This document shows, piece by piece, positions 1 to 64,000 of a stretch of 64,000 bases of DNA. The stretch comes from Ignavibacteriota bacterium (GTDB taxonomy: Bacteria > Bacteroidota > Ignavibacteria > UBA10030 > BY39). The notes beneath the pieces are model-generated. The model did not search any database. It was not told where the DNA came from and saw only the letters and a list, made by a program, of their open reading frames with translations. The translations under genes were made by a program, and so were the position numbers. The stretch covers positions 62,001 to 126,000 of the forward strand of contig QOQV01000009.1 in NCBI GenBank assembly GCA_003327435.1, read 5' to 3'. Every line of letters starts with the position of its first letter. Position 1 is the stretch's first letter.

Positions 1-2
1 TG

Positions 3-305
3 GACACCAATAATGTAATCATCACACGAGGCGCAAATGGTTGTACACTTTACAAGGATGTCCATAAAAAAATTCATAAATATGAATATAAAATAGAAAA
101 TAATATCAAAACAGTTGATACAACTGGTTGTGGTGATGTCTTTGCAGCAGCTTATTGTGCTAAATATCTTTATGTAAAAGATGTTGAGCAATCGGTTGAA
201 TATGCAAATAGAGTCGCTTCATTTAAAGCGACATTAAGTTCATCAGGTGAATTAAAAAAATTATCTGAATATAGAATAAAAAACAACAAAAAGTCGGAGA
301 AATAA
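3..305 (+). CDS. PfkB-family sugar kinase, C-terminal part
   Basis: This reading frame is open from the left edge to a TAA at 303-305 and gives about 100 residues. It contains DTTGCGD followed by VFAAAY near position 117, which is the second PfkB signature. In that motif the Asp is the catalytic base and the glycines form the anion hole. The usual motif is GAGD, so GCGD is a small departure. Ribokinase/fructokinase-family enzymes phosphorylate sugars or nucleosides in the cytoplasm; the substrate cannot be told from this fragment. The stop lies three bases before dapB, so the two are probably co-transcribed. The N-terminus is outside the window. Confidence 0.8.
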   Translation, partial: DTNNVIITRGANGCTLYKDVHKKIHKYEYKIENNIKTVDTTGCGDVFAAAYCAKYLYVKDVEQSVEYANRVASFKATLSSSGELKKLSEYRIKNNKKSEK

Positions 306-307
306 TT

Positions 308-1045
308 ATGAGAATTGCTATAATCGGTTATGGTAAAATGGGCAAAGAGATTGAACAGGTAGCCAGTGAAAAAGGAATTGAAATAGGAATGATTATTAAA
401 GAAGAAGAAAATTTCGAAGGCGCTGCAATTACAAAAAAGAATTTGAAAAATATTGATGTGTGCTTGGAGTTTACAAATCCAAATTCAGTTTTGAGTAATA
501 TTGAAGCTGCGATAAAAGCAGGGAAAAATATTGTAGTTGGTACAACAGGATGGTATGACAAGCTTGAAGAAGTTAAAAAAATGGTAAAGAAAAGTGATAT
601 TGGTTTGCTTTATTCACCAAACTTTTCTCTGGGTATAAATATATTTTATCGGATTCTAAATACTGCATCAAATATTTTCAATAACTTTGATGAATATGAT
701 ATTTTAGTATCAGAAATTCACCATCGCAATAAAATGGATAGCCCAAGTGGTACTGCATTGGCAATTGCTCAAATTATAATGCAGAATATCAAGAGAAAAA
801 AAGAAATACTTCATGAAACTGCTCATGGTGCCATAAAGCCGAATCAATTGCATGTAATATCTGCACGGGCAGGTACATTTGTAGGAAAACATTCCGTCAT
901 TTTTGATTCTGAAGCAGATTTTATTGAAATCGTTCACACTGCAAAGAATCGAAGAGGATTTGCACTCGGAGCACTTCTCGCAGCTGAATGGCTCAACGGG
1001 AAAAAAGGAATTTTTACAATGAAAGATGTGATGTCATCAATTTAA
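308..1045 (+). CDS. dapB: 4-hydroxy-tetrahydrodipicolinate reductase
   Basis: DapB reduces 4-hydroxy-tetrahydrodipicolinate with NAD(P)H in the cytoplasm, the second committed step of lysine and meso-diaminopimelate synthesis. The 245-residue protein starts with a Rossmann loop, GYGKMG at residues 7-12. Near residues 136-150 it carries the family signature EIHHRNKMDSPSGTA, which holds the catalytic His pair, the Lys and the substrate-binding SGT. It is somewhat shorter than the E. coli enzyme (about 273), as is common in Bacteroidota-type DapB. It is followed after 12 bases by dapA and then dapD, forming a compact DAP operon. The ATG is preceded by GGAG at 297-300. Confidence 0.95.
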   Translation: MRIAIIGYGKMGKEIEQVASEKGIEIGMIIKEEENFEGAAITKKNLKNIDVCLEFTNPNSVLSNIEAAIKAGKNIVVGTTGWYDKLEEVKKMVKKSDIGLLYSPNFSLGINIFYRILNTASNIFNNFDEYDILVSEIHHRNKMDSPSGTALAIAQIIMQNIKRKKEILHETAHGAIKPNQLHVISARAGTFVGKHSVIFDSEADFIEIVHTAKNRRGFALGALLAAEWLNGKKGIFTMKDVMSSI

Positions 1046-1057
1046 AAGGATAATGAA

Positions 1058-1945
1058 ATGAAAAGGAAATTATTATTTCGGGGTACTGGCACTGCACTCG
1101 TAACACCTTTTAAACCAAGTGGTGAAATTGATAATGTATCTCTGAAACGCTTGCTTGATTTTCAAATTCAAAAAGGTGTAGAGGCAATTATTCCCGCTGG
1201 TACAACTGGTGAAAGTGCTTCTCTTTCTGAAGCAGAACAAATATCTCTAATTAATCTTGTTGTTCAGCATGCAAAAGGTAAAGTTAAAATTATTGCTGGT
1301 GCTGGAGCGAATGATACAAGTAAGGCTATTAAACTTGCAAAGCTTGCATATGCAACCGGTGCAGATGCAATTCTATCGGTGGCTCCTTACTACAATAAAC
1401 CAACACAGGAAGGCATATTCCGTCATTATCAAATGATTGCCGAGGAAGTTCCGGTTATCGTTTATAATGTTCCGGGTAGAACATCCTGTAATATTGAGGC
1501 AGAAACTACATTACGAATTGCTGAAGAAATTCCAAATGTAATTGGAATTAAAGAAGCTTCCGGTAACATTTCTCAGATAATGGAAATTTTAAGAAACCGA
1601 CCTGAAGGATTTGGTGTCTGGTCAGGTGATGATGCTATTACACTACCTTTAATTGCACTTGGTGCTGATGGAGTCATATCTGTTGTTTCAAATGAAATAC
1701 CTGGTTTGTTTTCTAAAATGGTCAGATTAGCTTTGAGTGGAAAGATTGAAGAAGCTAAAAAGATTCATTATAAAATTCTTCCATTGATGAATTTTAATTT
1801 TATAGAATCAAATCCAATACCAGTTAAAGCAGTCCTTGCCGAAATGAAAATGATTGAAGAAGTATATCGCTTGCCATTAGTACCGTTGAGTGACAAACAT
1901 CGCGATAAAATGAAAAAAATATTGAGAGAATTGAAAGTAGTTTAG
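1058..1945 (+). CDS. dapA: 4-hydroxy-tetrahydrodipicolinate synthase
   Basis: DapA condenses pyruvate with aspartate semialdehyde, the entry step to lysine and DAP. The 295-residue protein has the expected TIM-barrel active-site motifs: GTTGES at residues 48-53, YNVPGRT with the catalytic Tyr near 136, and IGIKEASGN with the Schiff-base Lys near 165. Length is typical of the family. It lies between dapB and dapD with very short gaps, so the three are surely one transcript. NAL/KDG aldolases share the fold, but the dap context and the GTTGES and NVPGRT motifs favour DapA. Confidence 0.95.
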
Positions 1946-1946
1946 T

Positions 1947-2786
1947 ATGGAACTAATTGAGAAAATAGAATCCTTATTTTCACAACCTGTTGATCAAATC
2001 AATCGAGTTGATGCTTGCAAAGTATTTCGTGAATTTAAGGCATTATTAAACAATGGAGAAGTAAGAGCGGCAGAACCAGATTCTAAAAATAAAAGCTGGA
2101 AAGTTAACCAGTGGGTTAAAAAAGGAATACTTTTAGGATTTAAAATTGGTTTATTAACTGAGTATACGCAGGACGAGTTGTTTCAGTATTTTGATAAACA
2201 TACAATGAAATTGCGTGAATTCAATTTATCTGATAATGTTAGAATAGTACCGGGTGGTACTGCTGTTCGGGATGGTTCATACATCGGGAAGGGGGTTGTA
2301 ATTATGCCACCTGCATATGTAAACATTGGTGCATATGTAGGTGAAGATACCATGATCGATTCGCATGCTCTTATTGGATCGTGTGCACAGATTGGCAAGA
2401 GAGTACATATAAGTGCAGCGGCTCAAATTGGAGGTGTTCTCGAACCAATAGGTTCACTACCAGTGATAATAGAAGATGATGTTTTAATTGGTGGTAATTG
2501 CGGTATATATGAAGGAACCATTATCAAACAACGATGTGTGATTGCTTCGGGTGTGATAATAACTGGTTCTACACCGGTTTATGATATTGTAAAACAAGAA
2601 GTATATCGTAAAACCGAAACTCAACCACTCATAATTCCAGAAAATGCAGTTGTTGTATCAGGAAGCCGGCCAGTAAAAAATGAATGGGCAAAATTGAACG
2701 AGTTAAGTATCTATACACCCATCATAATAAAATATCGTGATGATAAAACCGACCTATCAACCACACTGGAAGAGTTGCTGAGGTAA
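1947..2786 (+). CDS. dapD: 2,3,4,5-tetrahydropyridine-2,6-dicarboxylate N-succinyltransferase
   Basis: DapD transfers succinyl from succinyl-CoA to tetrahydrodipicolinate, so this organism probably uses the succinylase branch to DAP. The 279-residue protein has a helical N-terminal domain (about residues 1-90), then left-handed beta-helix hexapeptide repeats (for example [18 protein letters not shown]), and a C-terminal tail with [16 protein letters not shown], which is characteristic of DapD. The ATG lies one base after the dapA stop, indicating translational coupling. dapC, dapE and dapF are not in the window. Confidence 0.93.
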
Positions 2787-2787
2787 T

Positions 2788-3708
2788 ATGAGAAAAATTT
2801 TAATTGTTGGAAGTAATGGTCTTTTAGGCCAGAAGATTAGCAAATTGTTTTCTCTCAGTAAAATGTATAAATTACTTAATGCTTCAATTGAAAACGAATC
2901 GTATGTGGACAATATTGATTATACACAACTTGATGTTACAAACAGAAAAAATGTTTTAGGTATTGTTGAAGATTTTGAACCAGAGGTCATTATAAACACA
3001 GCTGCAGTAACAAATGTAGATTATTGTGAAACTAATAAAGAAATTGCCTGGCGTGTAAATGTAAAAGGAGTCGAAAATCTTATATATGCTGCCAAGTTCG
3101 TTGATGCAAAAATAATTCACTTTTCCAGTGACTATGTATTTGATGGAAGAAAAGGTTCTTATGTCGAAACAGATGTTCCAAATCCTGTATCGTATTATGG
3201 CAGGACTAAATTAGCGAGTGAAAATGTTTTAAAGTTGTCAGGCTTAAACTATACGATAATAAGAACTATGATACTTTATGGAGTTGGTAAAAATGTCAAA
3301 GATAATTTTGCTATCTGGGTTTATAAAAATTTGAAGGAAAATAAAATCATAAATGTCGTGGATGATCAGTTTGGTAATCCAACTCTCGTGGATGACCTTG
3401 CTTATGCTGTAATGCGAGTTGTAGAGTATAATCGTGATGGTTTATATCACATTGCTGGCAGCGAAATTGTAAGTAGATATAATTTTGCGCTTCAAATAGC
3501 AAATCAGTTTGGTTTTGATAAAAAATTAATTATCCCAATAAAAACGGCTGTTCTTAAACAACCTGCACCAAGACCACTGAAATCTGGTTTCGTAACTTTA
3601 AAAGCAGTTTCTGAATTGGGAATAAAAATGTCGAACGTTGAAGATGGAGTGAGAATTTTCGCTGCTCAATTGCAAAATTATTTAAATGAACAGAAATCAA
3701 ATCAATAA
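2788..3708 (+). CDS. RmlD-like dTDP-4-dehydrorhamnose reductase family protein
   Basis: This is an extended short-chain dehydrogenase of 306 residues. It has an N-terminal NAD(P)-binding loop (GSNGLLG, residues 8-14), the INTAAVTNVDYCE segment typical of RmlD/SpsK, SSDYVFDG, and the catalytic Tyr137-x3-Lys141 (YGRTK). RmlD reduces dTDP-4-dehydro-rhamnose to dTDP-rhamnose for surface polysaccharide. No rmlA, rmlB or rmlC is nearby; the gene starts one base after dapD and precedes serS. The family assignment is firm, but the substrate is not, because several relatives act on other sugars or as regulatory subunits. Confidence 0.75.
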   Translation: MRKILIVGSNGLLGQKISKLFSLSKMYKLLNASIENESYVDNIDYTQLDVTNRKNVLGIVEDFEPEVIINTAAVTNVDYCETNKEIAWRVNVKGVENLIYAAKFVDAKIIHFSSDYVFDGRKGSYVETDVPNPVSYYGRTKLASENVLKLSGLNYTIIRTMILYGVGKNVKDNFAIWVYKNLKENKIINVVDDQFGNPTLVDDLAYAVMRVVEYNRDGLYHIAGSEIVSRYNFALQIANQFGFDKKLIIPIKTAVLKQPAPRPLKSGFVTLKAVSELGIKMSNVEDGVRIFAAQLQNYLNEQKSNQ

Positions 3709-3728
3709 AAATGGAGCTGTAAAATATT

Positions 3729-4991
3729 ATGTTGGATCTAAAATTTATTCGTGAACATCCAGATTTAGTCAAAGAAGGAATCAGGAAAAAAGGTGATGTA
3801 GATAGAGTTGATGAGATTTTGAAGTTGGATGAAGAACGCAGGTTATTAATTCAAAAAGTCGAAACACTAAAAAATAAAAGGAATGTTGTCTCAGAGCAAA
3901 TAGCGGAACTTAAAAAATCCAGGCAGGATGCAAAAGTTCTAATCTCTGAGATGAATACAGTTAAAGAGCAAATAAAGGATTTAGATGAAAATCTCAAAAA
4001 GATAGAAATGGAACTTAATAAACTTTTATTACAGGTTCCAAATATACCTCATCCATCAGTACCTTTTGGAAATAAACCTGAAGATAACAAGGTAATTTAC
4101 AGTTGGGGAAAGGTTAATGAGGTGGATTTTGAGTTGAAACCACACTGGGAGCTTGCCGAAAAATTGGGCATAATAGATTTCGAAAGAGGTGTTAAAATAA
4201 CAGGTGCTGGTTTTCCTCTCTATAAAGCTGAAGGTGCAATTTTACAGAGGGCGTTGATCAATTTTTTCCTTGATGAAGCTAAAACAGCAGGATATATTGA
4301 AGTTGAACCACCATTTATTGTGAACGCAAACAGTGCAACTGGTACAGGCCAGCTACCCGATAAAGAGGATTTAATGTATGTCCTGGAACGTGACGAGCTT
4401 TATCTCGTCCCAACAGCTGAAGTTCCAGTAACGAATATTCACAGAGATGAGATATTATCTGAATCTATTTTACCTCTTAAATATTGTGCTTATACTCCGT
4501 GTTTCAGACGTGAGGCTGGCTCATATGGAAAAGATGTAAGAGGGCTTAATCGCTTACATCAATTTGATAAAGTAGAATTGGTTAAATTTGTACATCCTGC
4601 AACATCCTATAATGAACTCGAAAGTTTGAGAGCAGATGCTGAAAAATTATTACAAAAATTGAATTTACCGTATAGAGTTTTACTAATGTGCACGGGTGAT
4701 ATGGGATTTACACAATCTAAAAAATATGATCTTGAAGTTTGGTCTATGGGACAAAAAAGGTGGTTGGAAGTTTCTTCTATAAGTAATTTTGAAGCTTTTC
4801 AGGCGCGAAGATTAAATGTGAGATTTAAATCTGAAGGTTCTAAACCTGATTATGTACATACACTAAATGGTAGTGGGCTTGCTCTTCCTCGTGTAGTGGC
4901 TGCTATTCTTGAAAATTATCAAACCCCTGAAGGTAAAATTATCATTCCAAAAGTGCTTCATAACTACACCGGTTTTGAAGTGATAGGATAA
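3729..4991 (+). CDS. serS: Seryl-tRNA synthetase
   Basis: SerS charges tRNA-Ser with serine. The 420-residue protein begins MLDLKFIREHPDLVKEG, a standard SerS start, followed by the antiparallel coiled-coil arm (about residues 30-105, rich in K/E/L heptads) that recognises the long variable arm of tRNA-Ser. The class II core follows: TAEVPVTN, motif 2 with FRREAGSYGKDVRG, and motif 3 with NGSGLALPRVVAAILE near the C-terminus. Length is typical. It follows the RmlD-like gene by 20 bases. Confidence 0.97.
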   Translation: MLDLKFIREHPDLVKEGIRKKGDVDRVDEILKLDEERRLLIQKVETLKNKRNVVSEQIAELKKSRQDAKVLISEMNTVKEQIKDLDENLKKIEMELNKLLLQVPNIPHPSVPFGNKPEDNKVIYSWGKVNEVDFELKPHWELAEKLGIIDFERGVKITGAGFPLYKAEGAILQRALINFFLDEAKTAGYIEVEPPFIVNANSATGTGQLPDKEDLMYVLERDELYLVPTAEVPVTNIHRDEILSESILPLKYCAYTPCFRREAGSYGKDVRGLNRLHQFDKVELVKFVHPATSYNELESLRADAEKLLQKLNLPYRVLLMCTGDMGFTQSKKYDLEVWSMGQKRWLEVSSISNFEAFQARRLNVRFKSEGSKPDYVHTLNGSGLALPRVVAAILENYQTPEGKIIIPKVLHNYTGFEVIG

Positions 4992-5018
4992 ATCTAATCT
5001 CTCTGTTCATTTAAATAT

Positions 5019-6779
5019 ATGAAATCACTCTTAAGATTAATTCCTTACCTCCGCCGTTATAAGAAACCGCTATATATCGGATTAATTGCAATTATAGGGA
5101 GTAATATATTTACAGCGGTCCAACCGCATTTTGTAGGAAAGGCTATTGATGATTTAAAATATGGACTGGAAGCACATGCATTAAATTCTTTTAGTCTATT
5201 ATACTATGCCTTAATCATTGTTGGTTTTACATTGATTGCTGGTATAATGTCATTTATAACCAGACAAACAATTATTGTGACTTCAAGAAAAATAGAATAT
5301 GATTTGCGTAACGATTTTCTTGCACATTTACAGAAGCTTCATTATTCATTTTTTCAGAACACTCCAACAGGCGATTTAATGGCTCACGCTACAAATGATA
5401 TAAGTGCGGTAAGGAATGTACTTGGACCTGGAATAATGTATCCTGCAGATACTATTGTGACTTTTATTATGGTTCTAACAATGATGATTTTAAAGAATTG
5501 GCAACTTACATTAATAGCCCTGATTCCTTTACCTCTGGTTTCCTTTGCTGTCTATAAATTAGGGAAGTTAATTAACATAAAATTTCAGGATCGTCAGGAA
5601 CAGTTCAGTAAATTGACTGCTCGCGCACAGGAAAATTTATCAGGTATCAGAATTATTAAAGCTTATGTTAGGGAAGATTATGAGATTCAGACTTTTAGAA
5701 ATTTAAGTTGGGATTACTTGAAGAAGAACCTCGTACTTGCAAGGTATCAATCAATTATATGGCCTACAATGTTTTTACTCGTAGGTATATCATTGGTTTT
5801 AACAATCTATTTTGGTGGTGTTAGTGTTATAGAAAACAAAATGAGCATTGGAACCTTGACTGCATTCTTCGCTTATCTGATGATGTTAATCTGGCCAATG
5901 ATTGCTTTCGGTTGGGTAACAAATATTTTACAACAGGGTGCAGCATCTATGAAAAGAATTTCGAAAATTTTAGATACTATTCCAGAAATTAGAAATTCAG
6001 AAAATGTTGATTATTCAATAAAATCTATAAATGGAGACATTGAATTCCAGGCTGTAACATTCAAATATAATGATACACAAACCCCAGTTTTAAAAAATAT
6101 TAATTTAAAAATTCCTGCAGGGAAAACACTTGCCATTGTTGGCTATACAGGTTCTGGAAAATCAACTCTGGTAAGTTTAGTACCAAGATTGTATGATGTG
6201 TCTGAAGGTAAGATATTAATTGATGGAAGGGATATAAAAACAATCCCATTAGAAATTTTAAGAGCAAATATAGGTTTTGTACCACAGGAAACATTTTTGT
6301 TTTCCGATTCAATTGCAAATAATATTGCTTATGGAGTAAATGATGCAGATATTCAAAAAATTATATATTCTTCTGATACAGCTCAATTATCAAAAGATGT
6401 AAATGAATTCCCAAAAAATTTTGATACTGTTATAGGCGAAAGAGGTATTACACTATCAGGTGGACAGAAACAGAGAGTGAGCATAGCCAGAGCAATAATT
6501 CGTGACCCAAAGATTCTAATACTCGATGATGCCCTTTCCTCAGTGGATACATATACTGAAGAAGCTATTCTTAAAAAGCTAAAAGAGATTATGAAAAATC
6601 GCACTTCAATCATAATTAGTCACAGAATCTCTACTGTAAAAGATGCAGATTTGATCATTGTCTTGCATAATGGGCAAATTGTTGAACAGGGGACTCACGA
6701 AGAATTGTTGGAATCCGGAAAAATATATAAAGATCTATACAACAAGCAACTGCTGGAAGAAGAATTGGAAAAATTATAA
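5019..6779 (+). CDS. ABC exporter half-transporter, subunit with Asp in place of the catalytic Glu
   Basis: This 586-residue protein has six predicted transmembrane helices (residues about 15-310) and then a nucleotide-binding domain. Walker A is GYTGSGKST at 375-383, the signature is LSGGQKQR near 479, and Walker B is ILILDDALSSVD near 499. In the last motif an Asp stands where the catalytic Glu normally sits. That pattern is known from heterodimeric exporters such as BmrC/BmrD and TM287/TM288, where one ATP site is degenerate. The next gene, after three bases, is a second half-transporter with the normal Glu, so the two likely form one heterodimeric multidrug- or lipid-type exporter. The substrate is not evident. 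Confidence 0.88.
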   Translation: MKSLLRLIPYLRRYKKPLYIGLIAIIGSNIFTAVQPHFVGKAIDDLKYGLEAHALNSFSLLYYALIIVGFTLIAGIMSFITRQTIIVTSRKIEYDLRNDFLAHLQKLHYSFFQNTPTGDLMAHATNDISAVRNVLGPGIMYPADTIVTFIMVLTMMILKNWQLTLIALIPLPLVSFAVYKLGKLINIKFQDRQEQFSKLTARAQENLSGIRIIKAYVREDYEIQTFRNLSWDYLKKNLVLARYQSIIWPTMFLLVGISLVLTIYFGGVSVIENKMSIGTLTAFFAYLMMLIWPMIAFGWVTNILQQGAASMKRISKILDTIPEIRNSENVDYSIKSINGDIEFQAVTFKYNDTQTPVLKNINLKIPAGKTLAIVGYTGSGKSTLVSLVPRLYDVSEGKILIDGRDIKTIPLEILRANIGFVPQETFLFSDSIANNIAYGVNDADIQKIIYSSDTAQLSKDVNEFPKNFDTVIGERGITLSGGQKQRVSIARAIIRDPKILILDDALSSVDTYTEEAILKKLKEIMKNRTSIIISHRISTVKDADLIIVLHNGQIVEQGTHEELLESGKIYKDLYNKQLLEEELEKL

Positions 6780-6782
6780 AAT

Positions 6783-8564
6783 ATGTACGAAGAAGAAATA
6801 CTCGGCAAAGCTTATGATTCTCGCTTAATGAAGCGGTTACTCAAGTATCTTAAACCATACAGGTGGTATGTTCTGCTTGGAATATTGTTAAGTATACTGA
6901 TGTCAGGGTTGGAAGCGATAAGGCCTTATTTTACTAAAATTGCAGTTGATGTAAATATTGCAAGTAAAGATAAAAACGGGTTATTGGTAACAACATTACT
7001 TTTCTTTTCAGTTTTGATAATTCGAGGTGTAATTCAATACTTTAATGCGTATTTAACTCAATGGATTGGTCAGCGTACTATTTTTGATTTGCGTATGGAA
7101 ATATTTGAACATCTCCAAAGGTTGAATATCAAGTTTTTTGATAAAAATCCAATCGGTAGGTTAATTACCCGTGTTACAAACGATGTTGAGGTATTAAACG
7201 AGATGTTCTCTTCTGGAATTGTAATGGTTTTCACGGATATTTTTACGATTATTGGTATTTTGGTTTTTATGTTTTATATGAATTGGGAATTGGCTCTTAT
7301 ATCTTTAAGTGTTCTTCCAATTTTGTTTTATGCAACATTTCTGTTCAGGAAAAAAGCCAGGGAAAGTTACAGGGAAGTTCGACTTCAGGTTGCTCGAATA
7401 AATACATTTATGCAAGAACATATTTCAGGAATGTTGATTGATCAGCTATTTAATCGTGAAAAAAAATCGTTCGAAGAATTTTCTAAAATTAACGCTGCAC
7501 ATCGTGATGCAAATATAAAATCCATTTTTTACTATGCAGTTTTTTATCCAGCTGTAGAATTAATAGGTGCAATTGCTATCGGTTTAATTATATGGTACGC
7601 AGGGATTGAAGCCCTAAGCAAGGAGATAACTTTAGGTACCGTTATGGCTTTCTTTCAGTTTAACGAAATGTTCTGGAGACCGATAAGAGATCTTTCTGAA
7701 AAATATAATATCATGCAGACTGCAATGGCATCTTCTGAAAGAATTTTTAAACTTCTGGATGATAAAACTTATGTGCCGAGACAAAATAATCCAATTCAAT
7801 TAAAGGAATTGAAAGGCGAAATTGTTTTTGAAAATGTTTGGTTCTCATATGATTCTGTTCAGGGTGAAGATGAATGGGTCTTAAAAAATGTTTCTTTTAA
7901 AATTAATCCTGGCAAAACAGCAGCCATTGTAGGTCATACAGGTGCTGGTAAAACAACAATTATTAACCTTCTTACAAGATTTTATGAAGTTAGCAAGGGA
8001 AGAATTCTAATTGATGGATATGATATTAGAGATTTAGATTCTTATCAACTTAGAAAACATATTGGATTAGTGCATCAGGATGTGTTTTTGTTCTCGGGCG
8101 ATATTCGTTCAAATATAAATCTCGGCAACGAATCCATCAAAATGGATCGCATTAAAGCTGCAGCCAGAGTTGTTGGTATAAATAAATTTATAGAGAGTTT
8201 ACCTAATCGTTACCATGAAGAAGTGAAAGAAAGAGGTGCCACACTTTCAGTAGGGCAAAAACAGTTAATTTCATTTGCGAGGGCTTTAGCTCACAATCCA
8301 AAAATATTGATTTTAGACGAAGCCACTTCAAGCGTTGATACGGAATCTGAAATTTTAATTCAAAAAGCAATCCAGAAACTTTTAAAAGGTAGAACCTCTA
8401 TTGTCATAGCACATCGGCTATCTACCATTCAACGGGCAGATATGATAATTGTTTTACATAAAGGTGAAGTGAGGGAAATAGGAACTCATCAGGAATTACT
8501 GAATCTGGGTGGAATTTATTATAAATTATATCAATTACAATATAAAGAACAGGAAATTATCTGA
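6783..8564 (+). CDS. ABC exporter half-transporter, partner subunit with canonical Walker B
   Basis: This 593-residue protein has an N-terminal membrane domain of six helices and a C-terminal ATPase domain. Walker A is GHTGAGKTT near 384, the signature is the non-standard LSVGQKQL near 488, and Walker B is ILILDEATSSVD near 510 with the catalytic Glu intact. A weakened signature in the partner that keeps the Glu is the expected complement to the preceding gene, whose Walker B lacks the Glu. It resembles YheH/BmrD. After it the gene order breaks for about 170 bases. Confidence 0.88.
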   Translation: MYEEEILGKAYDSRLMKRLLKYLKPYRWYVLLGILLSILMSGLEAIRPYFTKIAVDVNIASKDKNGLLVTTLLFFSVLIIRGVIQYFNAYLTQWIGQRTIFDLRMEIFEHLQRLNIKFFDKNPIGRLITRVTNDVEVLNEMFSSGIVMVFTDIFTIIGILVFMFYMNWELALISLSVLPILFYATFLFRKKARESYREVRLQVARINTFMQEHISGMLIDQLFNREKKSFEEFSKINAAHRDANIKSIFYYAVFYPAVELIGAIAIGLIIWYAGIEALSKEITLGTVMAFFQFNEMFWRPIRDLSEKYNIMQTAMASSERIFKLLDDKTYVPRQNNPIQLKELKGEIVFENVWFSYDSVQGEDEWVLKNVSFKINPGKTAAIVGHTGAGKTTIINLLTRFYEVSKGRILIDGYDIRDLDSYQLRKHIGLVHQDVFLFSGDIRSNINLGNESIKMDRIKAAARVVGINKFIESLPNRYHEEVKERGATLSVGQKQLISFARALAHNPKILILDEATSSVDTESEILIQKAIQKLLKGRTSIVIAHRLSTIQRADMIIVLHKGEVREIGTHQELLNLGGIYYKLYQLQYKEQEII

Positions 8565-8734
8565 TGTTGCTTTTCAAAACTCAATTTTTCAATATCAAAT
8601 TGAATAAAAATGTTACATTCTTGAAGTATTAAAGTATATATCCATATCAATTAATAAACTTTATTTTGCTTTTCTTTTCAAAATGAGTTAAATTTCAATG
8701 AATAATACAAAAAATATTTTAAAAGATTGGTAAA

Positions 8735-9526
8735 TTGCCAAGAAAAAGTAAGAAAAATATTGATTCAGATTTAAAAAAGCAGGAAGCTCTGAAGAAATCC
8801 GGTGAAATTCCTACTCATATTGCAATTATTATGGATGGAAATGGTAGATGGGCACGTATGCGTGGATTGCCGAGGGTTGCTGGGCATCGTGAAGGTGTCG
8901 AATCAGTAAGAGACATTGTTGAAGCTTGTGGTCAACTTGGTGTGAAATATTTGACATTGTATGCGTTTTCTACAGAAAATTGGAGACGCCCCCAGGATGA
9001 AGTATCAATGTTAATGCGACTTTTAATGAAAGCTTTGCGCGATGAAGCCGATAAACTAAATAAAAATAATGTTTGCCTGAAAGCGATAGGTGATATAACA
9101 AAACTACCAAATCCTGTTCAGAATGAACTTCTAGATGCAATCGTCAAAACTCAAAATAATACAGGCTTGAATCTATTACTTGCACTCTCTTATAGCGGTA
9201 GATGGGATATAACTCAGGCAGTTAAAAAAATTTATTACGATTGTCGTTCAGGTAATCTGGATATCGATTCAATTAATGAAGACATTATTACAAAATATTT
9301 GTCAACACAGGGAATCCCGGATCCCGACCTTTTAATTCGCACAAGCGGGGAATTCAGAGTCAGTAATTTTTTATTATGGCAACTTGCATACACAGAAATT
9401 TACATCAGCAAGTTGAACTGGCCTGATTTTAGACGAGATGAACTTTATAAAGCCATAGCAGATTATCAAAAAAGAGAACGCCGATTCGGTATGATTAGCA
9501 ATCAAATTAAGCAGAAGAAAAATTAA
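8735..9526 (+). CDS. uppS: Undecaprenyl diphosphate synthase
   Basis: UppS is the cis-prenyltransferase that makes undecaprenyl diphosphate, the lipid carrier for peptidoglycan and O-antigen. The 263-residue protein has HIAIIMDGNGRWA with the catalytic Asp at residue 34, GHREG, the TLYAFSTENWRRP segment, and RTSGEFRVSNFLLWQ near the C-terminus. The start is a TTG: an in-frame TAA at 8720 lies just upstream, and the next in-frame ATG falls inside the active-site motif, so TTG is the only good choice. It begins the uppS-bamA-skp-lpx block. Confidence 0.94.
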   Translation: MPRKSKKNIDSDLKKQEALKKSGEIPTHIAIIMDGNGRWARMRGLPRVAGHREGVESVRDIVEACGQLGVKYLTLYAFSTENWRRPQDEVSMLMRLLMKALRDEADKLNKNNVCLKAIGDITKLPNPVQNELLDAIVKTQNNTGLNLLLALSYSGRWDITQAVKKIYYDCRSGNLDIDSINEDIITKYLSTQGIPDPDLLIRTSGEFRVSNFLLWQLAYTEIYISKLNWPDFRRDELYKAIADYQKRERRFGMISNQIKQKKN

Positions 9527-9529
9527 GTT

Positions 9530-11890
9530 ATGCGAATATTGAAGTTTTTAATATTTTTGTTGATTTTTTCTCAAATAGCTTTTACACAGAAGCAAAAAAC
9601 TGAATCATATAAAATTCTCGGTATTTATGTAGAAGGGAATATTACCGCCGATGAGGCAGCAATTATCTCAAATTCCGGACTCAGAGTTGGGGGTGAACTT
9701 ATTATCCCAAGCGAACAAATCCGACAGGCGATTCAAAGGTTGTGGGCTTTAAAAATCTTTGATGATATACAAATATTAATCGAAAGACAGGTTTCCGATG
9801 GCGTTTACTTACTGATTAAGGTTAAAGAACACCCACGTCTTGAACGAATCGAATATTCAGGTTATGATGAACTTGATGAAGATGATTTTAACAAAAAAGT
9901 TACTGTGACAAAAGGACAAATTCTCTCTCCTCAGGATGTAAATAAAATTGTAAGGAAGATAAAAGACCTCTATACAGAAAAAAGTATGCTGCTTGCAAAA
10001 ATAACACCTGAAATTATTGTTGAAGATTCAACCAAACCAAATCGTGTGGTATTAAGATTAAAAATCGATGAAGGCAAAGTTGTAAAAGTAAAAGAAATAA
10101 AAATCAATGGTAACAAGGATTTCAAAGCAAGTAAGATAAAAGGTCAGATGGAGGATACTAAAGAAAAAGTTTGGTGGATGTTCTGGAGAAGTGCTAAGTT
10201 CGATAAAGCCAAGTATGAAGCCGATAAGGACAAAATAATAAAATTTTATAGAAAGAACGGATACCTCGATGCCGAAATATTATCAGATTCTTTCTGGTAT
10301 GATGCATCAAGAAGATATTTAACGATAAACCTTAACATAAATGAAGGCAAACAGTATAAAATTAGAAATATAATATGGGAAGGAAACACAATTTATCCAG
10401 CATCGGTTCTTTCTCAGAGATTGGGTTTCTATAAAGGTGATATATATGATGTGGAAAAGTTTGAAAAAAATTTAAGACAGAACGAAGATCAAACTGATGT
10501 TGCATCCTTATATATGGATAATGGTTACCTGACTTTTAATCTTGATAAAGAAGAAATTAGAATTGATCCAGATAGTGTTGATATAACAATACGCATATTT
10601 GAAAGAAATCAATTTAGAATTGGTCGTGTTGATATAAAAGGCAATACAAAAACTCAGGATAAAGTAATTCGTCGTGAACTTTACACAAGGCCAGGTGATA
10701 TTTTCAGTCGTGCAGCAATTATGAGAAGTGCCCGACAATTACTCCAACTGAATTATTTCAATCCTGAAAAAATTAAACCCGATTTTAAACTCGTGGATGA
10801 TAAAAATGTAGACCTGGTTTACGAAGTTGAAGAAAAGTCAAGCGATAATGTAAATGCTTCGGTTGGTTATAGCGGTGCGTTCGGAGTGACAGGAGCACTT
10901 GGATTTACAATAAATAATTTTGATATTTCTGCACCATTAACAGGTGGTGCTGGACAAATTTTAAATTTTGAATGGCAATTTGGAGAAGGCGCAAGATTTA
11001 GAACTTTTACGCTTGGTTTTACCGAACCCTGGTTATTTGATAAACCTACATCCCTCGGTATAACATTATTTGATACACGACAAATTTATATTTTCGACTT
11101 ACGACAAACTGGTGCCTCGGTACGAATTGGTAAAAGATTTAAATATCCTGATGATTATTTTAGAGGGGATTGGATAGCACGAGTGCAATTGTACAATACC
11201 ATCAGTGGCGGTGGATTGTATCCAGAAGGTAAAACAAATCAATACAGTATTACGCAAATTATATCACGTAACAGTACCGACAATCCAATTTTTCCTGCAA
11301 TTGGTTCCAGCTTTGCACTTTCAACTGAAATTTCTGGCGGTCCTTTCTTGCCTGGAAATGTTGATTATCATAAGTGGATCTTTTCTGGAGATTGGTACAC
11401 ACCACTCGAAAATTCTATGAAACTTGTACTCTATACCGGCGCACAGGTTGCATTTCTTGATGGGTTTAAAAAAGATTCTAAAATTCCTCCAATAGAATAC
11501 TTTTTTATGGGTGGTACTGGTTTGGGCTTTGTATCAACAACTCCTTTGCGCGGCTACGATGATCGAAGTATCGGACCACAGAATGCTTATGGTGAAGTTA
11601 AAGGTGGTAAAGCATTGGCTAAGTATACAGCAGAATTGAGATTCTCTGTTACTATGAATCCAATGCCAATTTATTTACTTGCTTTTGCAGAAGCAGGCAA
11701 TGTTTATGAAAATTTGAATACAATTAACTTTTTGGATTTAAAAAGAAGTTTTGGATTTGGTGCCAGAATAATGATTCAACCAATCGGTATGGTTGGTTTT
11801 GATTATGGTTATGGTGCTGATGATGTTCTACCCAAAGATGGTAAACCAGATGGCTGGCGGTTCCATTTCCAATTCGGTCGTGGTTTTTAA
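9530..11890 (+). CDS. bamA: Outer membrane protein assembly factor BamA
   Basis: BamA is the Omp85 insertase that folds beta-barrel proteins into the outer membrane. The 786-residue protein has an N-terminal signal peptide (residues 1-19), five POTRA-like repeats (about 25-425) and a C-terminal 16-strand barrel that ends in an aromatic residue (FQFGRGF). The conserved loop-6 motif is visible as PLRGYDDRSIG. The gene follows uppS by three bases and precedes two skp genes and the lpx genes, the usual envelope-biogenesis arrangement. Confidence 0.95.
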   Translation: MRILKFLIFLLIFSQIAFTQKQKTESYKILGIYVEGNITADEAAIISNSGLRVGGELIIPSEQIRQAIQRLWALKIFDDIQILIERQVSDGVYLLIKVKEHPRLERIEYSGYDELDEDDFNKKVTVTKGQILSPQDVNKIVRKIKDLYTEKSMLLAKITPEIIVEDSTKPNRVVLRLKIDEGKVVKVKEIKINGNKDFKASKIKGQMEDTKEKVWWMFWRSAKFDKAKYEADKDKIIKFYRKNGYLDAEILSDSFWYDASRRYLTINLNINEGKQYKIRNIIWEGNTIYPASVLSQRLGFYKGDIYDVEKFEKNLRQNEDQTDVASLYMDNGYLTFNLDKEEIRIDPDSVDITIRIFERNQFRIGRVDIKGNTKTQDKVIRRELYTRPGDIFSRAAIMRSARQLLQLNYFNPEKIKPDFKLVDDKNVDLVYEVEEKSSDNVNASVGYSGAFGVTGALGFTINNFDISAPLTGGAGQILNFEWQFGEGARFRTFTLGFTEPWLFDKPTSLGITLFDTRQIYIFDLRQTGASVRIGKRFKYPDDYFRGDWIARVQLYNTISGGGLYPEGKTNQYSITQIISRNSTDNPIFPAIGSSFALSTEISGGPFLPGNVDYHKWIFSGDWYTPLENSMKLVLYTGAQVAFLDGFKKDSKIPPIEYFFMGGTGLGFVSTTPLRGYDDRSIGPQNAYGEVKGGKALAKYTAELRFSVTMNPMPIYLLAFAEAGNVYENLNTINFLDLKRSFGFGARIMIQPIGMVGFDYGYGADDVLPKDGKPDGWRFHFQFGRGF

Positions 11891-11920
11891 ATAATTAACA
11901 ATAAAAAAAATGAGGTAAAA

Positions 11921-12466
11921 GTGAATAACTTAAAATCAATAATCAAGCAAATATTATTAATATCTTTTGTATTAATGGTTTCTTTTAATTTTGTAAATGC
12001 ACAAACATTGAAGATTGGGTATGTGAACTCTGCAAAGATTTTGCAGGAATATCCAGAAGCTCAGGAAGCACAAAAGAAATTGGATAATATGGGTAAAGCC
12101 TGGCAGAGTGAACTTGAAAAAATGAGCAAGGAATTGCAAAAGAAATATGAAGATTATCAGAAACAACAGGGAATGATGACAGAACAGAAAAAACTTGCAG
12201 CACAACAAGAACTTGTTGAAATGGAACAAAAAGTTTATCAGTATCGCAATGATAAATTTGGCTCAGATGGTGAACTTGCTCAAGAAACAGAAAAATTATT
12301 ACAACCTATTAAAGACAAAATACTTAAAGTTATACAACAGGTTGCAAAAGAAGAGAAACTTACATTTGTCTTTGACAGAAACGAAACCATAATGGTAATG
12401 CTTTATGGTGATCCTGCTTACGATTATACATACAAGGTATTAGATAGATTAAAAAGAAGTAAATAA
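11921..12466 (+). CDS. skp: OmpH/Skp family periplasmic chaperone, copy 1
   Basis: Skp binds unfolded outer-membrane proteins in the periplasm and hands them to the Bam complex. This 181-residue protein has a signal peptide (residues 1-27, ending VNAQ), then KIGYVNSAKILQEYPEAQEAQ, the usual Skp/OmpH opening, and long Q/K/E-rich helices that form the coiled-coil tentacles (about 50-135). The start is GTG with GAGGT at 11912-11916. It lies directly after bamA and just before a second paralogue. Confidence 0.9.
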   Translation: MNNLKSIIKQILLISFVLMVSFNFVNAQTLKIGYVNSAKILQEYPEAQEAQKKLDNMGKAWQSELEKMSKELQKKYEDYQKQQGMMTEQKKLAAQQELVEMEQKVYQYRNDKFGSDGELAQETEKLLQPIKDKILKVIQQVAKEEKLTFVFDRNETIMVMLYGDPAYDYTYKVLDRLKRSK

Positions 12467-12482
12467 AAAGTAAGGATAAAAT

Positions 12483-13010
12483 ATGAGATACCTAAAATTT
12501 GTAGTATTATTAGCAGCTATTTTTGCTTTAATTAATATATCGTATTCACAAGTAAAGATTGGCTGGATTAACTCTCAAGTCATTATGGATAAGTTGCCAG
12601 AGGCTCAAGAAGCACAACGCCAGCTGGATAATCTGGTTACTGAGTGGCAAAATGAACTCGCAAAGATGCAAAACGAATGGCAGAGAAAGTTTGAGGAATA
12701 TGATAAACGAAAACTCATACTAACCGAACAGGGACGTGCAGATGCTGAACGCCAGCTCCAGGAACTTGATAAGAAGATTGTTGAATATAGAAACAGAAAA
12801 TTTGGTCAGAATGGTGAGTTGTTTCAGAAACAAAATGAACTTATGAAACCAGTTCAGGATAAAATTTTTAAAGCCATTCAGGATGTTGCTAAAGAAGAAG
12901 GATACGATTATGTTTTTGATAAAAGTGGCGATATTCTGTTGATGTATACTAACGAAAAATATGATTTGACAAATATAGTCCTTGAAAAAGTAAAAACATT
13001 TAAACGCTGA
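12483..13010 (+). CDS. skp: OmpH/Skp family periplasmic chaperone, copy 2
   Basis: This is a second Skp-like protein of 175 residues with a signal peptide (residues 1-22, ending YSQ), the conserved opening KIGWINSQVIMDKLPEAQEAQ, and a long charged coiled-coil region. It is clearly paralogous to the gene just upstream along its whole length, so the pair arose by tandem duplication. The two could form homo- or hetero-trimers; the sequence does not say which. Its stop is followed by lpxD after one base. Confidence 0.9.
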   Translation: MRYLKFVVLLAAIFALINISYSQVKIGWINSQVIMDKLPEAQEAQRQLDNLVTEWQNELAKMQNEWQRKFEEYDKRKLILTEQGRADAERQLQELDKKIVEYRNRKFGQNGELFQKQNELMKPVQDKIFKAIQDVAKEEGYDYVFDKSGDILLMYTNEKYDLTNIVLEKVKTFKR

Positions 13011-13011
13011 A

Positions 13012-14076
13012 ATGAAACTAAGCGAAATTATTAAATTCCTGAATGCTGAAGCAAATTTTTCGTCTGATGTTGAAATCAAACATCTGGCGAAAATTGAAGA
13101 GGCATCAGATGGAGATATTACATTTTTATCAAACCCAAAGTATAATAAATTTCTAATTACTACAAATGCTTCTGCTATACTTGTTGATAAGAATATAGAA
13201 TATAAGGAGCTAAAAGAGCGAAAATCTCCGATTATACTTGTAAGAGTTGATAATCCGTACATTGCTTTCTTGAGATTGATAGATATTTTTTATCCTTCTC
13301 CAACACCTCTTGTTAAAGGTATACACAATACTGCTGTAATTTCACCTGATGCAAGAATAGGTGAGAATGTTGCAATCGGTGCAAATGTTTTTATAGGAAA
13401 CAGATGTATTATTGGAAAAAATACACAAATATGGCATAATACCGTTCTATTTGATGATGTGATAGTAGGTGATAACACTGTTATTTATTCAAATGTTACT
13501 GTTCGTGAACAATGTAGAATAGGTAAAAATGTGATTATCCATTCCGGAACTGTTGTTGGTAGTGATGGATTTGGATTTGCTCCGAAACCAGATGGAACAT
13601 ATGAGAAAATTCCCCAGCGAGGTATTGTGGTTATCGAAGATGATGTTGAGATTGGCTCTAATTGTAGTATTGATAGAGCGACACTTGGCGAAACAAAAAT
13701 TTGCCGTGGTGCCAAACTTGATAATCTCATACAAATAGCACACAATGTAATTGTCGGTGAAAATACAGTCATTGCAGCACAAACAGGAATTTCTGGCAGT
13801 ACTAAAATTGGGAAAAATTGTGTGCTTGCAGGACAGGTAGGATTAGTTGGACATATTATGATTGCGGATCGTACTACAATTGCGGCACAATCTGGTATAT
13901 CTAAAAGTATAACTGAAGAGGGTAAAACATATTTTGGATATCCGGCTACGGAAATCTCAGAAATGCGTCGCATTGTCGCTGCAAACCGACAGCTTCCGAA
14001 ATTGCTTATAGAAATTGAGGAATTGAAAAGAAAAATTAAATACTTAGAAGATAAGTTAAGTGAGGAGAATAAATGA
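13012..14076 (+). CDS. lpxD: UDP-3-O-(3-hydroxyacyl)glucosamine N-acyltransferase
   Basis: LpxD adds the N-linked 3-hydroxyacyl chain to the lipid A precursor. The 354-residue protein has an N-terminal uridine-binding domain (about residues 1-100, with GDITFLSNPKY), a left-handed beta-helix of hexapeptide repeats (about 105-310), and a C-terminal helix. The active-site region HNVIVGENTVIAAQTGISGSTKIG is typical of LpxD. The stop overlaps the start of the lpxC-fabZ gene by four bases (ATGA), indicating translational coupling. Confidence 0.94.
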   Translation: MKLSEIIKFLNAEANFSSDVEIKHLAKIEEASDGDITFLSNPKYNKFLITTNASAILVDKNIEYKELKERKSPIILVRVDNPYIAFLRLIDIFYPSPTPLVKGIHNTAVISPDARIGENVAIGANVFIGNRCIIGKNTQIWHNTVLFDDVIVGDNTVIYSNVTVREQCRIGKNVIIHSGTVVGSDGFGFAPKPDGTYEKIPQRGIVVIEDDVEIGSNCSIDRATLGETKICRGAKLDNLIQIAHNVIVGENTVIAAQTGISGSTKIGKNCVLAGQVGLVGHIMIADRTTIAAQSGISKSITEEGKTYFGYPATEISEMRRIVAANRQLPKLLIEIEELKRKIKYLEDKLSEENK

Positions 14077-15527
14077 TAGCACATCAAAGGACAATAAATA
14101 AACAAATTTCTATAAAAGGTTTAGGTTTACATACCGGTGTAGAAACAACTCTTACATTTAAACCAGCACCCGAAGATTATGGAATTAGATTTAAAAGAGT
14201 TGATCTTGGTGGAAGTCCAGAAATTCCCGCTATTGTTGATCTTGTTGTAGATGTATCACGTGGAACAACTCTATCACTTGGTGAAGCAAAAGTTTACACG
14301 GTTGAACATGTGCTTGCTGCTATTGTAGGTTTACAGATAGATAATATAATAATTGAACTGGATAATATTGAACCTCCAATTTGTGATGGGAGCGCACGTC
14401 CTTTCGTCGATGCTCTCCTTGAAGCTGGTCTACATGCACAAACTGCAATGAAAGATTATCTCATCATTGACCAAACTATCCATTATCGAGATGAGAAAAA
14501 AGGTGTGGACATAGTAGCTTTACCAACAGATGATTATAGAATTACCGTTATGATTGACTATCAAAATCAGGCATTGGGAAGTCAACATACGGGATTGTTT
14601 AATTTAGAAAAGGAGTTTGTTGAAGAATTTTCTTCAGCAAGAACATTTTGTTTCCTTCACGAGGTTGAACAACTTCATTCTCAGGGATTAATAAAAGGCG
14701 GTAATTTAGATAATGCTATTGTGATTGTAGATCGCGAAATGAATGATGAAGAGGTTAAAAGGGTAGCACAAAAATTAGGTATAAGTCAGTCAGTAATTCT
14801 GGGTAAAACCGGTGCATTGAACAATAAATTGCTTCGTTATAAGAATGAACCAGCACGCCATAAACTTCTGGATTTAATGGGCGATTTAGCTTTAATAGGC
14901 ACACCTTTCAAGGCACAGATTCTCGCAGCCCGCCCAGGCCATGCAAGCAACATAGAATTTGCTAAACTTGTTCGAAAAATGTACCTACAGAAAAAGCTTG
15001 TAAAGAAATTTCAACACGAAAAGAAAGAAGGTGTTGTTTTTGACATCAACGCAATTAAAAGAATTTTACCTCACCGCTATCCTTTCCTATTAATTGATAA
15101 GATTATTGATTTTAAACTTGATGAAAGCATAATCGGTGTTAAAAATGTTACTATCAATGAGCCATTTTTCGAAGGGCATTTCCCCGGTCAACCCGTGATG
15201 CCTGGTGTTTTGATCATTGAAGCAATGGCACAAACTGGTGGAATATTATTGCTAAACGGAGTAGAAAATCCAGGAGATAAGCTGGTATATTTTATGTCGA
15301 TAAATAATGTTAAATTTAGAAAACCAGTTGTTCCTGGCGATCAGTTAATTTTTGAATTAAAACTGATCAATCGCAGAAACAAAATTGCTGTAATGTCGGG
15401 TAAAGCTTATGTTGATGGTAACCTGGTTGCTGAAGCTGAGATGTCTGCAGCAATTGTTGATCGTAACGATTCACCAGAAACAAAAAATAAATTTGAAAAA
15501 CCAAAAGAACAATATACAATAAAATAA
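14073..15527 (+). CDS. lpxC-fabZ: Bifunctional LpxC deacetylase / FabZ dehydratase fusion
   Basis: The N-terminal part (about residues 1-310) is LpxC, the zinc enzyme that makes the first irreversible step of lipid A synthesis. It shows VEHVLAA with a zinc His near 78 and the HKLLDLMGD segment near 263 with the second zinc His and Asp. The C-terminal part (about 325-470) is FabZ, a 3-hydroxyacyl-ACP dehydratase, with HRYPFLLIDKI and the active-site stretch GHFPGQPVMPGVLIIEAMAQ carrying the His and Glu. This fusion is known in Bacteroidota and relatives. It couples lipid A to fatty acid synthesis, because both use 3-hydroxyacyl-ACP. Confidence 0.96.
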   Translation: MIAHQRTINKQISIKGLGLHTGVETTLTFKPAPEDYGIRFKRVDLGGSPEIPAIVDLVVDVSRGTTLSLGEAKVYTVEHVLAAIVGLQIDNIIIELDNIEPPICDGSARPFVDALLEAGLHAQTAMKDYLIIDQTIHYRDEKKGVDIVALPTDDYRITVMIDYQNQALGSQHTGLFNLEKEFVEEFSSARTFCFLHEVEQLHSQGLIKGGNLDNAIVIVDREMNDEEVKRVAQKLGISQSVILGKTGALNNKLLRYKNEPARHKLLDLMGDLALIGTPFKAQILAARPGHASNIEFAKLVRKMYLQKKLVKKFQHEKKEGVVFDINAIKRILPHRYPFLLIDKIIDFKLDESIIGVKNVTINEPFFEGHFPGQPVMPGVLIIEAMAQTGGILLLNGVENPGDKLVYFMSINNVKFRKPVVPGDQLIFELKLINRRNKIAVMSGKAYVDGNLVAEAEMSAAIVDRNDSPETKNKFEKPKEQYTIK

Positions 15528-15528
15528 T

Positions 15529-16314
15529 ATGTCTATTAATATACATCCAACTGCAGTAGTTAGCTCAAATGCTACAATTTCTGAAAACGTTACAATAGGT
15601 CCTTTCACTGTTGTTGAAGATGATGTCTTTATTGGAGAGGGTACACAAATCGGTTCAAGCGCACTTTTGGCAAATGGAACAAGAGTCGGAAAAAATTGTA
15701 GGATTTCTCATGGTGCTGTACTTGGAACACTTCCTCAAGATTTAAAATTTGGAGGTGAAGTAACAACACTTGAAGTCGGTGATAACACAACAATTAGAGA
15801 ATACGCAACATTAAATCGCGGTACCAAAGCACATATGAAAACGATCGTTGGGAGCAATTGTTTCTTGATGGCTTACATACATGTAGCCCACGATTGTATT
15901 ATCGGCAATAATGTAATTATCGCAAATGCAGTTAATATGGCTGGCCATGTTGAAATTGAGGATAATGTTGTAATTGGTGGTCTTACAGCAATTCATCAGT
16001 TTGTCAGAATTGGTAAACATGCAATGGTAGGCGGTGGACTTCGAGCTTCCAAAGATATACCACCTTATATCCTCGCTGGAAATGATCCAATGTCATTCGA
16101 AGGGACTAATATTATAGGCTTAAAACGCAGAAATTTCTCGTCAGAAACAATCTCAAATATTGAAAATGCTTATCGAATAATTTATGAATCTGGCTTAAAT
16201 GTTTCTCAGGCGGTGGATAAAATTAAAAAAGAATTACCAATGACACCTGAAGTTATGGATATATTGAATTTTATTTCCAAAAGTAAAAGAGGAATAATCG
16301 GAAGAAGAAGATGA
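15529..16314 (+). CDS. lpxA: UDP-N-acetylglucosamine acyltransferase
   Basis: LpxA transfers a 3-hydroxyacyl chain from ACP to UDP-GlcNAc, the first step of lipid A. The 261-residue protein is a left-handed beta-helix with hexapeptide repeats through about residue 185 and a helical C-terminal domain. The family motif HVAHDCIIGNNVIIAN, with the catalytic His, is near residues 118-133, and the LKRRNFS segment is typical of LpxA. It starts one base after the lpxC-fabZ stop and overlaps the next gene by four bases. Confidence 0.95.
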   Translation: MSINIHPTAVVSSNATISENVTIGPFTVVEDDVFIGEGTQIGSSALLANGTRVGKNCRISHGAVLGTLPQDLKFGGEVTTLEVGDNTTIREYATLNRGTKAHMKTIVGSNCFLMAYIHVAHDCIIGNNVIIANAVNMAGHVEIEDNVVIGGLTAIHQFVRIGKHAMVGGGLRASKDIPPYILAGNDPMSFEGTNIIGLKRRNFSSETISNIENAYRIIYESGLNVSQAVDKIKKELPMTPEVMDILNFISKSKRGIIGRRR

Positions 16315-17072
16315 AATGGAGATTCATAAATACCGGTTTTAGAAGTGGAAAATTTAATATGGAGTATGATGAATTTCTTGCATTACGTTTAGCAGAGAAG
16401 CATGGAAACCCTTGTGTGAGAGTGTATGGCTGGAATCCACCGGCAATATCATTAGGATATAATCAAAACATTAATGATGTTGATTTAAAAAAATGTGAAT
16501 CTGAAGGTATTGATGTTGTTCGTAGACCAACTGGAGGAAGAGCAATCTTGCACTGGAATGAGCTAACTTATAGTGTAATAATGTATTCAGACAAAATGTC
16601 GATTATTCAGGTTTATGAAAAAATTAGTCGTGCTCTTGTTGAAGGTTTAAGCTTATTGGGGGTAAATGTTCAATTGGAAAAATCTCAACCAAATTTTCAA
16701 CAAATTTATAAAACAACCGCATCTATACCCTGTTTTTCCAGTAGCGCCAGATATGAAATTCAATACAACGGTAAGAAGCTTGTTGGTAGTGCACAACGCC
16801 GTTATACAGGAAATGATGGAGAAGTGGTTCTGCAACATGGCTCAATTTTAATTGGACCTGAACATAAACATCTTATCAATTTTTTAAGTGAAAAGAACCC
16901 AGATGTATTGAGTGAAATGAAAAAAAAACTTGATGAGCACACAACAGATTTGCAGGAAATTTTAAATCGTAATATAAGTTATGATGAAATAACTGAAGCC
17001 ATCAGAGCTGGTTTCGAAAAGCACTGGAATATAAATTTTGAAGAGATAGAAAAACAAAAACAGGAATACTAA
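16311..17072 (+). CDS. Lipoate/octanoate transferase family protein, LipM-like
   Basis: This 253-residue protein belongs to the BPL/LplA/LipB family that attaches octanoate or lipoate to lipoyl domains. It has RRPTGGRAILHWNELTYSV (residues about 64-82), KKLVGSAQRR with the conserved Lys, and a Cys at residue 141 in IPCFSSSARYE. That Cys context matches the acyl-carrying Cys of LipM octanoyltransferases rather than LplA, which lacks it. The likely role is moving octanoyl from ACP to GcvH or E2 domains. LplA remains the alternative. It overlaps lpxA by ATGA and precedes panB. Confidence 0.78.
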   Translation: MKWRFINTGFRSGKFNMEYDEFLALRLAEKHGNPCVRVYGWNPPAISLGYNQNINDVDLKKCESEGIDVVRRPTGGRAILHWNELTYSVIMYSDKMSIIQVYEKISRALVEGLSLLGVNVQLEKSQPNFQQIYKTTASIPCFSSSARYEIQYNGKKLVGSAQRRYTGNDGEVVLQHGSILIGPEHKHLINFLSEKNPDVLSEMKKKLDEHTTDLQEILNRNISYDEITEAIRAGFEKHWNINFEEIEKQKQEY

Positions 17073-17078
17073 CTGGAT

Positions 17079-17891
17079 ATGATTCTAGAAAATCCAAGAA
17101 AGATTACTACAAAAGTAATCCAGAGGATGAAAAAGGATGGTGAGAAAATTTCGGCTCTCACTGCTTACGATTATATTATTGCCAACATGCTTGATGAGGT
17201 CGGAATTGATATTATACTTGTAGGTGATTCGCTTGGCAATGTTTTTCAAGGACAGGAAACAACCTTGCCCGTAACAGTTGATGAAATAATTTATCACACA
17301 AAAGCTGTTCGCAAAGGTGTAAAAAGAGCACTTTTAGTTGTTGATATGCCTTTCCTTTCCTATCAAATTAGTATAGAAGATGCAATCCGTAATTGTGGAA
17401 GAGTTTTAAAAGAAACCGGTGCTGAAGCTGTAAAAATTGAAGGTGGGAAACCTATGTTGCCCACAATAAAACGGCTTGTTGAAGTTGGTATTCCTGTAAT
17501 GGGACATCTGGGTTTAACGCCACAATCAATTCATAAATTCGGCAGTTATGATGTAAGGGGAAAACAAAAGCAAGAAGCTGAAAGTATTCTGCAGGATGCA
17601 AAAGCACTTGAACAGGTAGGTGTTTTCTCACTCGTGCTTGAAAAAATTCCATCTTCACTTGCAAAAAAAGTTACAAACTCAATCTCAATTCCAACAATTG
17701 GAATTGGCGCTGGACCATATTGTGATGGACAAATTCTTGTAGTATATGATATGCTTGGTATGTTTGAAGATTTTCAACCAAAGTTTGTCCGAAAATATGC
17801 TGAGCTTTCTAAAACTATGAAAAATGCTTTCAGGAATTATATTAAAGATATAAAAACTGGAAATTTTCCATCTAAGGAAGAAAGTTTTTAA
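17079..17891 (+). CDS. panB: 3-methyl-2-oxobutanoate hydroxymethyltransferase
   Basis: PanB makes ketopantoate from 2-oxoisovalerate and methylene-tetrahydrofolate, the first step of pantothenate and coenzyme A synthesis. The 270-residue TIM-barrel protein shows LTAYDYIIANMLDEVGID near the start, LVGDSLGNVFQG with the metal-binding Asp, EGG in VKIEGGKP, and GHLGLTPQS, all conserved in PanB. Length is normal. The other pan genes are not in the window. Confidence 0.95.
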   Translation: MILENPRKITTKVIQRMKKDGEKISALTAYDYIIANMLDEVGIDIILVGDSLGNVFQGQETTLPVTVDEIIYHTKAVRKGVKRALLVVDMPFLSYQISIEDAIRNCGRVLKETGAEAVKIEGGKPMLPTIKRLVEVGIPVMGHLGLTPQSIHKFGSYDVRGKQKQEAESILQDAKALEQVGVFSLVLEKIPSSLAKKVTNSISIPTIGIGAGPYCDGQILVVYDMLGMFEDFQPKFVRKYAELSKTMKNAFRNYIKDIKTGNFPSKEESF

Positions 17892-17898
17892 ATAATTT

Positions 17899-18669
17899 AT
17901 GAGGAAGAGACCTTTAATTTTAATTTCAAATGACGACGGTATTGATGCACCTGGGATTTATGCCCTGGTAAATGAAATTAAAAAAATTGGGGAAGTTTTT
18001 GTTGCTGCTCCCGATAAACAACAAAGTGCTGTTGGACATGCAATTACAATGAACTATCCTCTCAGAGCTCAGAAATTTTATAAGAATGGTAAATTCTTTG
18101 GTTATGCCATTGATGGTACTCCTGCTGATGCAGTAAAATTGGCAGTCGGTTCATTACTCAAGCAAAAACCAGATTTGTTAATTTCCGGAATCAATCACGG
18201 TGCCAACACTGCCGTAAGTATTATTTATTCTGGTACAGTGTCAGCTGCAACTGAAGGGACTTTTCTCGGTATACCTTCAATAGCCGTTTCACTGACAACC
18301 TATGGCAAACCAGATTTTAGATACGCTGCAAAGTTTACAAAAAAGTTAGCTCAAACTGTTTTGAAAAAGGGTATTCCAGCTGGGACTTTATTGAATGTCA
18401 ATGTACCTCCAATACCTGAGAAGGAAATTAAAGGTGTGAAAATTACCCGTCAAAGCAAAGCTAAGTGGAATGATTGGTTTGAAACTCGTAAAGATCCAAA
18501 TAATAAGGAGTATTACTGGTTAACTGGTCGACTTGTAGATGAAGAAAAATCTGATGATACAGATCTCTGGGCAGTAGAACATAATTATGTTTCTATAACA
18601 CCAATACAATACGATTTAACAGATTATAAACTCCTTGGAGTGTTAAAGAAATGGAAACTTGACTACTGA
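17899..18669 (+). CDS. surE: 5'-nucleotidase SurE
   Basis: SurE is a metal-dependent phosphatase acting on nucleoside 5'- and 3'-monophosphates and short polyphosphates, linked to stationary-phase survival. The 256-residue protein has the metal-binding SNDDGIDAPGI at residues 10-20, AVGHAIT, DGTPADAVKLA and the LISGINHGANT motif with the conserved Asn. The gene ends the long envelope and metabolism block, and a strong terminator follows 34 bases after its stop. Confidence 0.95.
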   Translation: MRKRPLILISNDDGIDAPGIYALVNEIKKIGEVFVAAPDKQQSAVGHAITMNYPLRAQKFYKNGKFFGYAIDGTPADAVKLAVGSLLKQKPDLLISGINHGANTAVSIIYSGTVSAATEGTFLGIPSIAVSLTTYGKPDFRYAAKFTKKLAQTVLKKGIPAGTLLNVNVPPIPEKEIKGVKITRQSKAKWNDWFETRKDPNNKEYYWLTGRLVDEEKSDDTDLWAVEHNYVSITPIQYDLTDYKLLGVLKKWKLDY

Positions 18670-18703
18670 TGAAACAAAAAATTGAGGGAAAATTTTATTC
18701 TTT

Positions 18704-18738
18704 AGCCGATTTTATTACGAGATAAAATCGGCTTTTTT
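18704..18738 (+). terminator. Rho-independent terminator after surE
   Basis: A perfect 12-base-pair stem is formed by AGCCGATTTTAT (18704-18715) and ATAAAATCGGCT (18722-18733) around a six-base loop, and it runs straight into a T-tract (TTTTTTATTTTTA). Position and shape fit an intrinsic terminator that closes the uppS-surE transcription block. Confidence 0.9.
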
Positions 18739-18910
18739 ATTTTTATACCTAAATAACAGATAATCTGGTTAATATTTTGAAGCGAAATTTTTACATAATC
18801 GTAAAATTGTTACAGTTATATCGTTTAATTTTATTTCGACTTTTATTTTTAGATATTATTGCTTATATTAGCTCACGAAAATCGTATCCCTCATAAAAAT
18901 TAATCATAAT
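18739..18910 (+). promoter_or_regulatory. AT-rich gap, presumed promoter of the oxidoreductase gene
   Basis: This 172-base gap lies between a strong terminator and a new gene, so it should contain a promoter. The best element I can see is TATATTAG at 18864-18871, one mismatch from the Bacteroidota TAnnTTTG -7 box, but I find no convincing -33 element at the right distance. No ORF or RNA gene is evident. Confidence 0.3.
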
Positions 18911-21900
18911 ATGCAAAATATCTATAATATTACCCATAAAGAACTAAAATTAGGAATTAAAAACTTTGAATATAAAGACCTATACCTTCCGCATAAACTT
19001 GAAGAATTAACAAATATTTTTTACAAAGAAATAGAATCGAAAGATTCTGAGTTATATCAAAATTTTTTAAATTATAAAAACAATCCTGATTCATTCTCGC
19101 CAGTGCAGGTCTCAAATATTTTAATATCCATGGCGAAACAGTTGAGTGAGTTTGTTGGTAAATTATTTGGAGTTCAAAGTGAGCTCAATTCACTTAAGAG
19201 TTATATAGAGGAGGACATAATATACCTGAAAAAGGAATTCATCCAACGGAGAGCTTTAAAAAAATGGAATCAACAAAGCTTATCGAATCTTAAATTTCAG
19301 GATATCGAAAATTTTCTAATCCAGCTTAAATCAAAAGTTTTTTATGATCTCGATAGTACAGATGAAGAAAAATTATTTGCTCAAATTGTTTTAAAAATTA
19401 TTGAAATAGAAAAAAATTATAGAGCAAAGCTAACATCATCTGAAAATGTGATTCCTGAAGATATCCAGAAATATGCCTCTCGACTCGTTGATTTGTTCAA
19501 TCATCAAGATAATCTTGCAAATCCTGAAACTGTTGTAACTACGGCAAAGAATTCACTTGAAAAATTGGAGCAATGGTGTGCATTTGTATATATAGAGAAA
19601 TCTTTGAAGGAACGAATTAAAAAATGGTCATCGTTTCATCTTCCAGAAGACATTGATTATAATCATCTGGTGCATCATAAGAAGACAAAAGATGATGGTC
19701 TGGATATTATGCACGGAATTGAGTTCCGAAGAAGGGATGGCTTCGATTTAACAGATCCGAGATTTAATAAAAGAGATGTTGCTGTTGAAGTTGATTATTG
19801 TATTTTTTGTCATGAAAGAAATAAAGATTCCTGTTCAAAAGGTTTGTATGAAAAAACTGGTGTTGTTAAATTAAACCCACTTGGAATAGAACTTAAAGGT
19901 TGCCCACTCGATGAGAAGATTTCAGAAGCACATTATTTAAAAAGGAGGGGGAATTCACTTGGAGCGTTGGCTCTAATAATGATTGACAATCCTATGGCTC
20001 CAGGAACCGGACACAGAATTTGTAATGATTGTATGAAATCCTGTATATATCAAAAACAAACACCGGTTAATATTCCGCAGATTGAAACAGGAATTTTAAC
20101 TGATGTTTTAAATATTCCTTGGGGATTTGAAATATACAGTTTATTGACTCGATGGAATCCAATCAATATCCGTCAACCATTTGCCAAACCGTATAATGGT
20201 CATAAGATTTTAATTGTTGGGATGGGACCTGCTGGTTATACACTTGCGCATTATCTTTTAAACGAAGGTTTTGGTGTTGTCGGGATTGATGGCTTGAAAA
20301 TAGAACCTCTACCTGAAGAACTAACTGGAAATGAAAATAAACCACCTATTCCAATTTATGATATAAATGAGCTGAGACGCCCATTAGATGAAAGAATAAT
20401 GGCAGGCTTTGGTGGAGTATCTGAGTATGGTATCACTGTCCGTTGGGATAAAAACTTTTTAACAATTATTTACCTCAATCTTTTACGAAGGAAGAACTTT
20501 AAAATTTTTGGTGGGATTAGATTTGGTGGAACACTCACGATTGAAGATGCCTGGGCATTAGGATTTGACCACATCGCAATTGCTACAGGTGCTGGCAAAC
20601 CTACAATATTAAATATGAAAAATAACCTTTTGCGGGGAATCCGTAAGGCGAGTGATTTCCTCATGGCACTTCAATTAACTGGTGCTGCAAAAAAATCGAG
20701 CCTTGCTAATTTGCAAATTGAACTTCCAGCAATTGTAATTGGTGGCGGCCTTACCGCTATCGATGCTGCAACCGAACTAATGGCATATTATCCATATCAG
20801 GTAGAAAAAATCTACGAGCGATATGAACAGCTCATAAAGAAATTTGGTGAAGAAGAGATTATCCGTTTATTTGATGAAGAGGAAAAGCAAATTTTTAGAA
20901 GATTTTTAGAACATGGTAAGGAAGTAAAAGCTGAAAGAATAAGAGCTCAAGAAAATAACGAGAAACCAGATTTTATTAAACTTGTTAAAAAATGGGGTGG
21001 TGTCAAAGTATGTTACCGTAAAGGTCTAACAGATTCACCGGCATATCGTTTAAATCACGAAGAAATAATTAAAGCATTTGAAGAAGGGATGGAGTTTATT
21101 GAAAAATTGAATCCTGTAGAAGCAGTTCCTGATGATTTCGGGGCAATAAAAGAAGTCATTTTTGAAAAGCAGATTGAAGAAAATGGAAAATGGAAAGGTA
21201 CTGGTGAATATGTTACGCTTCCTGCCCGCACAATGTTGGTTGCGGCTGGAACAAGTCCAAATATTATTTATGAAAGGGAATTCCCCAATACATTCAAGTT
21301 AGATAAATGGAAACAATTTTTCCAAACTCATCACCTAACTTTAGATGGAGATGCTGCATTATTACCTGCTGAAGATTCAGAAAAAGCATTCTTTACTTCA
21401 TATCGAGACGGAGACAAATTTATCACATATTATGGAGATAACCATCCTGCTTATGCTGGTAATGTTGTAAAAGCGATGGCTTCTGCAAGGAATGGATATC
21501 CTCATGTTTTAAAATTGTTCGAGAAGAAATTAGTCTCATTAGATAAAAATCTCCAACCTGAAAGGGATAAGGAATGGCAAAAATATCTCAAAATGCTCGA
21601 AGATTTGTTGTCTCCACAAGTTGTCAGTGTGAATCGGCTGACTCCAACAATAGTTGAAGTTATTGTTAAAGCACCACTTCAGGCAAAAAAATTTAGACCA
21701 GGTCAATTTTACCGTGTTCAGAATTACGAAGCGGATTCTATTTGGATTGGTGATACACAGCTGACAATGGAGGGGTTAGCTTTAACCGGTGCTTGGACAG
21801 ATCCTGAAAAGGGTCTTCTGAGTGTAATTGTTCTTGAGATGGGTGCATCATCAAGATTGTGTGCAGCTTTAAAACCAGGTCAGAGAGTTGTTGTGATGGG

Positions 21901-22582
21901 ACCAACAGGCACACCTACTGAAATTCCAAAGGGTGAAAATGTTCTACTTGCTGGTGGTGGTTTGGGAAATGCAGTTCTTTTCTCGATTGCAAAAGCACTT
22001 CGCGAAAATGGTAATAAGGTGATATATTTTGCTGGTTACAAGCGAGGCGAAGATTTGTTTAAGCGAGAAGAAATTGAAGCATCTACTGATCAGATTATTT
22101 GGAGTACTGATTCCGGTGCTGAAATAAAACCTAACCGCCCACAGGATGCTCATTATAGAGGAAATATAGTGCAGGCAATGAAAGCATACGCAGAAGGTAA
22201 ATTAACAGAGGTTCTTATTCCTTTGCCTTCCGTTAACAGAATTATAGCCATTGGTTCAGATAGAATGATGGCTGCGGTTAAAGAAGCTCGACACACTGTT
22301 TTAGCACCATATTTTTCAAATCATATAGCTATTGGTAGCATTAACGCTCCTATGCAATGTATGATGAAAGAAGTATGTGCACAGTGTTTAATTCGCCATA
22401 TTGATCCTGTAACAGGTGAAGAAAGTAAACCAGTATTTACCTGTTTTAATCAGGATCAACACCTTGATGAGGTTGATTTCAATAATCTAAATTCACGCTT
22501 AAAATCGAATAGTGTTCTGGAAAAAATAGCAAATAAATTTTTAGATTATTTACTTGCCACACAACCAATAGAAAAAGTATAA
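18911..22582 (+). CDS. NfnB/GltD-like FAD/NAD(P) oxidoreductase fused to an NfnA/PyrK-like electron-transfer domain
   Basis: This 1223-residue flavin/iron-sulfur enzyme has four parts. Residues 1 to about 280 are helical, charged and not recognised. A Cys-rich segment (about 295-395, with YCIFCHER and ICNDCMKSCIY) fits the two [4Fe-4S] sites at the front of GltD/dihydropyrimidine dehydrogenase-type proteins. Two Rossmann folds follow, with GMGPAGYTLA near 437 and VIGGGLTAIDAATE near 608, for FAD and NAD(P). From about 900 on is a ferredoxin-reductase-like domain ending in a C-x5-C-x2-C...C cluster and CFNQDQHLDEVDF, as in NfnA/PyrK. It may couple NAD(P)H and ferredoxin, possibly by electron bifurcation; that activity is inference. 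No partner gene is adjacent. Confidence 0.75.
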   Translation: MQNIYNITHKELKLGIKNFEYKDLYLPHKLEELTNIFYKEIESKDSELYQNFLNYKNNPDSFSPVQVSNILISMAKQLSEFVGKLFGVQSELNSLKSYIEEDIIYLKKEFIQRRALKKWNQQSLSNLKFQDIENFLIQLKSKVFYDLDSTDEEKLFAQIVLKIIEIEKNYRAKLTSSENVIPEDIQKYASRLVDLFNHQDNLANPETVVTTAKNSLEKLEQWCAFVYIEKSLKERIKKWSSFHLPEDIDYNHLVHHKKTKDDGLDIMHGIEFRRRDGFDLTDPRFNKRDVAVEVDYCIFCHERNKDSCSKGLYEKTGVVKLNPLGIELKGCPLDEKISEAHYLKRRGNSLGALALIMIDNPMAPGTGHRICNDCMKSCIYQKQTPVNIPQIETGILTDVLNIPWGFEIYSLLTRWNPINIRQPFAKPYNGHKILIVGMGPAGYTLAHYLLNEGFGVVGIDGLKIEPLPEELTGNENKPPIPIYDINELRRPLDERIMAGFGGVSEYGITVRWDKNFLTIIYLNLLRRKNFKIFGGIRFGGTLTIEDAWALGFDHIAIATGAGKPTILNMKNNLLRGIRKASDFLMALQLTGAAKKSSLANLQIELPAIVIGGGLTAIDAATELMAYYPYQVEKIYERYEQLIKKFGEEEIIRLFDEEEKQIFRRFLEHGKEVKAERIRAQENNEKPDFIKLVKKWGGVKVCYRKGLTDSPAYRLNHEEIIKAFEEGMEFIEKLNPVEAVPDDFGAIKEVIFEKQIEENGKWKGTGEYVTLPARTMLVAAGTSPNIIYEREFPNTFKLDKWKQFFQTHHLTLDGDAALLPAEDSEKAFFTSYRDGDKFITYYGDNHPAYAGNVVKAMASARNGYPHVLKLFEKKLVSLDKNLQPERDKEWQKYLKMLEDLLSPQVVSVNRLTPTIVEVIVKAPLQAKKFRPGQFYRVQNYEADSIWIGDTQLTMEGLALTGAWTDPEKGLLSVIVLEMGASSRLCAALKPGQRVVVMGPTGTPTEIPKGENVLLAGGGLGNAVLFSIAKALRENGNKVIYFAGYKRGEDLFKREEIEASTDQIIWSTDSGAEIKPNRPQDAHYRGNIVQAMKAYAEGKLTEVLIPLPSVNRIIAIGSDRMMAAVKEARHTVLAPYFSNHIAIGSINAPMQCMMKEVCAQCLIRHIDPVTGEESKPVFTCFNQDQHLDEVDFNNLNSRLKSNSVLEKIANKFLDYLLATQPIEKV

Positions 22583-22600
22583 TTAAATAGGAAATAAATT

Positions 22601-23248
22601 ATGAACATTAACAAAATGATCAAAGCAATAATACCTCGCCATGATACATTCTTTCAAATGTTTGAAGAGGATATAAATAATTTGATGTATGGTAGTGACA
22701 CATTGATGCAAGCATTTAAATTTCCTTTAACACAAGAGGCAAAAGAAAAATTAAAATTGATTGAGGATATTGAGCATAAAGGTGATATAATTTCTCATAA
22801 GCTATTTAATGAGTTAAGCAAATCTTTTATAGCTCCTTTTGATAGGGAAGACATTCATATGTTAATTGATTCAATTGATGATGTGCTTGATAATATACAG
22901 GGAATATCAAAAAGAATTATATTGTATGAAATAAATTCCTTCCCGGATACAGGTTATAAATTGGCTGAAATATTACATGAATCAGTCACCGAATTAAGTA
23001 AAGCTATTCCTCTCTTAAGAGATATGGAGAATAAGGACAAAATTAGGGAATCTTTAGTCCATATCAATACTTGTGAAAACCAAGCAGATGATATATTTGA
23101 AAACGCAGTGGCATCTTTATTTAAAACCTGTCATGATCCGATTGAGTTAATCAAATTGAAAGAAATATTTGTAGGATTGGAGGCAGCGACAGATCGCTGT
23201 GAAGATGCAGCAAATGCTATAGAAAGTATCATTATAAAAAATACTTAG
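22601..23248 (+). CDS. PhoU-like DUF47 protein, partner of the phosphate transporter
   Basis: This is a 215-residue all-helical protein of the DUF47/PhoU-like family. It contains the repeated metal-binding pattern seen in this family: IEDIEHKGDIISHKLFNEL near residues 56-74, DREDIHMLIDSIDDVLDNI near 84-102, and DRCEDAANAIESI at the end. Members sit next to PiT transporters and are thought to regulate or gate them. Here the stop is seven bases before a PiT gene, which supports that role. Confidence 0.88.
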   Translation: MNINKMIKAIIPRHDTFFQMFEEDINNLMYGSDTLMQAFKFPLTQEAKEKLKLIEDIEHKGDIISHKLFNELSKSFIAPFDREDIHMLIDSIDDVLDNIQGISKRIILYEINSFPDTGYKLAEILHESVTELSKAIPLLRDMENKDKIRESLVHINTCENQADDIFENAVASLFKTCHDPIELIKLKEIFVGLEAATDRCEDAANAIESIIIKNT

Positions 23249-23255
23249 GAGGAAT

Positions 23256-24266
23256 ATGCTTGAATTTACAATTTTTATTGTTTTCGTCGCCCTTGTATTC
23301 GATTTTTTAAACGGAATGAATGATGCTGCAAATTCAATTGCCACAATTGTTTCGACAAGAGTCTTAAGTCCAAAGCTTGCTGTTGCATGGGCTGCTTTTT
23401 TTAATTTTGCTGCTGCTTTTTTCTTTGGTGTAAAAGTTGCTACAACTATTGGTAAAGGAATTGTGGAACCCTCAATTGTTAACCCCGAATTAATTCTTTC
23501 AGCACTTGTCGGAGCTATCATCTGGACACATTTATGTACATACTATGGACTTCCTATTAGTGTTTCTCATTCACTAATAGGTGGGCTTGCAGGTTCTGCT
23601 GTTAGCAAAGCAGGTTTTTCTGTTCTGATTCCCTCGGGTCTGATCAAAGTTGGTATTTTTATTTTTTTATCACCTTTAATAGGTCTAATTCTTGGTTTCA
23701 TTTTTATGGTCATCGTATTATGGATTGTTAGAAAATCTTCTTCTTACAAAGTTGATAAAGTTTTTAGAATTGGGCAATTATTGTCCTCAGCAGCTTTCAG
23801 TCTTGGACATGGTACAAACGATGCTCAGAAAACTATGGGAATAATTGCAATTTTACTATATTCAGGAGGGTATTTAGGAAATGAATTTTATGTTCCGTTC
23901 TGGGTAGTTATAAGTGCTCATACTACAATTGCATTAGGAACATTATATGGAGGTTGGAAAGTCGTTAGAACTATGGGAATGCGATTAACTCATCTACAAC
24001 CCGTTGGTGGTTTCTGTGCTGAAACAGCCGGTGCACTTGTACTAATTGGTACAGCATTGGCAGGTATTCCTGTTAGTACAACACATACTGTAGCGGGTGG
24101 AATTATGGGTGTAGGAGCGACAAAGGGTTTAAGAGCAGTTAGATGGGGGGTTGCTAATAAAATTGTCTGGGCTTGGATTTTAACAATTCCAATTTCCGGT
24201 TTGGTCGGTTATATATCTTATGCTATAATCGATTTTTTCTTTGTGTTGTTTAATATTACCTTTTAG
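23256..24266 (+). CDS. pit: PiT-family inorganic phosphate transporter
   Basis: PiT permeases import phosphate, usually as a metal-phosphate complex, driven by the proton or sodium gradient. The 336-residue protein is hydrophobic with about ten membrane helices and carries the two inverted-repeat signatures: FLNGMNDAANSIATIV near residues 16-31 and SLGHGTNDAQKTMGI near 182-196. The ATG is preceded by AGGAGG at 23247-23252, overlapping the stop of the PhoU-like gene, so the two genes are coupled. Confidence 0.93.
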   Translation: MLEFTIFIVFVALVFDFLNGMNDAANSIATIVSTRVLSPKLAVAWAAFFNFAAAFFFGVKVATTIGKGIVEPSIVNPELILSALVGAIIWTHLCTYYGLPISVSHSLIGGLAGSAVSKAGFSVLIPSGLIKVGIFIFLSPLIGLILGFIFMVIVLWIVRKSSSYKVDKVFRIGQLLSSAAFSLGHGTNDAQKTMGIIAILLYSGGYLGNEFYVPFWVVISAHTTIALGTLYGGWKVVRTMGMRLTHLQPVGGFCAETAGALVLIGTALAGIPVSTTHTVAGGIMGVGATKGLRAVRWGVANKIVWAWILTIPISGLVGYISYAIIDFFFVLFNITF

Positions 24267-24270
24267 TTCT

Positions 24271-25332
24271 ATGGATAACAGTATAACCCTTAAAGATATC
24301 TTACGAAGTCATACGATAAAAGGTAAATTATATAAAGAACTTGAAGATAAATGGATACAATGCTATGCTTGTGGCCATTATTGTAAAATTAAACCAGGCA
24401 AAGACGGAATCTGTAAAGTAAGATTTAACGAGGATGGTGTTTTAAAAGTCCCGTACGGTTACGTAAATGGATTGCAGATAGATCCGATAGAGAAAAAACC
24501 ATTTTTCCATGCGCTACCGGGTTCAGCTGCATTGAGTTTCGGAATGGTTGGATGCGACTATCATTGCAGTTTCTGTCAGAATTGGTTATCTTCGCAAACT
24601 CTCCGCGATCCACATTCAACAGCACACATAGAAATTATCTCACCAGAGGATCTTGTAATGATAGCTCAATCTAATGATGTAAAGATTATTACAAGTACTT
24701 ACAATGAACCATTAATAACAAGCGAATGGGCTGTTGAAATTTTCAAGATAGCAAAAAGATATAAATTCGTAACATCTTATGTCTCCAATGGTAATGGAAA
24801 TCCTGAAGTATTAGAGTTTTTAAGACCACACTTAGATCTGTTTAAAATAGACCTTAAAGGTTTCAATGATAGAAGATATCGGGAATTAGGTGGAGTACTT
24901 CAAAATGTGTTGGATACAATTAATTTAGCATTTAAGATGGGCTTTTGGGTTGAGGTTGTTACTCTTGTAATTCCTCAATTCAATGATTCTGATGATGAAC
25001 TCAAAAGTATTGCAGAGTTTTTATGTTCAGTTTCTCCAAATATACCCTGGCATGTAACTGCTTTTCATCCGGATTATAAAATGCTAGACAGAGAGGCAAC
25101 TTCGCGTAGTACCTTAATAAAAGCGATGAAGATTGGGAAAGAGGCAGGTTTAAAATTTGTTTATGCTGGTAACCTTCCAGGAAGAGTTAATGGGGGAGAA
25201 AATACATACTGTCCACAATGTAATGAGCTTTTAATAGAACGAATTGGTTTCAGGGTACTAAAAAATAATCTTGTTAATGGAATGTGCTGGAGGTGTGGCT
25301 CTGAGATACCTGGTTTCTGGAAAATCCCTTAA
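24271..25332 (+). CDS. amrS: AmrS-type radical SAM protein (AmmeMemoRadiSam family)
   Basis: This 353-residue radical SAM enzyme carries the [4Fe-4S] motif CDYHCSFC at residues 95-102 (C-x3-C-x2-C). It has an N-terminal Cys cluster (CYACGHYCKIKPGKDGICKVR) and a C-terminal zinc-ribbon-like pair (YCPQC and MCWRCG). The layout matches the AmmeMemoRadiSam system enzyme, relatives of pyruvate formate-lyase activases whose substrate is unknown. I chose the ATG at 24271; a TTG at 24241 would extend the frame by ten residues into the pit gene. The AMMECR1 and Memo partners are not in the window. Confidence 0.82.
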   Translation: MDNSITLKDILRSHTIKGKLYKELEDKWIQCYACGHYCKIKPGKDGICKVRFNEDGVLKVPYGYVNGLQIDPIEKKPFFHALPGSAALSFGMVGCDYHCSFCQNWLSSQTLRDPHSTAHIEIISPEDLVMIAQSNDVKIITSTYNEPLITSEWAVEIFKIAKRYKFVTSYVSNGNGNPEVLEFLRPHLDLFKIDLKGFNDRRYRELGGVLQNVLDTINLAFKMGFWVEVVTLVIPQFNDSDDELKSIAEFLCSVSPNIPWHVTAFHPDYKMLDREATSRSTLIKAMKIGKEAGLKFVYAGNLPGRVNGGENTYCPQCNELLIERIGFRVLKNNLVNGMCWRCGSEIPGFWKIP

Positions 25333-25336
25333 AATG

Positions 25337-25368
25337 TTTGTTTTTTAGCAAAAATCTCCGTAACTTTA
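25337..25368 (+). promoter_or_regulatory. Putative Bacteroidota-type promoter of glmS
   Basis: TTTG at 25337-25340 is followed, after 20 bases, by TAACTTTA at 25361-25368. This is one base away from the Bacteroidota consensus TTTG-N19-TAnnTTTG. It sits in the only gap before glmS, and transcription would begin about 25 bases before the start codon. Confidence 0.4.
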
Positions 25369-25399
25369 CAAAAATAAATTCAAAAAAAAGGTATATTTT

Positions 25400-27235
25400 A
25401 TGTGCGGTATAGTTGGTTATGTTGGTTTAAAAAACTCAATTCCTATTCTTGTTGAGGGGTTAAAAAGACTTGAATATCGAGGCTATGATTCAGCTGGTAT
25501 TGCAACAATTACAAAATCTGGAATTCAGGTATATAAAAAGGCTGGTAAAGTTTCAGAACTTGAAAAATATATAAAAAGTAATGAAATATCTTCGCCGCTG
25601 GGTATTGGACATACCCGATGGGCAACACATGGTGAACCAACAGATGTGAATGCACATCCACATTATGATTGTACAGAAACAATCTCCGTTATCCATAATG
25701 GGATTATTGAAAACTATCAAACGCTTAAAAAGAAATTAGAAGAAAGCGGACATATTTTTAAAACTGATACTGATACCGAAACCATACCGCATTTAATTGA
25801 AGAGATGTTAAAACACACGAATGATATTTTTACAGCTGTTCGTCTTGCTTTAAATGAAGTTGAAGGTACTTATGGTATAGCTGTTATATCAAAAAAGGAA
25901 CCTGATAAAATTATTGCAGCCAGAAAGGGAAGCCCTATTGTGATTGGTATTGGTGAGAATGAAAATTTTGTTGCCTCAGACCCGGCTGCACTTATTCAAT
26001 ATACTCGTCAGGTTATTTACCTTTCAGATGGTGAAGTGTCGTGTATAACCAAAGATAATGTTATTACACGGACGATTTATGATGAAGAAATCAAGAAGCA
26101 TATTGAAGAGATAACTTTTGATCTCGAGCATATTGAAAAGGGTGGGTTTGATCATTTTATGTTGAAGGAAATTCACGAACAACCTGAAACCCTAAGGAAT
26201 GCAATTCGTGGAAGAATTCTAATGGAAGAAGGTACAGCTAAATTGGGTGGGCTAAGTGAGGTTACTGATTTAATTATGAATGCTCGTCGATTTATTATTA
26301 CAGCCTGTGGTACTTCCTGGCATGCAGGACTTGTTGGAAAATATATGCTGGAGCAATATGCTAAAGTTCCTGTTGATGTAGAATATGCATCGGAATTTCG
26401 CTATCGTGAACCTGTTCTATACCAGGATGATGTTGTTTTCTTAATTAGCCAAAGTGGTGAAACAGCAGATACACTTGCAGCACTTAGAAAAGCAAAAAGT
26501 TCTGGAGCCACGCCATTGGGTATTGTTAATGTAGTAGGTAGTACAATTGCTCGAGAAAGCAAAGCAGGAGTTTACATACATGCTGGTCCAGAGATTGGAG
26601 TTGCATCAACAAAAGCTTTTACATCGCAACTTGCTGTACTGAGTTTGATAACCTTGATGATAGCTCGCAAAAAAGGAATTATGAGTTTGTCAGAAGGTAG
26701 ACAGGTAGTGCGCGAACTTTATAAATTACCCGACAAGGTACAGAGTATTTTAAATGATACTACTCAAATTAAATTCATTTCAGATATCTTCCATACACAT
26801 AAAAATTTTCTTTATCTTGGTCGTGGATATAATTTCCCGGTTGCTTTAGAAGGTGCTCTTAAACTAAAGGAAATATCTTACATCCATGCAGAGGGTTATC
26901 CAGCAGCTGAAATGAAACACGGACCAATCGCATTAATAGATAATGAAATGCCTGTAGTTGTAATCGCTACAAAAGATAGTACTTATGAGAAGATATTGAG
27001 CAATATTCAGGAAGTAAAAGCTCGAAAAGGAAGAATAATAGCAATTGTGAATGAAGATGATCATACAATTGAAAAGATGTCTGAATATGTGATTCGAATT
27101 CCACATACACTTGACTTTTTAATGCCAATACTCTCAATAATTCCTCTTCAATTACTTGCCTATTACATTGCAGTCAAGAGAGGCTGCGATGTGGATCAAC
27201 CTCGAAATTTAGCAAAAAGCGTTACAGTAGAATAA
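25400..27235 (+). CDS. glmS: Glutamine-fructose-6-phosphate aminotransferase (isomerizing)
   Basis: GlmS makes glucosamine-6-phosphate from fructose-6-phosphate and glutamine, feeding peptidoglycan and lipid A. The 611-residue protein starts MCGIVGYVG with the catalytic Cys2 of the glutaminase domain, followed by RLEYRGYDSAGIA, GHTRWATHG and HNGIIEN (residues 1 to about 235). Two SIS sugar-isomerase domains follow (about 290-420 and 460-590), with ACGTSWHAG, SQSGETADTLAAL and the C-terminal RNLAKSVTVE. Length is typical. No glmS ribozyme is visible upstream. Confidence 0.97.
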   Translation: MCGIVGYVGLKNSIPILVEGLKRLEYRGYDSAGIATITKSGIQVYKKAGKVSELEKYIKSNEISSPLGIGHTRWATHGEPTDVNAHPHYDCTETISVIHNGIIENYQTLKKKLEESGHIFKTDTDTETIPHLIEEMLKHTNDIFTAVRLALNEVEGTYGIAVISKKEPDKIIAARKGSPIVIGIGENENFVASDPAALIQYTRQVIYLSDGEVSCITKDNVITRTIYDEEIKKHIEEITFDLEHIEKGGFDHFMLKEIHEQPETLRNAIRGRILMEEGTAKLGGLSEVTDLIMNARRFIITACGTSWHAGLVGKYMLEQYAKVPVDVEYASEFRYREPVLYQDDVVFLISQSGETADTLAALRKAKSSGATPLGIVNVVGSTIARESKAGVYIHAGPEIGVASTKAFTSQLAVLSLITLMIARKKGIMSLSEGRQVVRELYKLPDKVQSILNDTTQIKFISDIFHTHKNFLYLGRGYNFPVALEGALKLKEISYIHAEGYPAAEMKHGPIALIDNEMPVVVIATKDSTYEKILSNIQEVKARKGRIIAIVNEDDHTIEKMSEYVIRIPHTLDFLMPILSIIPLQLLAYYIAVKRGCDVDQPRNLAKSVTVE

Positions 27236-27258
27236 CCAAAAATCAAAAATGGAGAAAT

Positions 27259-28581
27259 ATGAATAAGTTAAAAGTTATAATTATGGGCGCTGCAGGGCGC
27301 GATTTTCATAACTTTAATACTGTCTTTAAAGACAATGAATTATACGAAGTAGTTGCTTTTACGGCTACTCAAATACCTAATATCGATGATAGAAAGTATC
27401 CAGCTGAACTGGCTGGTAAACTTTATCCAAACGGTATTCCAATATACTCTGAAGATGAATTAGTAGAGCTGATCAGAAAATACGAAATTGATCAGGTTGT
27501 TTTTTCATATTCAGATGTGTCATTCAATTATGTGATGGAACGAGCCTCTATTGCTATGGCAAATGGTGCCGACTTTATGGTTCTCGGCACGAGACATACA
27601 ATGTTGAAAAGCAAACTACCTGTTATTGCAGTTGTTGCTGTAAGAACTGGCGCAGGTAAAAGTCAAACTTCAAGAAAGGTATGCCGACTTTTACGGGAAA
27701 TGGGTAAAAGAGTAGTTGCTATACGGCATCCAATGCCTTACGGAGATCTTGTAAAACAAAAAGTCCAACGCTACGCAAGTATTGAGGATATGAAACATTA
27801 TAATTGTACTATCGAGGAGATGGAAGAATATGAACCACACATTGCGAGCGGAACTATTATTTATGCTGGTGTGGATTATGAAGCAATACTCCGTCAGGCA
27901 GAATCAGAAGCTGATGTTATCGTATGGGATGGTGGTAACAATGATATGCCATTTTATAAACCAGATTTGACTATCACAGTTGCTGACCCGCATCGTCCAG
28001 GGCACGAACTAACTTATTATCCTGGAGAAACTAATTTACGTCTGGCAGATGTGGTAGTTATTAATAAAGTTGAAACAGCAATCCCGGAAAATATAACAAC
28101 TGTTCGTGATAATGTTCGTAAAGTTAATCCAAATGCGATACTGGTTGAAGCTGCTTCTCCAATAATGGTAGAAGATGAATCTGTAATCCTCGATAAAAAA
28201 GTTCTTGTAATCGAAGATGGACCAACACTAACTCACGGTGAAATGTCATATGGTGCAGGAGTTTTAGCAGCAAAAAAATTTGGCGCTGCTGAGATAATTG
28301 ATCCAAGACCTTATGCTGTAAATTCTATCGCTGAAACATTTATAAAATATCCACAAACAGGTACGTTGTTACCAGCAATGGGATATGGCGAAGATCAACT
28401 CAAAGATTTGGAAGCTACAATTGATCGTACTCCTTGCGACTCTGTGATTATTGGAACCCCGATAGATTTAAGAAGAGTGATTAAAATAAACAAACCTTCA
28501 ACCCGTGTTAGATATGAACTTGATGAGATCACACAACCGGATCTAAAGGAAATATTAACAAATTTTTTCAAAAAAATATAA
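27259..28581 (+). CDS. Cyclic 2,3-diphosphoglycerate synthetase family P-loop protein
   Basis: This 440-residue protein has an N-terminal Rossmann-like domain (KVIIMGAAGRDFHNF at residues 4-18) and then a P-loop domain with TGAGKSQ at 130-136. Further motifs include RHPMPYGDL, VWDGGNNDMPFYKPDL and ADVVVINKVE. This layout matches the family named after archaeal cyclic 2,3-diphosphoglycerate synthetase. In methanogens that enzyme makes an intracellular thermoprotectant, but most bacterial members are untested. Here it is followed after 12 bases by ornithine carbamoyltransferase, carbamate kinase and aspartate carbamoyltransferase, which suggests a link to carbamoyl phosphate instead. The true reaction is unknown. 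Confidence 0.75.
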   Translation: MNKLKVIIMGAAGRDFHNFNTVFKDNELYEVVAFTATQIPNIDDRKYPAELAGKLYPNGIPIYSEDELVELIRKYEIDQVVFSYSDVSFNYVMERASIAMANGADFMVLGTRHTMLKSKLPVIAVVAVRTGAGKSQTSRKVCRLLREMGKRVVAIRHPMPYGDLVKQKVQRYASIEDMKHYNCTIEEMEEYEPHIASGTIIYAGVDYEAILRQAESEADVIVWDGGNNDMPFYKPDLTITVADPHRPGHELTYYPGETNLRLADVVVINKVETAIPENITTVRDNVRKVNPNAILVEAASPIMVEDESVILDKKVLVIEDGPTLTHGEMSYGAGVLAAKKFGAAEIIDPRPYAVNSIAETFIKYPQTGTLLPAMGYGEDQLKDLEATIDRTPCDSVIIGTPIDLRRVIKINKPSTRVRYELDEITQPDLKEILTNFFKKI

Positions 28582-28593
28582 ATTGGAAATCAT

Positions 28594-29529
28594 ATGAGCA
28601 AAAATAAAATTTCTGGTAGAGATTTTATCTCTGTATTTGATTTTACAACGGAAGAAATCTGGAAAGTATTTAAACTCGCTAAATCCATGAAATCAAATCC
28701 TAAAAAGTATAGGCGCAGCCTTGATGGAAAGATAATGGCTTTAATTTTTGAAAAACCATCATTGCGTACTCGCGTAACATTTGATGTTGGTATTAAACAA
28801 TTAGGTGGTGATTCAGTTTACCTCTCTCCACTTGAAATAAATCTTGGTAAGAGAGAGTCCGTTTATGATGTAGCAAAAAATTTGGAAAGAATGGTTAATG
28901 GAATTATGGTAAGAACTTTTGGGCACGATGTTGCTACAGGTCTTGCTGATGCAGCATCGATACCTGTTATTAATGGTTTAACTGATCTTGAGCATCCCTG
29001 TCAGGCATTAGCTGATTTTTTTACAATCTGGGAATTTCATAAAGATTTAAAAAAAGTCAAGCTTGCATTTGTTGGTGATGGAAATAATGTGGCTCATTCA
29101 TTAATATTAACAGCTGCCCGACTTGGTGCTGAAATTAGAATAGCTACCCCCCAAGGTTTTGAACCTAAAAAAAATGTCGTTGATATGGCGAAAAATGTTG
29201 CTAAAAAAACTGGTTCTAAAATTTTAATTACAAATGATCCAGTAGAGGCAGTTAAAAATGTAGACGCTGTTTATACAGATGTCTGGGCAAGTATGGGACA
29301 GGAAAAAGAAGCTGAACAAAGAAAGAAAATATTTTACCCGTATCAGGTAAATATAAACTTGATGAAGTATGCTAAGAAAAATGCATTATTTATGCATTGT
29401 TTACCTGCCCATAGAGGTGAAGAAGTAACTGATGAAGTAATTGATAGTAAAAATTCCGTTGTGTTTCAGGAAGCAGAAAATCGTCTTCATGTTCAGAAAG
29501 CCATTATGCACGAATTGCTGAGGGATTAA
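28594..29529 (+). CDS. argF: Ornithine carbamoyltransferase
   Basis: Ornithine carbamoyltransferase joins carbamoyl phosphate and ornithine to citrulline in arginine metabolism. The 311-residue protein has the phosphate-binding FEKPSLRTR (SLRTR at residues 56-60), GKRESVYDVAKNLERMVNGIMVRT, the HPCQALADFFTI carbamoyl-phosphate motif and the ornithine-binding HCLPAHRGEEV near 268. The Leu in SLRTR, where STRTR is more usual, also occurs in some other OTCases. The stop codon overlaps the ATG of carbamate kinase (TAATG), so the two are translationally coupled. Confidence 0.9.
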   Translation: MSKNKISGRDFISVFDFTTEEIWKVFKLAKSMKSNPKKYRRSLDGKIMALIFEKPSLRTRVTFDVGIKQLGGDSVYLSPLEINLGKRESVYDVAKNLERMVNGIMVRTFGHDVATGLADAASIPVINGLTDLEHPCQALADFFTIWEFHKDLKKVKLAFVGDGNNVAHSLILTAARLGAEIRIATPQGFEPKKNVVDMAKNVAKKTGSKILITNDPVEAVKNVDAVYTDVWASMGQEKEAEQRKKIFYPYQVNINLMKYAKKNALFMHCLPAHRGEEVTDEVIDSKNSVVFQEAENRLHVQKAIMHELLRD

Positions 29530-30467
29530 TGAAAAAGGTTGCTGTAGTTGCAATCGGAGGTAACTCCCTGATTCGTGCTGGACAAAGAGGCACAATTGAA
29601 GAACAATTTGAAAATGTCCTGAAAACAGCTGAACAAATTGTTAAATTATACCAGTTAGGTTTCGATTTAATTATAACTCATGGTAACGGTCCTCAGGTTG
29701 GAGCACAATTGTTGCGTTCTGAGCTTGCAAGCTCACAGGTGTATACCGAACCGCTTGATGTTTGCGTTGCTGATACACAGGGCTCTATGGGTTACATGAT
29801 TCAACATGGTATACAAAATGTTCTTGCACAAAATAATATTTCCGTTGGTGTGGCTACAATTATAACTCAGGTCATTGTTGATAAGGATGATCCCGGATTT
29901 AAAAATCCAAATAAACCGATAGGACCTTTCTATTCAAAAGAGGAAGCTGAAAAGCGAGCTCTAGAACTTGGATGGAAAATGGTTGAAGACGCACAAAGAG
30001 GATATCGAAGAGTAGTCCCTTCACCAATACCACTTGAGATAGTTGAATTAGAATTCATAAAATCCTGCATCGAAAAAGATTTGATTGTGATATCTGTTGG
30101 TGGTGGTGGAATTCCTGTGGTCAAAGAAAATTCTAAACTTAAAGGTGTCGAAGCTGTTATTGATAAGGATCGTGCCTCAAGTTTGTTAGCTTCAAAACTA
30201 AATGCAGATGTTTTTATAATATCAACAGATGCTGAGTATGTCTGTTTAAATTATAAGAAACCAAATCAATCAAATCTAAAAAATACAACACTGGCTGACA
30301 TTCAGGAATATTATAAAGAAGGACACTTCCCACCAGGAAATATGGGACCCAAGATTGAAGCTGCTATTAGTTTTTTAAAAAATGGTGGAAAGGAAGTAAT
30401 TATTACATCACCGGAAAATCTTGTCAACGCAGTACAGGGATTAACAGGTACACATATAACTCATTAA
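29529..30467 (+). CDS. arcC: Carbamate kinase
   Basis: Carbamate kinase interconverts carbamoyl phosphate plus ADP with carbamate plus ATP. The 312-residue protein has VVAIGGNSLI at the N-terminus, ITHGNGPQVGAQL near residues 50-62, VGGGGIPVV near 195, AVIDKDRASSLLA and FPPGNMGPKIEA. No arginine deiminase is nearby. Lying between two carbamoyltransferases, it may supply their carbamoyl phosphate or drain it to make ATP. The direction cannot be read from the sequence. Confidence 0.93.
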   Translation: MKKVAVVAIGGNSLIRAGQRGTIEEQFENVLKTAEQIVKLYQLGFDLIITHGNGPQVGAQLLRSELASSQVYTEPLDVCVADTQGSMGYMIQHGIQNVLAQNNISVGVATIITQVIVDKDDPGFKNPNKPIGPFYSKEEAEKRALELGWKMVEDAQRGYRRVVPSPIPLEIVELEFIKSCIEKDLIVISVGGGGIPVVKENSKLKGVEAVIDKDRASSLLASKLNADVFIISTDAEYVCLNYKKPNQSNLKNTTLADIQEYYKEGHFPPGNMGPKIEAAISFLKNGGKEVIITSPENLVNAVQGLTGTHITH

Positions 30468-30479
30468 AGAGGGAAATTT

Positions 30480-31406
30480 ATGCTTAGACATATAATTGAA
30501 TCACAACAATTTAATGTACCATTTATTATGGAATTATTTGAATCTGCACAAAGAATGGAGAAAATTTTCCATCGTGGTGGTACACAGGATTACAGCAATA
30601 AAATAATGGCATCTTTGTTTTATGAACCTTCAACCCGCACAAGATTTTCATTTGAAACCGCAATGTATCGGCTTGGGGGAAAAGTTATATCAACTGAGAA
30701 CGCAAAAGAATTTTCTTCTGCAATTTCTGGTGAGAGTATCGAAGATACAATTAAAGTACTAAATCATTTTGTGGATGTAGTTGTAATTCGCCATAATGAA
30801 ATCGGTGGTGCAAAAAGAGCTGCTCAAGTTTCTAAAATTCCAATCATTAATGCAGGAGATGGAAAAGGTGGTCAACACCCCACCCAGGCATTGACTGATT
30901 TGTATACTATTTATAGGGAAATTAAAACAATCGATGGTTTAAATATTGCACTTGTTGGAGATCTTGCACATGGTAGAACAATTCGCTCACTGGCTTATTT
31001 ATTAAGTAAATTTGAAAGGGTAAAGATATTCTTTGTGGCTCCTGATGCTTTACAAATTCACCAAGATATTTGTGAGCACCTTGAAGAAAATGATATTTGG
31101 TATACTAAAGAGAACAGCATACATAAAATTATAAATCAAGTCGATGTTGTATACCAAACTCGAATTGAAAAAGAAAAATTAAATAGTTCGGATAATGAAT
31201 ACAGTAATCTGATGAAAGAATTCTATATTGACCGGAATGTAATAAATCATTTAAAACAAAATGCGATTATTATGCATCCTCTTCCAAGATTGAATGAAAT
31301 ATCAAGTGAAGTAGATAATGATCCCAGAGCTGCATACTTCCGACAGGCTCAAAATGGGATCTTTGTAAGGATGGCATTATTAGCTTATCTTCTGGATAGA
31401 TATTAA
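30480..31406 (+). CDS. pyrB: Aspartate carbamoyltransferase catalytic subunit
   Basis: PyrB makes carbamoyl-aspartate from aspartate and carbamoyl phosphate, the first committed pyrimidine step. The 308-residue protein has FYEPSTRTRFSFETAM (STRTR at residues 51-55), the SGESIEDTIKVL loop, GGQHPTQALTDLYTI and HPLPRLNEISSEVDNDPRAAY near 266, which together separate it from ornithine carbamoyltransferases. No regulatory pyrI follows. AGAGGG lies just upstream of the ATG. Grouping with argF and arcC puts the two main users of carbamoyl phosphate together. Confidence 0.92.
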   Translation: MLRHIIESQQFNVPFIMELFESAQRMEKIFHRGGTQDYSNKIMASLFYEPSTRTRFSFETAMYRLGGKVISTENAKEFSSAISGESIEDTIKVLNHFVDVVVIRHNEIGGAKRAAQVSKIPIINAGDGKGGQHPTQALTDLYTIYREIKTIDGLNIALVGDLAHGRTIRSLAYLLSKFERVKIFFVAPDALQIHQDICEHLEENDIWYTKENSIHKIINQVDVVYQTRIEKEKLNSSDNEYSNLMKEFYIDRNVINHLKQNAIIMHPLPRLNEISSEVDNDPRAAYFRQAQNGIFVRMALLAYLLDRY

Positions 31407-31471
31407 ATGTTTTTGATTTTTCAGATAAAACTTGTATTTTTTGTTTAAAATAATAAAAGGAAAATTAAAAT

Positions 31472-32314
31472 ATGCGTCCACATAAAAAACCAGTTCAATA
31501 CTGGGCTTTAATACTTGGAGCTTCGAGTGGTTTTGGTGGTGCTACTGCAATAGAACTCGCAAAAAATGGATACAATATTTTTGGTGTGCACCTCGATAGG
31601 CAAATAACTATGCCTCAAGTTCATCATGTAATAAAAGAAATAGAAAAAACCGGTCATAAAGCAATATTTTTCAATATAAATGCCGCAGATGCTATCAAAA
31701 GACAGGAAACCCTGGATGAAATTCAGGAACGGCTTTCTGGAGATGATGGTGGATTAGTTAGAATATTGGTGCATTCGCTTGCCTTCGGAACTTTGAAACC
31801 CTTTATTGCAAAGTCTTTAAATGATGCCATTACACAAGCCCAGATGGAAATGACGATTGATGTTATGGCAAATAGTTTAGTATATTGGACTCAGGGACTT
31901 ATCGCACGTAACCTCTTTGCAGAAGGTGGCAGGATATTTGCGCTTACAAGCGCAGGTTCAAAAACTGTAATTCCATATTATGGTGCAGTGTCGGCTGCAA
32001 AAGCGGCTCTCGAATCACACATTCGTCAATTGGCATTTGAATTAGGTCCAATGGGTATAACGGCTAATGCTATTTTAGCAGGTGTAACTGATACTCCTGC
32101 ACTTCAAAAAATTCCTGGATCACAAAAAATGCTTGAGCTTGCAAAATTAAAAAACCCCCGAGGAAGAATTACACAACCTCAAGATGTTGCTCATGCTATT
32201 GTTGTTCTATCAAGAGAAGAAAGTGGATGGATAAGTGGAAATGTAATTGGTGTAGACGGTGCAGAAAGCATCGTCAGCTTTATGACTGAAAAAGGATTAT
32301 CATCATTAAAATAA
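31472..32314 (+). CDS. FabL-like enoyl-[acyl-carrier-protein] reductase, SDR family
   Basis: This 280-residue short-chain dehydrogenase has an N-terminal LILGASSGFGGATA dinucleotide loop and the active-site pair Tyr170-x6-Lys177 (YGAVSAAK). The x6 spacing is that of enoyl-ACP reductases FabI/FabL/InhA; ordinary SDRs have x3. The C-terminal AGVTDTPALQKIPG also resembles FabL. It likely performs the last reduction of fatty acid elongation with NAD(P)H. An unrelated SDR role is possible but less likely. An acyl-CoA dehydrogenase gene follows after 19 bases. Confidence 0.75.
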   Translation: MRPHKKPVQYWALILGASSGFGGATAIELAKNGYNIFGVHLDRQITMPQVHHVIKEIEKTGHKAIFFNINAADAIKRQETLDEIQERLSGDDGGLVRILVHSLAFGTLKPFIAKSLNDAITQAQMEMTIDVMANSLVYWTQGLIARNLFAEGGRIFALTSAGSKTVIPYYGAVSAAKAALESHIRQLAFELGPMGITANAILAGVTDTPALQKIPGSQKMLELAKLKNPRGRITQPQDVAHAIVVLSREESGWISGNVIGVDGAESIVSFMTEKGLSSLK

Positions 32315-32333
32315 ATTAGGAGAAATTTTCAGA

Positions 32334-33476
32334 ATGTTTGAATTTAGTTTTACAGAAGAGCAGCAAATGTTACGACAAATGGTGAGGGATTTTACAAATA
32401 ATGAAATAAAACCACTTGCAGCCAAAATTGACCAGGAGGAAAAAATCCCTCCAGAATTGATTAAAAAGATAGCTGAATTAGGATTGCTGGGAGCTGCTTT
32501 TCCAGTAGAATATGGAGGTGGTGGATTTGGAGAAGTTGGTTATTGCATTATACAGGAAGAAATTAGTCGTGGATGTTTATCAACTGCTACATTTATCGGT
32601 GCACACCAATCAATAGGTGCGAACGCTATTAATATAGGTGGTAGTGAAGAGTTAAAAAGAAAATATCTTCCTGCCTTATGTGAAGGTAAAATGATTGCAG
32701 CTTTTGCATTGACAGAATCAAAAGCTGGTTCGGATTCTTTTAATGTGCGAACCACAGCACGTTTTGAAAACGATCACTGGGTTATCAACGGAGAAAAAAT
32801 GTGGATAACAAACGGTGGAATTGCAGATGTAATTTCTGTTTTTGCCAGAACCGAAAGAGGTATTACCGCTTTTGCTGTAGAAACAAAAACTCCTGGTTTT
32901 CACGCACACCCACCAGAGAAAAAAATGGGAATTAAAGGTAGCATTACGAATGCATTGACATTTGAAAATGTTAAAGTTCCTAAAGAGAATATTATCGGTC
33001 AGGAAGGTCGAGGATTTTTAATAGCAATGAAAACACTTGATGCAGGTCGTCTCGGTCTCGGAGCTGCTTGTCTTGGAGCTGCAAAAGAATTGCTCGAACT
33101 TTCTACCAGATATGCTAAAGAAAGAGTTCAATTCGATCAGCCAATTTCTAATTTTCAAGCAATACAATTTATGTTAGCTGAGATGGCAACACTAATTTAT
33201 ACAATGGAATCTATAGTATATAGAACTGCAGTGGATTATGACCTGGGGAAAAATATTAGTAAACAATCAGCTATGGTAAAACTCTTTTGTTCAGAAGCAT
33301 TAGATAAAATTGTGGATTATGCTGTACAAATTCACGGAGGTATGGGATATTCCAGGGAAATGCCAATTGAAAGATTTTATCGAGATTCAAGGATTAATAG
33401 AATTTTCGAGGGTACGAATGAAATTCAAAAAGGAATTATAGCCAGAGATGTAATAAAAAAACATGGGGTAATGTAG
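32334..33476 (+). CDS. Acyl-CoA dehydrogenase
   Basis: This FAD enzyme oxidises acyl-CoA thioesters at C2-C3 and passes electrons to ETF. The 380-residue protein has the usual N-terminal helical, middle beta and C-terminal helical domains. It shows FALTESKAGSDSF and EKMWITNGG in the flavin-binding middle domain, RVQFDQPISNFQAIQFMLAEMA in the C-terminal domain, and RIFEGTNEIQ near the end. In short-chain members, the Glu of the last motif is the catalytic base. Length and motifs suit a short/branched-chain enzyme. ETF genes are not in the window. Confidence 0.92.
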   Translation: MFEFSFTEEQQMLRQMVRDFTNNEIKPLAAKIDQEEKIPPELIKKIAELGLLGAAFPVEYGGGGFGEVGYCIIQEEISRGCLSTATFIGAHQSIGANAINIGGSEELKRKYLPALCEGKMIAAFALTESKAGSDSFNVRTTARFENDHWVINGEKMWITNGGIADVISVFARTERGITAFAVETKTPGFHAHPPEKKMGIKGSITNALTFENVKVPKENIIGQEGRGFLIAMKTLDAGRLGLGAACLGAAKELLELSTRYAKERVQFDQPISNFQAIQFMLAEMATLIYTMESIVYRTAVDYDLGKNISKQSAMVKLFCSEALDKIVDYAVQIHGGMGYSREMPIERFYRDSRINRIFEGTNEIQKGIIARDVIKKHGVM

Positions 33477-33492
33477 AAAGGAGAATTTTTAT

Positions 33493-34593
33493 ATGCCTTC
33501 AAAATCATCGAAAGCAAAAAAAACACAAATTAAATCATCACAACTTGAAGCCTACATTGAAAAATTAAATTCATTTTCAACCGACAATTATTGGGATTTA
33601 GGAAAATTCTTGGTAGAAAAATTTTTGCCAGCAGCTCTGAAGGAAGGGATATTTGGTGAACAAGCACTCAAAATGCTCGCCTCGATACCAGGATGTAAGT
33701 TCCCATACTCAATGCTAAAACAATGTCAACAGTTTTACACATATTATCCAGATGTTGAGAAAAGACCACTACCAGAAATATTTTATTTTGATCTTGCAAC
33801 AAGAGTTGATGATGCATCCAGACGCCGTGAATATGAAAAAATGGCAGTTCAGTATAAATGGACTATCTCTGATTTAAGAAAAAAAATTAATGATGATGAG
33901 TTAGCGCGGCGACAGGATGAAAAAACTAAATATGGTTTTGATTTAAAAGAGAAAAACTTCTGGTCGTTTGAGGCACCAGACCCAAGGTTCGGGAAACCCG
34001 GGTATAAAGGAAGAATCCCCGGGCAAATAGTGGCGAATATATTATTTTATTATACAGATTCAGGTGCATATATTGTTGACCCGTTCGCTGGAAGCGGAAC
34101 ATTAGGAGATGTTTGCGACATACTTCCAATATTTCAAGATAGAAAATATAAAATGTACGATATAAATCCAGTTGATTCAAGGATTTCGTATAACAATATA
34201 CTCCAAACTGGAATTCCAGAGCAGACATCAAGTGTTGATTTTGTTTTTCTGGATCCACCATCTGAGTTTTTTCCTCAAGTTACAGATTCTTCTTTTTCAG
34301 CATCAGCAGCAAAAGCAGATACTATGTTGAAGCTGAAAGGCATTATTAGAGAATGTGCAAGAGTTTTAAAATCTGGTGGACGTGTTTCAATAATAGTTGA
34401 ACCAACAATTGCTGGTTTAGAGATTATTGATTTTCCAGGAGAAATAGCTAGCCAGTTCAAAGAATATGGTTTTAAACTTATTGGAAAAATTTATACACCC
34501 AAAAGAGTTGATTCATCAAAAACAGGTAAAATTAGTTCCGAAAAAACATTGGTCTCCGATGTGAAAGAAATTTTAATTTTTGAAAAATCATAA
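33493..34593 (+). CDS. Orphan DNA methyltransferase-like protein with DUF1016-like N-terminus
   Basis: This 366-residue protein looks like a two-part molecule. Residues about 15-135 hold YWDLGKFLVEKF, SMLKQCQQFYTYYP and a helical W-x-I-S-D-L-R-K-K-I tail, which resembles the N-terminal DUF1016/YhcG domain. The C-terminal part is a SAM-dependent methyltransferase with VDPFAGSGTLGDV (residues about 195-207) and the catalytic-type FLDPPSEFF (Asp near 254), followed by CARVLKSGGRVSIIVEP. Motif X-like GQIVANILFYY precedes motif I. Target base and site are unknown, and no restriction enzyme is adjacent. A good RBS (AAAGGAG) precedes the ATG. Confidence 0.62.
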   Translation: MPSKSSKAKKTQIKSSQLEAYIEKLNSFSTDNYWDLGKFLVEKFLPAALKEGIFGEQALKMLASIPGCKFPYSMLKQCQQFYTYYPDVEKRPLPEIFYFDLATRVDDASRRREYEKMAVQYKWTISDLRKKINDDELARRQDEKTKYGFDLKEKNFWSFEAPDPRFGKPGYKGRIPGQIVANILFYYTDSGAYIVDPFAGSGTLGDVCDILPIFQDRKYKMYDINPVDSRISYNNILQTGIPEQTSSVDFVFLDPPSEFFPQVTDSSFSASAAKADTMLKLKGIIRECARVLKSGGRVSIIVEPTIAGLEIIDFPGEIASQFKEYGFKLIGKIYTPKRVDSSKTGKISSEKTLVSDVKEILIFEKS

Positions 34594-34624
34594 TTGCCTT
34601 TCTCTATAATTTTTTGTAAATTTG
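34592..34624 (+). promoter_or_regulatory. Putative promoter of tRNA-Phe
   Basis: ATTG at 34592-34595 and TAAATTTG at 34617-34624, separated by 21 bases, resemble the Bacteroidota -33 and -7 elements; the second is an exact match to TAnnTTTG. It lies 14 bases upstream of the mature tRNA 5' end. Confidence 0.35.
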
Positions 34625-34637
34625 TGATGTTAAAAAT

Positions 34638-34710
34638 GGACAGGTAGCTCAGTCGGTAGAGCAACGGCCTGAAAAGCCGTGTGTCGCCAGTTCGATTCTG
34701 GCCCTGTCCA
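34638..34710 (+). tRNA. tRNA-Phe (GAA)
   Basis: The 73-base gene folds into a full cloverleaf. The acceptor pair is GGACAGG (34638-34644) with CCTGTCC (34703-34709), and the discriminator is A at 34710. The D-arm is GCTCAGTCGGTAGAGC. The anticodon stem is ACGGC/GCCGT around CTGAAAA, with anticodon GAA at 34671-34673, and the T-arm is GCCAGTTCGATTCTGGC. CCA is not encoded. The pectin locus starts just downstream. Confidence 0.97.
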
Positions 34711-34827
34711 CACTTCTAAAATGTTCATTTCATCCAGCCCCTTCAACATATAAAAACCCTCGAATTTAGCAAGATTTTAAAATATTCTTAAGTATAAAGA
34801 AAAATAATCCAAAATTTGTTATATAAT

Positions 34828-34858
34828 ATTGACTTTTTAATTTTTTTTACTTATTTTG
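34828..34858 (+). promoter_or_regulatory. Putative promoter of the GH28 gene
   Basis: ATTG at 34828-34831 and TTATTTTG at 34851-34858, 19 bases apart, each differ by one base from the Bacteroidota TTTG-N19-TAnnTTTG pattern. The gap between tRNA-Phe and the GH28 gene is strongly AT-rich and holds no other recognisable feature. Confidence 0.3.
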
Positions 34859-34900
34859 TATTGCACTTAACCGATAAAGTAAATGTTACCTTTAACGATA

Positions 34901-36538
34901 ATGAAAATATTTATTAAAAATCTTAAAGCTCGGTTTATCTCACATATTTATGTAGGCGCCTTGTTTATTTTCTTCTTTCCGGGTTTTATTTCATGTCAAA
35001 CACAATTACCTTACCTGATTCGTGATGAGATTAAACCGGTAAATGCACCATTCGAGATTGAACAATTCAAAAGGCCTGTATTTCCAGATAATTATTTTGA
35101 TATTAGAGATTTTGGTGCGAAAGAGGGTGGCGAGGTTAAATGTACAGAAGCAATTCAGAGAGCTATCGTCCATGCTGCTAACAATGGTGGTGGTTATGTA
35201 ATTATTCCCAAAGGTAAATGGTTGACAGGTGCAATTCATCTTGATAACAATATCAGTTTATATCTTGACAAAGATGCAGAATTAGTATTTAGCCAGGATC
35301 CAAAGGATTACTTGCCAGTTGTGTTTTCAAGACATGAAGATGTCGAATGTTATAAATACTCTGCATTTATTTATGCAAATAATAAAACAAATATTGCTAT
35401 TACTGGTGCAGGAACTTTAAATGGACAGGGTAAAACCTGGTGGGATTATAAAACAAAGAAAAAGGAAAGCGAAGTTTTACTTTATGAAATGGGGAAGAAC
35501 AATGTTCCCGTAGAAAAAAGAATTTTTGATGGAACAGATGGTCGAGAACTAAGACCGGCATTCTTCCAGCCAATGAATTGTACTAATGTTCTTGTTGAAG
35601 GAGTAACATTTTTGTTTGGCGCTTTCTGGACAATCACTCCGACTTATTGTGATAATGTGATAATAAGAAAAGTAAAAATAATTACTTATGGTGATCTTGG
35701 TGATACTCCAAATGGCGATGGTGTAAATCCATCCTCATCAAAAAATGTTTTGATCGAAGACTGTGAATTTAGTACCGGTGATGATTGCATTGCTATTAAA
35801 GCCGGAAGGGATAATGATGGTTTGCGTGTTAACAAACCATGTGAAAATATTATTATTAGGAACTGTAAAGGCTTGATTGGTCACGGTGGAATAGTCATTG
35901 GAAGCGAAACTTCGGGTGGAATAAGAAATATCTTTGCCGAGAACTGCCAGTTTTACGGAACAGATAGAGTTGTTAGGATCAAAACCACTCGAGGTAGAGG
36001 TGGTATTATTGAAAACATGTGGTTTAAAAATCTTTCGGGAGATAGTATACAGAAAGAAGCATTAAGAATAAATATGAGGTATAATCCTCAAGGACCACTT
36101 GTCGAGAGATTGCCTGCTCAACCAGTTACAAAATCAACACCAATAATTCGAAATATTAATTTTGAAAATATAAAAATAACAAATAGTAAAAATTATTCTA
36201 TAGAGTTGCTTGGTTTGCCAGAAATGTTAATGGAAAACATTTCTTTTAAAGATATTTATCTCAGTTCCACAAAGGGAATCAATTTATCTGATGTAAATAA
36301 TATCAGTTTTAAGAATATTTTTATAAGTTCAAAAGAATTACCAGTTGTTGAAATCCTTGATGGGAAAAATATTGAATTTGAAAAAATAGAGTTCGCTGGT
36401 AAAAGCAAAAATCTGTTCAATATAAAAGGTAAAAACTCACAAAATATAGTACTCAAAAAGTCCAATATTGGAGATAAAAATGAAGCCTTTTCATTTGGTG
36501 AAGAGGCATCACATAAATCAATCATCATAGAAGATTAA
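34901..36538 (+). CDS. GH28 polygalacturonase, exported
   Basis: GH28 enzymes hydrolyse alpha-1,4 links in polygalacturonan, or in rhamnogalacturonan/xylogalacturonan. The protein has an N-terminal export signal ending FISCQ, which could be a lipobox. It then has a DIRDFGAKEGG opening and a parallel beta-helix. The GH28 residues are visible: TPNGDGVNPSSS near 268-279, TGDDCIAIKAG near 292, GHGGIVIGS near 327 and RIKTTRG near 359, giving the three catalytic Asp and the conserved His, Arg and Lys. I prefer the ATG at 34901 to one at 34883 because it gives a more normal signal peptide. It is the first gene of the pectin locus. Confidence 0.9.
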   Translation: MKIFIKNLKARFISHIYVGALFIFFFPGFISCQTQLPYLIRDEIKPVNAPFEIEQFKRPVFPDNYFDIRDFGAKEGGEVKCTEAIQRAIVHAANNGGGYVIIPKGKWLTGAIHLDNNISLYLDKDAELVFSQDPKDYLPVVFSRHEDVECYKYSAFIYANNKTNIAITGAGTLNGQGKTWWDYKTKKKESEVLLYEMGKNNVPVEKRIFDGTDGRELRPAFFQPMNCTNVLVEGVTFLFGAFWTITPTYCDNVIIRKVKIITYGDLGDTPNGDGVNPSSSKNVLIEDCEFSTGDDCIAIKAGRDNDGLRVNKPCENIIIRNCKGLIGHGGIVIGSETSGGIRNIFAENCQFYGTDRVVRIKTTRGRGGIIENMWFKNLSGDSIQKEALRINMRYNPQGPLVERLPAQPVTKSTPIIRNINFENIKITNSKNYSIELLGLPEMLMENISFKDIYLSSTKGINLSDVNNISFKNIFISSKELPVVEILDGKNIEFEKIEFAGKSKNLFNIKGKNSQNIVLKKSNIGDKNEAFSFGEEASHKSIIIED

Positions 36539-36612
36539 CGATCTTTAAAAATATAAGTATCTGTTTCCAATTTAAGTTATCCTTTAGTTAAATAAAACAA
36601 CAGAGGTTAATT

Positions 36613-39564
36613 ATGTCCAATCGGAATGCTTTCGGTGTTTCAAAAATTGAATGCCGAAAAAATGTACTTTTTCTAATCAATTGTTTAACTAAATGGGGGT
36701 TAAAAGTTCTTTTTGTAGTTTTATTTTCTCAGAATCTTTATGCTCAGAACGTTGGGAAAATCTCCGGAACTGTGAAAGATGCTGAAACTGGTGAACCACT
36801 CATAGGTTGTAATATTGTTGTAGTTGGAACTTCTCTGGGTGCATCAACCGATTTAGAGGGTTCGTATTTTATTCTAAACATACCACCTGGCAAATATGAT
36901 GTTCAAGCTTCAATGGTGGGATATCAGACAGTTTTACAGCGCGGTGCTATCGTGAACTCTGGGAGAACTACAACTATAGATTTTAGACTTAGATCTGAAG
37001 CTTTAGTTCAAAAAGAAGTTATAGTTGAAGCTGTTAGACCAGATGTAGAGAAGGAGAAAACATCTACGAGTGTAGTAATTCGTTCTGAAGATGTACAAGC
37101 TATTGCAGGTATCAGAGATGTTGGTGATGTTCTGGGATTAGCAGCAGATGTTATCGACGGACACTTTAGGGGAGGTAGGGTTGGTGAAGAATATTATGTG
37201 CTACAAGGTATGGGAATTGTAAATCCACTAAATAACACAAGTGCCTTCTTACCAATTATGAGTGCAGTCGAGGAAGTTGAAGTAATAACAAGTGGTTTCG
37301 GAGCTCAATATGGAAATGCTCAATCAGGTATTGTTAATATTTCTATGAAGGAGGGAAAACCTGATAAATGGAGAACTACAATTGAAACCAGATTACGGGC
37401 ACCAGGTCGGAAACATTTCGGTCCGAGCGTTTTTGATCCAGGTGCGAATCCTTACCTGGCATTATTATTAGATGAAGCTACTTGGTTACAGGGTGATCCT
37501 CAAACCAATACCCCTTATTACACTTCTATGGGATCCGGTTTGAAAGACAGATATAGAGGCGATACACTGGTACAATTGCAGGTTGCACGAACCCTTTGGC
37601 AATTGCAAACCAAAAGAGATCTAAATAAGAAATACGGAAATGATATTGATTACTCAATAGAAGCAGCAACTGGTGGTCCAGTAGATGAAAATATTAGAAT
37701 GTTTCTTGCTCTGAGATCAAATACAAATTGGCCAATGTTTCCAACAGAATTACCAAATCTTCAACAACAGATTATGGGTAATATTGCATCTGAAATATTT
37801 AAAGGGGCATCTTTTAGAATAAGTGGTGGTTATTCCCAGGAAAATTCTAATATATTCCCTGGTTCAAATAGTTTGGGTTATTACAACTGGTTATGGGATA
37901 GAGTTTTATCAATTAATTACCAGAAAACTACAAATGCGCAATTTGGCATGCGATTTACACACACACTCAGTACGAAAACATTCTATGAACTAAAGTTCAG
38001 TTCGTTAAGTACAAAAAGAAGATTGGGTTCAACACCTTCTCCTGAATCGATACCAGATTCATTAATTGTAAATCCACAGAATAAACAAATCGATTGGGAT
38101 AAAATAATACCGCAGGTAGTTAAATCACCAGATGAATTTTATTACCTCAGAGGGGCTGGTTTGTTCAGGAATGAATTAACACAAACATTTTCGTTGGATG
38201 GATCTATTTCAAGTCAAATTACAAAGTCTCACTTAATTAATGCAGGTGTTCAGTTTAATACTTATTTGATTAATGTTTCCAATAATTTGAATGTTCGAGA
38301 CGGTTCAGGTGGACCCGTTGAAAATTATAAAATTAGACCTTATGAATTTGCAGTCTATGCACAGGATAAAATGGAATTTGAGGGATTAATTGCAAATGTT
38401 GGTTTACGATTCGATGTGTGGAGTTCACAGGCTAATTATTATTTAGATGAATTTGCTCCTTTTAGGATTATCGATTCGCTGAGTAATCCAATAAATGATC
38501 CTTTAGCTGCGCCGCAGAAAAAAGCTCCGGCGATAGCTCGCTTTCAACCCAGGTTAGGAATTTCATTTCCCGTCTCTGTAACAACTGTATTCCATCTGAA
38601 TTATGGCTCATTTATGCAACGACCTTCTTTTCAATACATTATATCGCAAAGAGTTAAACAAGCAAGGTTGGCACCAATAAGATTGGGTAATCCAAGACTT
38701 GAACCTGAAACAACCAATAGTTATGATGTTGGTGTAATGCAAGGGTTGGGTGAAGGTTTCACACTCGATATTAGCGGTTATTATAAAGATGTTAAAAACC
38801 TCGTCGAGATGGCTACATTTACTTCGGATATGTCGTATGAAACTTATTTCAATAGAGATTATGCCGATATCAGAGGATTTAGAGTAGCACTATCAAAAAG
38901 AAGGGGTTCACTTACAGGTTCGTTAAATTATCAATTCAGTTATGCAACTGGTAAAAGTGCTACCACAGAAAATGCACCACCTTCCTTCATAAAGGATCCA
39001 GGAACAGGTGAAATTCAAGTAAAATTGGATAAAGTGCCAGTGAGAGATATTTTACTAAATTTTGATAGAACGCATAACTTAATATTGAATCTTGCTTATG
39101 TAACTAAAAGAGAATGGGGACCAAAAATTAAAAAATATTATCCCTTTGAAAATTTAGTTGTGTCTCTTAATTCTTTCTTTAGAAGTGGTAGACCTTATAC
39201 ATCATCAAAAAATCCAAAACTTATTAATGCTGCTCGTACTCCTGATGAATATAATATGGACCTTAAATTTATGAAACGAGTTAATAATTTATTTGGAATG
39301 AATGTAAATTTTTATTTTGAAATATTTAATTTGTTTAACAATAAGATCTTGAATTACGACTATATTTTCTCGGTTCCAAATGCTGGGGCTACCAACAACA
39401 GGATCAAAGCTTATGAAGATTATCCCATTGATGATCCAAATTATGGTATACTATACTGGCAGGATGTAAATACACCCTCCAAAGCTTTTGCTGTTGATCA
39501 ATCCTTCTTGATATACGATAATCAACCAAGGTCGTATTATTTTGGAATTATTATTGAATTTTAA
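36613..39564 (+). CDS. TonB-dependent outer-membrane receptor with carboxypeptidase-like N-terminal domain
   Basis: This 983-residue protein has a long N-terminus with a signal segment (about 25-45, ending LYAQ). A carboxypeptidase-regulatory-like domain follows (about 48-125, KISGTVKDAETGEPLIGCNIVV), then a plug domain (about 140-245, with ITSGFGAQYGNAQSGIVNISMK) and a large beta-barrel ending in an aromatic residue (YYFGIIIEF). It is of the SusC-like/CirA type that imports large ligands with TonB energy. Placed after the GH28 gene, it most likely takes up pectin oligomers. No SusD gene accompanies it; the next three genes are other outer-membrane or secreted proteins. Confidence 0.9.
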   Translation: MSNRNAFGVSKIECRKNVLFLINCLTKWGLKVLFVVLFSQNLYAQNVGKISGTVKDAETGEPLIGCNIVVVGTSLGASTDLEGSYFILNIPPGKYDVQASMVGYQTVLQRGAIVNSGRTTTIDFRLRSEALVQKEVIVEAVRPDVEKEKTSTSVVIRSEDVQAIAGIRDVGDVLGLAADVIDGHFRGGRVGEEYYVLQGMGIVNPLNNTSAFLPIMSAVEEVEVITSGFGAQYGNAQSGIVNISMKEGKPDKWRTTIETRLRAPGRKHFGPSVFDPGANPYLALLLDEATWLQGDPQTNTPYYTSMGSGLKDRYRGDTLVQLQVARTLWQLQTKRDLNKKYGNDIDYSIEAATGGPVDENIRMFLALRSNTNWPMFPTELPNLQQQIMGNIASEIFKGASFRISGGYSQENSNIFPGSNSLGYYNWLWDRVLSINYQKTTNAQFGMRFTHTLSTKTFYELKFSSLSTKRRLGSTPSPESIPDSLIVNPQNKQIDWDKIIPQVVKSPDEFYYLRGAGLFRNELTQTFSLDGSISSQITKSHLINAGVQFNTYLINVSNNLNVRDGSGGPVENYKIRPYEFAVYAQDKMEFEGLIANVGLRFDVWSSQANYYLDEFAPFRIIDSLSNPINDPLAAPQKKAPAIARFQPRLGISFPVSVTTVFHLNYGSFMQRPSFQYIISQRVKQARLAPIRLGNPRLEPETTNSYDVGVMQGLGEGFTLDISGYYKDVKNLVEMATFTSDMSYETYFNRDYADIRGFRVALSKRRGSLTGSLNYQFSYATGKSATTENAPPSFIKDPGTGEIQVKLDKVPVRDILLNFDRTHNLILNLAYVTKREWGPKIKKYYPFENLVVSLNSFFRSGRPYTSSKNPKLINAARTPDEYNMDLKFMKRVNNLFGMNVNFYFEIFNLFNNKILNYDYIFSVPNAGATNNRIKAYEDYPIDDPNYGILYWQDVNTPSKAFAVDQSFLIYDNQPRSYYFGIIIEF

Positions 39565-39582
39565 AAATGATTGGGTCAAAAA

Positions 39583-41769
39583 ATGAAATATCTTAAAATT
39601 ATAATTTTCTTTTTGGTAGTAGTAAATTCTCTGTACGCACAACAGAGAGATTTTCGCATACATAAACGAGGTATGCTACATCAAACTGTATTTAACACTG
39701 GAGAAGTTGGCAGAACTTTTGATAACGGTACCGGTGGAATTTTGATTGGTTATCCTTCAATGGAGTGGCCACCTTATTCGTATACAATCATTGATAGGAA
39801 AACGTATGCTGGGCAACATAATTCTTTCGGTGGTGGTATTCATATTGCTGGTACAGTAGGAGATGTCAGACAATATATATATTGTGGTGCCGTTACCGAT
39901 GCTAATGGAAAGGCTACCCAGGTGGAAGGTGTGTATAGTTATCCAATCTCTATTGAAAGAATTGAAAACTATCCCCTGAGAGATGATGGTAGTATTAATC
40001 CAGATTATAATCCTGACGAAGCTGAAGAAAAAATTATTGCAAAATGGGGAACCCCTCTCGGCATAACAGTCACTAGAACAAGCCGTACATGGAGTTTCCC
40101 TGGATACAATAGTTTCATAATATATGAGTATGAATTGGTCAATACTGGTTCCGATACAATAAAAGATGTTTTTGTTTCCTGGGTATATGGTTTTATGACT
40201 TCAATGTTTGGTTATGAAAGAAAATTTAATCGTTGGGCCGAAGCAGATTCAAGATCTCAGGACCAATTTGCTCGTTTCGATTTTAGACGTTATCTCACAT
40301 ACAATCATGATCGAGACGGAAAACCTGATTCTGTGTTTTTTGCAATTTGGTCAAAACCAGGAGATCGCGGTGGGTTAAATTCACCTCAAGCAGCTGGTCT
40401 TCTAATGTTATACTATGATTATGATCATCTAGCGACACTTGGAAATACGGGCGTTTATGTAAGCAGATCTGATTCAATTGTGGTATGGGATGAAAATAAT
40501 AAAATGAAACAACCCTGGTTAAACAGATATGAAAATAGTAATCTTTATCCAACAAAACTTCAAACCTGGCTCGATCCATTAAATAGAAAGAGCAGCGTAT
40601 TTAAATCTAAGACAGATTCGACATATTTTTATTCAGATAATTATCATTGGATTGGTCGAGCAAAGCCATCACAAACACTTGGATGGAGCCAACCAGCAGT
40701 GCATGGTATGGGATATGGACCATATATTTTACCTCCGAATGAACCTGTTAGATTCGCAGTAGCTGAGGTTGTTGGATATGGACCTGGCATCGCAAGCGAT
40801 AGCATCTATCAAGATTTGGGTGGTGGAATTCGCGGTGAACCAGAACCCTACCTACATCCAATTCCAAGCTGGTATGCGAAATTAACTTACCCAAATGTAG
40901 GAAATCCACCTTTCATAGGAAGTGATTACTTACAAAGTTATCCACTCCCATGGTATGTTACTCCGGGTGTTGTTTCAATAAGAGATGTAGCCGATAGAGC
41001 TATTGAAATATATACTGGTAAGCCGCTGATCAAATATGACACAGTCCAGTATGATCCAAAACAATCAACACCAGATGGTAGAGGGGTTTATAATACTGTA
41101 AAAATACCATTTCCAGCACCGGTTATTAAAATTGAAAACACACAAGCAGGTGTAAACAAAATAATCTGGAAAGCAGATGTAGAAGAATTTAATACTACCA
41201 GATTAAAAGCACCATTAAGTTATTATCAGGTAATGAAAGCAACTCATCCATTAGGCCCCTGGGAGGTGATAGATAGTGTCGGCATACGTGACTCTCGATA
41301 TTTTTATGATTCAGTTTATATAGTGTTTGATGAAAAAAGTGAAATTGGAAATTATTACTATTATGCAGTTCTATCGATTGACACTTTAGGTGAAAAAAGT
41401 GGAATGACAAACATAACACAACATCAAACAAGATCCCCGTCTGTAAAAAACCTTGGTGATCCAATAGGAAAGGTATATGCTGTTCCAAATCCCCTTATTG
41501 TTTCTAATGAAAAAGGTGGATTTGATCCAAGAGGTGAAATAACGGATAGAATTCAATTTTATGGTTTAACGAAGCGATGTACAATCAGGATTTTCTCTTA
41601 TAGTGGTCAATTGATTCAAACAATAAAACATGACGAAGATTCAAATTATCAATCATGGTTTCAAATATCAATCAATAATCAGATAATTGCTTCTGGTGTT
41701 TATTTCTTTGTTGTGGAAGATGATGAGACTGGTTCAAGAGCTTATGGCAAATTTGTAATCATACACTAA
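39583..41769 (+). CDS. Secreted protein of unknown function with C-terminal sorting-domain-like tail
   Basis: This 728-residue protein has a signal peptide (ending LYAQ). A long unrecognised region rich in Tyr, Trp, Pro and Gly follows (about 20-520), then a fibronectin-III-like stretch (about 540-640, VIKIENTQAGVNKIIWKA). The C-terminal region (about 650-728) has KVYAVPNPL and SGVYFFVVEDD, resembling a type IX secretion tail but lacking the YPNPFNP core. I chose the ATG at 39583 over a TTG at 39571. It sits between the TonB receptor and a PorV/Q-like gene, where a surface ligand-binding protein would be expected, but no known binding domain is visible. Confidence 0.6.
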   Translation: MKYLKIIIFFLVVVNSLYAQQRDFRIHKRGMLHQTVFNTGEVGRTFDNGTGGILIGYPSMEWPPYSYTIIDRKTYAGQHNSFGGGIHIAGTVGDVRQYIYCGAVTDANGKATQVEGVYSYPISIERIENYPLRDDGSINPDYNPDEAEEKIIAKWGTPLGITVTRTSRTWSFPGYNSFIIYEYELVNTGSDTIKDVFVSWVYGFMTSMFGYERKFNRWAEADSRSQDQFARFDFRRYLTYNHDRDGKPDSVFFAIWSKPGDRGGLNSPQAAGLLMLYYDYDHLATLGNTGVYVSRSDSIVVWDENNKMKQPWLNRYENSNLYPTKLQTWLDPLNRKSSVFKSKTDSTYFYSDNYHWIGRAKPSQTLGWSQPAVHGMGYGPYILPPNEPVRFAVAEVVGYGPGIASDSIYQDLGGGIRGEPEPYLHPIPSWYAKLTYPNVGNPPFIGSDYLQSYPLPWYVTPGVVSIRDVADRAIEIYTGKPLIKYDTVQYDPKQSTPDGRGVYNTVKIPFPAPVIKIENTQAGVNKIIWKADVEEFNTTRLKAPLSYYQVMKATHPLGPWEVIDSVGIRDSRYFYDSVYIVFDEKSEIGNYYYYAVLSIDTLGEKSGMTNITQHQTRSPSVKNLGDPIGKVYAVPNPLIVSNEKGGFDPRGEITDRIQFYGLTKRCTIRIFSYSGQLIQTIKHDEDSNYQSWFQISINNQIIASGVYFFVVEDDETGSRAYGKFVIIH

Positions 41770-41783
41770 AAAAGGAAATGATT

Positions 41784-42809
41784 ATGAAAAGAAAAATATT
41801 TTTCTTGATATTGTTTTTATTACTGATTTTTATTAGCGATGGATTTTCTCAGAAGGTTGGTAGTACAGCAATGCAATTTTTAAAGGTGATGCCTTCTGCA
41901 CGTGCCGCAGCATTAGGAGATGCATATACTGCTTTTGCTACAGGTGCTGATGCAATTTTCTGGAATCCAGGTTGCTTAGCAAAAATCGAAAAAATGGAAT
42001 TCTCATCTACTTATATTAATTGGATCTTTGATACTAAACAGGGTGCCTTCTCGTTTGCTACGCCTTTTATGGATTTTGGTGCCATCGGGTTTCAAATACA
42101 ATATGTGGATTTTGGAGAATTTATAGAAACTTCAAATTTAGATCCATATATAAAAAATCTTGACGGTCCAGGTCTCACTGGAAGGACATTCCGACCTTTT
42201 AGTTATTTGATTGGATTGTCTTACTCAAAATTCTTAACTGATAGGTTTTCTACCGGTTTAGGTATTAAATATGTTCACGAATCACTCTATAACGGACAGG
42301 AAGTAATTGCTCTTGTTAGAACTGGTGGATACGAGAAAGTAAAAACCTGGGCTAATGGAATTATATTCGATTTTGGTATGTACTATAATACCGGCTTTCG
42401 TTCAGTTCAAATTGCTACCGCAGTTCAAAATTTTGGTGCAAATGTGAAGTATGCAAAAGAATCAAATCCTGTGCCTTTACTATTCAGATTTGGAATTGCT
42501 GCAAATCTGATTGGTGCTGAAGCCCTGCTTTTAACTGAAAAAAATAATCGCCTGAGTGCTGAGTTCGATCTTTTCCAGCCCAATGATTATGCACAGCAGG
42601 CACATCTCGGTTTGGAATATGAATTTTCTGGTATATTCGCAATTCGAGGTGGATATAAAATCAATTATGATTATGAGGGTTTTACATTTGGTGCAGGTCT
42701 CAAACATAGTTTTGTTGGCGTTAACTTGATGATTGATTACAGTTATGGTTCAATTGGAAAATACTTAGGTAGTGTTCATCGATTTAGCTTAGGAGCTCAA
42801 CTTCAATGA
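41784..42809 (+). CDS. PorV/PorQ-like outer-membrane protein
   Basis: This 341-residue protein has a signal peptide (ending FSQ) and then STAMQFLKVMPSARAAALGDAYTAFATGADAIFWNPG, the hallmark opening of the PorV/PorQ (UPF0164) barrel family, with beta-strands to the C-terminus. PorV is an outer-membrane shuttle that delivers type IX cargo to the surface attachment machinery. A locus-specific copy beside several sorting-domain proteins suggests a dedicated role in their display or in uptake. The ATG at 41784 is preferred because GGA at 41774-41776 is well spaced for it. Confidence 0.82.
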   Translation: MKRKIFFLILFLLLIFISDGFSQKVGSTAMQFLKVMPSARAAALGDAYTAFATGADAIFWNPGCLAKIEKMEFSSTYINWIFDTKQGAFSFATPFMDFGAIGFQIQYVDFGEFIETSNLDPYIKNLDGPGLTGRTFRPFSYLIGLSYSKFLTDRFSTGLGIKYVHESLYNGQEVIALVRTGGYEKVKTWANGIIFDFGMYYNTGFRSVQIATAVQNFGANVKYAKESNPVPLLFRFGIAANLIGAEALLLTEKNNRLSAEFDLFQPNDYAQQAHLGLEYEFSGIFAIRGGYKINYDYEGFTFGAGLKHSFVGVNLMIDYSYGSIGKYLGSVHRFSLGAQLQ

Positions 42810-42820
42810 GGAATAACATC

Positions 42821-44296
42821 ATGAGAAAATTTAAAATTTTATTAGTAATCTTATTCATTTGTTATTTTGTATCTTACCCACAAGGTTATGATTATCCACT
42901 GGATATTCAGGGTGTTAACCATATAAATAGTTTGTCCGCTTCACTAAGAGCCGCTGGAGATGTCTCAATCCTAATACAAAATGATGCTGGTTTGTTGTTT
43001 ACGAACCCAGCCATGTTATACTCAATTAAAAACTTACAATTTTCAATCGGAGGATTACAGTATTATTCAAAATCCAGCCAGGTTCAACACTATACTCCAT
43101 TAAAATATTATTCCAATTTCAGTTTACTGATGGAGGGATTGACAGGATTAATTAGTGATCCTGACACCTCACTTTCTGCTTCAAACCCTGGTGATACAGT
43201 CCAACGGCCTTTCGATTCAATTATGCCTAACTGGGCAAGATCTAAGAATCCATTTATACCGGTTCATTTAATCGCAGCTTATCCTTTTTCATTATTTGAG
43301 AAGAAATTTGTAGTTGCAGCAGGTGCGGTAAATTATATCGATTTAAACCATTATTATCAGAACAATAATGTTTTATCGCCTCCAATCGGTTCTGAAAGAC
43401 CTGTACCTGTACCTTTACCTCCGAACAATCCGGATTCAACATTTAAAACTCTCTGGTCACAATATATTCGTTCTCGTGAAGGTTCCATTAGGGGGTATGG
43501 ATTATCCCTGACAAGTGCATTATCAGAAAATATCTCAATTGGTGTAAGTGGAATGTACTTAGATGGAAAGAGTAACGATTTTGAGCAGAGCTTGGGAAGA
43601 GGCAGATTGGTATTTTACTACAACTATTTTAGATTAGATTCAACTAATTTTAACAGGCGAGAAATTAAAACAGGAACATCAGAGTTTAAGGGATATGAAT
43701 TTAATCTAAGTGGAATTTATTCGGGTAAAAATGTAAGTTTTGGATTCGCTATTAAACCACCGAGTACTATTAAACGAGATTTTAATACAAATATTTTGGT
43801 TGAAAGCCGTGATAGTTCTTATTCAACACAAACTGTCGGTAGCGATGAGATAAAGCTTCCCTGGCGAGGTGCTGTGATGATGTCAATAAACTTGCTTCAT
43901 AATTTGAGATTGGGACTTGAATATGAATATAGACCTTATGAAAATATGAAATACAAAAAATCAGATGGAAACGAATCAAATCCATGGTTATCGGCTTCAA
44001 TATTTAAAGCTGGCGTTTTGTATACTCCGTTATCATGGCTTTCGCTTCGGGCTGGTATGAGAGGACAAGCGGAAATATTCGAACCAGAAGGAAATCCTTT
44101 ACCAGGTGAACCTGTTAGGTATTCAATCTATTCAGCTGGGTTTGGAATTTCTTATGCAAATTTAGTTTTCAATTTAACTTATGAGTATTCTGCGATGAAG
44201 TATCAAGATATGTGGCAAACAAATGTGAATTTTAACAAAGAATTTCGAAATAGTTTAATGGCAGATTTAAAAATAATTATTAACTTAATTGAATAG
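42821..44296 (+). CDS. Outer-membrane beta-barrel protein, FadL/OmpP1-like
   Basis: This 491-residue protein has a signal peptide (ending YPQG) and a region with ASLRAAGDVSILIQNDAGLLFTNPAML, reminiscent of the N-terminus of FadL/OmpP1-family barrels. Alternating beta-strand sequence continues to the end. The function is unknown. It may be a pore or assembly partner for the TonB receptor or PorV-like protein encoded upstream. The ATG at 42821 has GAGG at 42808-42811; an earlier ATG at 42806 overlaps the previous stop. Confidence 0.68.
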   Translation: MRKFKILLVILFICYFVSYPQGYDYPLDIQGVNHINSLSASLRAAGDVSILIQNDAGLLFTNPAMLYSIKNLQFSIGGLQYYSKSSQVQHYTPLKYYSNFSLLMEGLTGLISDPDTSLSASNPGDTVQRPFDSIMPNWARSKNPFIPVHLIAAYPFSLFEKKFVVAAGAVNYIDLNHYYQNNNVLSPPIGSERPVPVPLPPNNPDSTFKTLWSQYIRSREGSIRGYGLSLTSALSENISIGVSGMYLDGKSNDFEQSLGRGRLVFYYNYFRLDSTNFNRREIKTGTSEFKGYEFNLSGIYSGKNVSFGFAIKPPSTIKRDFNTNILVESRDSSYSTQTVGSDEIKLPWRGAVMMSINLLHNLRLGLEYEYRPYENMKYKKSDGNESNPWLSASIFKAGVLYTPLSWLSLRAGMRGQAEIFEPEGNPLPGEPVRYSIYSAGFGISYANLVFNLTYEYSAMKYQDMWQTNVNFNKEFRNSLMADLKIIINLIE

Positions 44297-44307
44297 GAGA
44301 TTTAATT

Positions 44308-45906
44308 ATGAAAACACTTTACAAAATTTCTTTAACACTGTGTTTAATAGTGGCAACATCTACGATTTTATATGCCCAAACAATTGGGGATTATCGTTCA
44401 AATGGAACCGGTATTTGGAGTAATGCTGGTATCTGGCAACGATTTAACGGTACAAACTGGGTTGGTGCTTCAACTCCACCTACAGGTTCGGAAACTATTA
44501 CAATTCGTAGTGGTGATTCTGTTTACATTAATGCTGTAGTAAATCTTACAGGAATACTAAAAAATGAAGGCAAACTTGGTGGTACTAGCAATCTAACAGT
44601 AAAATCTGGTGGGTTGTATTCACACGATCAAAATGGTGGTTCAATTCCAGTTTGTACATGGGAAGATGGATCTACCTGTCAGGTTACTGGATATGTAAGT
44701 GGTAGTAAACCAAATAATTCAAATCAAAATTTTTATAATTTTGTTTGGGATTGCCCTGGACAAACACAGAATGTGGATGTAGCATGGTATTATAATACAA
44801 TAAATGGTGATATCATGATAAAAAATACAGGCACATCTCGACTTCAAATGACAAGTCCAGGTGCTGGTTCCCCCAATACTATTGAAATTAAAGGAAATAT
44901 TTATGTCCTTGGTGGACAATTTTCTTCAAATGGCTCGAGCAGTACTGCTGATATAATAGTAAATACGTATGGAAATATTTATGCCATTGGGACCCCAGGT
45001 AACCTCACAAGTGTAAATTTTTCGATTAGTAGAGGTTCAGGTCCTAATGTGTTATGGAATTTGTATGGAGATTCTTTAATTATACAAAACGCAACAACAC
45101 AAAATTCAGGTGGTGCTAAGTGTAAATTTGTTTTTGCTAAAAATGGTGAACAAGTATTGAAAATTGAAAATGTAGCATATGGTTCTACCAGTGCAGCGGT
45201 AAGCTTTGATGTCGCATCTGGTTCTATATTATATCTTGGTACTACTGAGTTGATAGGTGCATTATCGACAACAAATACTGGTAGCTTCAGGGTACTTAGT
45301 GGTGCAACAATTTACTCTGCTCATCCTGGTGGTATTAATGGTAATATTCAATGTACAGGTGAAACAGGTGGTGGAAACTTCTTTGCAACTGATGCAAGTT
45401 ATGGCTTCAATGGTACGGAGAATCAGGTTACTGGTACAATGATGCCGGATGTAGTCCAAGATTTAATTATCGATAATCCAACTACAGTTGCTCTCTCAAA
45501 ACCAACTACAATCAATGGAGTGTTAAGATTGAAAGCTGGTGTGTTTGATAATACAATTCCATTTACACTTGGACCATCTGGGTCAATTTCTTATGAAGGT
45601 GGCAGCTTGTTGGTGTCGGTTAATGAAAATTCAACAATTCCAGCTTCCTTCTATGTCTATCAGAACTTTCCAAATCCTTTTAATCCTGTAACCAATATAA
45701 AATTCGATTTACCGTATGAATCATATATCACAGTTAAGATATTTGATTTGTTAGGTAAAGAAATTTCTACTCTATTTACTGGTAAACAAAATGCTGGTAC
45801 ACACGAATTATCATTTGATGCCTCTAATCTCAGTTCTGGAGTTTATTTGTATCGAATTCAAACTGATAAGAATATTGCTGTGAAGCAAATGATTTTAATT
45901 AAATGA
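44308..45906 (+). CDS. Secreted protein with a repeated beta-rich module and type IX sorting domain
   Basis: This 532-residue protein has a signal peptide (ending LYAQ) and a G8-like opening (GIWSNAGIWQRFNGTNW). The module at about residues 112-295 (VTG..S.SKPN, NQNFYNF.W.C.GQ, TSPGAGSPNTI) recurs in the proteins at 48382 and 59853. The C-terminal sorting domain starts near 450 (YQNFPNPFNPVTNIKFDLP) and ends in VKQMILIK. No catalytic residues are recognised. It may bind or present pectin at the cell surface. A long-loop inverted repeat that may terminate transcription lies 55 bases after the stop. Confidence 0.7.
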   Translation: MKTLYKISLTLCLIVATSTILYAQTIGDYRSNGTGIWSNAGIWQRFNGTNWVGASTPPTGSETITIRSGDSVYINAVVNLTGILKNEGKLGGTSNLTVKSGGLYSHDQNGGSIPVCTWEDGSTCQVTGYVSGSKPNNSNQNFYNFVWDCPGQTQNVDVAWYYNTINGDIMIKNTGTSRLQMTSPGAGSPNTIEIKGNIYVLGGQFSSNGSSSTADIIVNTYGNIYAIGTPGNLTSVNFSISRGSGPNVLWNLYGDSLIIQNATTQNSGGAKCKFVFAKNGEQVLKIENVAYGSTSAAVSFDVASGSILYLGTTELIGALSTTNTGSFRVLSGATIYSAHPGGINGNIQCTGETGGGNFFATDASYGFNGTENQVTGTMMPDVVQDLIIDNPTTVALSKPTTINGVLRLKAGVFDNTIPFTLGPSGSISYEGGSLLVSVNENSTIPASFYVYQNFPNPFNPVTNIKFDLPYESYITVKIFDLLGKEISTLFTGKQNAGTHELSFDASNLSSGVYLYRIQTDKNIAVKQMILIK

Positions 45907-45960
45907 TTTACACAAGTATCAAAATATTTGGTTTGGGTACTATCGATTTCATAAATCCTC

Positions 45961-46030
45961 AGTGCTCCGATAACTCCTCCGATGAACCCTCCTTTGGTTA
46001 CTTGCTTGCTACTTTTTTTATCGGAGCACT
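45961..46030 (+). terminator. Long-loop inverted repeat, possible terminator or regulatory hairpin
   Basis: AGTGCTCCGATAA (45961-45973) and its exact reverse complement TTATCGGAGCACT (46018-46030) flank a 44-base loop and are followed by TTTGTTGTT. The 13-base-pair stem and T-rich tail fit a terminator at the end of the 44308 gene, but the loop is unusually long and C/T-rich. Confidence 0.55.
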
Positions 46031-46051
46031 TTTGTTGTTAAATATGTGAGT

Positions 46052-47248
46052 ATGAATTATTTCATAAAAATAACACTATTGCTTGTATCAATTTCTTTCG
46101 GTTGTGCTCAGGAAATTGGTAAAATTACAAGTGAGTTACCTTGGTCAAATAGAATTGCTGACTCTTTTATAAGCCGGCATCCAGATTTTGCTACGCACGA
46201 TTCTTTACATCCCAATCAAAAATGGAACTATGAGCAGGGATTAATTTTATTTGCTTTATATCAGACTTATCTACAAAATAAAAATGAGAAATATTTAAAA
46301 TTCGTAGCAGGTAATCTGGATAAATACATCAACGAGAATGGTGAGATTAAAACTTATAACTTAGAAGAATACAATATCGATAATATCTTACCTGGCAGAA
46401 CAGTGCTGGAACTTTATCATCTTACACGACAGGAAAAATATAAAATTGCGGCTGATAAGTTAAGAGAGCAATTGAAAACACATCCCCGTACAAATGAAGG
46501 TGGATTCTGGCACAAAAAAATATATCCGTATCAAATGTGGTTAGATGGCATTTATATGGCACAACCTTTCAGTGCAAGATACGCTCAGCTGTTTAATGAA
46601 CAAGAAATGTTTGATGACATCGCAAATCAGTTCTTGTTCATTGCAAATCATACTTATGATAAAAAAACAGGATTATATTATCACGGATGGGACGAAAGTC
46701 GGCAACAGAAATGGGCAAATCCGGAAACTGGTTGCTCACCAAACTTCTGGTCAAGATCCATGGGCTGGTATTTGATGGCGTTGGTGGATGTTCTGGATTA
46801 TTTCCCTGACACACATCCGAAGCGAAGCGAGTTGATTAAAATATTTTCACAACTTTCAGAATCAATTTTAAAATACAGAGATCAAAAATCTGGTTTATGG
46901 TATCAGGTAACTGACCAGATTGGTCGAGAAGGTAATTATCTTGAAGCATCCAGCTCGTGTATGTTTGGTTATTCTTTTGCAAAAGGTGCAACAAAAGGAT
47001 ATCTCGATAAAAGATTTTTTAATGTTGCCGAAGATGTTTTTAATTGTGTTATAAGAGAATTTGTTAAAGTAGATAATAATGGTTTTGTAGATTTGTATGG
47101 AACCTGTAAAAGTGCTGGCTTGGGTGGTAAACCATACCGCGATGGAAGCTACGAATATTATATGAGTGAACCTACTCGAGTGAATGATATGAAAGGTATC
47201 GGAGCCATAATATTATTCGCATTAGAGTTAGAAAAATATAAGAAATAA
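46052..47248 (+). CDS. GH105 unsaturated rhamnogalacturonyl/galacturonyl hydrolase
   Basis: GH105 enzymes (YteR/RhiN type) remove the 4,5-unsaturated uronic acid from the end of oligomers produced by pectate or rhamnogalacturonan lyases. The protein (398 residues from the ATG at 46052) has a lipoprotein-type signal (SISFGC). The (alpha/alpha)6 barrel includes YPYQMWLDGIYMAQPF with the catalytic Asp near 165, followed by SRSMGWYLMALVD and YLEASSSCMFGYSFAKG. The signal suggests a periplasmic or outer-membrane location. It complements the PL1 and PL9 lyases encoded downstream. Confidence 0.9.
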   Translation: MNYFIKITLLLVSISFGCAQEIGKITSELPWSNRIADSFISRHPDFATHDSLHPNQKWNYEQGLILFALYQTYLQNKNEKYLKFVAGNLDKYINENGEIKTYNLEEYNIDNILPGRTVLELYHLTRQEKYKIAADKLREQLKTHPRTNEGGFWHKKIYPYQMWLDGIYMAQPFSARYAQLFNEQEMFDDIANQFLFIANHTYDKKTGLYYHGWDESRQQKWANPETGCSPNFWSRSMGWYLMALVDVLDYFPDTHPKRSELIKIFSQLSESILKYRDQKSGLWYQVTDQIGREGNYLEASSSCMFGYSFAKGATKGYLDKRFFNVAEDVFNCVIREFVKVDNNGFVDLYGTCKSAGLGGKPYRDGSYEYYMSEPTRVNDMKGIGAIILFALELEKYKK

Positions 47249-47269
47249 CTTTATTAAAGAGGAATTTTT

Positions 47270-48364
47270 ATGAGAAGACGAAACAGGATAACACTTGAGG
47301 ATATTGCCAAGAAGGTCGGAGTATCGCGCGTAACTGTTTCGAAGGTTTTACGCGGACATACAGACATTTCTACTGAGATGGCTCAAAAGGTGAAAAAAGT
47401 TGTTGCAGAAATGGGATATACACCAAATATATTTGCTCGCAGTTTATCAGCAAGAAAATCTAATATGATAGGTCTTATTGTCCCAAAAATTGCTCACTAT
47501 TTCTTCAGTGCAGTGATTGAGGCAGTGTATGAAGGGGCATTGCAGAGAAAATATGAAACAATCTTAACTGTTTCTCAAGAAAATCCCGAAATAGAATGGA
47601 AGCATCTTCAGGCACTCGCGGCAATGCGAGTCGATGGAATCATAATTTCTGTTACACAAAAAACTGATGACATTGAGCGATTTAAATGGATTAGAAAAAT
47701 GGGTATACCTCTTGTTTTCGTAGATCGAAAACCAGAAAAACAAATTTCAGGATTTGGTAGTGTGGTGACTGATGATCATAATGGAGCATTTCAAGCTGTC
47801 GAACACGCAATTAAAATAGGTTATAGAAAATTAGGTCTTATTGGCGGAAATAAAAAAATCAATATCGGTAGAAATAGAATTAACGGATTTGAAGATGCGC
47901 TAAAAGAATATCGGATACCAGTAAACAAAAACTGGATTGTCACAGGTGGTTATGGTAAAGATGATGGTTACAACGGATTCAAATATTTATATGAAAGCGG
48001 TTCCGTACCTGAATTTATTCTTGCGATTACCTATCCTGTTGCACTTGGAATACTTGAAGCAGCAAAAGATTTCGGGGTTCGAATCCCAGACGATGTCGAC
48101 TTAATCTGTTTCGGTGATAGTGATGTGGGCAGATTTTTATCTCCAGCTCTAAGTGCCATTCGTCAACCAACTCGTGAACTCGGAATTAGAGCAGTCGAAA
48201 TTTTATTTGAAGATATTGAAGAAAAAGAAATTACAAGAGAACATCATGTTATACTTCCTGCTCAACTTGTTATTCGTGAAACCTGTACGACTAAAAGAGC
48301 AAAAGGTATTGAAAATATAAAAAATATTCAGGAATTTGAAGATACAAAATTAACTACAAAATAA
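47270..48364 (+). CDS. LacI-family transcriptional regulator
   Basis: This 364-residue protein has an N-terminal helix-turn-helix (ITLEDIAKKVGVSRVTVSKVLRG, residues about 7-29) with the LacI hinge (YTPNIFARSLSARKSN). A periplasmic-binding-protein-like sensor domain follows (MIGLIVPKIAHYFFS to VIRETC). It probably represses or activates the pectin genes in response to a sugar or uronate. The gene lies between GH105 and the large surface proteins, preceded by AGAGGAA. No operator could be assigned with confidence. Confidence 0.92.
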   Translation: MRRRNRITLEDIAKKVGVSRVTVSKVLRGHTDISTEMAQKVKKVVAEMGYTPNIFARSLSARKSNMIGLIVPKIAHYFFSAVIEAVYEGALQRKYETILTVSQENPEIEWKHLQALAAMRVDGIIISVTQKTDDIERFKWIRKMGIPLVFVDRKPEKQISGFGSVVTDDHNGAFQAVEHAIKIGYRKLGLIGGNKKINIGRNRINGFEDALKEYRIPVNKNWIVTGGYGKDDGYNGFKYLYESGSVPEFILAITYPVALGILEAAKDFGVRIPDDVDLICFGDSDVGRFLSPALSAIRQPTRELGIRAVEILFEDIEEKEITREHHVILPAQLVIRETCTTKRAKGIENIKNIQEFEDTKLTTK

Positions 48365-48381
48365 TTTAAAGGAGTAAAGCT

Positions 48382-51300
48382 ATGAAAAAATTAATTTTAA
48401 TTATCATTTTTCTATTTTTAGCTTCTCAAACTGTTTTTTCACAGGGTGTTTTCAACAGTGCGCAATCAGGGAACTGGAATTCGGCAAGTACCTGGACTTT
48501 AGTTTCAGGTAGTGATTCTGATGGCATTCCAGATTCGGATGATGATGCAACGATATTAAATGGTCATACTGTATCAATAGTAGCGTCTCAGAGTATTAAA
48601 AATCTTACTATTAATAATGGTGGTGTGTTACAGGGACCCAACACTGGTACAACAATTTATTATTTGAGGATTTATGGTACAAGTTTGTTGAACGACGGAA
48701 CATTGGGTGGCTCACCAGATGGAACCAGATTGGGCTTGGAACCAGCAAATTCCAATGGAACGGTAACAATATCAGGGACTGGTGTGTGTGAATTATCTCA
48801 AATTAGACCTTATAGCGGTTCATTAAATGTAAATATTGTTATTGATCAGAATATGTATATTAATAGATCCTGGAGCAGAGGACTTGGTCTTACAGCTTAT
48901 CGAGACAATCATGCAAGTCATACACTTACAATCAATTCAGGTAGAACTGTAACACTTGATTCCACAGCTGATTTTCATCTTGGCTCAACAAGTAGTGCTG
49001 TGAAAGGTGCAAATATTACATACAACATTAATGGAACATTAAAAACAAATGCTGGACAAAGATTCATCCTGATACCATTTGATTCAACTGGTTATGCCTT
49101 AACAATAAATGTAAATGGAACACTTGATTTGGGTGGTAAAGTTTTTGGATATCGCGTTACTCAATCACAAGTTGGTCCAATTAATGTAAATGTTAATAGT
49201 GGCGGAGTGGTTAAGGTTTCTGGTACGCCAGCAACTGCTGAACTGGATTTGAGAGATGTAACAGTTACTTTGAATGGCACAGGTTATATGGATGTTGCCA
49301 ACTGGACTTTGTTATTTAGTTCTACAAATTATTTTAGAACATTGGGTACTGGAGGGTTAAAGCGTACTGTGGGTGCTACTGATGTTGTATTCCCAGTTGG
49401 TACTTCAACTTCTTATAATCCAGTTACTTTGAGCAATACAGGTACAGTCGATAAATTCCTGGTGAGTGTAAAATCTTCTTTCGATAATCCACCAGTTGAT
49501 CCAAACAAGGTAGTTAATAGGCAGTGGTCTATCACAGAGGATACTCCAGGTGGTAGTAGTGGAGATATTTCATTACAATGGAATTCAGTAGAAGAAGCAG
49601 CAGGTTTTACTCGTAATGTGGATCTGGTAATATCAAGATATACTGGAACCAACTGGGAATCAAAGGGTGCTAGTTTAAGTGGTTCTGATCCATATGTCGC
49701 AAAAGCTATGGATTTTACAACTTTTTCAAATTTCATAGTCGAAAGCCGACCAACAAGCAGTTTTCATCTATCGGCAAACTCGATAGATTTTGGTAATGTT
49801 GAAATTGGTACTTCAAAGAAAGATAGTGTTTATGTAAAGAATGTTGGTACATCGAGTTTTAATATTTCTTCAGTCACTTCCGATAATCCGAGTTTTACAG
49901 TTGAACCATCCAGTGCGACAGTTCCAGTTGGAGATAGTGTAAAATTCAGAGTTACATTTTCACCAACTGCCCTCGGTGAACAAAATGGTACAATTACTTT
50001 TGTACATAACGGTGGTGATTCACCACATCTGCTTGCAGTTTCTGGAACAGGTACGGTAGCAGCTCCATTGTTTAGTGTAAGTCCAAATAATTTAAATTTT
50101 GGAACAATTGCAGTTGGTCGTTCAAGAACTGATAGTGTGAAAGTAAAAAATCTTGGTGGTTCAAATTTAATAATCGATTCAGTAAAATCTTTTAGTAACG
50201 ATTTCTCAGTTTTACCATCAACACCGGTTTCTATACCTCCAGCTGATTCAATGATGTTCTATGTTAAATTTAGCCCTACCACTGAAGGTACTCAATCAGG
50301 AAATTTAAGCTTTTACAATAACTCTCCAACCTCGCCGAATAATATTACAGTAACAGGTTCAGCTTTAACTATGTATACAAGATTAAGTAATGGTACAGGT
50401 GGTGGAGATTGGGCAAGTACATCTACCTGGCAGGGTGGAGTGTTACCTTCAATTGTTGATAGTGTGGTTATATTAAGTTCCGACTCTGTATTTTTATCTT
50501 CTGATGTTACAATAGGTGGTTTACAAGTTAACGGAATTTTGCAACTTCTGGATACACTTCGGACTATTTATGGGACGGTTTATGGAAAAGTACGAACAGC
50601 TGGGGCTACAAATGCAAGTGCCATTATTCCAAGTGGTAGTTTAAGATTTATGAATGGTTCAATATATATTCATGGTATTAATGGTGGTACTATTCCAGTT
50701 TCAATATGGGAAGATGGTTCAACTTGTGAAGTAACAGGGTTTGTCTCAAGTTCGAAACCTGGTAATCTAAATCAGAATTTCTACAACTTTAACTGGAAAT
50801 GTGCTGGACAAACAGCAACTGTTGATCTTGGCTGGTATAACAATACAATCAGAGGCAATATAACATTTGCTAATCCAAGTGGTATAAGAACGCAAATGAC
50901 ATCACCAGGTGCAGGTTCTCCAAATACTATTACCATATTAGGGAATATTTATGTTTTATCCGGTCATTTCACTTCAAATGGTTCGAGTAGCTCTGCAGAT
51001 ATTACTGTAAATACATATGGGAACATAATAGTTACAGGAAATAATCCTGACACTATTTCATATACTAACTTTTCTGTAAGCAGGGGTAGTGGTCCAAGTG
51101 TTGCCTGGAATTTATATGGTGATTTGATAATGTCGAATGCTACAACACAAAATTCTGCACCGGACAAAGCGAAGTTTGTTTTCGTTAAAAATGGTTCACA
51201 ACAATTTTCGATGACTAATTCAGCATTTGCTTCAACAGTTCCATTCGAAATAAGTAGTGTTTCTACAGTTAATTTAAATATGTCATCCATAACATATTCA

Positions 51301-53253
51301 AGTGGTGGTCCCAAAATTGATGTTTATGGTACTTTGAATGCTGGAAATAGTGTAATTGGTGGTAGTGCTCCATTCACTTTGAATGATGGCGCTACATTTA
51401 TAACTGCACATTCAGGTGGAATCAACGGTAATGTTGCAACAACTGGCACAAAAAGCTTTAGTACAACTGCCAATTACGTGTTCAATGGAACTTCTGCACA
51501 GGTAACTGGTTCATTCTTACCTTCACCTGTTAACAATCTCACAATAAATAATTCTGCGAATGTGACATTGTCGTCCTCCGTTACAGTGAGTGGATTACTC
51601 TCAATTTTAAGTGGTGATTTAATTACCTCTGATAAAGTTATAACACTCAGTTCTGGTGGTGTACTAAGCGAAACCGCAGGAAATACAGTAATTGGTACGG
51701 TAGTTACAACACGAGATGTCCTGCAAGGTGTCAACAATTCATTTGGTGGAATTGGAATCGAAATCAATGCCTTAGGAGCTTCACCAGGAAGTACTTATGT
51801 TGAAAGAGTTACTGGTGTTTCTCAAACTGGCAATGGAAAATATTCAATCCTGCGCTACTTTAATATTAATCCAACAGTAAACATTGGATTGAATGCTACA
51901 TTTGTATTTAAATACGATAACTCTGAATTAAATGGTCAGGATGCTAATACACTTCAATTGTTTAAATCTACAGATGATGGTTTAAGCTGGATGAATATGA
52001 ATGGTACAACTAATCCTGCAGAGAATAAAATTACACTAACTGGTGTAGGTAGTTTCTCCAGATGGACTGCAGCTGATGCAAATAATATAATTGGTGAAAT
52101 ACCGTTTACATTTAATGTGAGTTCTGGATGGAATATGGTATCTGTTCCACTCTCAGTTGATGATTATCGTAAAATTGTTTTGTTCCCAGGTGCTACATCC
52201 AATGCATTTACTTTTGATAATGGATATGTCCAGAAAGATACTTTGGAAAATGGAAAAGGTTACTGGTTAAAATTCCCGAATGCAGGAGATGCTGCGATAT
52301 TTGGGCGTATGATATTTTCTGACAGTGTGGATGTTAAAACAGGCTGGAATATGATAGGCTCAATTTCGGTAACAATTAATAAAAATAATGTCGTGCCGAG
52401 TAGTGGAGTTAATGTCTTATCGCAATTTTATGGATATCAAGCTGGTTATACACCTGTTGATAGCTTGAAACCGGGAAAAGCTTACTGGGTGAAAGTTAGT
52501 GCAGCTGGTAAACTGTATTTTACTACATCTGGATTTTCAAAATCTTTTGGAACTTTAAAAGATTTTGAAGAATTAAATTCAATTACAATTACTGATGCTG
52601 ATGGAAATTCACAAACGCTATATTTTGGTAATAATGCATGGAATAAATTGCCAGTTGAATACCTGGAGCTTCCTCCGTCAGCACCTGCAGGTACATTTGA
52701 TGTGAGATTTTCTTCTCAACGCATCGCCGAGTTACATCCTGAAAATATCCAGAACAATTGTAGTTATCCAATCACAATTTCATCGGCAGTTTATCCTATA
52801 ACGGTTTCCTGGGATATAAAGAAAATTGGTAACTATACTTATGTTATATTTGATGGGACAAGGGATGTAACACTCAAGAATTCTGGTAGTATCAAAATTA
52901 CTAATAATGAGAATGGAATATTAAAGCTGAAGGTGAATTCTACTGAAATTATTCCAAAGGAATATTCACTTGGTAAAAATTATCCGAATCCGTTCAATCC
53001 AACTACTTCGTTTAATGTAGAAATTCCAGTTGAGTCAAAACTTTCATTAAAGGTATTCAATCTACTTGGTCAGGAAGTCGCTGAATTAGCATCCGGAGTT
53101 TTTGAACCGGGTAGTTATACCTTTACCTGGAATGGGTTGTCTAATTCAAAAGAACAGCAAAGCAGTGGAATTTACTTTTATAAAATGGAAGCTAAATCTC
53201 TAATCGATAATAAAAGCTTTACCTCGATTCAAAAAATGATATTAATGAAATAA
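48382..53253 (+). CDS. Giant secreted surface protein with G8-like, Hydin-like and sorting domains
   Basis: This 1623-residue protein has several regions. A signal peptide (ending FSQG) is followed by a beta-helix-like N-terminus with a G8-like opening. Two ASPM-SPD2-Hydin-type repeats lie at about 459-560 and 562-662 (FGNVEIGTSKKDSVYVKN, FGTIAVGRSRTDSVKVKN). A second G8-like segment is near 670, and the module shared with the 44308 and 59853 proteins is at about 769-956. A double GWNM repeat lies at about 1249-1390, an LYFGNN region near 1415, and the sorting domain at about 1528-1623 (YPNPFNPTTSFNVEIP). No enzyme domain is recognised. It may be an adhesin or polysaccharide-binding protein of the pectin locus. 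A strong AAAGGAG RBS precedes the ATG. Confidence 0.75.
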   Translation: MKKLILIIIFLFLASQTVFSQGVFNSAQSGNWNSASTWTLVSGSDSDGIPDSDDDATILNGHTVSIVASQSIKNLTINNGGVLQGPNTGTTIYYLRIYGTSLLNDGTLGGSPDGTRLGLEPANSNGTVTISGTGVCELSQIRPYSGSLNVNIVIDQNMYINRSWSRGLGLTAYRDNHASHTLTINSGRTVTLDSTADFHLGSTSSAVKGANITYNINGTLKTNAGQRFILIPFDSTGYALTINVNGTLDLGGKVFGYRVTQSQVGPINVNVNSGGVVKVSGTPATAELDLRDVTVTLNGTGYMDVANWTLLFSSTNYFRTLGTGGLKRTVGATDVVFPVGTSTSYNPVTLSNTGTVDKFLVSVKSSFDNPPVDPNKVVNRQWSITEDTPGGSSGDISLQWNSVEEAAGFTRNVDLVISRYTGTNWESKGASLSGSDPYVAKAMDFTTFSNFIVESRPTSSFHLSANSIDFGNVEIGTSKKDSVYVKNVGTSSFNISSVTSDNPSFTVEPSSATVPVGDSVKFRVTFSPTALGEQNGTITFVHNGGDSPHLLAVSGTGTVAAPLFSVSPNNLNFGTIAVGRSRTDSVKVKNLGGSNLIIDSVKSFSNDFSVLPSTPVSIPPADSMMFYVKFSPTTEGTQSGNLSFYNNSPTSPNNITVTGSALTMYTRLSNGTGGGDWASTSTWQGGVLPSIVDSVVILSSDSVFLSSDVTIGGLQVNGILQLLDTLRTIYGTVYGKVRTAGATNASAIIPSGSLRFMNGSIYIHGINGGTIPVSIWEDGSTCEVTGFVSSSKPGNLNQNFYNFNWKCAGQTATVDLGWYNNTIRGNITFANPSGIRTQMTSPGAGSPNTITILGNIYVLSGHFTSNGSSSSADITVNTYGNIIVTGNNPDTISYTNFSVSRGSGPSVAWNLYGDLIMSNATTQNSAPDKAKFVFVKNGSQQFSMTNSAFASTVPFEISSVSTVNLNMSSITYSSGGPKIDVYGTLNAGNSVIGGSAPFTLNDGATFITAHSGGINGNVATTGTKSFSTTANYVFNGTSAQVTGSFLPSPVNNLTINNSANVTLSSSVTVSGLLSILSGDLITSDKVITLSSGGVLSETAGNTVIGTVVTTRDVLQGVNNSFGGIGIEINALGASPGSTYVERVTGVSQTGNGKYSILRYFNINPTVNIGLNATFVFKYDNSELNGQDANTLQLFKSTDDGLSWMNMNGTTNPAENKITLTGVGSFSRWTAADANNIIGEIPFTFNVSSGWNMVSVPLSVDDYRKIVLFPGATSNAFTFDNGYVQKDTLENGKGYWLKFPNAGDAAIFGRMIFSDSVDVKTGWNMIGSISVTINKNNVVPSSGVNVLSQFYGYQAGYTPVDSLKPGKAYWVKVSAAGKLYFTTSGFSKSFGTLKDFEELNSITITDADGNSQTLYFGNNAWNKLPVEYLELPPSAPAGTFDVRFSSQRIAELHPENIQNNCSYPITISSAVYPITVSWDIKKIGNYTYVIFDGTRDVTLKNSGSIKITNNENGILKLKVNSTEIIPKEYSLGKNYPNPFNPTTSFNVEIPVESKLSLKVFNLLGQEVAELASGVFEPGSYTFTWNGLSNSKEQQSSGIYFYKMEAKSLIDNKSFTSIQKMILMK

Positions 53254-53280
53254 TTTACAAGAAAGGTCGGGACACACAAG

Positions 53281-56200
53281 GTGTTAAGAAAAAATTTAAA
53301 TATTGCAATTTTAATTCTGACCATTGCTACTTTAGCAATTGGTCAGGTACAGTTAACAGAAAATTGGGATTCGGGAAATTCGATCCCTACTAGTAGTAGT
53401 AGTGCACCAAGTGTCCCGACCGATTATAATACGAGCTCCGGTGTGTGGACATTGTTCCGTTCGTATCGACACGGGACAACATATTATTCGGCTCCTTATG
53501 CTCTCAGATTGTTAAAGGGTGTTGATACAGCTTATGCAATTACACCTGTGCTAAACAGTGTCGGTACGGTTTCATTTTATGGTTACGCTGTTGCACCAAG
53601 GCCAATTTATATTTTTATATCAACTAATGGTGGTTCCAGCTGGATTTTCGTGGATTCTGTATCAACTGGTAATGGTGCTTTTGCATTCTGTACAAAAACA
53701 ATTAACGATCCTTCAAATAACCTAAAATTGAAATTCCAAAATGGAACTGGAAACGGAAATGATATCAATATTGATAATGTGGTAATAACTTCCTATACCA
53801 CAAATTCTCAAATTGAAGTGTCAACAAGCTCGCTTTCAAATTTTGGTAATCTGGTTTATGGAAATTATTCTATTTCACAATCATATACAGTGTCAGGTAC
53901 AAATTTAACAGGTGATTTAGTAATCACTTCGCCTGCAGGTTTTCAAATAAGTAATGATAATTCGAATTTTTTCAATAGTATTAATCTTACTCCGGTAGGT
54001 GGGAATGTTAATAATACTAATATCTATGTAAGATTTACCCCAACTTCACCATCAGGTACTATGACGGGGGAAATTCAACACACAAGTGCCGGTGCTGCAA
54101 CGAAAACTGTTTCAGTTTCAGGTATAGCGCTCGATGTGGAACCAACTCAACAGTCCAACATTACATTCGGAACTGTTACTGATACTTCAATTACAGCAAA
54201 TTTCTCGGGTGGTAATGGTGCGAGAAGAATTATTGTGATAAGATTGGGCAATCCTGTAACATTTGTCCCAACCGACGGTGTGAGTCCATCAGGTGTGAAT
54301 TCGAATTTTAATTTAGCATCAGATCAGGGAAGTGGAAACAAAATAGTTTATGATGGTGCAGGAAATAATGTGACAGTTACTGGTTTATCTCAAAATACAA
54401 CTTATCATTTTGCAGTTTATGAGTATAATGTTGGTAGCAATAATTCACATAATTATTTAACAACATCGCCTGGAACTGGTTCTCAAACAACATTGACAGT
54501 ACCTACAATTAATGTTGTTCCAGCTTCACTCTCCTTTGGAAATGTTTTAATTGGTACAACTTCTACTGAAAAAACATATCAGATTTCTGGGACTAAATTG
54601 AATCCTGCCAGTGGTAATATTAGCGTAAACGCACCAGTGGGTTTTGAGATTTCATTAACAAGCGGTTCGGGATTTTCTTCTTCAATTAATCTACCATATT
54701 CAGACAGTACATTGAATAATACAACAATTTATGTTCGTTTTAAGCCAACGAATGTTCAAAGTTATATTGGCGATATTACAAATAGTGGAGGTGGAGCTGA
54801 GACAAAAATTGTTTCAGTTACTGGAAACGGTGTTCCACCATCAGCACCAAATGAATTTCAGGCAGAAGATGCTATATTGGTAAGTTCTTATATTATGTCG
54901 GATTATTCTGGATATACTGGTTCTGGTTATGTGGATATGGGTGATAAAGATGGTTCATCGATTGAGTTTGTGTTTAGTCGAGCAACAGCAGCATCAGATA
55001 CAGTTTCTGTTCGATATGCGAACGGTGCAAGTACAAGAAGTTTAACAATTTATTTAAATGATGTAAATGTTGGTACATTATCATTTACAACTACTGGAAG
55101 TTGGACAAACTGGAATACTGTAAGAACAGTTGTTAACCTGAGTGCAGGAGTTAATCGTTTAAAATTCGTTCTCACCACAAATGCTGTTGGTCCTAATATA
55201 GATAAAATCAATATTAGTGGACAGTTAGCAACACCGATGTATAAACTAACCCTTTTAACGAGTGGTAATGGGACGGCTTCAGCAAATCCATCTGCTCAAT
55301 ATTATGAAGCAGGTACAACAGTAACTTTAACTGCAACTCCAAATTCTGGTTATAGTTTTTATCGCTGGGGTGGTACTGACGAAAGCTTTCAGAATCCGTT
55401 AAATATTGTAATGAATTCTCATAAAACCCAAATTGCTGTGATTGCACCAATGGGTGGATTTGTAACTCCATTCCCTTACGAATCATCACCAAGAGGGTTT
55501 GCATCAGTTCCTGCTCTTGGTTACACACAGGGAACTACAGGTGGGAAAGGACCACATAAAGTTTATGTAACAAGTTCAGCACAACTCGCAGAATTAATGA
55601 ATAGAAGAGTCGATGTGGGCAAAGTATTAAATCTTCCACCGCTCACAGTTTATATAGTTGGTACACTCGTACCAGAAGCTGGTGTTACTGATAAAATAGA
55701 TATTAAAGATGCATACGACATATCAGTAATAGGTGTTGGTTCTGATGCAGGACTTAACGGATTGGGATTCAATGTAGTTCGCTCCAAAAATATTATAATT
55801 AGAAATCTAAAAATTGTTAACGCACCTATTGATGGGATTACAATCGAAGCAGATGATTCTGAAGGAACTGGAAATCACATCTGGGTGGATCATTGCTCAA
55901 TCTCAAATTGTTACGATGGGGCTTTAGATGTTACTCATGCTTCAGCTTATGTTACACTTTCCTGGAACCATTTTTATAAGCACGACAAAACAAGCTTGGT
56001 AGGCCATTCTGATAGCCAAACATCTGATGTAGTAATGAAAGTTACCTACCACCACAACTATTTTGATAGCACAGGTCAAAGGCATCCCAGAGTCAGGTAT
56101 GGTAAGGTACATGTCTTTAATAATTATTTCAGAAAAAATATACTTTATGGTGTTTCTTCAAATTGTGAAGCAGATGTGTTGGTTGAAGGCAATTATTTTT

Positions 56201-58248
56201 TCAATGTTCCAATTCCATATGAAAGTTTGAGAGTTGGAACAAGTTATCCAGGGGATTTAGTAGCCAGAAACAATATTTTGGCTGGGACAACAGGTCCGGG
56301 TTCAACTCGAGGGACGGCATTTGAGGCTTCTACATACTATAGTTATACACTTGATTCACCAGAAAATATTCCACAACTAATAACAAACTATGTCGGCAGT
56401 GGCAAATATGATTTCAGTTATGAAGGAGCTGTGACACCAAAATATGTACTTAATGTCACAGCTGTCAATGGAACAGTTATTAAAAATCCAGAACAAATGT
56501 TATATGATAGCGGTGCCGTTGTACAACTGACAGCAATTCCTAATACAGGATACCATTTTGTTAACTGGAGTGGTGATTTAAGCGGTGTTTCAAATCCAAC
56601 AACAATTCTTATGACAAGTAATAAAAATGTTACAGCAAATTTTGCTATAAATCAATACAAGATAATTGCCTCATCAAGCCCAAATGGAAGTATTACACCT
56701 TCAGATACTGTAGTGGTTAATTATGGAGATAGTGTCACATTTACTTTTACTCCTGACACAGGTTATCATATTGATAGTGTATTTGTTGATAATGTTTATA
56801 TCGGTAATCCAGTGAGTTATAAATTCGTCAATGTTTCGAGTGATCACAGGATTTATGTTAAATTTGCAATTAATCAGTACACAATAATAGCTACTGCTGG
56901 TGGCAATGGGAGTATAATTCCAGATGGAACGGTAATAGTCAATTATGGTTCTGATCAATTATTTGTCTTTGTTCCGGCTCAAAATTATCAAGTTGATAGT
57001 GTTTTCGTGGATGGAGTCTATATTGGCTCACCTGCAAATTATACGTTTCAGAATGTTACTAATAATCACACTATTCATGTAAGATTCAGGCAGAGTACGA
57101 TGGGTGTTAGTTTCAATGTAGCTGGTGGTTGGAATTTAATTTCTTTACCAGTAATTGTAGCTAATAATCAAAGAGGAGTATTGTTTCCAAACTCAATTTC
57201 AGATGCATATTATTTTGATAATGGCTACTTAAGCTCTGACACATTAGGGATTGGGATTGGATATTGGCTGAAATTTGCGAATCATGGGATAATCAATCTG
57301 TCGGGTGAACTTTTAACAACAAACCAGATAAGTGTAGAACCTGGTTGGAATTTAATTGGTACAATATCAATTCCTGTTAGTGTTTCTTCTGTGTCAATTA
57401 ATGGCTCTGCTAACTTTTTGTCATCTTTTTATGGCTATAATAATGGATATTTTGTTGCTGATACATTGTATCCTGGGAAGGCGTACTGGATTAAGGTGAG
57501 TGATTTTGGACAAATAGTGATTGGAAATAGTTTAAAGTCAGGGATAATCCAAAAAATGGAAGAAAATATAGAACTAAACTTTATCAAATTCACAGACAAT
57601 GACGGTAACAATCAAAAATTGTATTTTGGAATTGAGAATGATGTTGTAGATGGTGATTATTTTGAATTACCACCATTACCTCCAAGAGGTGCATTCGATA
57701 TCAGGTTTAAATCTAATAATAAAGTGGAATTATATTCAAAGCATTTTAAACAGACAAGAGAAATTCCAATATTACTCAATACAATTTCATATCCGGTGAT
57801 TATAGATAATAAATTAAGTGAGAATGAGAATTTTGAATATTATTTAGTTGTGGACAGGCAAACATATCAGATAAGACCCTCAGAAAGATTAATTCTTTAC
57901 AATGAACCAGAATATGTGGCATTGAAGATTGTAAGTAAAAGTGAAATTCCCAACTCGTTTATAATAAAAGATAATTATCCTAATCCATTTAATTCCACAA
58001 CAAAGATTGAAATTGGACTACCTGAAGAATCTAAATTGAGTATAGAGATATTTAATTTTTTAGGTCAGAAAATTGCTGATATTGCTAAAGGAACCTATAG
58101 CAGGGGTTATCATACCTTCAGCTGGAATGGTAGAGCTGAAGATGGTGCTGAGTTAGGTTCTGGAATTTATCTTTATCGAGTAAATGCAAAATTAATCTCG
58201 ACAGGAAAAACGGTTTCAGAAATCAAGAAAATGATTTTATTAAAATAA
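53281..58248 (+). CDS. Giant PL1 pectate lyase with CBM35-like domain and sorting domain
   Basis: This 1655-residue secreted enzyme has a GTG start, a signal peptide, and two immunoglobulin-like regions (about 180-285 and 410-520) around a fibronectin-like stretch. A CBM35/CBM6-like domain (about 522-648, EFQAEDAILV) and a beta-repeat domain follow. The PL1 beta-helix is at about 733-1050 with HIWVDHCSIS and the catalytic-Arg motif RHPRVRYGKVHVFNNYF. Three further bacterial beta-repeats occupy 1056-1275. The GWNL cassette shared with the 48382 protein follows, and the sorting domain begins near 1563 (YPNPFNSTTKIEIGLP). It cleaves polygalacturonate by beta-elimination, using calcium. Confidence 0.9.
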   Translation: MLRKNLNIAILILTIATLAIGQVQLTENWDSGNSIPTSSSSAPSVPTDYNTSSGVWTLFRSYRHGTTYYSAPYALRLLKGVDTAYAITPVLNSVGTVSFYGYAVAPRPIYIFISTNGGSSWIFVDSVSTGNGAFAFCTKTINDPSNNLKLKFQNGTGNGNDINIDNVVITSYTTNSQIEVSTSSLSNFGNLVYGNYSISQSYTVSGTNLTGDLVITSPAGFQISNDNSNFFNSINLTPVGGNVNNTNIYVRFTPTSPSGTMTGEIQHTSAGAATKTVSVSGIALDVEPTQQSNITFGTVTDTSITANFSGGNGARRIIVIRLGNPVTFVPTDGVSPSGVNSNFNLASDQGSGNKIVYDGAGNNVTVTGLSQNTTYHFAVYEYNVGSNNSHNYLTTSPGTGSQTTLTVPTINVVPASLSFGNVLIGTTSTEKTYQISGTKLNPASGNISVNAPVGFEISLTSGSGFSSSINLPYSDSTLNNTTIYVRFKPTNVQSYIGDITNSGGGAETKIVSVTGNGVPPSAPNEFQAEDAILVSSYIMSDYSGYTGSGYVDMGDKDGSSIEFVFSRATAASDTVSVRYANGASTRSLTIYLNDVNVGTLSFTTTGSWTNWNTVRTVVNLSAGVNRLKFVLTTNAVGPNIDKINISGQLATPMYKLTLLTSGNGTASANPSAQYYEAGTTVTLTATPNSGYSFYRWGGTDESFQNPLNIVMNSHKTQIAVIAPMGGFVTPFPYESSPRGFASVPALGYTQGTTGGKGPHKVYVTSSAQLAELMNRRVDVGKVLNLPPLTVYIVGTLVPEAGVTDKIDIKDAYDISVIGVGSDAGLNGLGFNVVRSKNIIIRNLKIVNAPIDGITIEADDSEGTGNHIWVDHCSISNCYDGALDVTHASAYVTLSWNHFYKHDKTSLVGHSDSQTSDVVMKVTYHHNYFDSTGQRHPRVRYGKVHVFNNYFRKNILYGVSSNCEADVLVEGNYFFNVPIPYESLRVGTSYPGDLVARNNILAGTTGPGSTRGTAFEASTYYSYTLDSPENIPQLITNYVGSGKYDFSYEGAVTPKYVLNVTAVNGTVIKNPEQMLYDSGAVVQLTAIPNTGYHFVNWSGDLSGVSNPTTILMTSNKNVTANFAINQYKIIASSSPNGSITPSDTVVVNYGDSVTFTFTPDTGYHIDSVFVDNVYIGNPVSYKFVNVSSDHRIYVKFAINQYTIIATAGGNGSIIPDGTVIVNYGSDQLFVFVPAQNYQVDSVFVDGVYIGSPANYTFQNVTNNHTIHVRFRQSTMGVSFNVAGGWNLISLPVIVANNQRGVLFPNSISDAYYFDNGYLSSDTLGIGIGYWLKFANHGIINLSGELLTTNQISVEPGWNLIGTISIPVSVSSVSINGSANFLSSFYGYNNGYFVADTLYPGKAYWIKVSDFGQIVIGNSLKSGIIQKMEENIELNFIKFTDNDGNNQKLYFGIENDVVDGDYFELPPLPPRGAFDIRFKSNNKVELYSKHFKQTREIPILLNTISYPVIIDNKLSENENFEYYLVVDRQTYQIRPSERLILYNEPEYVALKIVSKSEIPNSFIIKDNYPNPFNSTTKIEIGLPEESKLSIEIFNFLGQKIADIAKGTYSRGYHTFSWNGRAEDGAELGSGIYLYRVNAKLISTGKTVSEIKKMILLK

Positions 58249-58301
58249 TACAATGTATAATTTACAGTTGATGAAATTTTGAAAAATAGAAAGTCCGTTA
58301 A

Positions 58302-59807
58302 ATGAAATTTGTAAAAATAATCTTAATCTTAATAGTCTTTTGTATAACATCGGAATTGAATGCAGCGTTTTATGTTTCTCCAGATGGAGATGATAACAAT
58401 CCGGGAACATTTGAGTTACCGTTCAAAACAATAACCAAAGCACACTCAGTTGTAGCCTCGGGAGATACAATTTATATAAGAGGTGGTGTACACCAGTATA
58501 GTTTAACGATTACTATATCAAAAATTGGTACCAGCGATAAGAAATATTATATGCTTGCCTATCCTGGTGAGCGGCCGATTATAGATTTTTCTTTAACAGC
58601 ATTGGGAACTCGTGGTATAAGTTTAAGTGGTAGATATTGGTATATATATGGTTTGGATATAAAAGGTGCTGGTGATAATGGAATGCATATTCGAGGTTCT
58701 TATAATGTTGTAGAAAATTGTGCATTTTACGAGAATAAAGATACTGGTTTGCAGTTGGGTAATGGTGCGGCATACAATCAAATTATTAATTGCGATTCAT
58801 ATCATAATATTGATCCAGGTGAAGGGAATGCAGATGGATTTGCCCCCAAGCTGGATGTTGGGACGGGTAATTATTTTTATGGATGTAGAGCATGGCAGAA
58901 TTCAGACGATGGCTACGATGGATACTTGAGGGGAGCAAATAATATAACAACAACATACGAAAATTGCTGGGCTTTTAAAAATGGTTATAGAGCCAATGGA
59001 ACACCAAGTGTGGGTAACGGAAACGGATTTAAAATGGGTGGAAGTGATGATAAGACATTAATGCATAATGTTAATATGAAAAATTGCCTGGCGTTTGATA
59101 ATAGAGTAAAAGGATTTGATCAGAATAATAACAAGGGTTCAATGATCTTATATAATTGTACAGCTTACCGAAATGGTACAAATTATGGTATGAGCAGTGC
59201 AATATATACTGATAGTGGTAAGGTGATGGAACTAATAAATTGTGCAGTGCTTGGAAGCATTGGAAGTATATGGAGTGGATCTATACAGAAGACAAACAGC
59301 TGGATGCCACAATTTAGTGTGACAGCTGCTGACTTTGTAAGTATTGATACAACTGGTGTTCGAGGTCCCAGAAACCCTGACGGAAGCTTACCCGAACTTC
59401 CATTTATGCGTCTGGCTTATGGTAGTCAACTGATTGATGCTGGAACCGATGTTGGACTTCCATACTATGGTAATGCCCCTGATATAGGTGCTTATGAATC
59501 AAATTATACCAATAGCGCAGGAAATGAGATAAATAAACCTTTGACTTTCAAACTTTATCAAAATTATCCTAATCCGTTCAATCCATCGACTAATATAAAA
59601 TTTGTTGTTGATAGAAATGAATTTACAATATTAGAAATCTATAACACACTTGGACAGAAGATTGTAACTTTGTTTGCGGATTATGTGATGTCAGGAAAAG
59701 TTTACGAACTTACATTTTCGTCTGAAAAACTTTCGGCAGGAACATATTTTTATAAATTGCAAAGTGGTAACAAAATTGAAATTAAAAAAATGCTGATTAT
59801 AAAATAA
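58302..59807 (+). CDS. PL9 pectate lyase with sorting domain
   Basis: This 501-residue secreted beta-helix protein has a signal peptide (ending LNAA) and FYVSPDGDDNNPGTFELPFKT at the front of the helix. NADGFAPKLD with CRAWQNSDDGYDGY (about 175-208) is the PL9 calcium-binding region, and KGFDQNNN near 269 provides the catalytic-type Lys. The C-terminal sorting domain starts near 420 (YQNYPNPFNPSTNIKF). PL9 enzymes cleave polygalacturonate or rhamnogalacturonan by beta-elimination. The upstream RBS is weak. Exposed on the cell surface, it would act with the PL1 and CE8 proteins. Confidence 0.88.
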   Translation: MKFVKIILILIVFCITSELNAAFYVSPDGDDNNPGTFELPFKTITKAHSVVASGDTIYIRGGVHQYSLTITISKIGTSDKKYYMLAYPGERPIIDFSLTALGTRGISLSGRYWYIYGLDIKGAGDNGMHIRGSYNVVENCAFYENKDTGLQLGNGAAYNQIINCDSYHNIDPGEGNADGFAPKLDVGTGNYFYGCRAWQNSDDGYDGYLRGANNITTTYENCWAFKNGYRANGTPSVGNGNGFKMGGSDDKTLMHNVNMKNCLAFDNRVKGFDQNNNKGSMILYNCTAYRNGTNYGMSSAIYTDSGKVMELINCAVLGSIGSIWSGSIQKTNSWMPQFSVTAADFVSIDTTGVRGPRNPDGSLPELPFMRLAYGSQLIDAGTDVGLPYYGNAPDIGAYESNYTNSAGNEINKPLTFKLYQNYPNPFNPSTNIKFVVDRNEFTILEIYNTLGQKIVTLFADYVMSGKVYELTFSSEKLSAGTYFYKLQSGNKIEIKKMLIIK

Positions 59808-59852
59808 GTATGTTAAATTCAAAAAACCATTTCTGAAAGGAAGTAGTAAACA

Positions 59853-62800
59853 ATGAAGTATTTAAGTAATTCTATTCTTCTAATCAGTTTTGTATTAGGT
59901 CTGACTCAAATTGCTGTTGGACAATCTGTTGGAGATTATCAATCAAAGCAAACTGGTAGTTGGAGCAATATAACTACCTGGGAAGTTTTTGATGGTAGCA
60001 ACTGGGTGCCTGCAACCACAGTACCTGATGGTAGCACGGGAACGACTATTACAATCAGAGCTTCTGATACAGTGATTGTATCCAGTGCAGTAACAATAAA
60101 CAGTGGGTGTAATGTTGTTGTAAATGGATATTTGAAAGCAACTGTTTCCATTACAGCACCTACAAGTGCACCTTTGTCATTTACATTTAACAACGGGAGT
60201 ACATATGAACACGCAATGAATGCGGGTAGTATTCCTATGTCAGTTTGGAATGCTGGTTCAACTTGTTTAATAACTGGAGTGACAAGCAATTCTCCAGGCA
60301 ATAATGCACAGAATTTTTACAATTTTACCTGGAATTGCCCTGGACAATCTGCTAACTTGAATGTAACCTGGGATAATATTACAATCGGAGGGAATGTAAC
60401 GGTCATTGCTACTGGATCAAATCCATATCAATTTCGTTTGACAAATGCAGCAACTACGAGAAATATTACGATTAATGGGAATGTAATCATAAATGGTGGA
60501 TTTTTTACGGTAAGTGGATCTGGTGGTGCTGCTCAATATTTTGTTACTGTTAAAGGTGATATTGTACTAAATGGCGGAAAATTTAATTTATGCGCTGGTT
60601 CTGGTGGATATGGAACCTGGCGTTTGTGGGGAAATTTAATTATAAACTCTGGAGCTCAGTTCTTAACTCCAAGTAATACTAATGTAAATACAAGATTGAT
60701 CTTTGCTGGTGGTGGTACACAATATTACACAAACAATGGAGGGACAAATAACAATTTACATTATGGTGTTGAAAACGGCACAACTGTAATTTTAAATTCT
60801 CCTTTGAATGTCGGAAATTCTACTACAGGTGGACTTGTTTTAACCAGTGGAAAATTTGTAACCACTAGTACTAATATTTTAACACTTTCATCAGCCACGA
60901 ATGTTTACAGTGTTTATTATGCAACCTGGAATGGTAGCACCTATGTAATTACGAGTGCTCCTATGAGTCAGGTAGGGAGCACCACAGCTGGATATGTTGA
61001 AGGACCCCTGGCAGCTATTATTAGTACAAGTAATGCTAAATCATTGGATTTACCACTCGGTAAAAATCTATATAGACCAATCACACTTAATATTACTCAG
61101 GATGCTACAACTGCGACAACTTACACTGCTGAATTTTTTGAACAAGCACCACCAGGTCGTACATTACCATATGGATTGGATTCGGTAAACTCAAAATGGT
61201 TTGTAAAAGTTAGTAAAGGGGCTGGTGCTAATGTTTCAAGTGCAACAATAAAATTATCTTACGGGCCTGAAGATGATAATGTTCAGACCGCATCTATGAT
61301 CAGGATTGCAATGGATGATGGTGCAGGTAACTGGGTAAATCTGGGTGGTAGTGGCACATCTGATAGCATAGGCACAATTTTGTCAGATGTGTTTAATTCG
61401 CTAACAACAAACGATTTTGTAATTGCTCATGTTGATCCAAATTCTCTTCCTACATTAGCCATATTAACGACAAATTCTATTACAAAAATATCAACTACAT
61501 TTGCTACAGGCGGTGGTAATATTTTAAATAGTGGAAATGCAGCCATAACAGCTCGGGGTGTTTGCTGGAGTACAACTCAAAATCCAGATACTAGTAATTA
61601 CAAAACAAATGATGGTACTGGTTCTGGACCTTTCACAAGCATACTTAGTGATTTAATTCCAGGTCAAACATATTATGTTCGAGCTTATGCAATAAATGCA
61701 GCAGGTGTTGCTTATGGTGATGAGGTATCCTTTACAACTTTAACTCAGCTTACTGTACCTACAGTTACCACAAATCCTGTGACAGATATAATTAATAAAA
61801 CAGCAACCGGTTCTGGCACTGTGTCAGAATGGGGTGGGTCTGAAATTACAGATCGAGGTGTATGTTGGAGTGCAACAAATCCAAATCCTACGTTAGAGAA
61901 TTGTGATGAATATAATGGTATAGGTGCAGGATATATTGGTAGCTTTTCTGTTCCATTTGGTGTACAATCCTATGGAACACTCTATTATGTTCGTGCTTAC
62001 GCTACTAATAGTACAGGAACTGGATACGGAGATGTAGTCAGCTTTACATCACCTGCTGCCCAACCGGATGTTTATAAGATAGTTGATAAAAATGGAACAC
62101 CCGGTATAAATTGTGATTATACAACAATTCAAGAAGCTTTTAATGCTGTACCTCAAAATTATACAGGTAGATGGATAATTTATGTTAAAAAGGGAATATA
62201 CTATGAAAAAACCTGGTTAACCCGTTATAAAACAAATGTTGTTTTAGTAGGTGAAGATAGAGATAGCACAATATTGACATACGATGATTGGGCAGGAAAA
62301 AATACAGTTACATATTTCCCGGAAGGTACGATCGTCAGTAATAGTACAGCAAACTCATTCACCTGTGCAATCGATGCGCCTGATTTTGAAGCTCAAAACA
62401 TAACATTTCAAAATACGGCTAATGCTTATGCACCAGGAAGTTCAGCAACGCAAGCAGTTGCATTGCGAGTTAACGGCGATAGACAAAAATATTACAACTG
62501 TAGGATGCTCGGATACCAGGATACATACTACACACAAGGTGGTATAACAGGTCCTGATCGTATTTACAATAAGGATTGTTATATAGAAGGTTCCGTCGAT
62601 TTTATATTCGGTAGAGATGTTGCAGTATTTGAGAATTGTACACTCTACACAAACAGAGGTGGTGGAGTTGTAACTGCTGCTTCAACTGAACCCGGGTATT
62701 CGTATGGTTATGTATTTTTAAATTGTATACTCGATTCACCTCCACTTGGCTCTACAGGTACTGCAAATGGTCAACCAATGACACCTTTCTATTTAGGTAG

Positions 62801-64000
62801 ACCATGGCAACAATCACCTAAAACTGTATATATAAACTGTTATGAACCAGCGACCGTTCATACTGCTGGTTGGACAACGATGAGCGCAACGCCTTCATTA
62901 TACAGTGAATACAATTGTTATGGTCCAGGTTCAGCACCATCTCGTGCAGTTATTTGGCCTACCACAAATCAACCATCTAATATAACTCCTGAACAGGCAG
63001 CTACTTACACCCTTGCAAATATTTTCTCAAAAAATAATAGAGGTTCAGGATACAATTATCCATCTAATTGGTTGCCATCTATTATTCCAATGTATAGTTT
63101 ATCAATTAACGCAATCAACGGCTCAGTTTCTCTTAATCCAGCACTTGCGGTTTATGATAGTGGCACGGTAGTTCAACTTACGGCTGTTCCAGATCCAGGA
63201 TACATTTTTTTAAGTTGGTCTGGAGATATTACAAGCACAGAGAATCCAATAAACATCACAATGGATAATAATAAACAAATTATTGCAAACTTTGGAGTTG
63301 CAGAATATAAGATAACAGCAACTGCAGGACCAAATGGATCAATTTCACCATCAGGCGAAGTCATTGTTGCTCATGGTGGAGATCAAAAATTTACTATAAC
63401 ACCTGATCCAAATTATCAAATTGCCGATGTTTTAGTTGATGGTTCATCCGTAGGAGCCGTTAGCGAATACACGTTCACCAATGTAACTGAAAATCACACA
63501 ATTCATGCTACTTTTATTATAATGTCGTACAACTTAAATATATCAGTTTCGGGGAATGGCTCTGTGATAAAAAATCCTGATCTGGAATCTTATCCACATG
63601 GCACTGAAGTGACATTAACTGCTAATCCTGCTACAGGTTGGCATTTCACTGGATGGAGCGGTGATGTAATATCACCAGATAATCCTATTGTGTTGATAAT
63701 GAATGGTGAAAAAAATGTAACTGCAACATTTGATATAAACAAATATAATTTAAATATAAATGTTTTAGGAAATGGTAGTGTGACGAAAAACCCGGATTTA
63801 ACTATTTATGATTATGGCACTGAAGTTACATTAACTGCAATTCCAGCTTTAGGATGGAAATTTGCAGGTTGGACTGGCGATGTATTATCAACTGATAATC
63901 CAATTTCCTTTATAGTTAACCATGATAACAATATAGCTGCTACATTCCAGATTTTGGATACCAATAAATATCGTAGCTTTGTACCAGAAGATATTGTCGC
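59853..64000 (+). CDS. Giant multidomain CE8 pectinesterase, cut by the window end
   Basis: The frame opens at ATG 59853 and stays open to the window edge (over 1380 codons). It has a signal peptide (ending VGQ), a G8-like opening (GSWSNITTWEVFDGSNW), the module shared with the 44308 and 48382 proteins (about 125-310) and two fibronectin-like segments (about 535-735). The CE8 domain is at about 737-1075 with GYQDTYYTQ, GSVDFIFGRD (catalytic Asp) and YLGRPW (Arg). Several bacterial beta-repeats follow. CE8 removes methyl esters from pectin so that lyases and polygalacturonase can act. AAAGGAAG lies upstream at 59836-59843. A sorting domain beyond the edge is expected but unseen. Confidence 0.9.
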   Translation, partial: MKYLSNSILLISFVLGLTQIAVGQSVGDYQSKQTGSWSNITTWEVFDGSNWVPATTVPDGSTGTTITIRASDTVIVSSAVTINSGCNVVVNGYLKATVSITAPTSAPLSFTFNNGSTYEHAMNAGSIPMSVWNAGSTCLITGVTSNSPGNNAQNFYNFTWNCPGQSANLNVTWDNITIGGNVTVIATGSNPYQFRLTNAATTRNITINGNVIINGGFFTVSGSGGAAQYFVTVKGDIVLNGGKFNLCAGSGGYGTWRLWGNLIINSGAQFLTPSNTNVNTRLIFAGGGTQYYTNNGGTNNNLHYGVENGTTVILNSPLNVGNSTTGGLVLTSGKFVTTSTNILTLSSATNVYSVYYATWNGSTYVITSAPMSQVGSTTAGYVEGPLAAIISTSNAKSLDLPLGKNLYRPITLNITQDATTATTYTAEFFEQAPPGRTLPYGLDSVNSKWFVKVSKGAGANVSSATIKLSYGPEDDNVQTASMIRIAMDDGAGNWVNLGGSGTSDSIGTILSDVFNSLTTNDFVIAHVDPNSLPTLAILTTNSITKISTTFATGGGNILNSGNAAITARGVCWSTTQNPDTSNYKTNDGTGSGPFTSILSDLIPGQTYYVRAYAINAAGVAYGDEVSFTTLTQLTVPTVTTNPVTDIINKTATGSGTVSEWGGSEITDRGVCWSATNPNPTLENCDEYNGIGAGYIGSFSVPFGVQSYGTLYYVRAYATNSTGTGYGDVVSFTSPAAQPDVYKIVDKNGTPGINCDYTTIQEAFNAVPQNYTGRWIIYVKKGIYYEKTWLTRYKTNVVLVGEDRDSTILTYDDWAGKNTVTYFPEGTIVSNSTANSFTCAIDAPDFEAQNITFQNTANAYAPGSSATQAVALRVNGDRQKYYNCRMLGYQDTYYTQGGITGPDRIYNKDCYIEGSVDFIFGRDVAVFENCTLYTNRGGGVVTAASTEPGYSYGYVFLNCILDSPPLGSTGTANGQPMTPFYLGRPWQQSPKTVYINCYEPATVHTAGWTTMSATPSLYSEYNCYGPGSAPSRAVIWPTTNQPSNITPEQAATYTLANIFSKNNRGSGYNYPSNWLPSIIPMYSLSINAINGSVSLNPALAVYDSGTVVQLTAVPDPGYIFLSWSGDITSTENPINITMDNNKQIIANFGVAEYKITATAGPNGSISPSGEVIVAHGGDQKFTITPDPNYQIADVLVDGSSVGAVSEYTFTNVTENHTIHATFIIMSYNLNISVSGNGSVIKNPDLESYPHGTEVTLTANPATGWHFTGWSGDVISPDNPIVLIMNGEKNVTATFDINKYNLNINVLGNGSVTKNPDLTIYDYGTEVTLTAIPALGWKFAGWTGDVLSTDNPISFIVNHDNNIAATFQILDTNKYRSFVPEDIV

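Follow-up and report, generated by a model that had tools for sequence, protein, structure and literature searches.

In the type IX secretion system (T9SS), type A cargo is picked up by PorV, Type B cargo has PorP/SprF-like barrels as partners that also hold it, and PorZ has PorQ for its anchor (PMC12618676, PMC9143113, PMC7463736). Cognate pairs of a C-terminal domain (CTD) and a shuttle have a precedent (PMC12618676, PMC9143113). Elsewhere in the outer membrane, BamG docks BamH beside BamA (PMC12611786). The alginate locus of Rhodothermus marinus carries three alginate lyase genes and the gene order tonB-hypA-hypB-hypC, the hyp genes being without an assigned role (PMC9530828). A survey found susCD genes to be scarce in Ignavibacteriales gene clusters (PMC10576277), and the literature that we found does not explain how polysaccharide fragments are imported in Ignavibacteria, Rhodothermota and relatives, whose SusD genes are few or absent. 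That literature, with preprints and most subscription papers outside our reach, does not propose as an uptake system the four-gene cassette considered here. We think it reasonably probable, if well short of certain, that this cassette (A-B-C-D) is a TonB-dependent oligouronide importer in which a T9SS-exported protein, B, is held by the barrel C and does the job of SusD, while a second barrel, D, docks or assembles.

The window, i.e., the whole stretch of 64,000 nucleotides analysed, covers contig positions 62001-126000 of a 2.63-Mb genome, and the contig stops 167 bp past the window end. Four adjacent outer-envelope genes were originally predicted to follow a polygalacturonase, and they are indeed found on the + strand after a GH28 enzyme, with spacers of 6, 8 and -4 nt (Table 1). 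Together with a further gene, E, they are flanked by this enzyme on one side and by a GH88/GH105-type hydrolase and a LacI-type regulator on the other, all in one direction and nearly without gaps. Judged by its predicted enzymes, the locus is a pectin locus; E is its fifth cassette-side gene, and relatives of E sit after D in many pectin loci. Scans for promoter and terminator consensus sequences returned no excess over shuffled sequence.

Table 1. Features of the cassette and the surrounding locus (window coordinates).
Feature	Position	Strand	Evidence
GH28 exo-acting galacturonidase-like enzyme, directly upstream of the cassette	34883..36538	+	Pfam GH28 1.7e-39; NCBIfam BT4155-type alpha-galacturonidase 325 bits (below the 800-bit cut-off)
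A, predicted TonB-dependent receptor, 983 aa	36613..39564	+	PF13715 2.8e-18; TIGR04056 57 bits; RagA match at residues 50-251
B, predicted secreted partner, 732 aa, with a beta-rich N-terminal part, an FN3-like part and a T9SS-like domain at the C-terminus (placement by our reading)	39571..41769	+	Full-length relatives, AlphaFold, Foldseek, CTD
C-terminal domain of B, PorZ-like	41452..41766	+	Profile match to PorZ CTD, E 7e-4
C, PorV/PorQ-family outer-membrane barrel	41778..42809	+	NF033709 217.8 bits, cut-off 90
D, FadL-family barrel nearest BamG	42806..44296	+	AlphaFold pLDDT 91.1; Foldseek BamG 9hiv_F; profile to BamG 3.9e-14
E, secreted protein with good T9SS type A CTD	44308..45906	+	PF18962 1.7e-12; relatives after D
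13-bp perfect inverted repeat, 44-nt spacer, terminator-like, between E and GH105	45961..46030		z -3.0
GH88/GH105-type unsaturated glycuronyl hydrolase	46046..47248	+	PF07470 9.5e-114
LacI-type regulator	47270..48364	+	Translation; relatives in sister pectin loci
Large secreted pectate lyase (Pectate_lyase_4) with CBM6 and T9SS CTD	53281..58248	+	PF00544 2e-31, PF03422 2.3e-11, PF18962 1.4e-5
Pel9A-like pectate lyase with T9SS CTD	58302..59807	+	PF22842 5.6e-27, PF18962 5.5e-9

By its sequence, A is probably a TonB-dependent receptor with a predicted plug and barrel that falls outside SusC according to the curated model. It combines a CarboxypepD_reg-like domain (PF13715) with partial matches to TonB-receptor models; its score against the SusC/RagA model TIGR04056 stems from the N-terminus only and stays below the cut-off of 368 bits, and the profile match to RagA is likewise confined to one N-terminal stretch. 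That no SusD-like gene would be found among the four was borne out for the entire locus: SusD_RagB (PF07980) and SusD-like_3 (PF14322) return zero matches in the genome, which rules out a hidden SusD of these two families. Across the order, PF07980 matches in 10 of 60 genomes, and among the genomes of the wider family tested SusD-like_3 matches in 8 of 36. Wherever contig coordinates can be compared, these SusD-like_3 genes are distant from the cassette, as in Roseithermus sacchariphilus, where they lie at 0.55, 2.21, 2.71 and 4.47 Mb and the cassette at 1.61-1.64 Mb.

The second gene encodes, as was expected from the original prediction, a predicted secreted protein of 728 residues when read from the ATG at 39583 (732 from a TTG). 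The label "unknown" given to it can be dropped in part, since a probable PorZ-like T9SS CTD is recognised. The C-terminal ~105 residues are T9SS-like, and the sole match of the B profile to solved structures by sequence is the CTD of PorZ. The window copy scores weakly against the T9SS tail model TIGR04183 (18.2 bits, below the cut-off of 23), and the same model matches 21/21 B relatives at E up to 0.01. In one locus (L042) with a tandem pair of B genes, one copy carries a TIGR04183 CTD above cut-off (38.3 bits), a natural swap that speaks for the C-terminal region of B being a sorting signal. A lipoprotein is ruled out, a lipobox-like motif being present in 1/69 relatives.

The AlphaFold model of B (pLDDT 90.7) gives Foldseek matches of its N-terminal half to the sandwich domains of GH116, GH94 and dextran dextrinase enzymes, and of the remainder to FN3 and PorZ; the Foldseek output came without matched residues, and this placement of domains along the model is our reading. 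The N-terminal matches cover only part of the protein, with a TM of about 0.24 by query length. Taken at face value they would suit a role of B as an enzyme or adhesin on the surface, kept by C beside the receptor and working on or gripping the polymer, with no ligand delivery to A; enzymes or adhesins are, moreover, common among T9SS cargoes. Yet Pfam and NCBIfam give B no domain apart from the CTD and no catalytic family, which rules out a known enzyme or binding module, and an (alpha/alpha)6 catalytic domain is not evident in its predicted secondary structure. Since 35 of 39 partners bearing such a CTD also come directly after a TonB receptor (see below), we regard the enzyme or adhesin as improbable. 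Nor did B reveal a binding site.

The machinery needed for such a CTD is encoded in the genome, which holds SprA and PorU, canonical PorV and PorZ over their cut-offs, and 97 CTD hits; SprA was found in 40/40 cassette genomes tested. The third gene had been called a PorV/PorQ-like barrel, and C exceeds the cut-off of the family model PorV_fam (NF033709), its scores against the equivalog models for PorQ (91 of 220) and PorV (83 of 250) remaining under theirs. In the tree, cassette Cs form one clade, separate from the nine other PorV-family proteins of the genome that were tested. A PorZ-like T9SS CTD on B next to a PorV-like neighbour suggests a route to the cell surface and retention there.

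This linkage was followed with a profile built from the CTD of B (A5) and searched in five genomes, namely its own, R. marinus DSM 4252 (G090), G111, G263 and G007. In its own genome, at E up to 3e-7 and beyond the B of the window, A5 picks out a set of four large proteins from TonB/PorV clusters, a further protein near a PorV gene, PorZ itself, and a protein of 510 aa just before two PorV-family genes. A PorV gene lies within 500 bp of 5/8 of these hits against 1/94 ordinary CTDs (PorU), and in the other four genomes a same-strand PorV-family gene lies within 300 bp downstream of 36 of the 39 hits of at least 45 bits, compared with a PorV gene within 600 bp in 3/14 of the hits below 45 bits, the 45-bit and 8-hit thresholds having been set after the scores were known. 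Three of the 39 strong hits are without a nearby PorV gene. A TonB receptor is immediately upstream of 35 of the 39, and the partner bodies that carry the CTD make up roughly four groups unrelated to one another, the 10 scanned showing no Pfam domain except CTD-type or FN3. C is probably a dedicated carrier or anchor of B; because PorV proteins usually pass their cargo on, its role could be that of a shuttle instead of an anchor. The A-B-C layout is repeated, with seven copies in R. marinus, and may therefore be a wider counterpart of SusCD. We give about an even chance to the general form of this idea, in which triads of TonB receptor, T9SS-exported partner and dedicated PorV-like barrel constitute a multi-copy class of outer-membrane uptake systems in SusD-poor lineages of the Fibrobacterota-Chlorobiota-Bacteroidota group, the polyuronate cassette being its branch with a BamG-like barrel. 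Among the 39 strong hits D is restricted to six polyuronate members.

The claim of a FadL-like barrel agrees with the model of D, which fits a FadL-type fold. The best Foldseek match is BamG (9hiv_F, TMt 0.69), with FadL next, and a profile comparison with BamG also gives a match (Table 1). At the sequence level Pfam yields no match for D, and the BamG model a weak one (9e-11), with 41 bits against NF053685, for which the cut-off is 250. Within the D family, residues N-P-A at 67-69 are almost invariant.

Full-length relatives of B occur in about one third of 60 genomes of the order and in 27/296 genomes of a phylum-wide sample, a patchy distribution. A search across 84,980 species returned 152 places, mostly on metagenome-assembled contigs, of which 80 were kept for order counts. 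Where the contig leaves room, 77/77 loci have A upstream, 70/71 have C and 62/63 have D downstream, and the complete A-B-C-D order, which had been set beforehand as a test of the prediction, is kept in 61/61; these counts are conditional on B, as the loci were selected by it. Chance adjacency is ruled out by that order, and a phage origin by the lack of any match in phages. The cassette is found in Ignavibacteria, KSB1, Calditrichota, Rhodothermota and Neomarinimicrobiota.

Wherever the enzymes of a locus can be recognised, they mark it as a pectin or an alginate locus, neighbours being labelled by similarity to the pectin enzymes of the window or to alginate-locus proteins named by Pfam. PL6 proteins can act on further glycans too. 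One supported branch of the B tree (a quick LG+G4 tree, as were the others, with SH-aLRT supports alone) splits 21 pectin-labelled rows, accompanied by 3 unlabelled, from 39 alginate-labelled rows, accompanied by 11 unlabelled, and a single change between pectin and alginate suffices for every one of the four gene trees. The larger clade being the alginate one, a pectin-only system is ruled out. The published R. marinus alginate locus is one copy of the cassette, its 1056- and 1398-nt genes matching C and D in locus L178, and R. marinus DSM 4252 holds both an alginate and a pectin-type cassette according to the A-D profile scores and the neighbours in close relatives. A different type of glycan import or display complex in Ignavibacteria-like organisms, as originally proposed, remains the best reading, without the restriction to Ignavibacteria, as other phyla have it, and with alginate loci included. 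New relative to that proposal are the CTD of B, the likeness of D to BamG, the alginate half, the spread beyond Ignavibacteria and gene E.

The trees also bear on what the two barrels do. If C and D were oligouronide pores, with A carrying a metal, vitamin or similar, their being outer-membrane barrels by family or fold would be accounted for, and FadL-family proteins can transport; but the tree of A follows substrate exactly, and PorV-family and BamG proteins serve in sorting or assembly (PMC12618676, PMC12611786), which makes this scenario very hard to credit. A less remote scenario, though still an unlikely one in our estimate, has C and D as biogenesis helpers of a final importer made of A and B, C shuttling B off the T9SS translocon and D being a client-specific BamG that helps to fold A or to mount B. 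PorV does act as a shuttle, for type A cargo (PMC12618676), and BamG, to which D is nearest, is a BAM subunit (PMC12611786). Helpers could work in trans, yet every cassette with room has its own C and D, and the C and D trees follow substrate in the same way as those of A and B; a canonical PorV and a second BamG-like barrel are, besides, already present in the genome.

In the importer that we favour, T9SS-secreted lyases would cleave the polymer outside the cell, and B would pass the outer membrane through the T9SS by means of its CTD. C, as its dedicated PorV/PorQ-family barrel, would grip that CTD and keep B on the surface in the manner of PorQ and PorZ. Placed beside A, B may catch or pass on the charged oligosaccharide, i.e., stand in for SusD although its fold and its route of export are unrelated, and A would take it up with TonB energy. 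We speculate that D, the BamG-like FadL barrel limited to the polyuronate subfamily, docks B next to A or aids assembly of the complex. The GH28 and GH105 enzymes would complete digestion of what are presumably pectin oligouronides here and alginate fragments in the sister clade. Should B reach the surface by the T9SS and be kept there by a PorV-like barrel of its own, T9SS surface display and TonB uptake, so far regarded as separate systems, would be joined in one machine. The cassette would also predict pectin or alginate use from genomes; it is present in a cultured organism, R. marinus DSM 4252.

Compared with SusC/SusD pairs, the cassette shares a TonB-dependent receptor with an adjacent partner gene in a polysaccharide-enzyme locus with a regulator, but it has no SusD of the families searched, its B is beta-rich with a T9SS CTD and a near-absent lipobox, its A falls below the SusC/RagA cut-off, and two additional barrels are encoded. 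The R. marinus alginate locus (PMC9530828) has the same four-gene order along with PL6, PL17 and PL39 lyases and is a member of the alginate clade; its description covers the receptor and hypothetical genes only, whereas the pectin clade and the wider family are not in it. As in PorZ/PorQ and the pairs of Type B CTD and PorP/SprF-like barrel, a surface protein with a T9SS CTD would be held by a FadL-family barrel, often from a neighbouring gene (PMC7463736, PMC9143113, PMC12618676); here, in contrast, the pair comes after a TonB receptor and its CTD belongs to the type A/PorZ-like kind, for which the described rule is one general PorV. Finally, the arrangement recalls BamA-BamG-BamH (PMC12611786), in which a BamG-type FadL barrel sits by another barrel and holds a surface protein, although D scores far under the BamG cut-off and its gene belongs to a sugar-uptake cassette.

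The inverted repeat within the pectin locus folds better than its shuffles do, and is listed below together with genes upstream of the locus.

Pectin-locus inverted repeat and upstream genes
Feature	Window position	Remark
Gene run: P-loop protein, two carbamoyltransferases and carbamate kinase by appearance	27259-31406	judged from translation
DUF1016-like N-terminus fused to N6/N4 DNA methylase domain in one protein	33493-34593	directly upstream of the locus
Perfect 13-bp inverted repeat, 44-nt spacer	45961-46030	between E (secreted CTD protein) and the GH105 gene

Altered forms of the A-B-C-D cassette were also seen. At L042 (the same locus as L121) B genes stand in tandem (608-5037); in the one adjacent to A, the PorZ-like CTD is replaced by a T9SS CTD of the canonical type A. 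The alginate cassette of genome G086 (L177:7138-10953), compared with the alginate-cassette locus L178, has the end of A and the start of B replaced, with C and D still there: positions 8303-10471 of L178 are without counterpart in L177, of which ~0.84 kb is unaligned to L178.

Further sets of receptor, CTD protein and PorV-like barrel with D absent occur in the window's own genome at L085, L086, L083 and L082, the CTD protein of the last not being immediately between receptor and PorV-like gene. Some of these sets are close to ribosomal and yidC-like genes, as judged by translation of the neighbours. Such a triad is also found, near type I-U CRISPR genes, on R. marinus plasmid pRMAR01 (L222; NC_013502.1 9542-18312), where it is annotated as TonB-dependent receptor, hypothetical protein and PorV/PorQ family protein.
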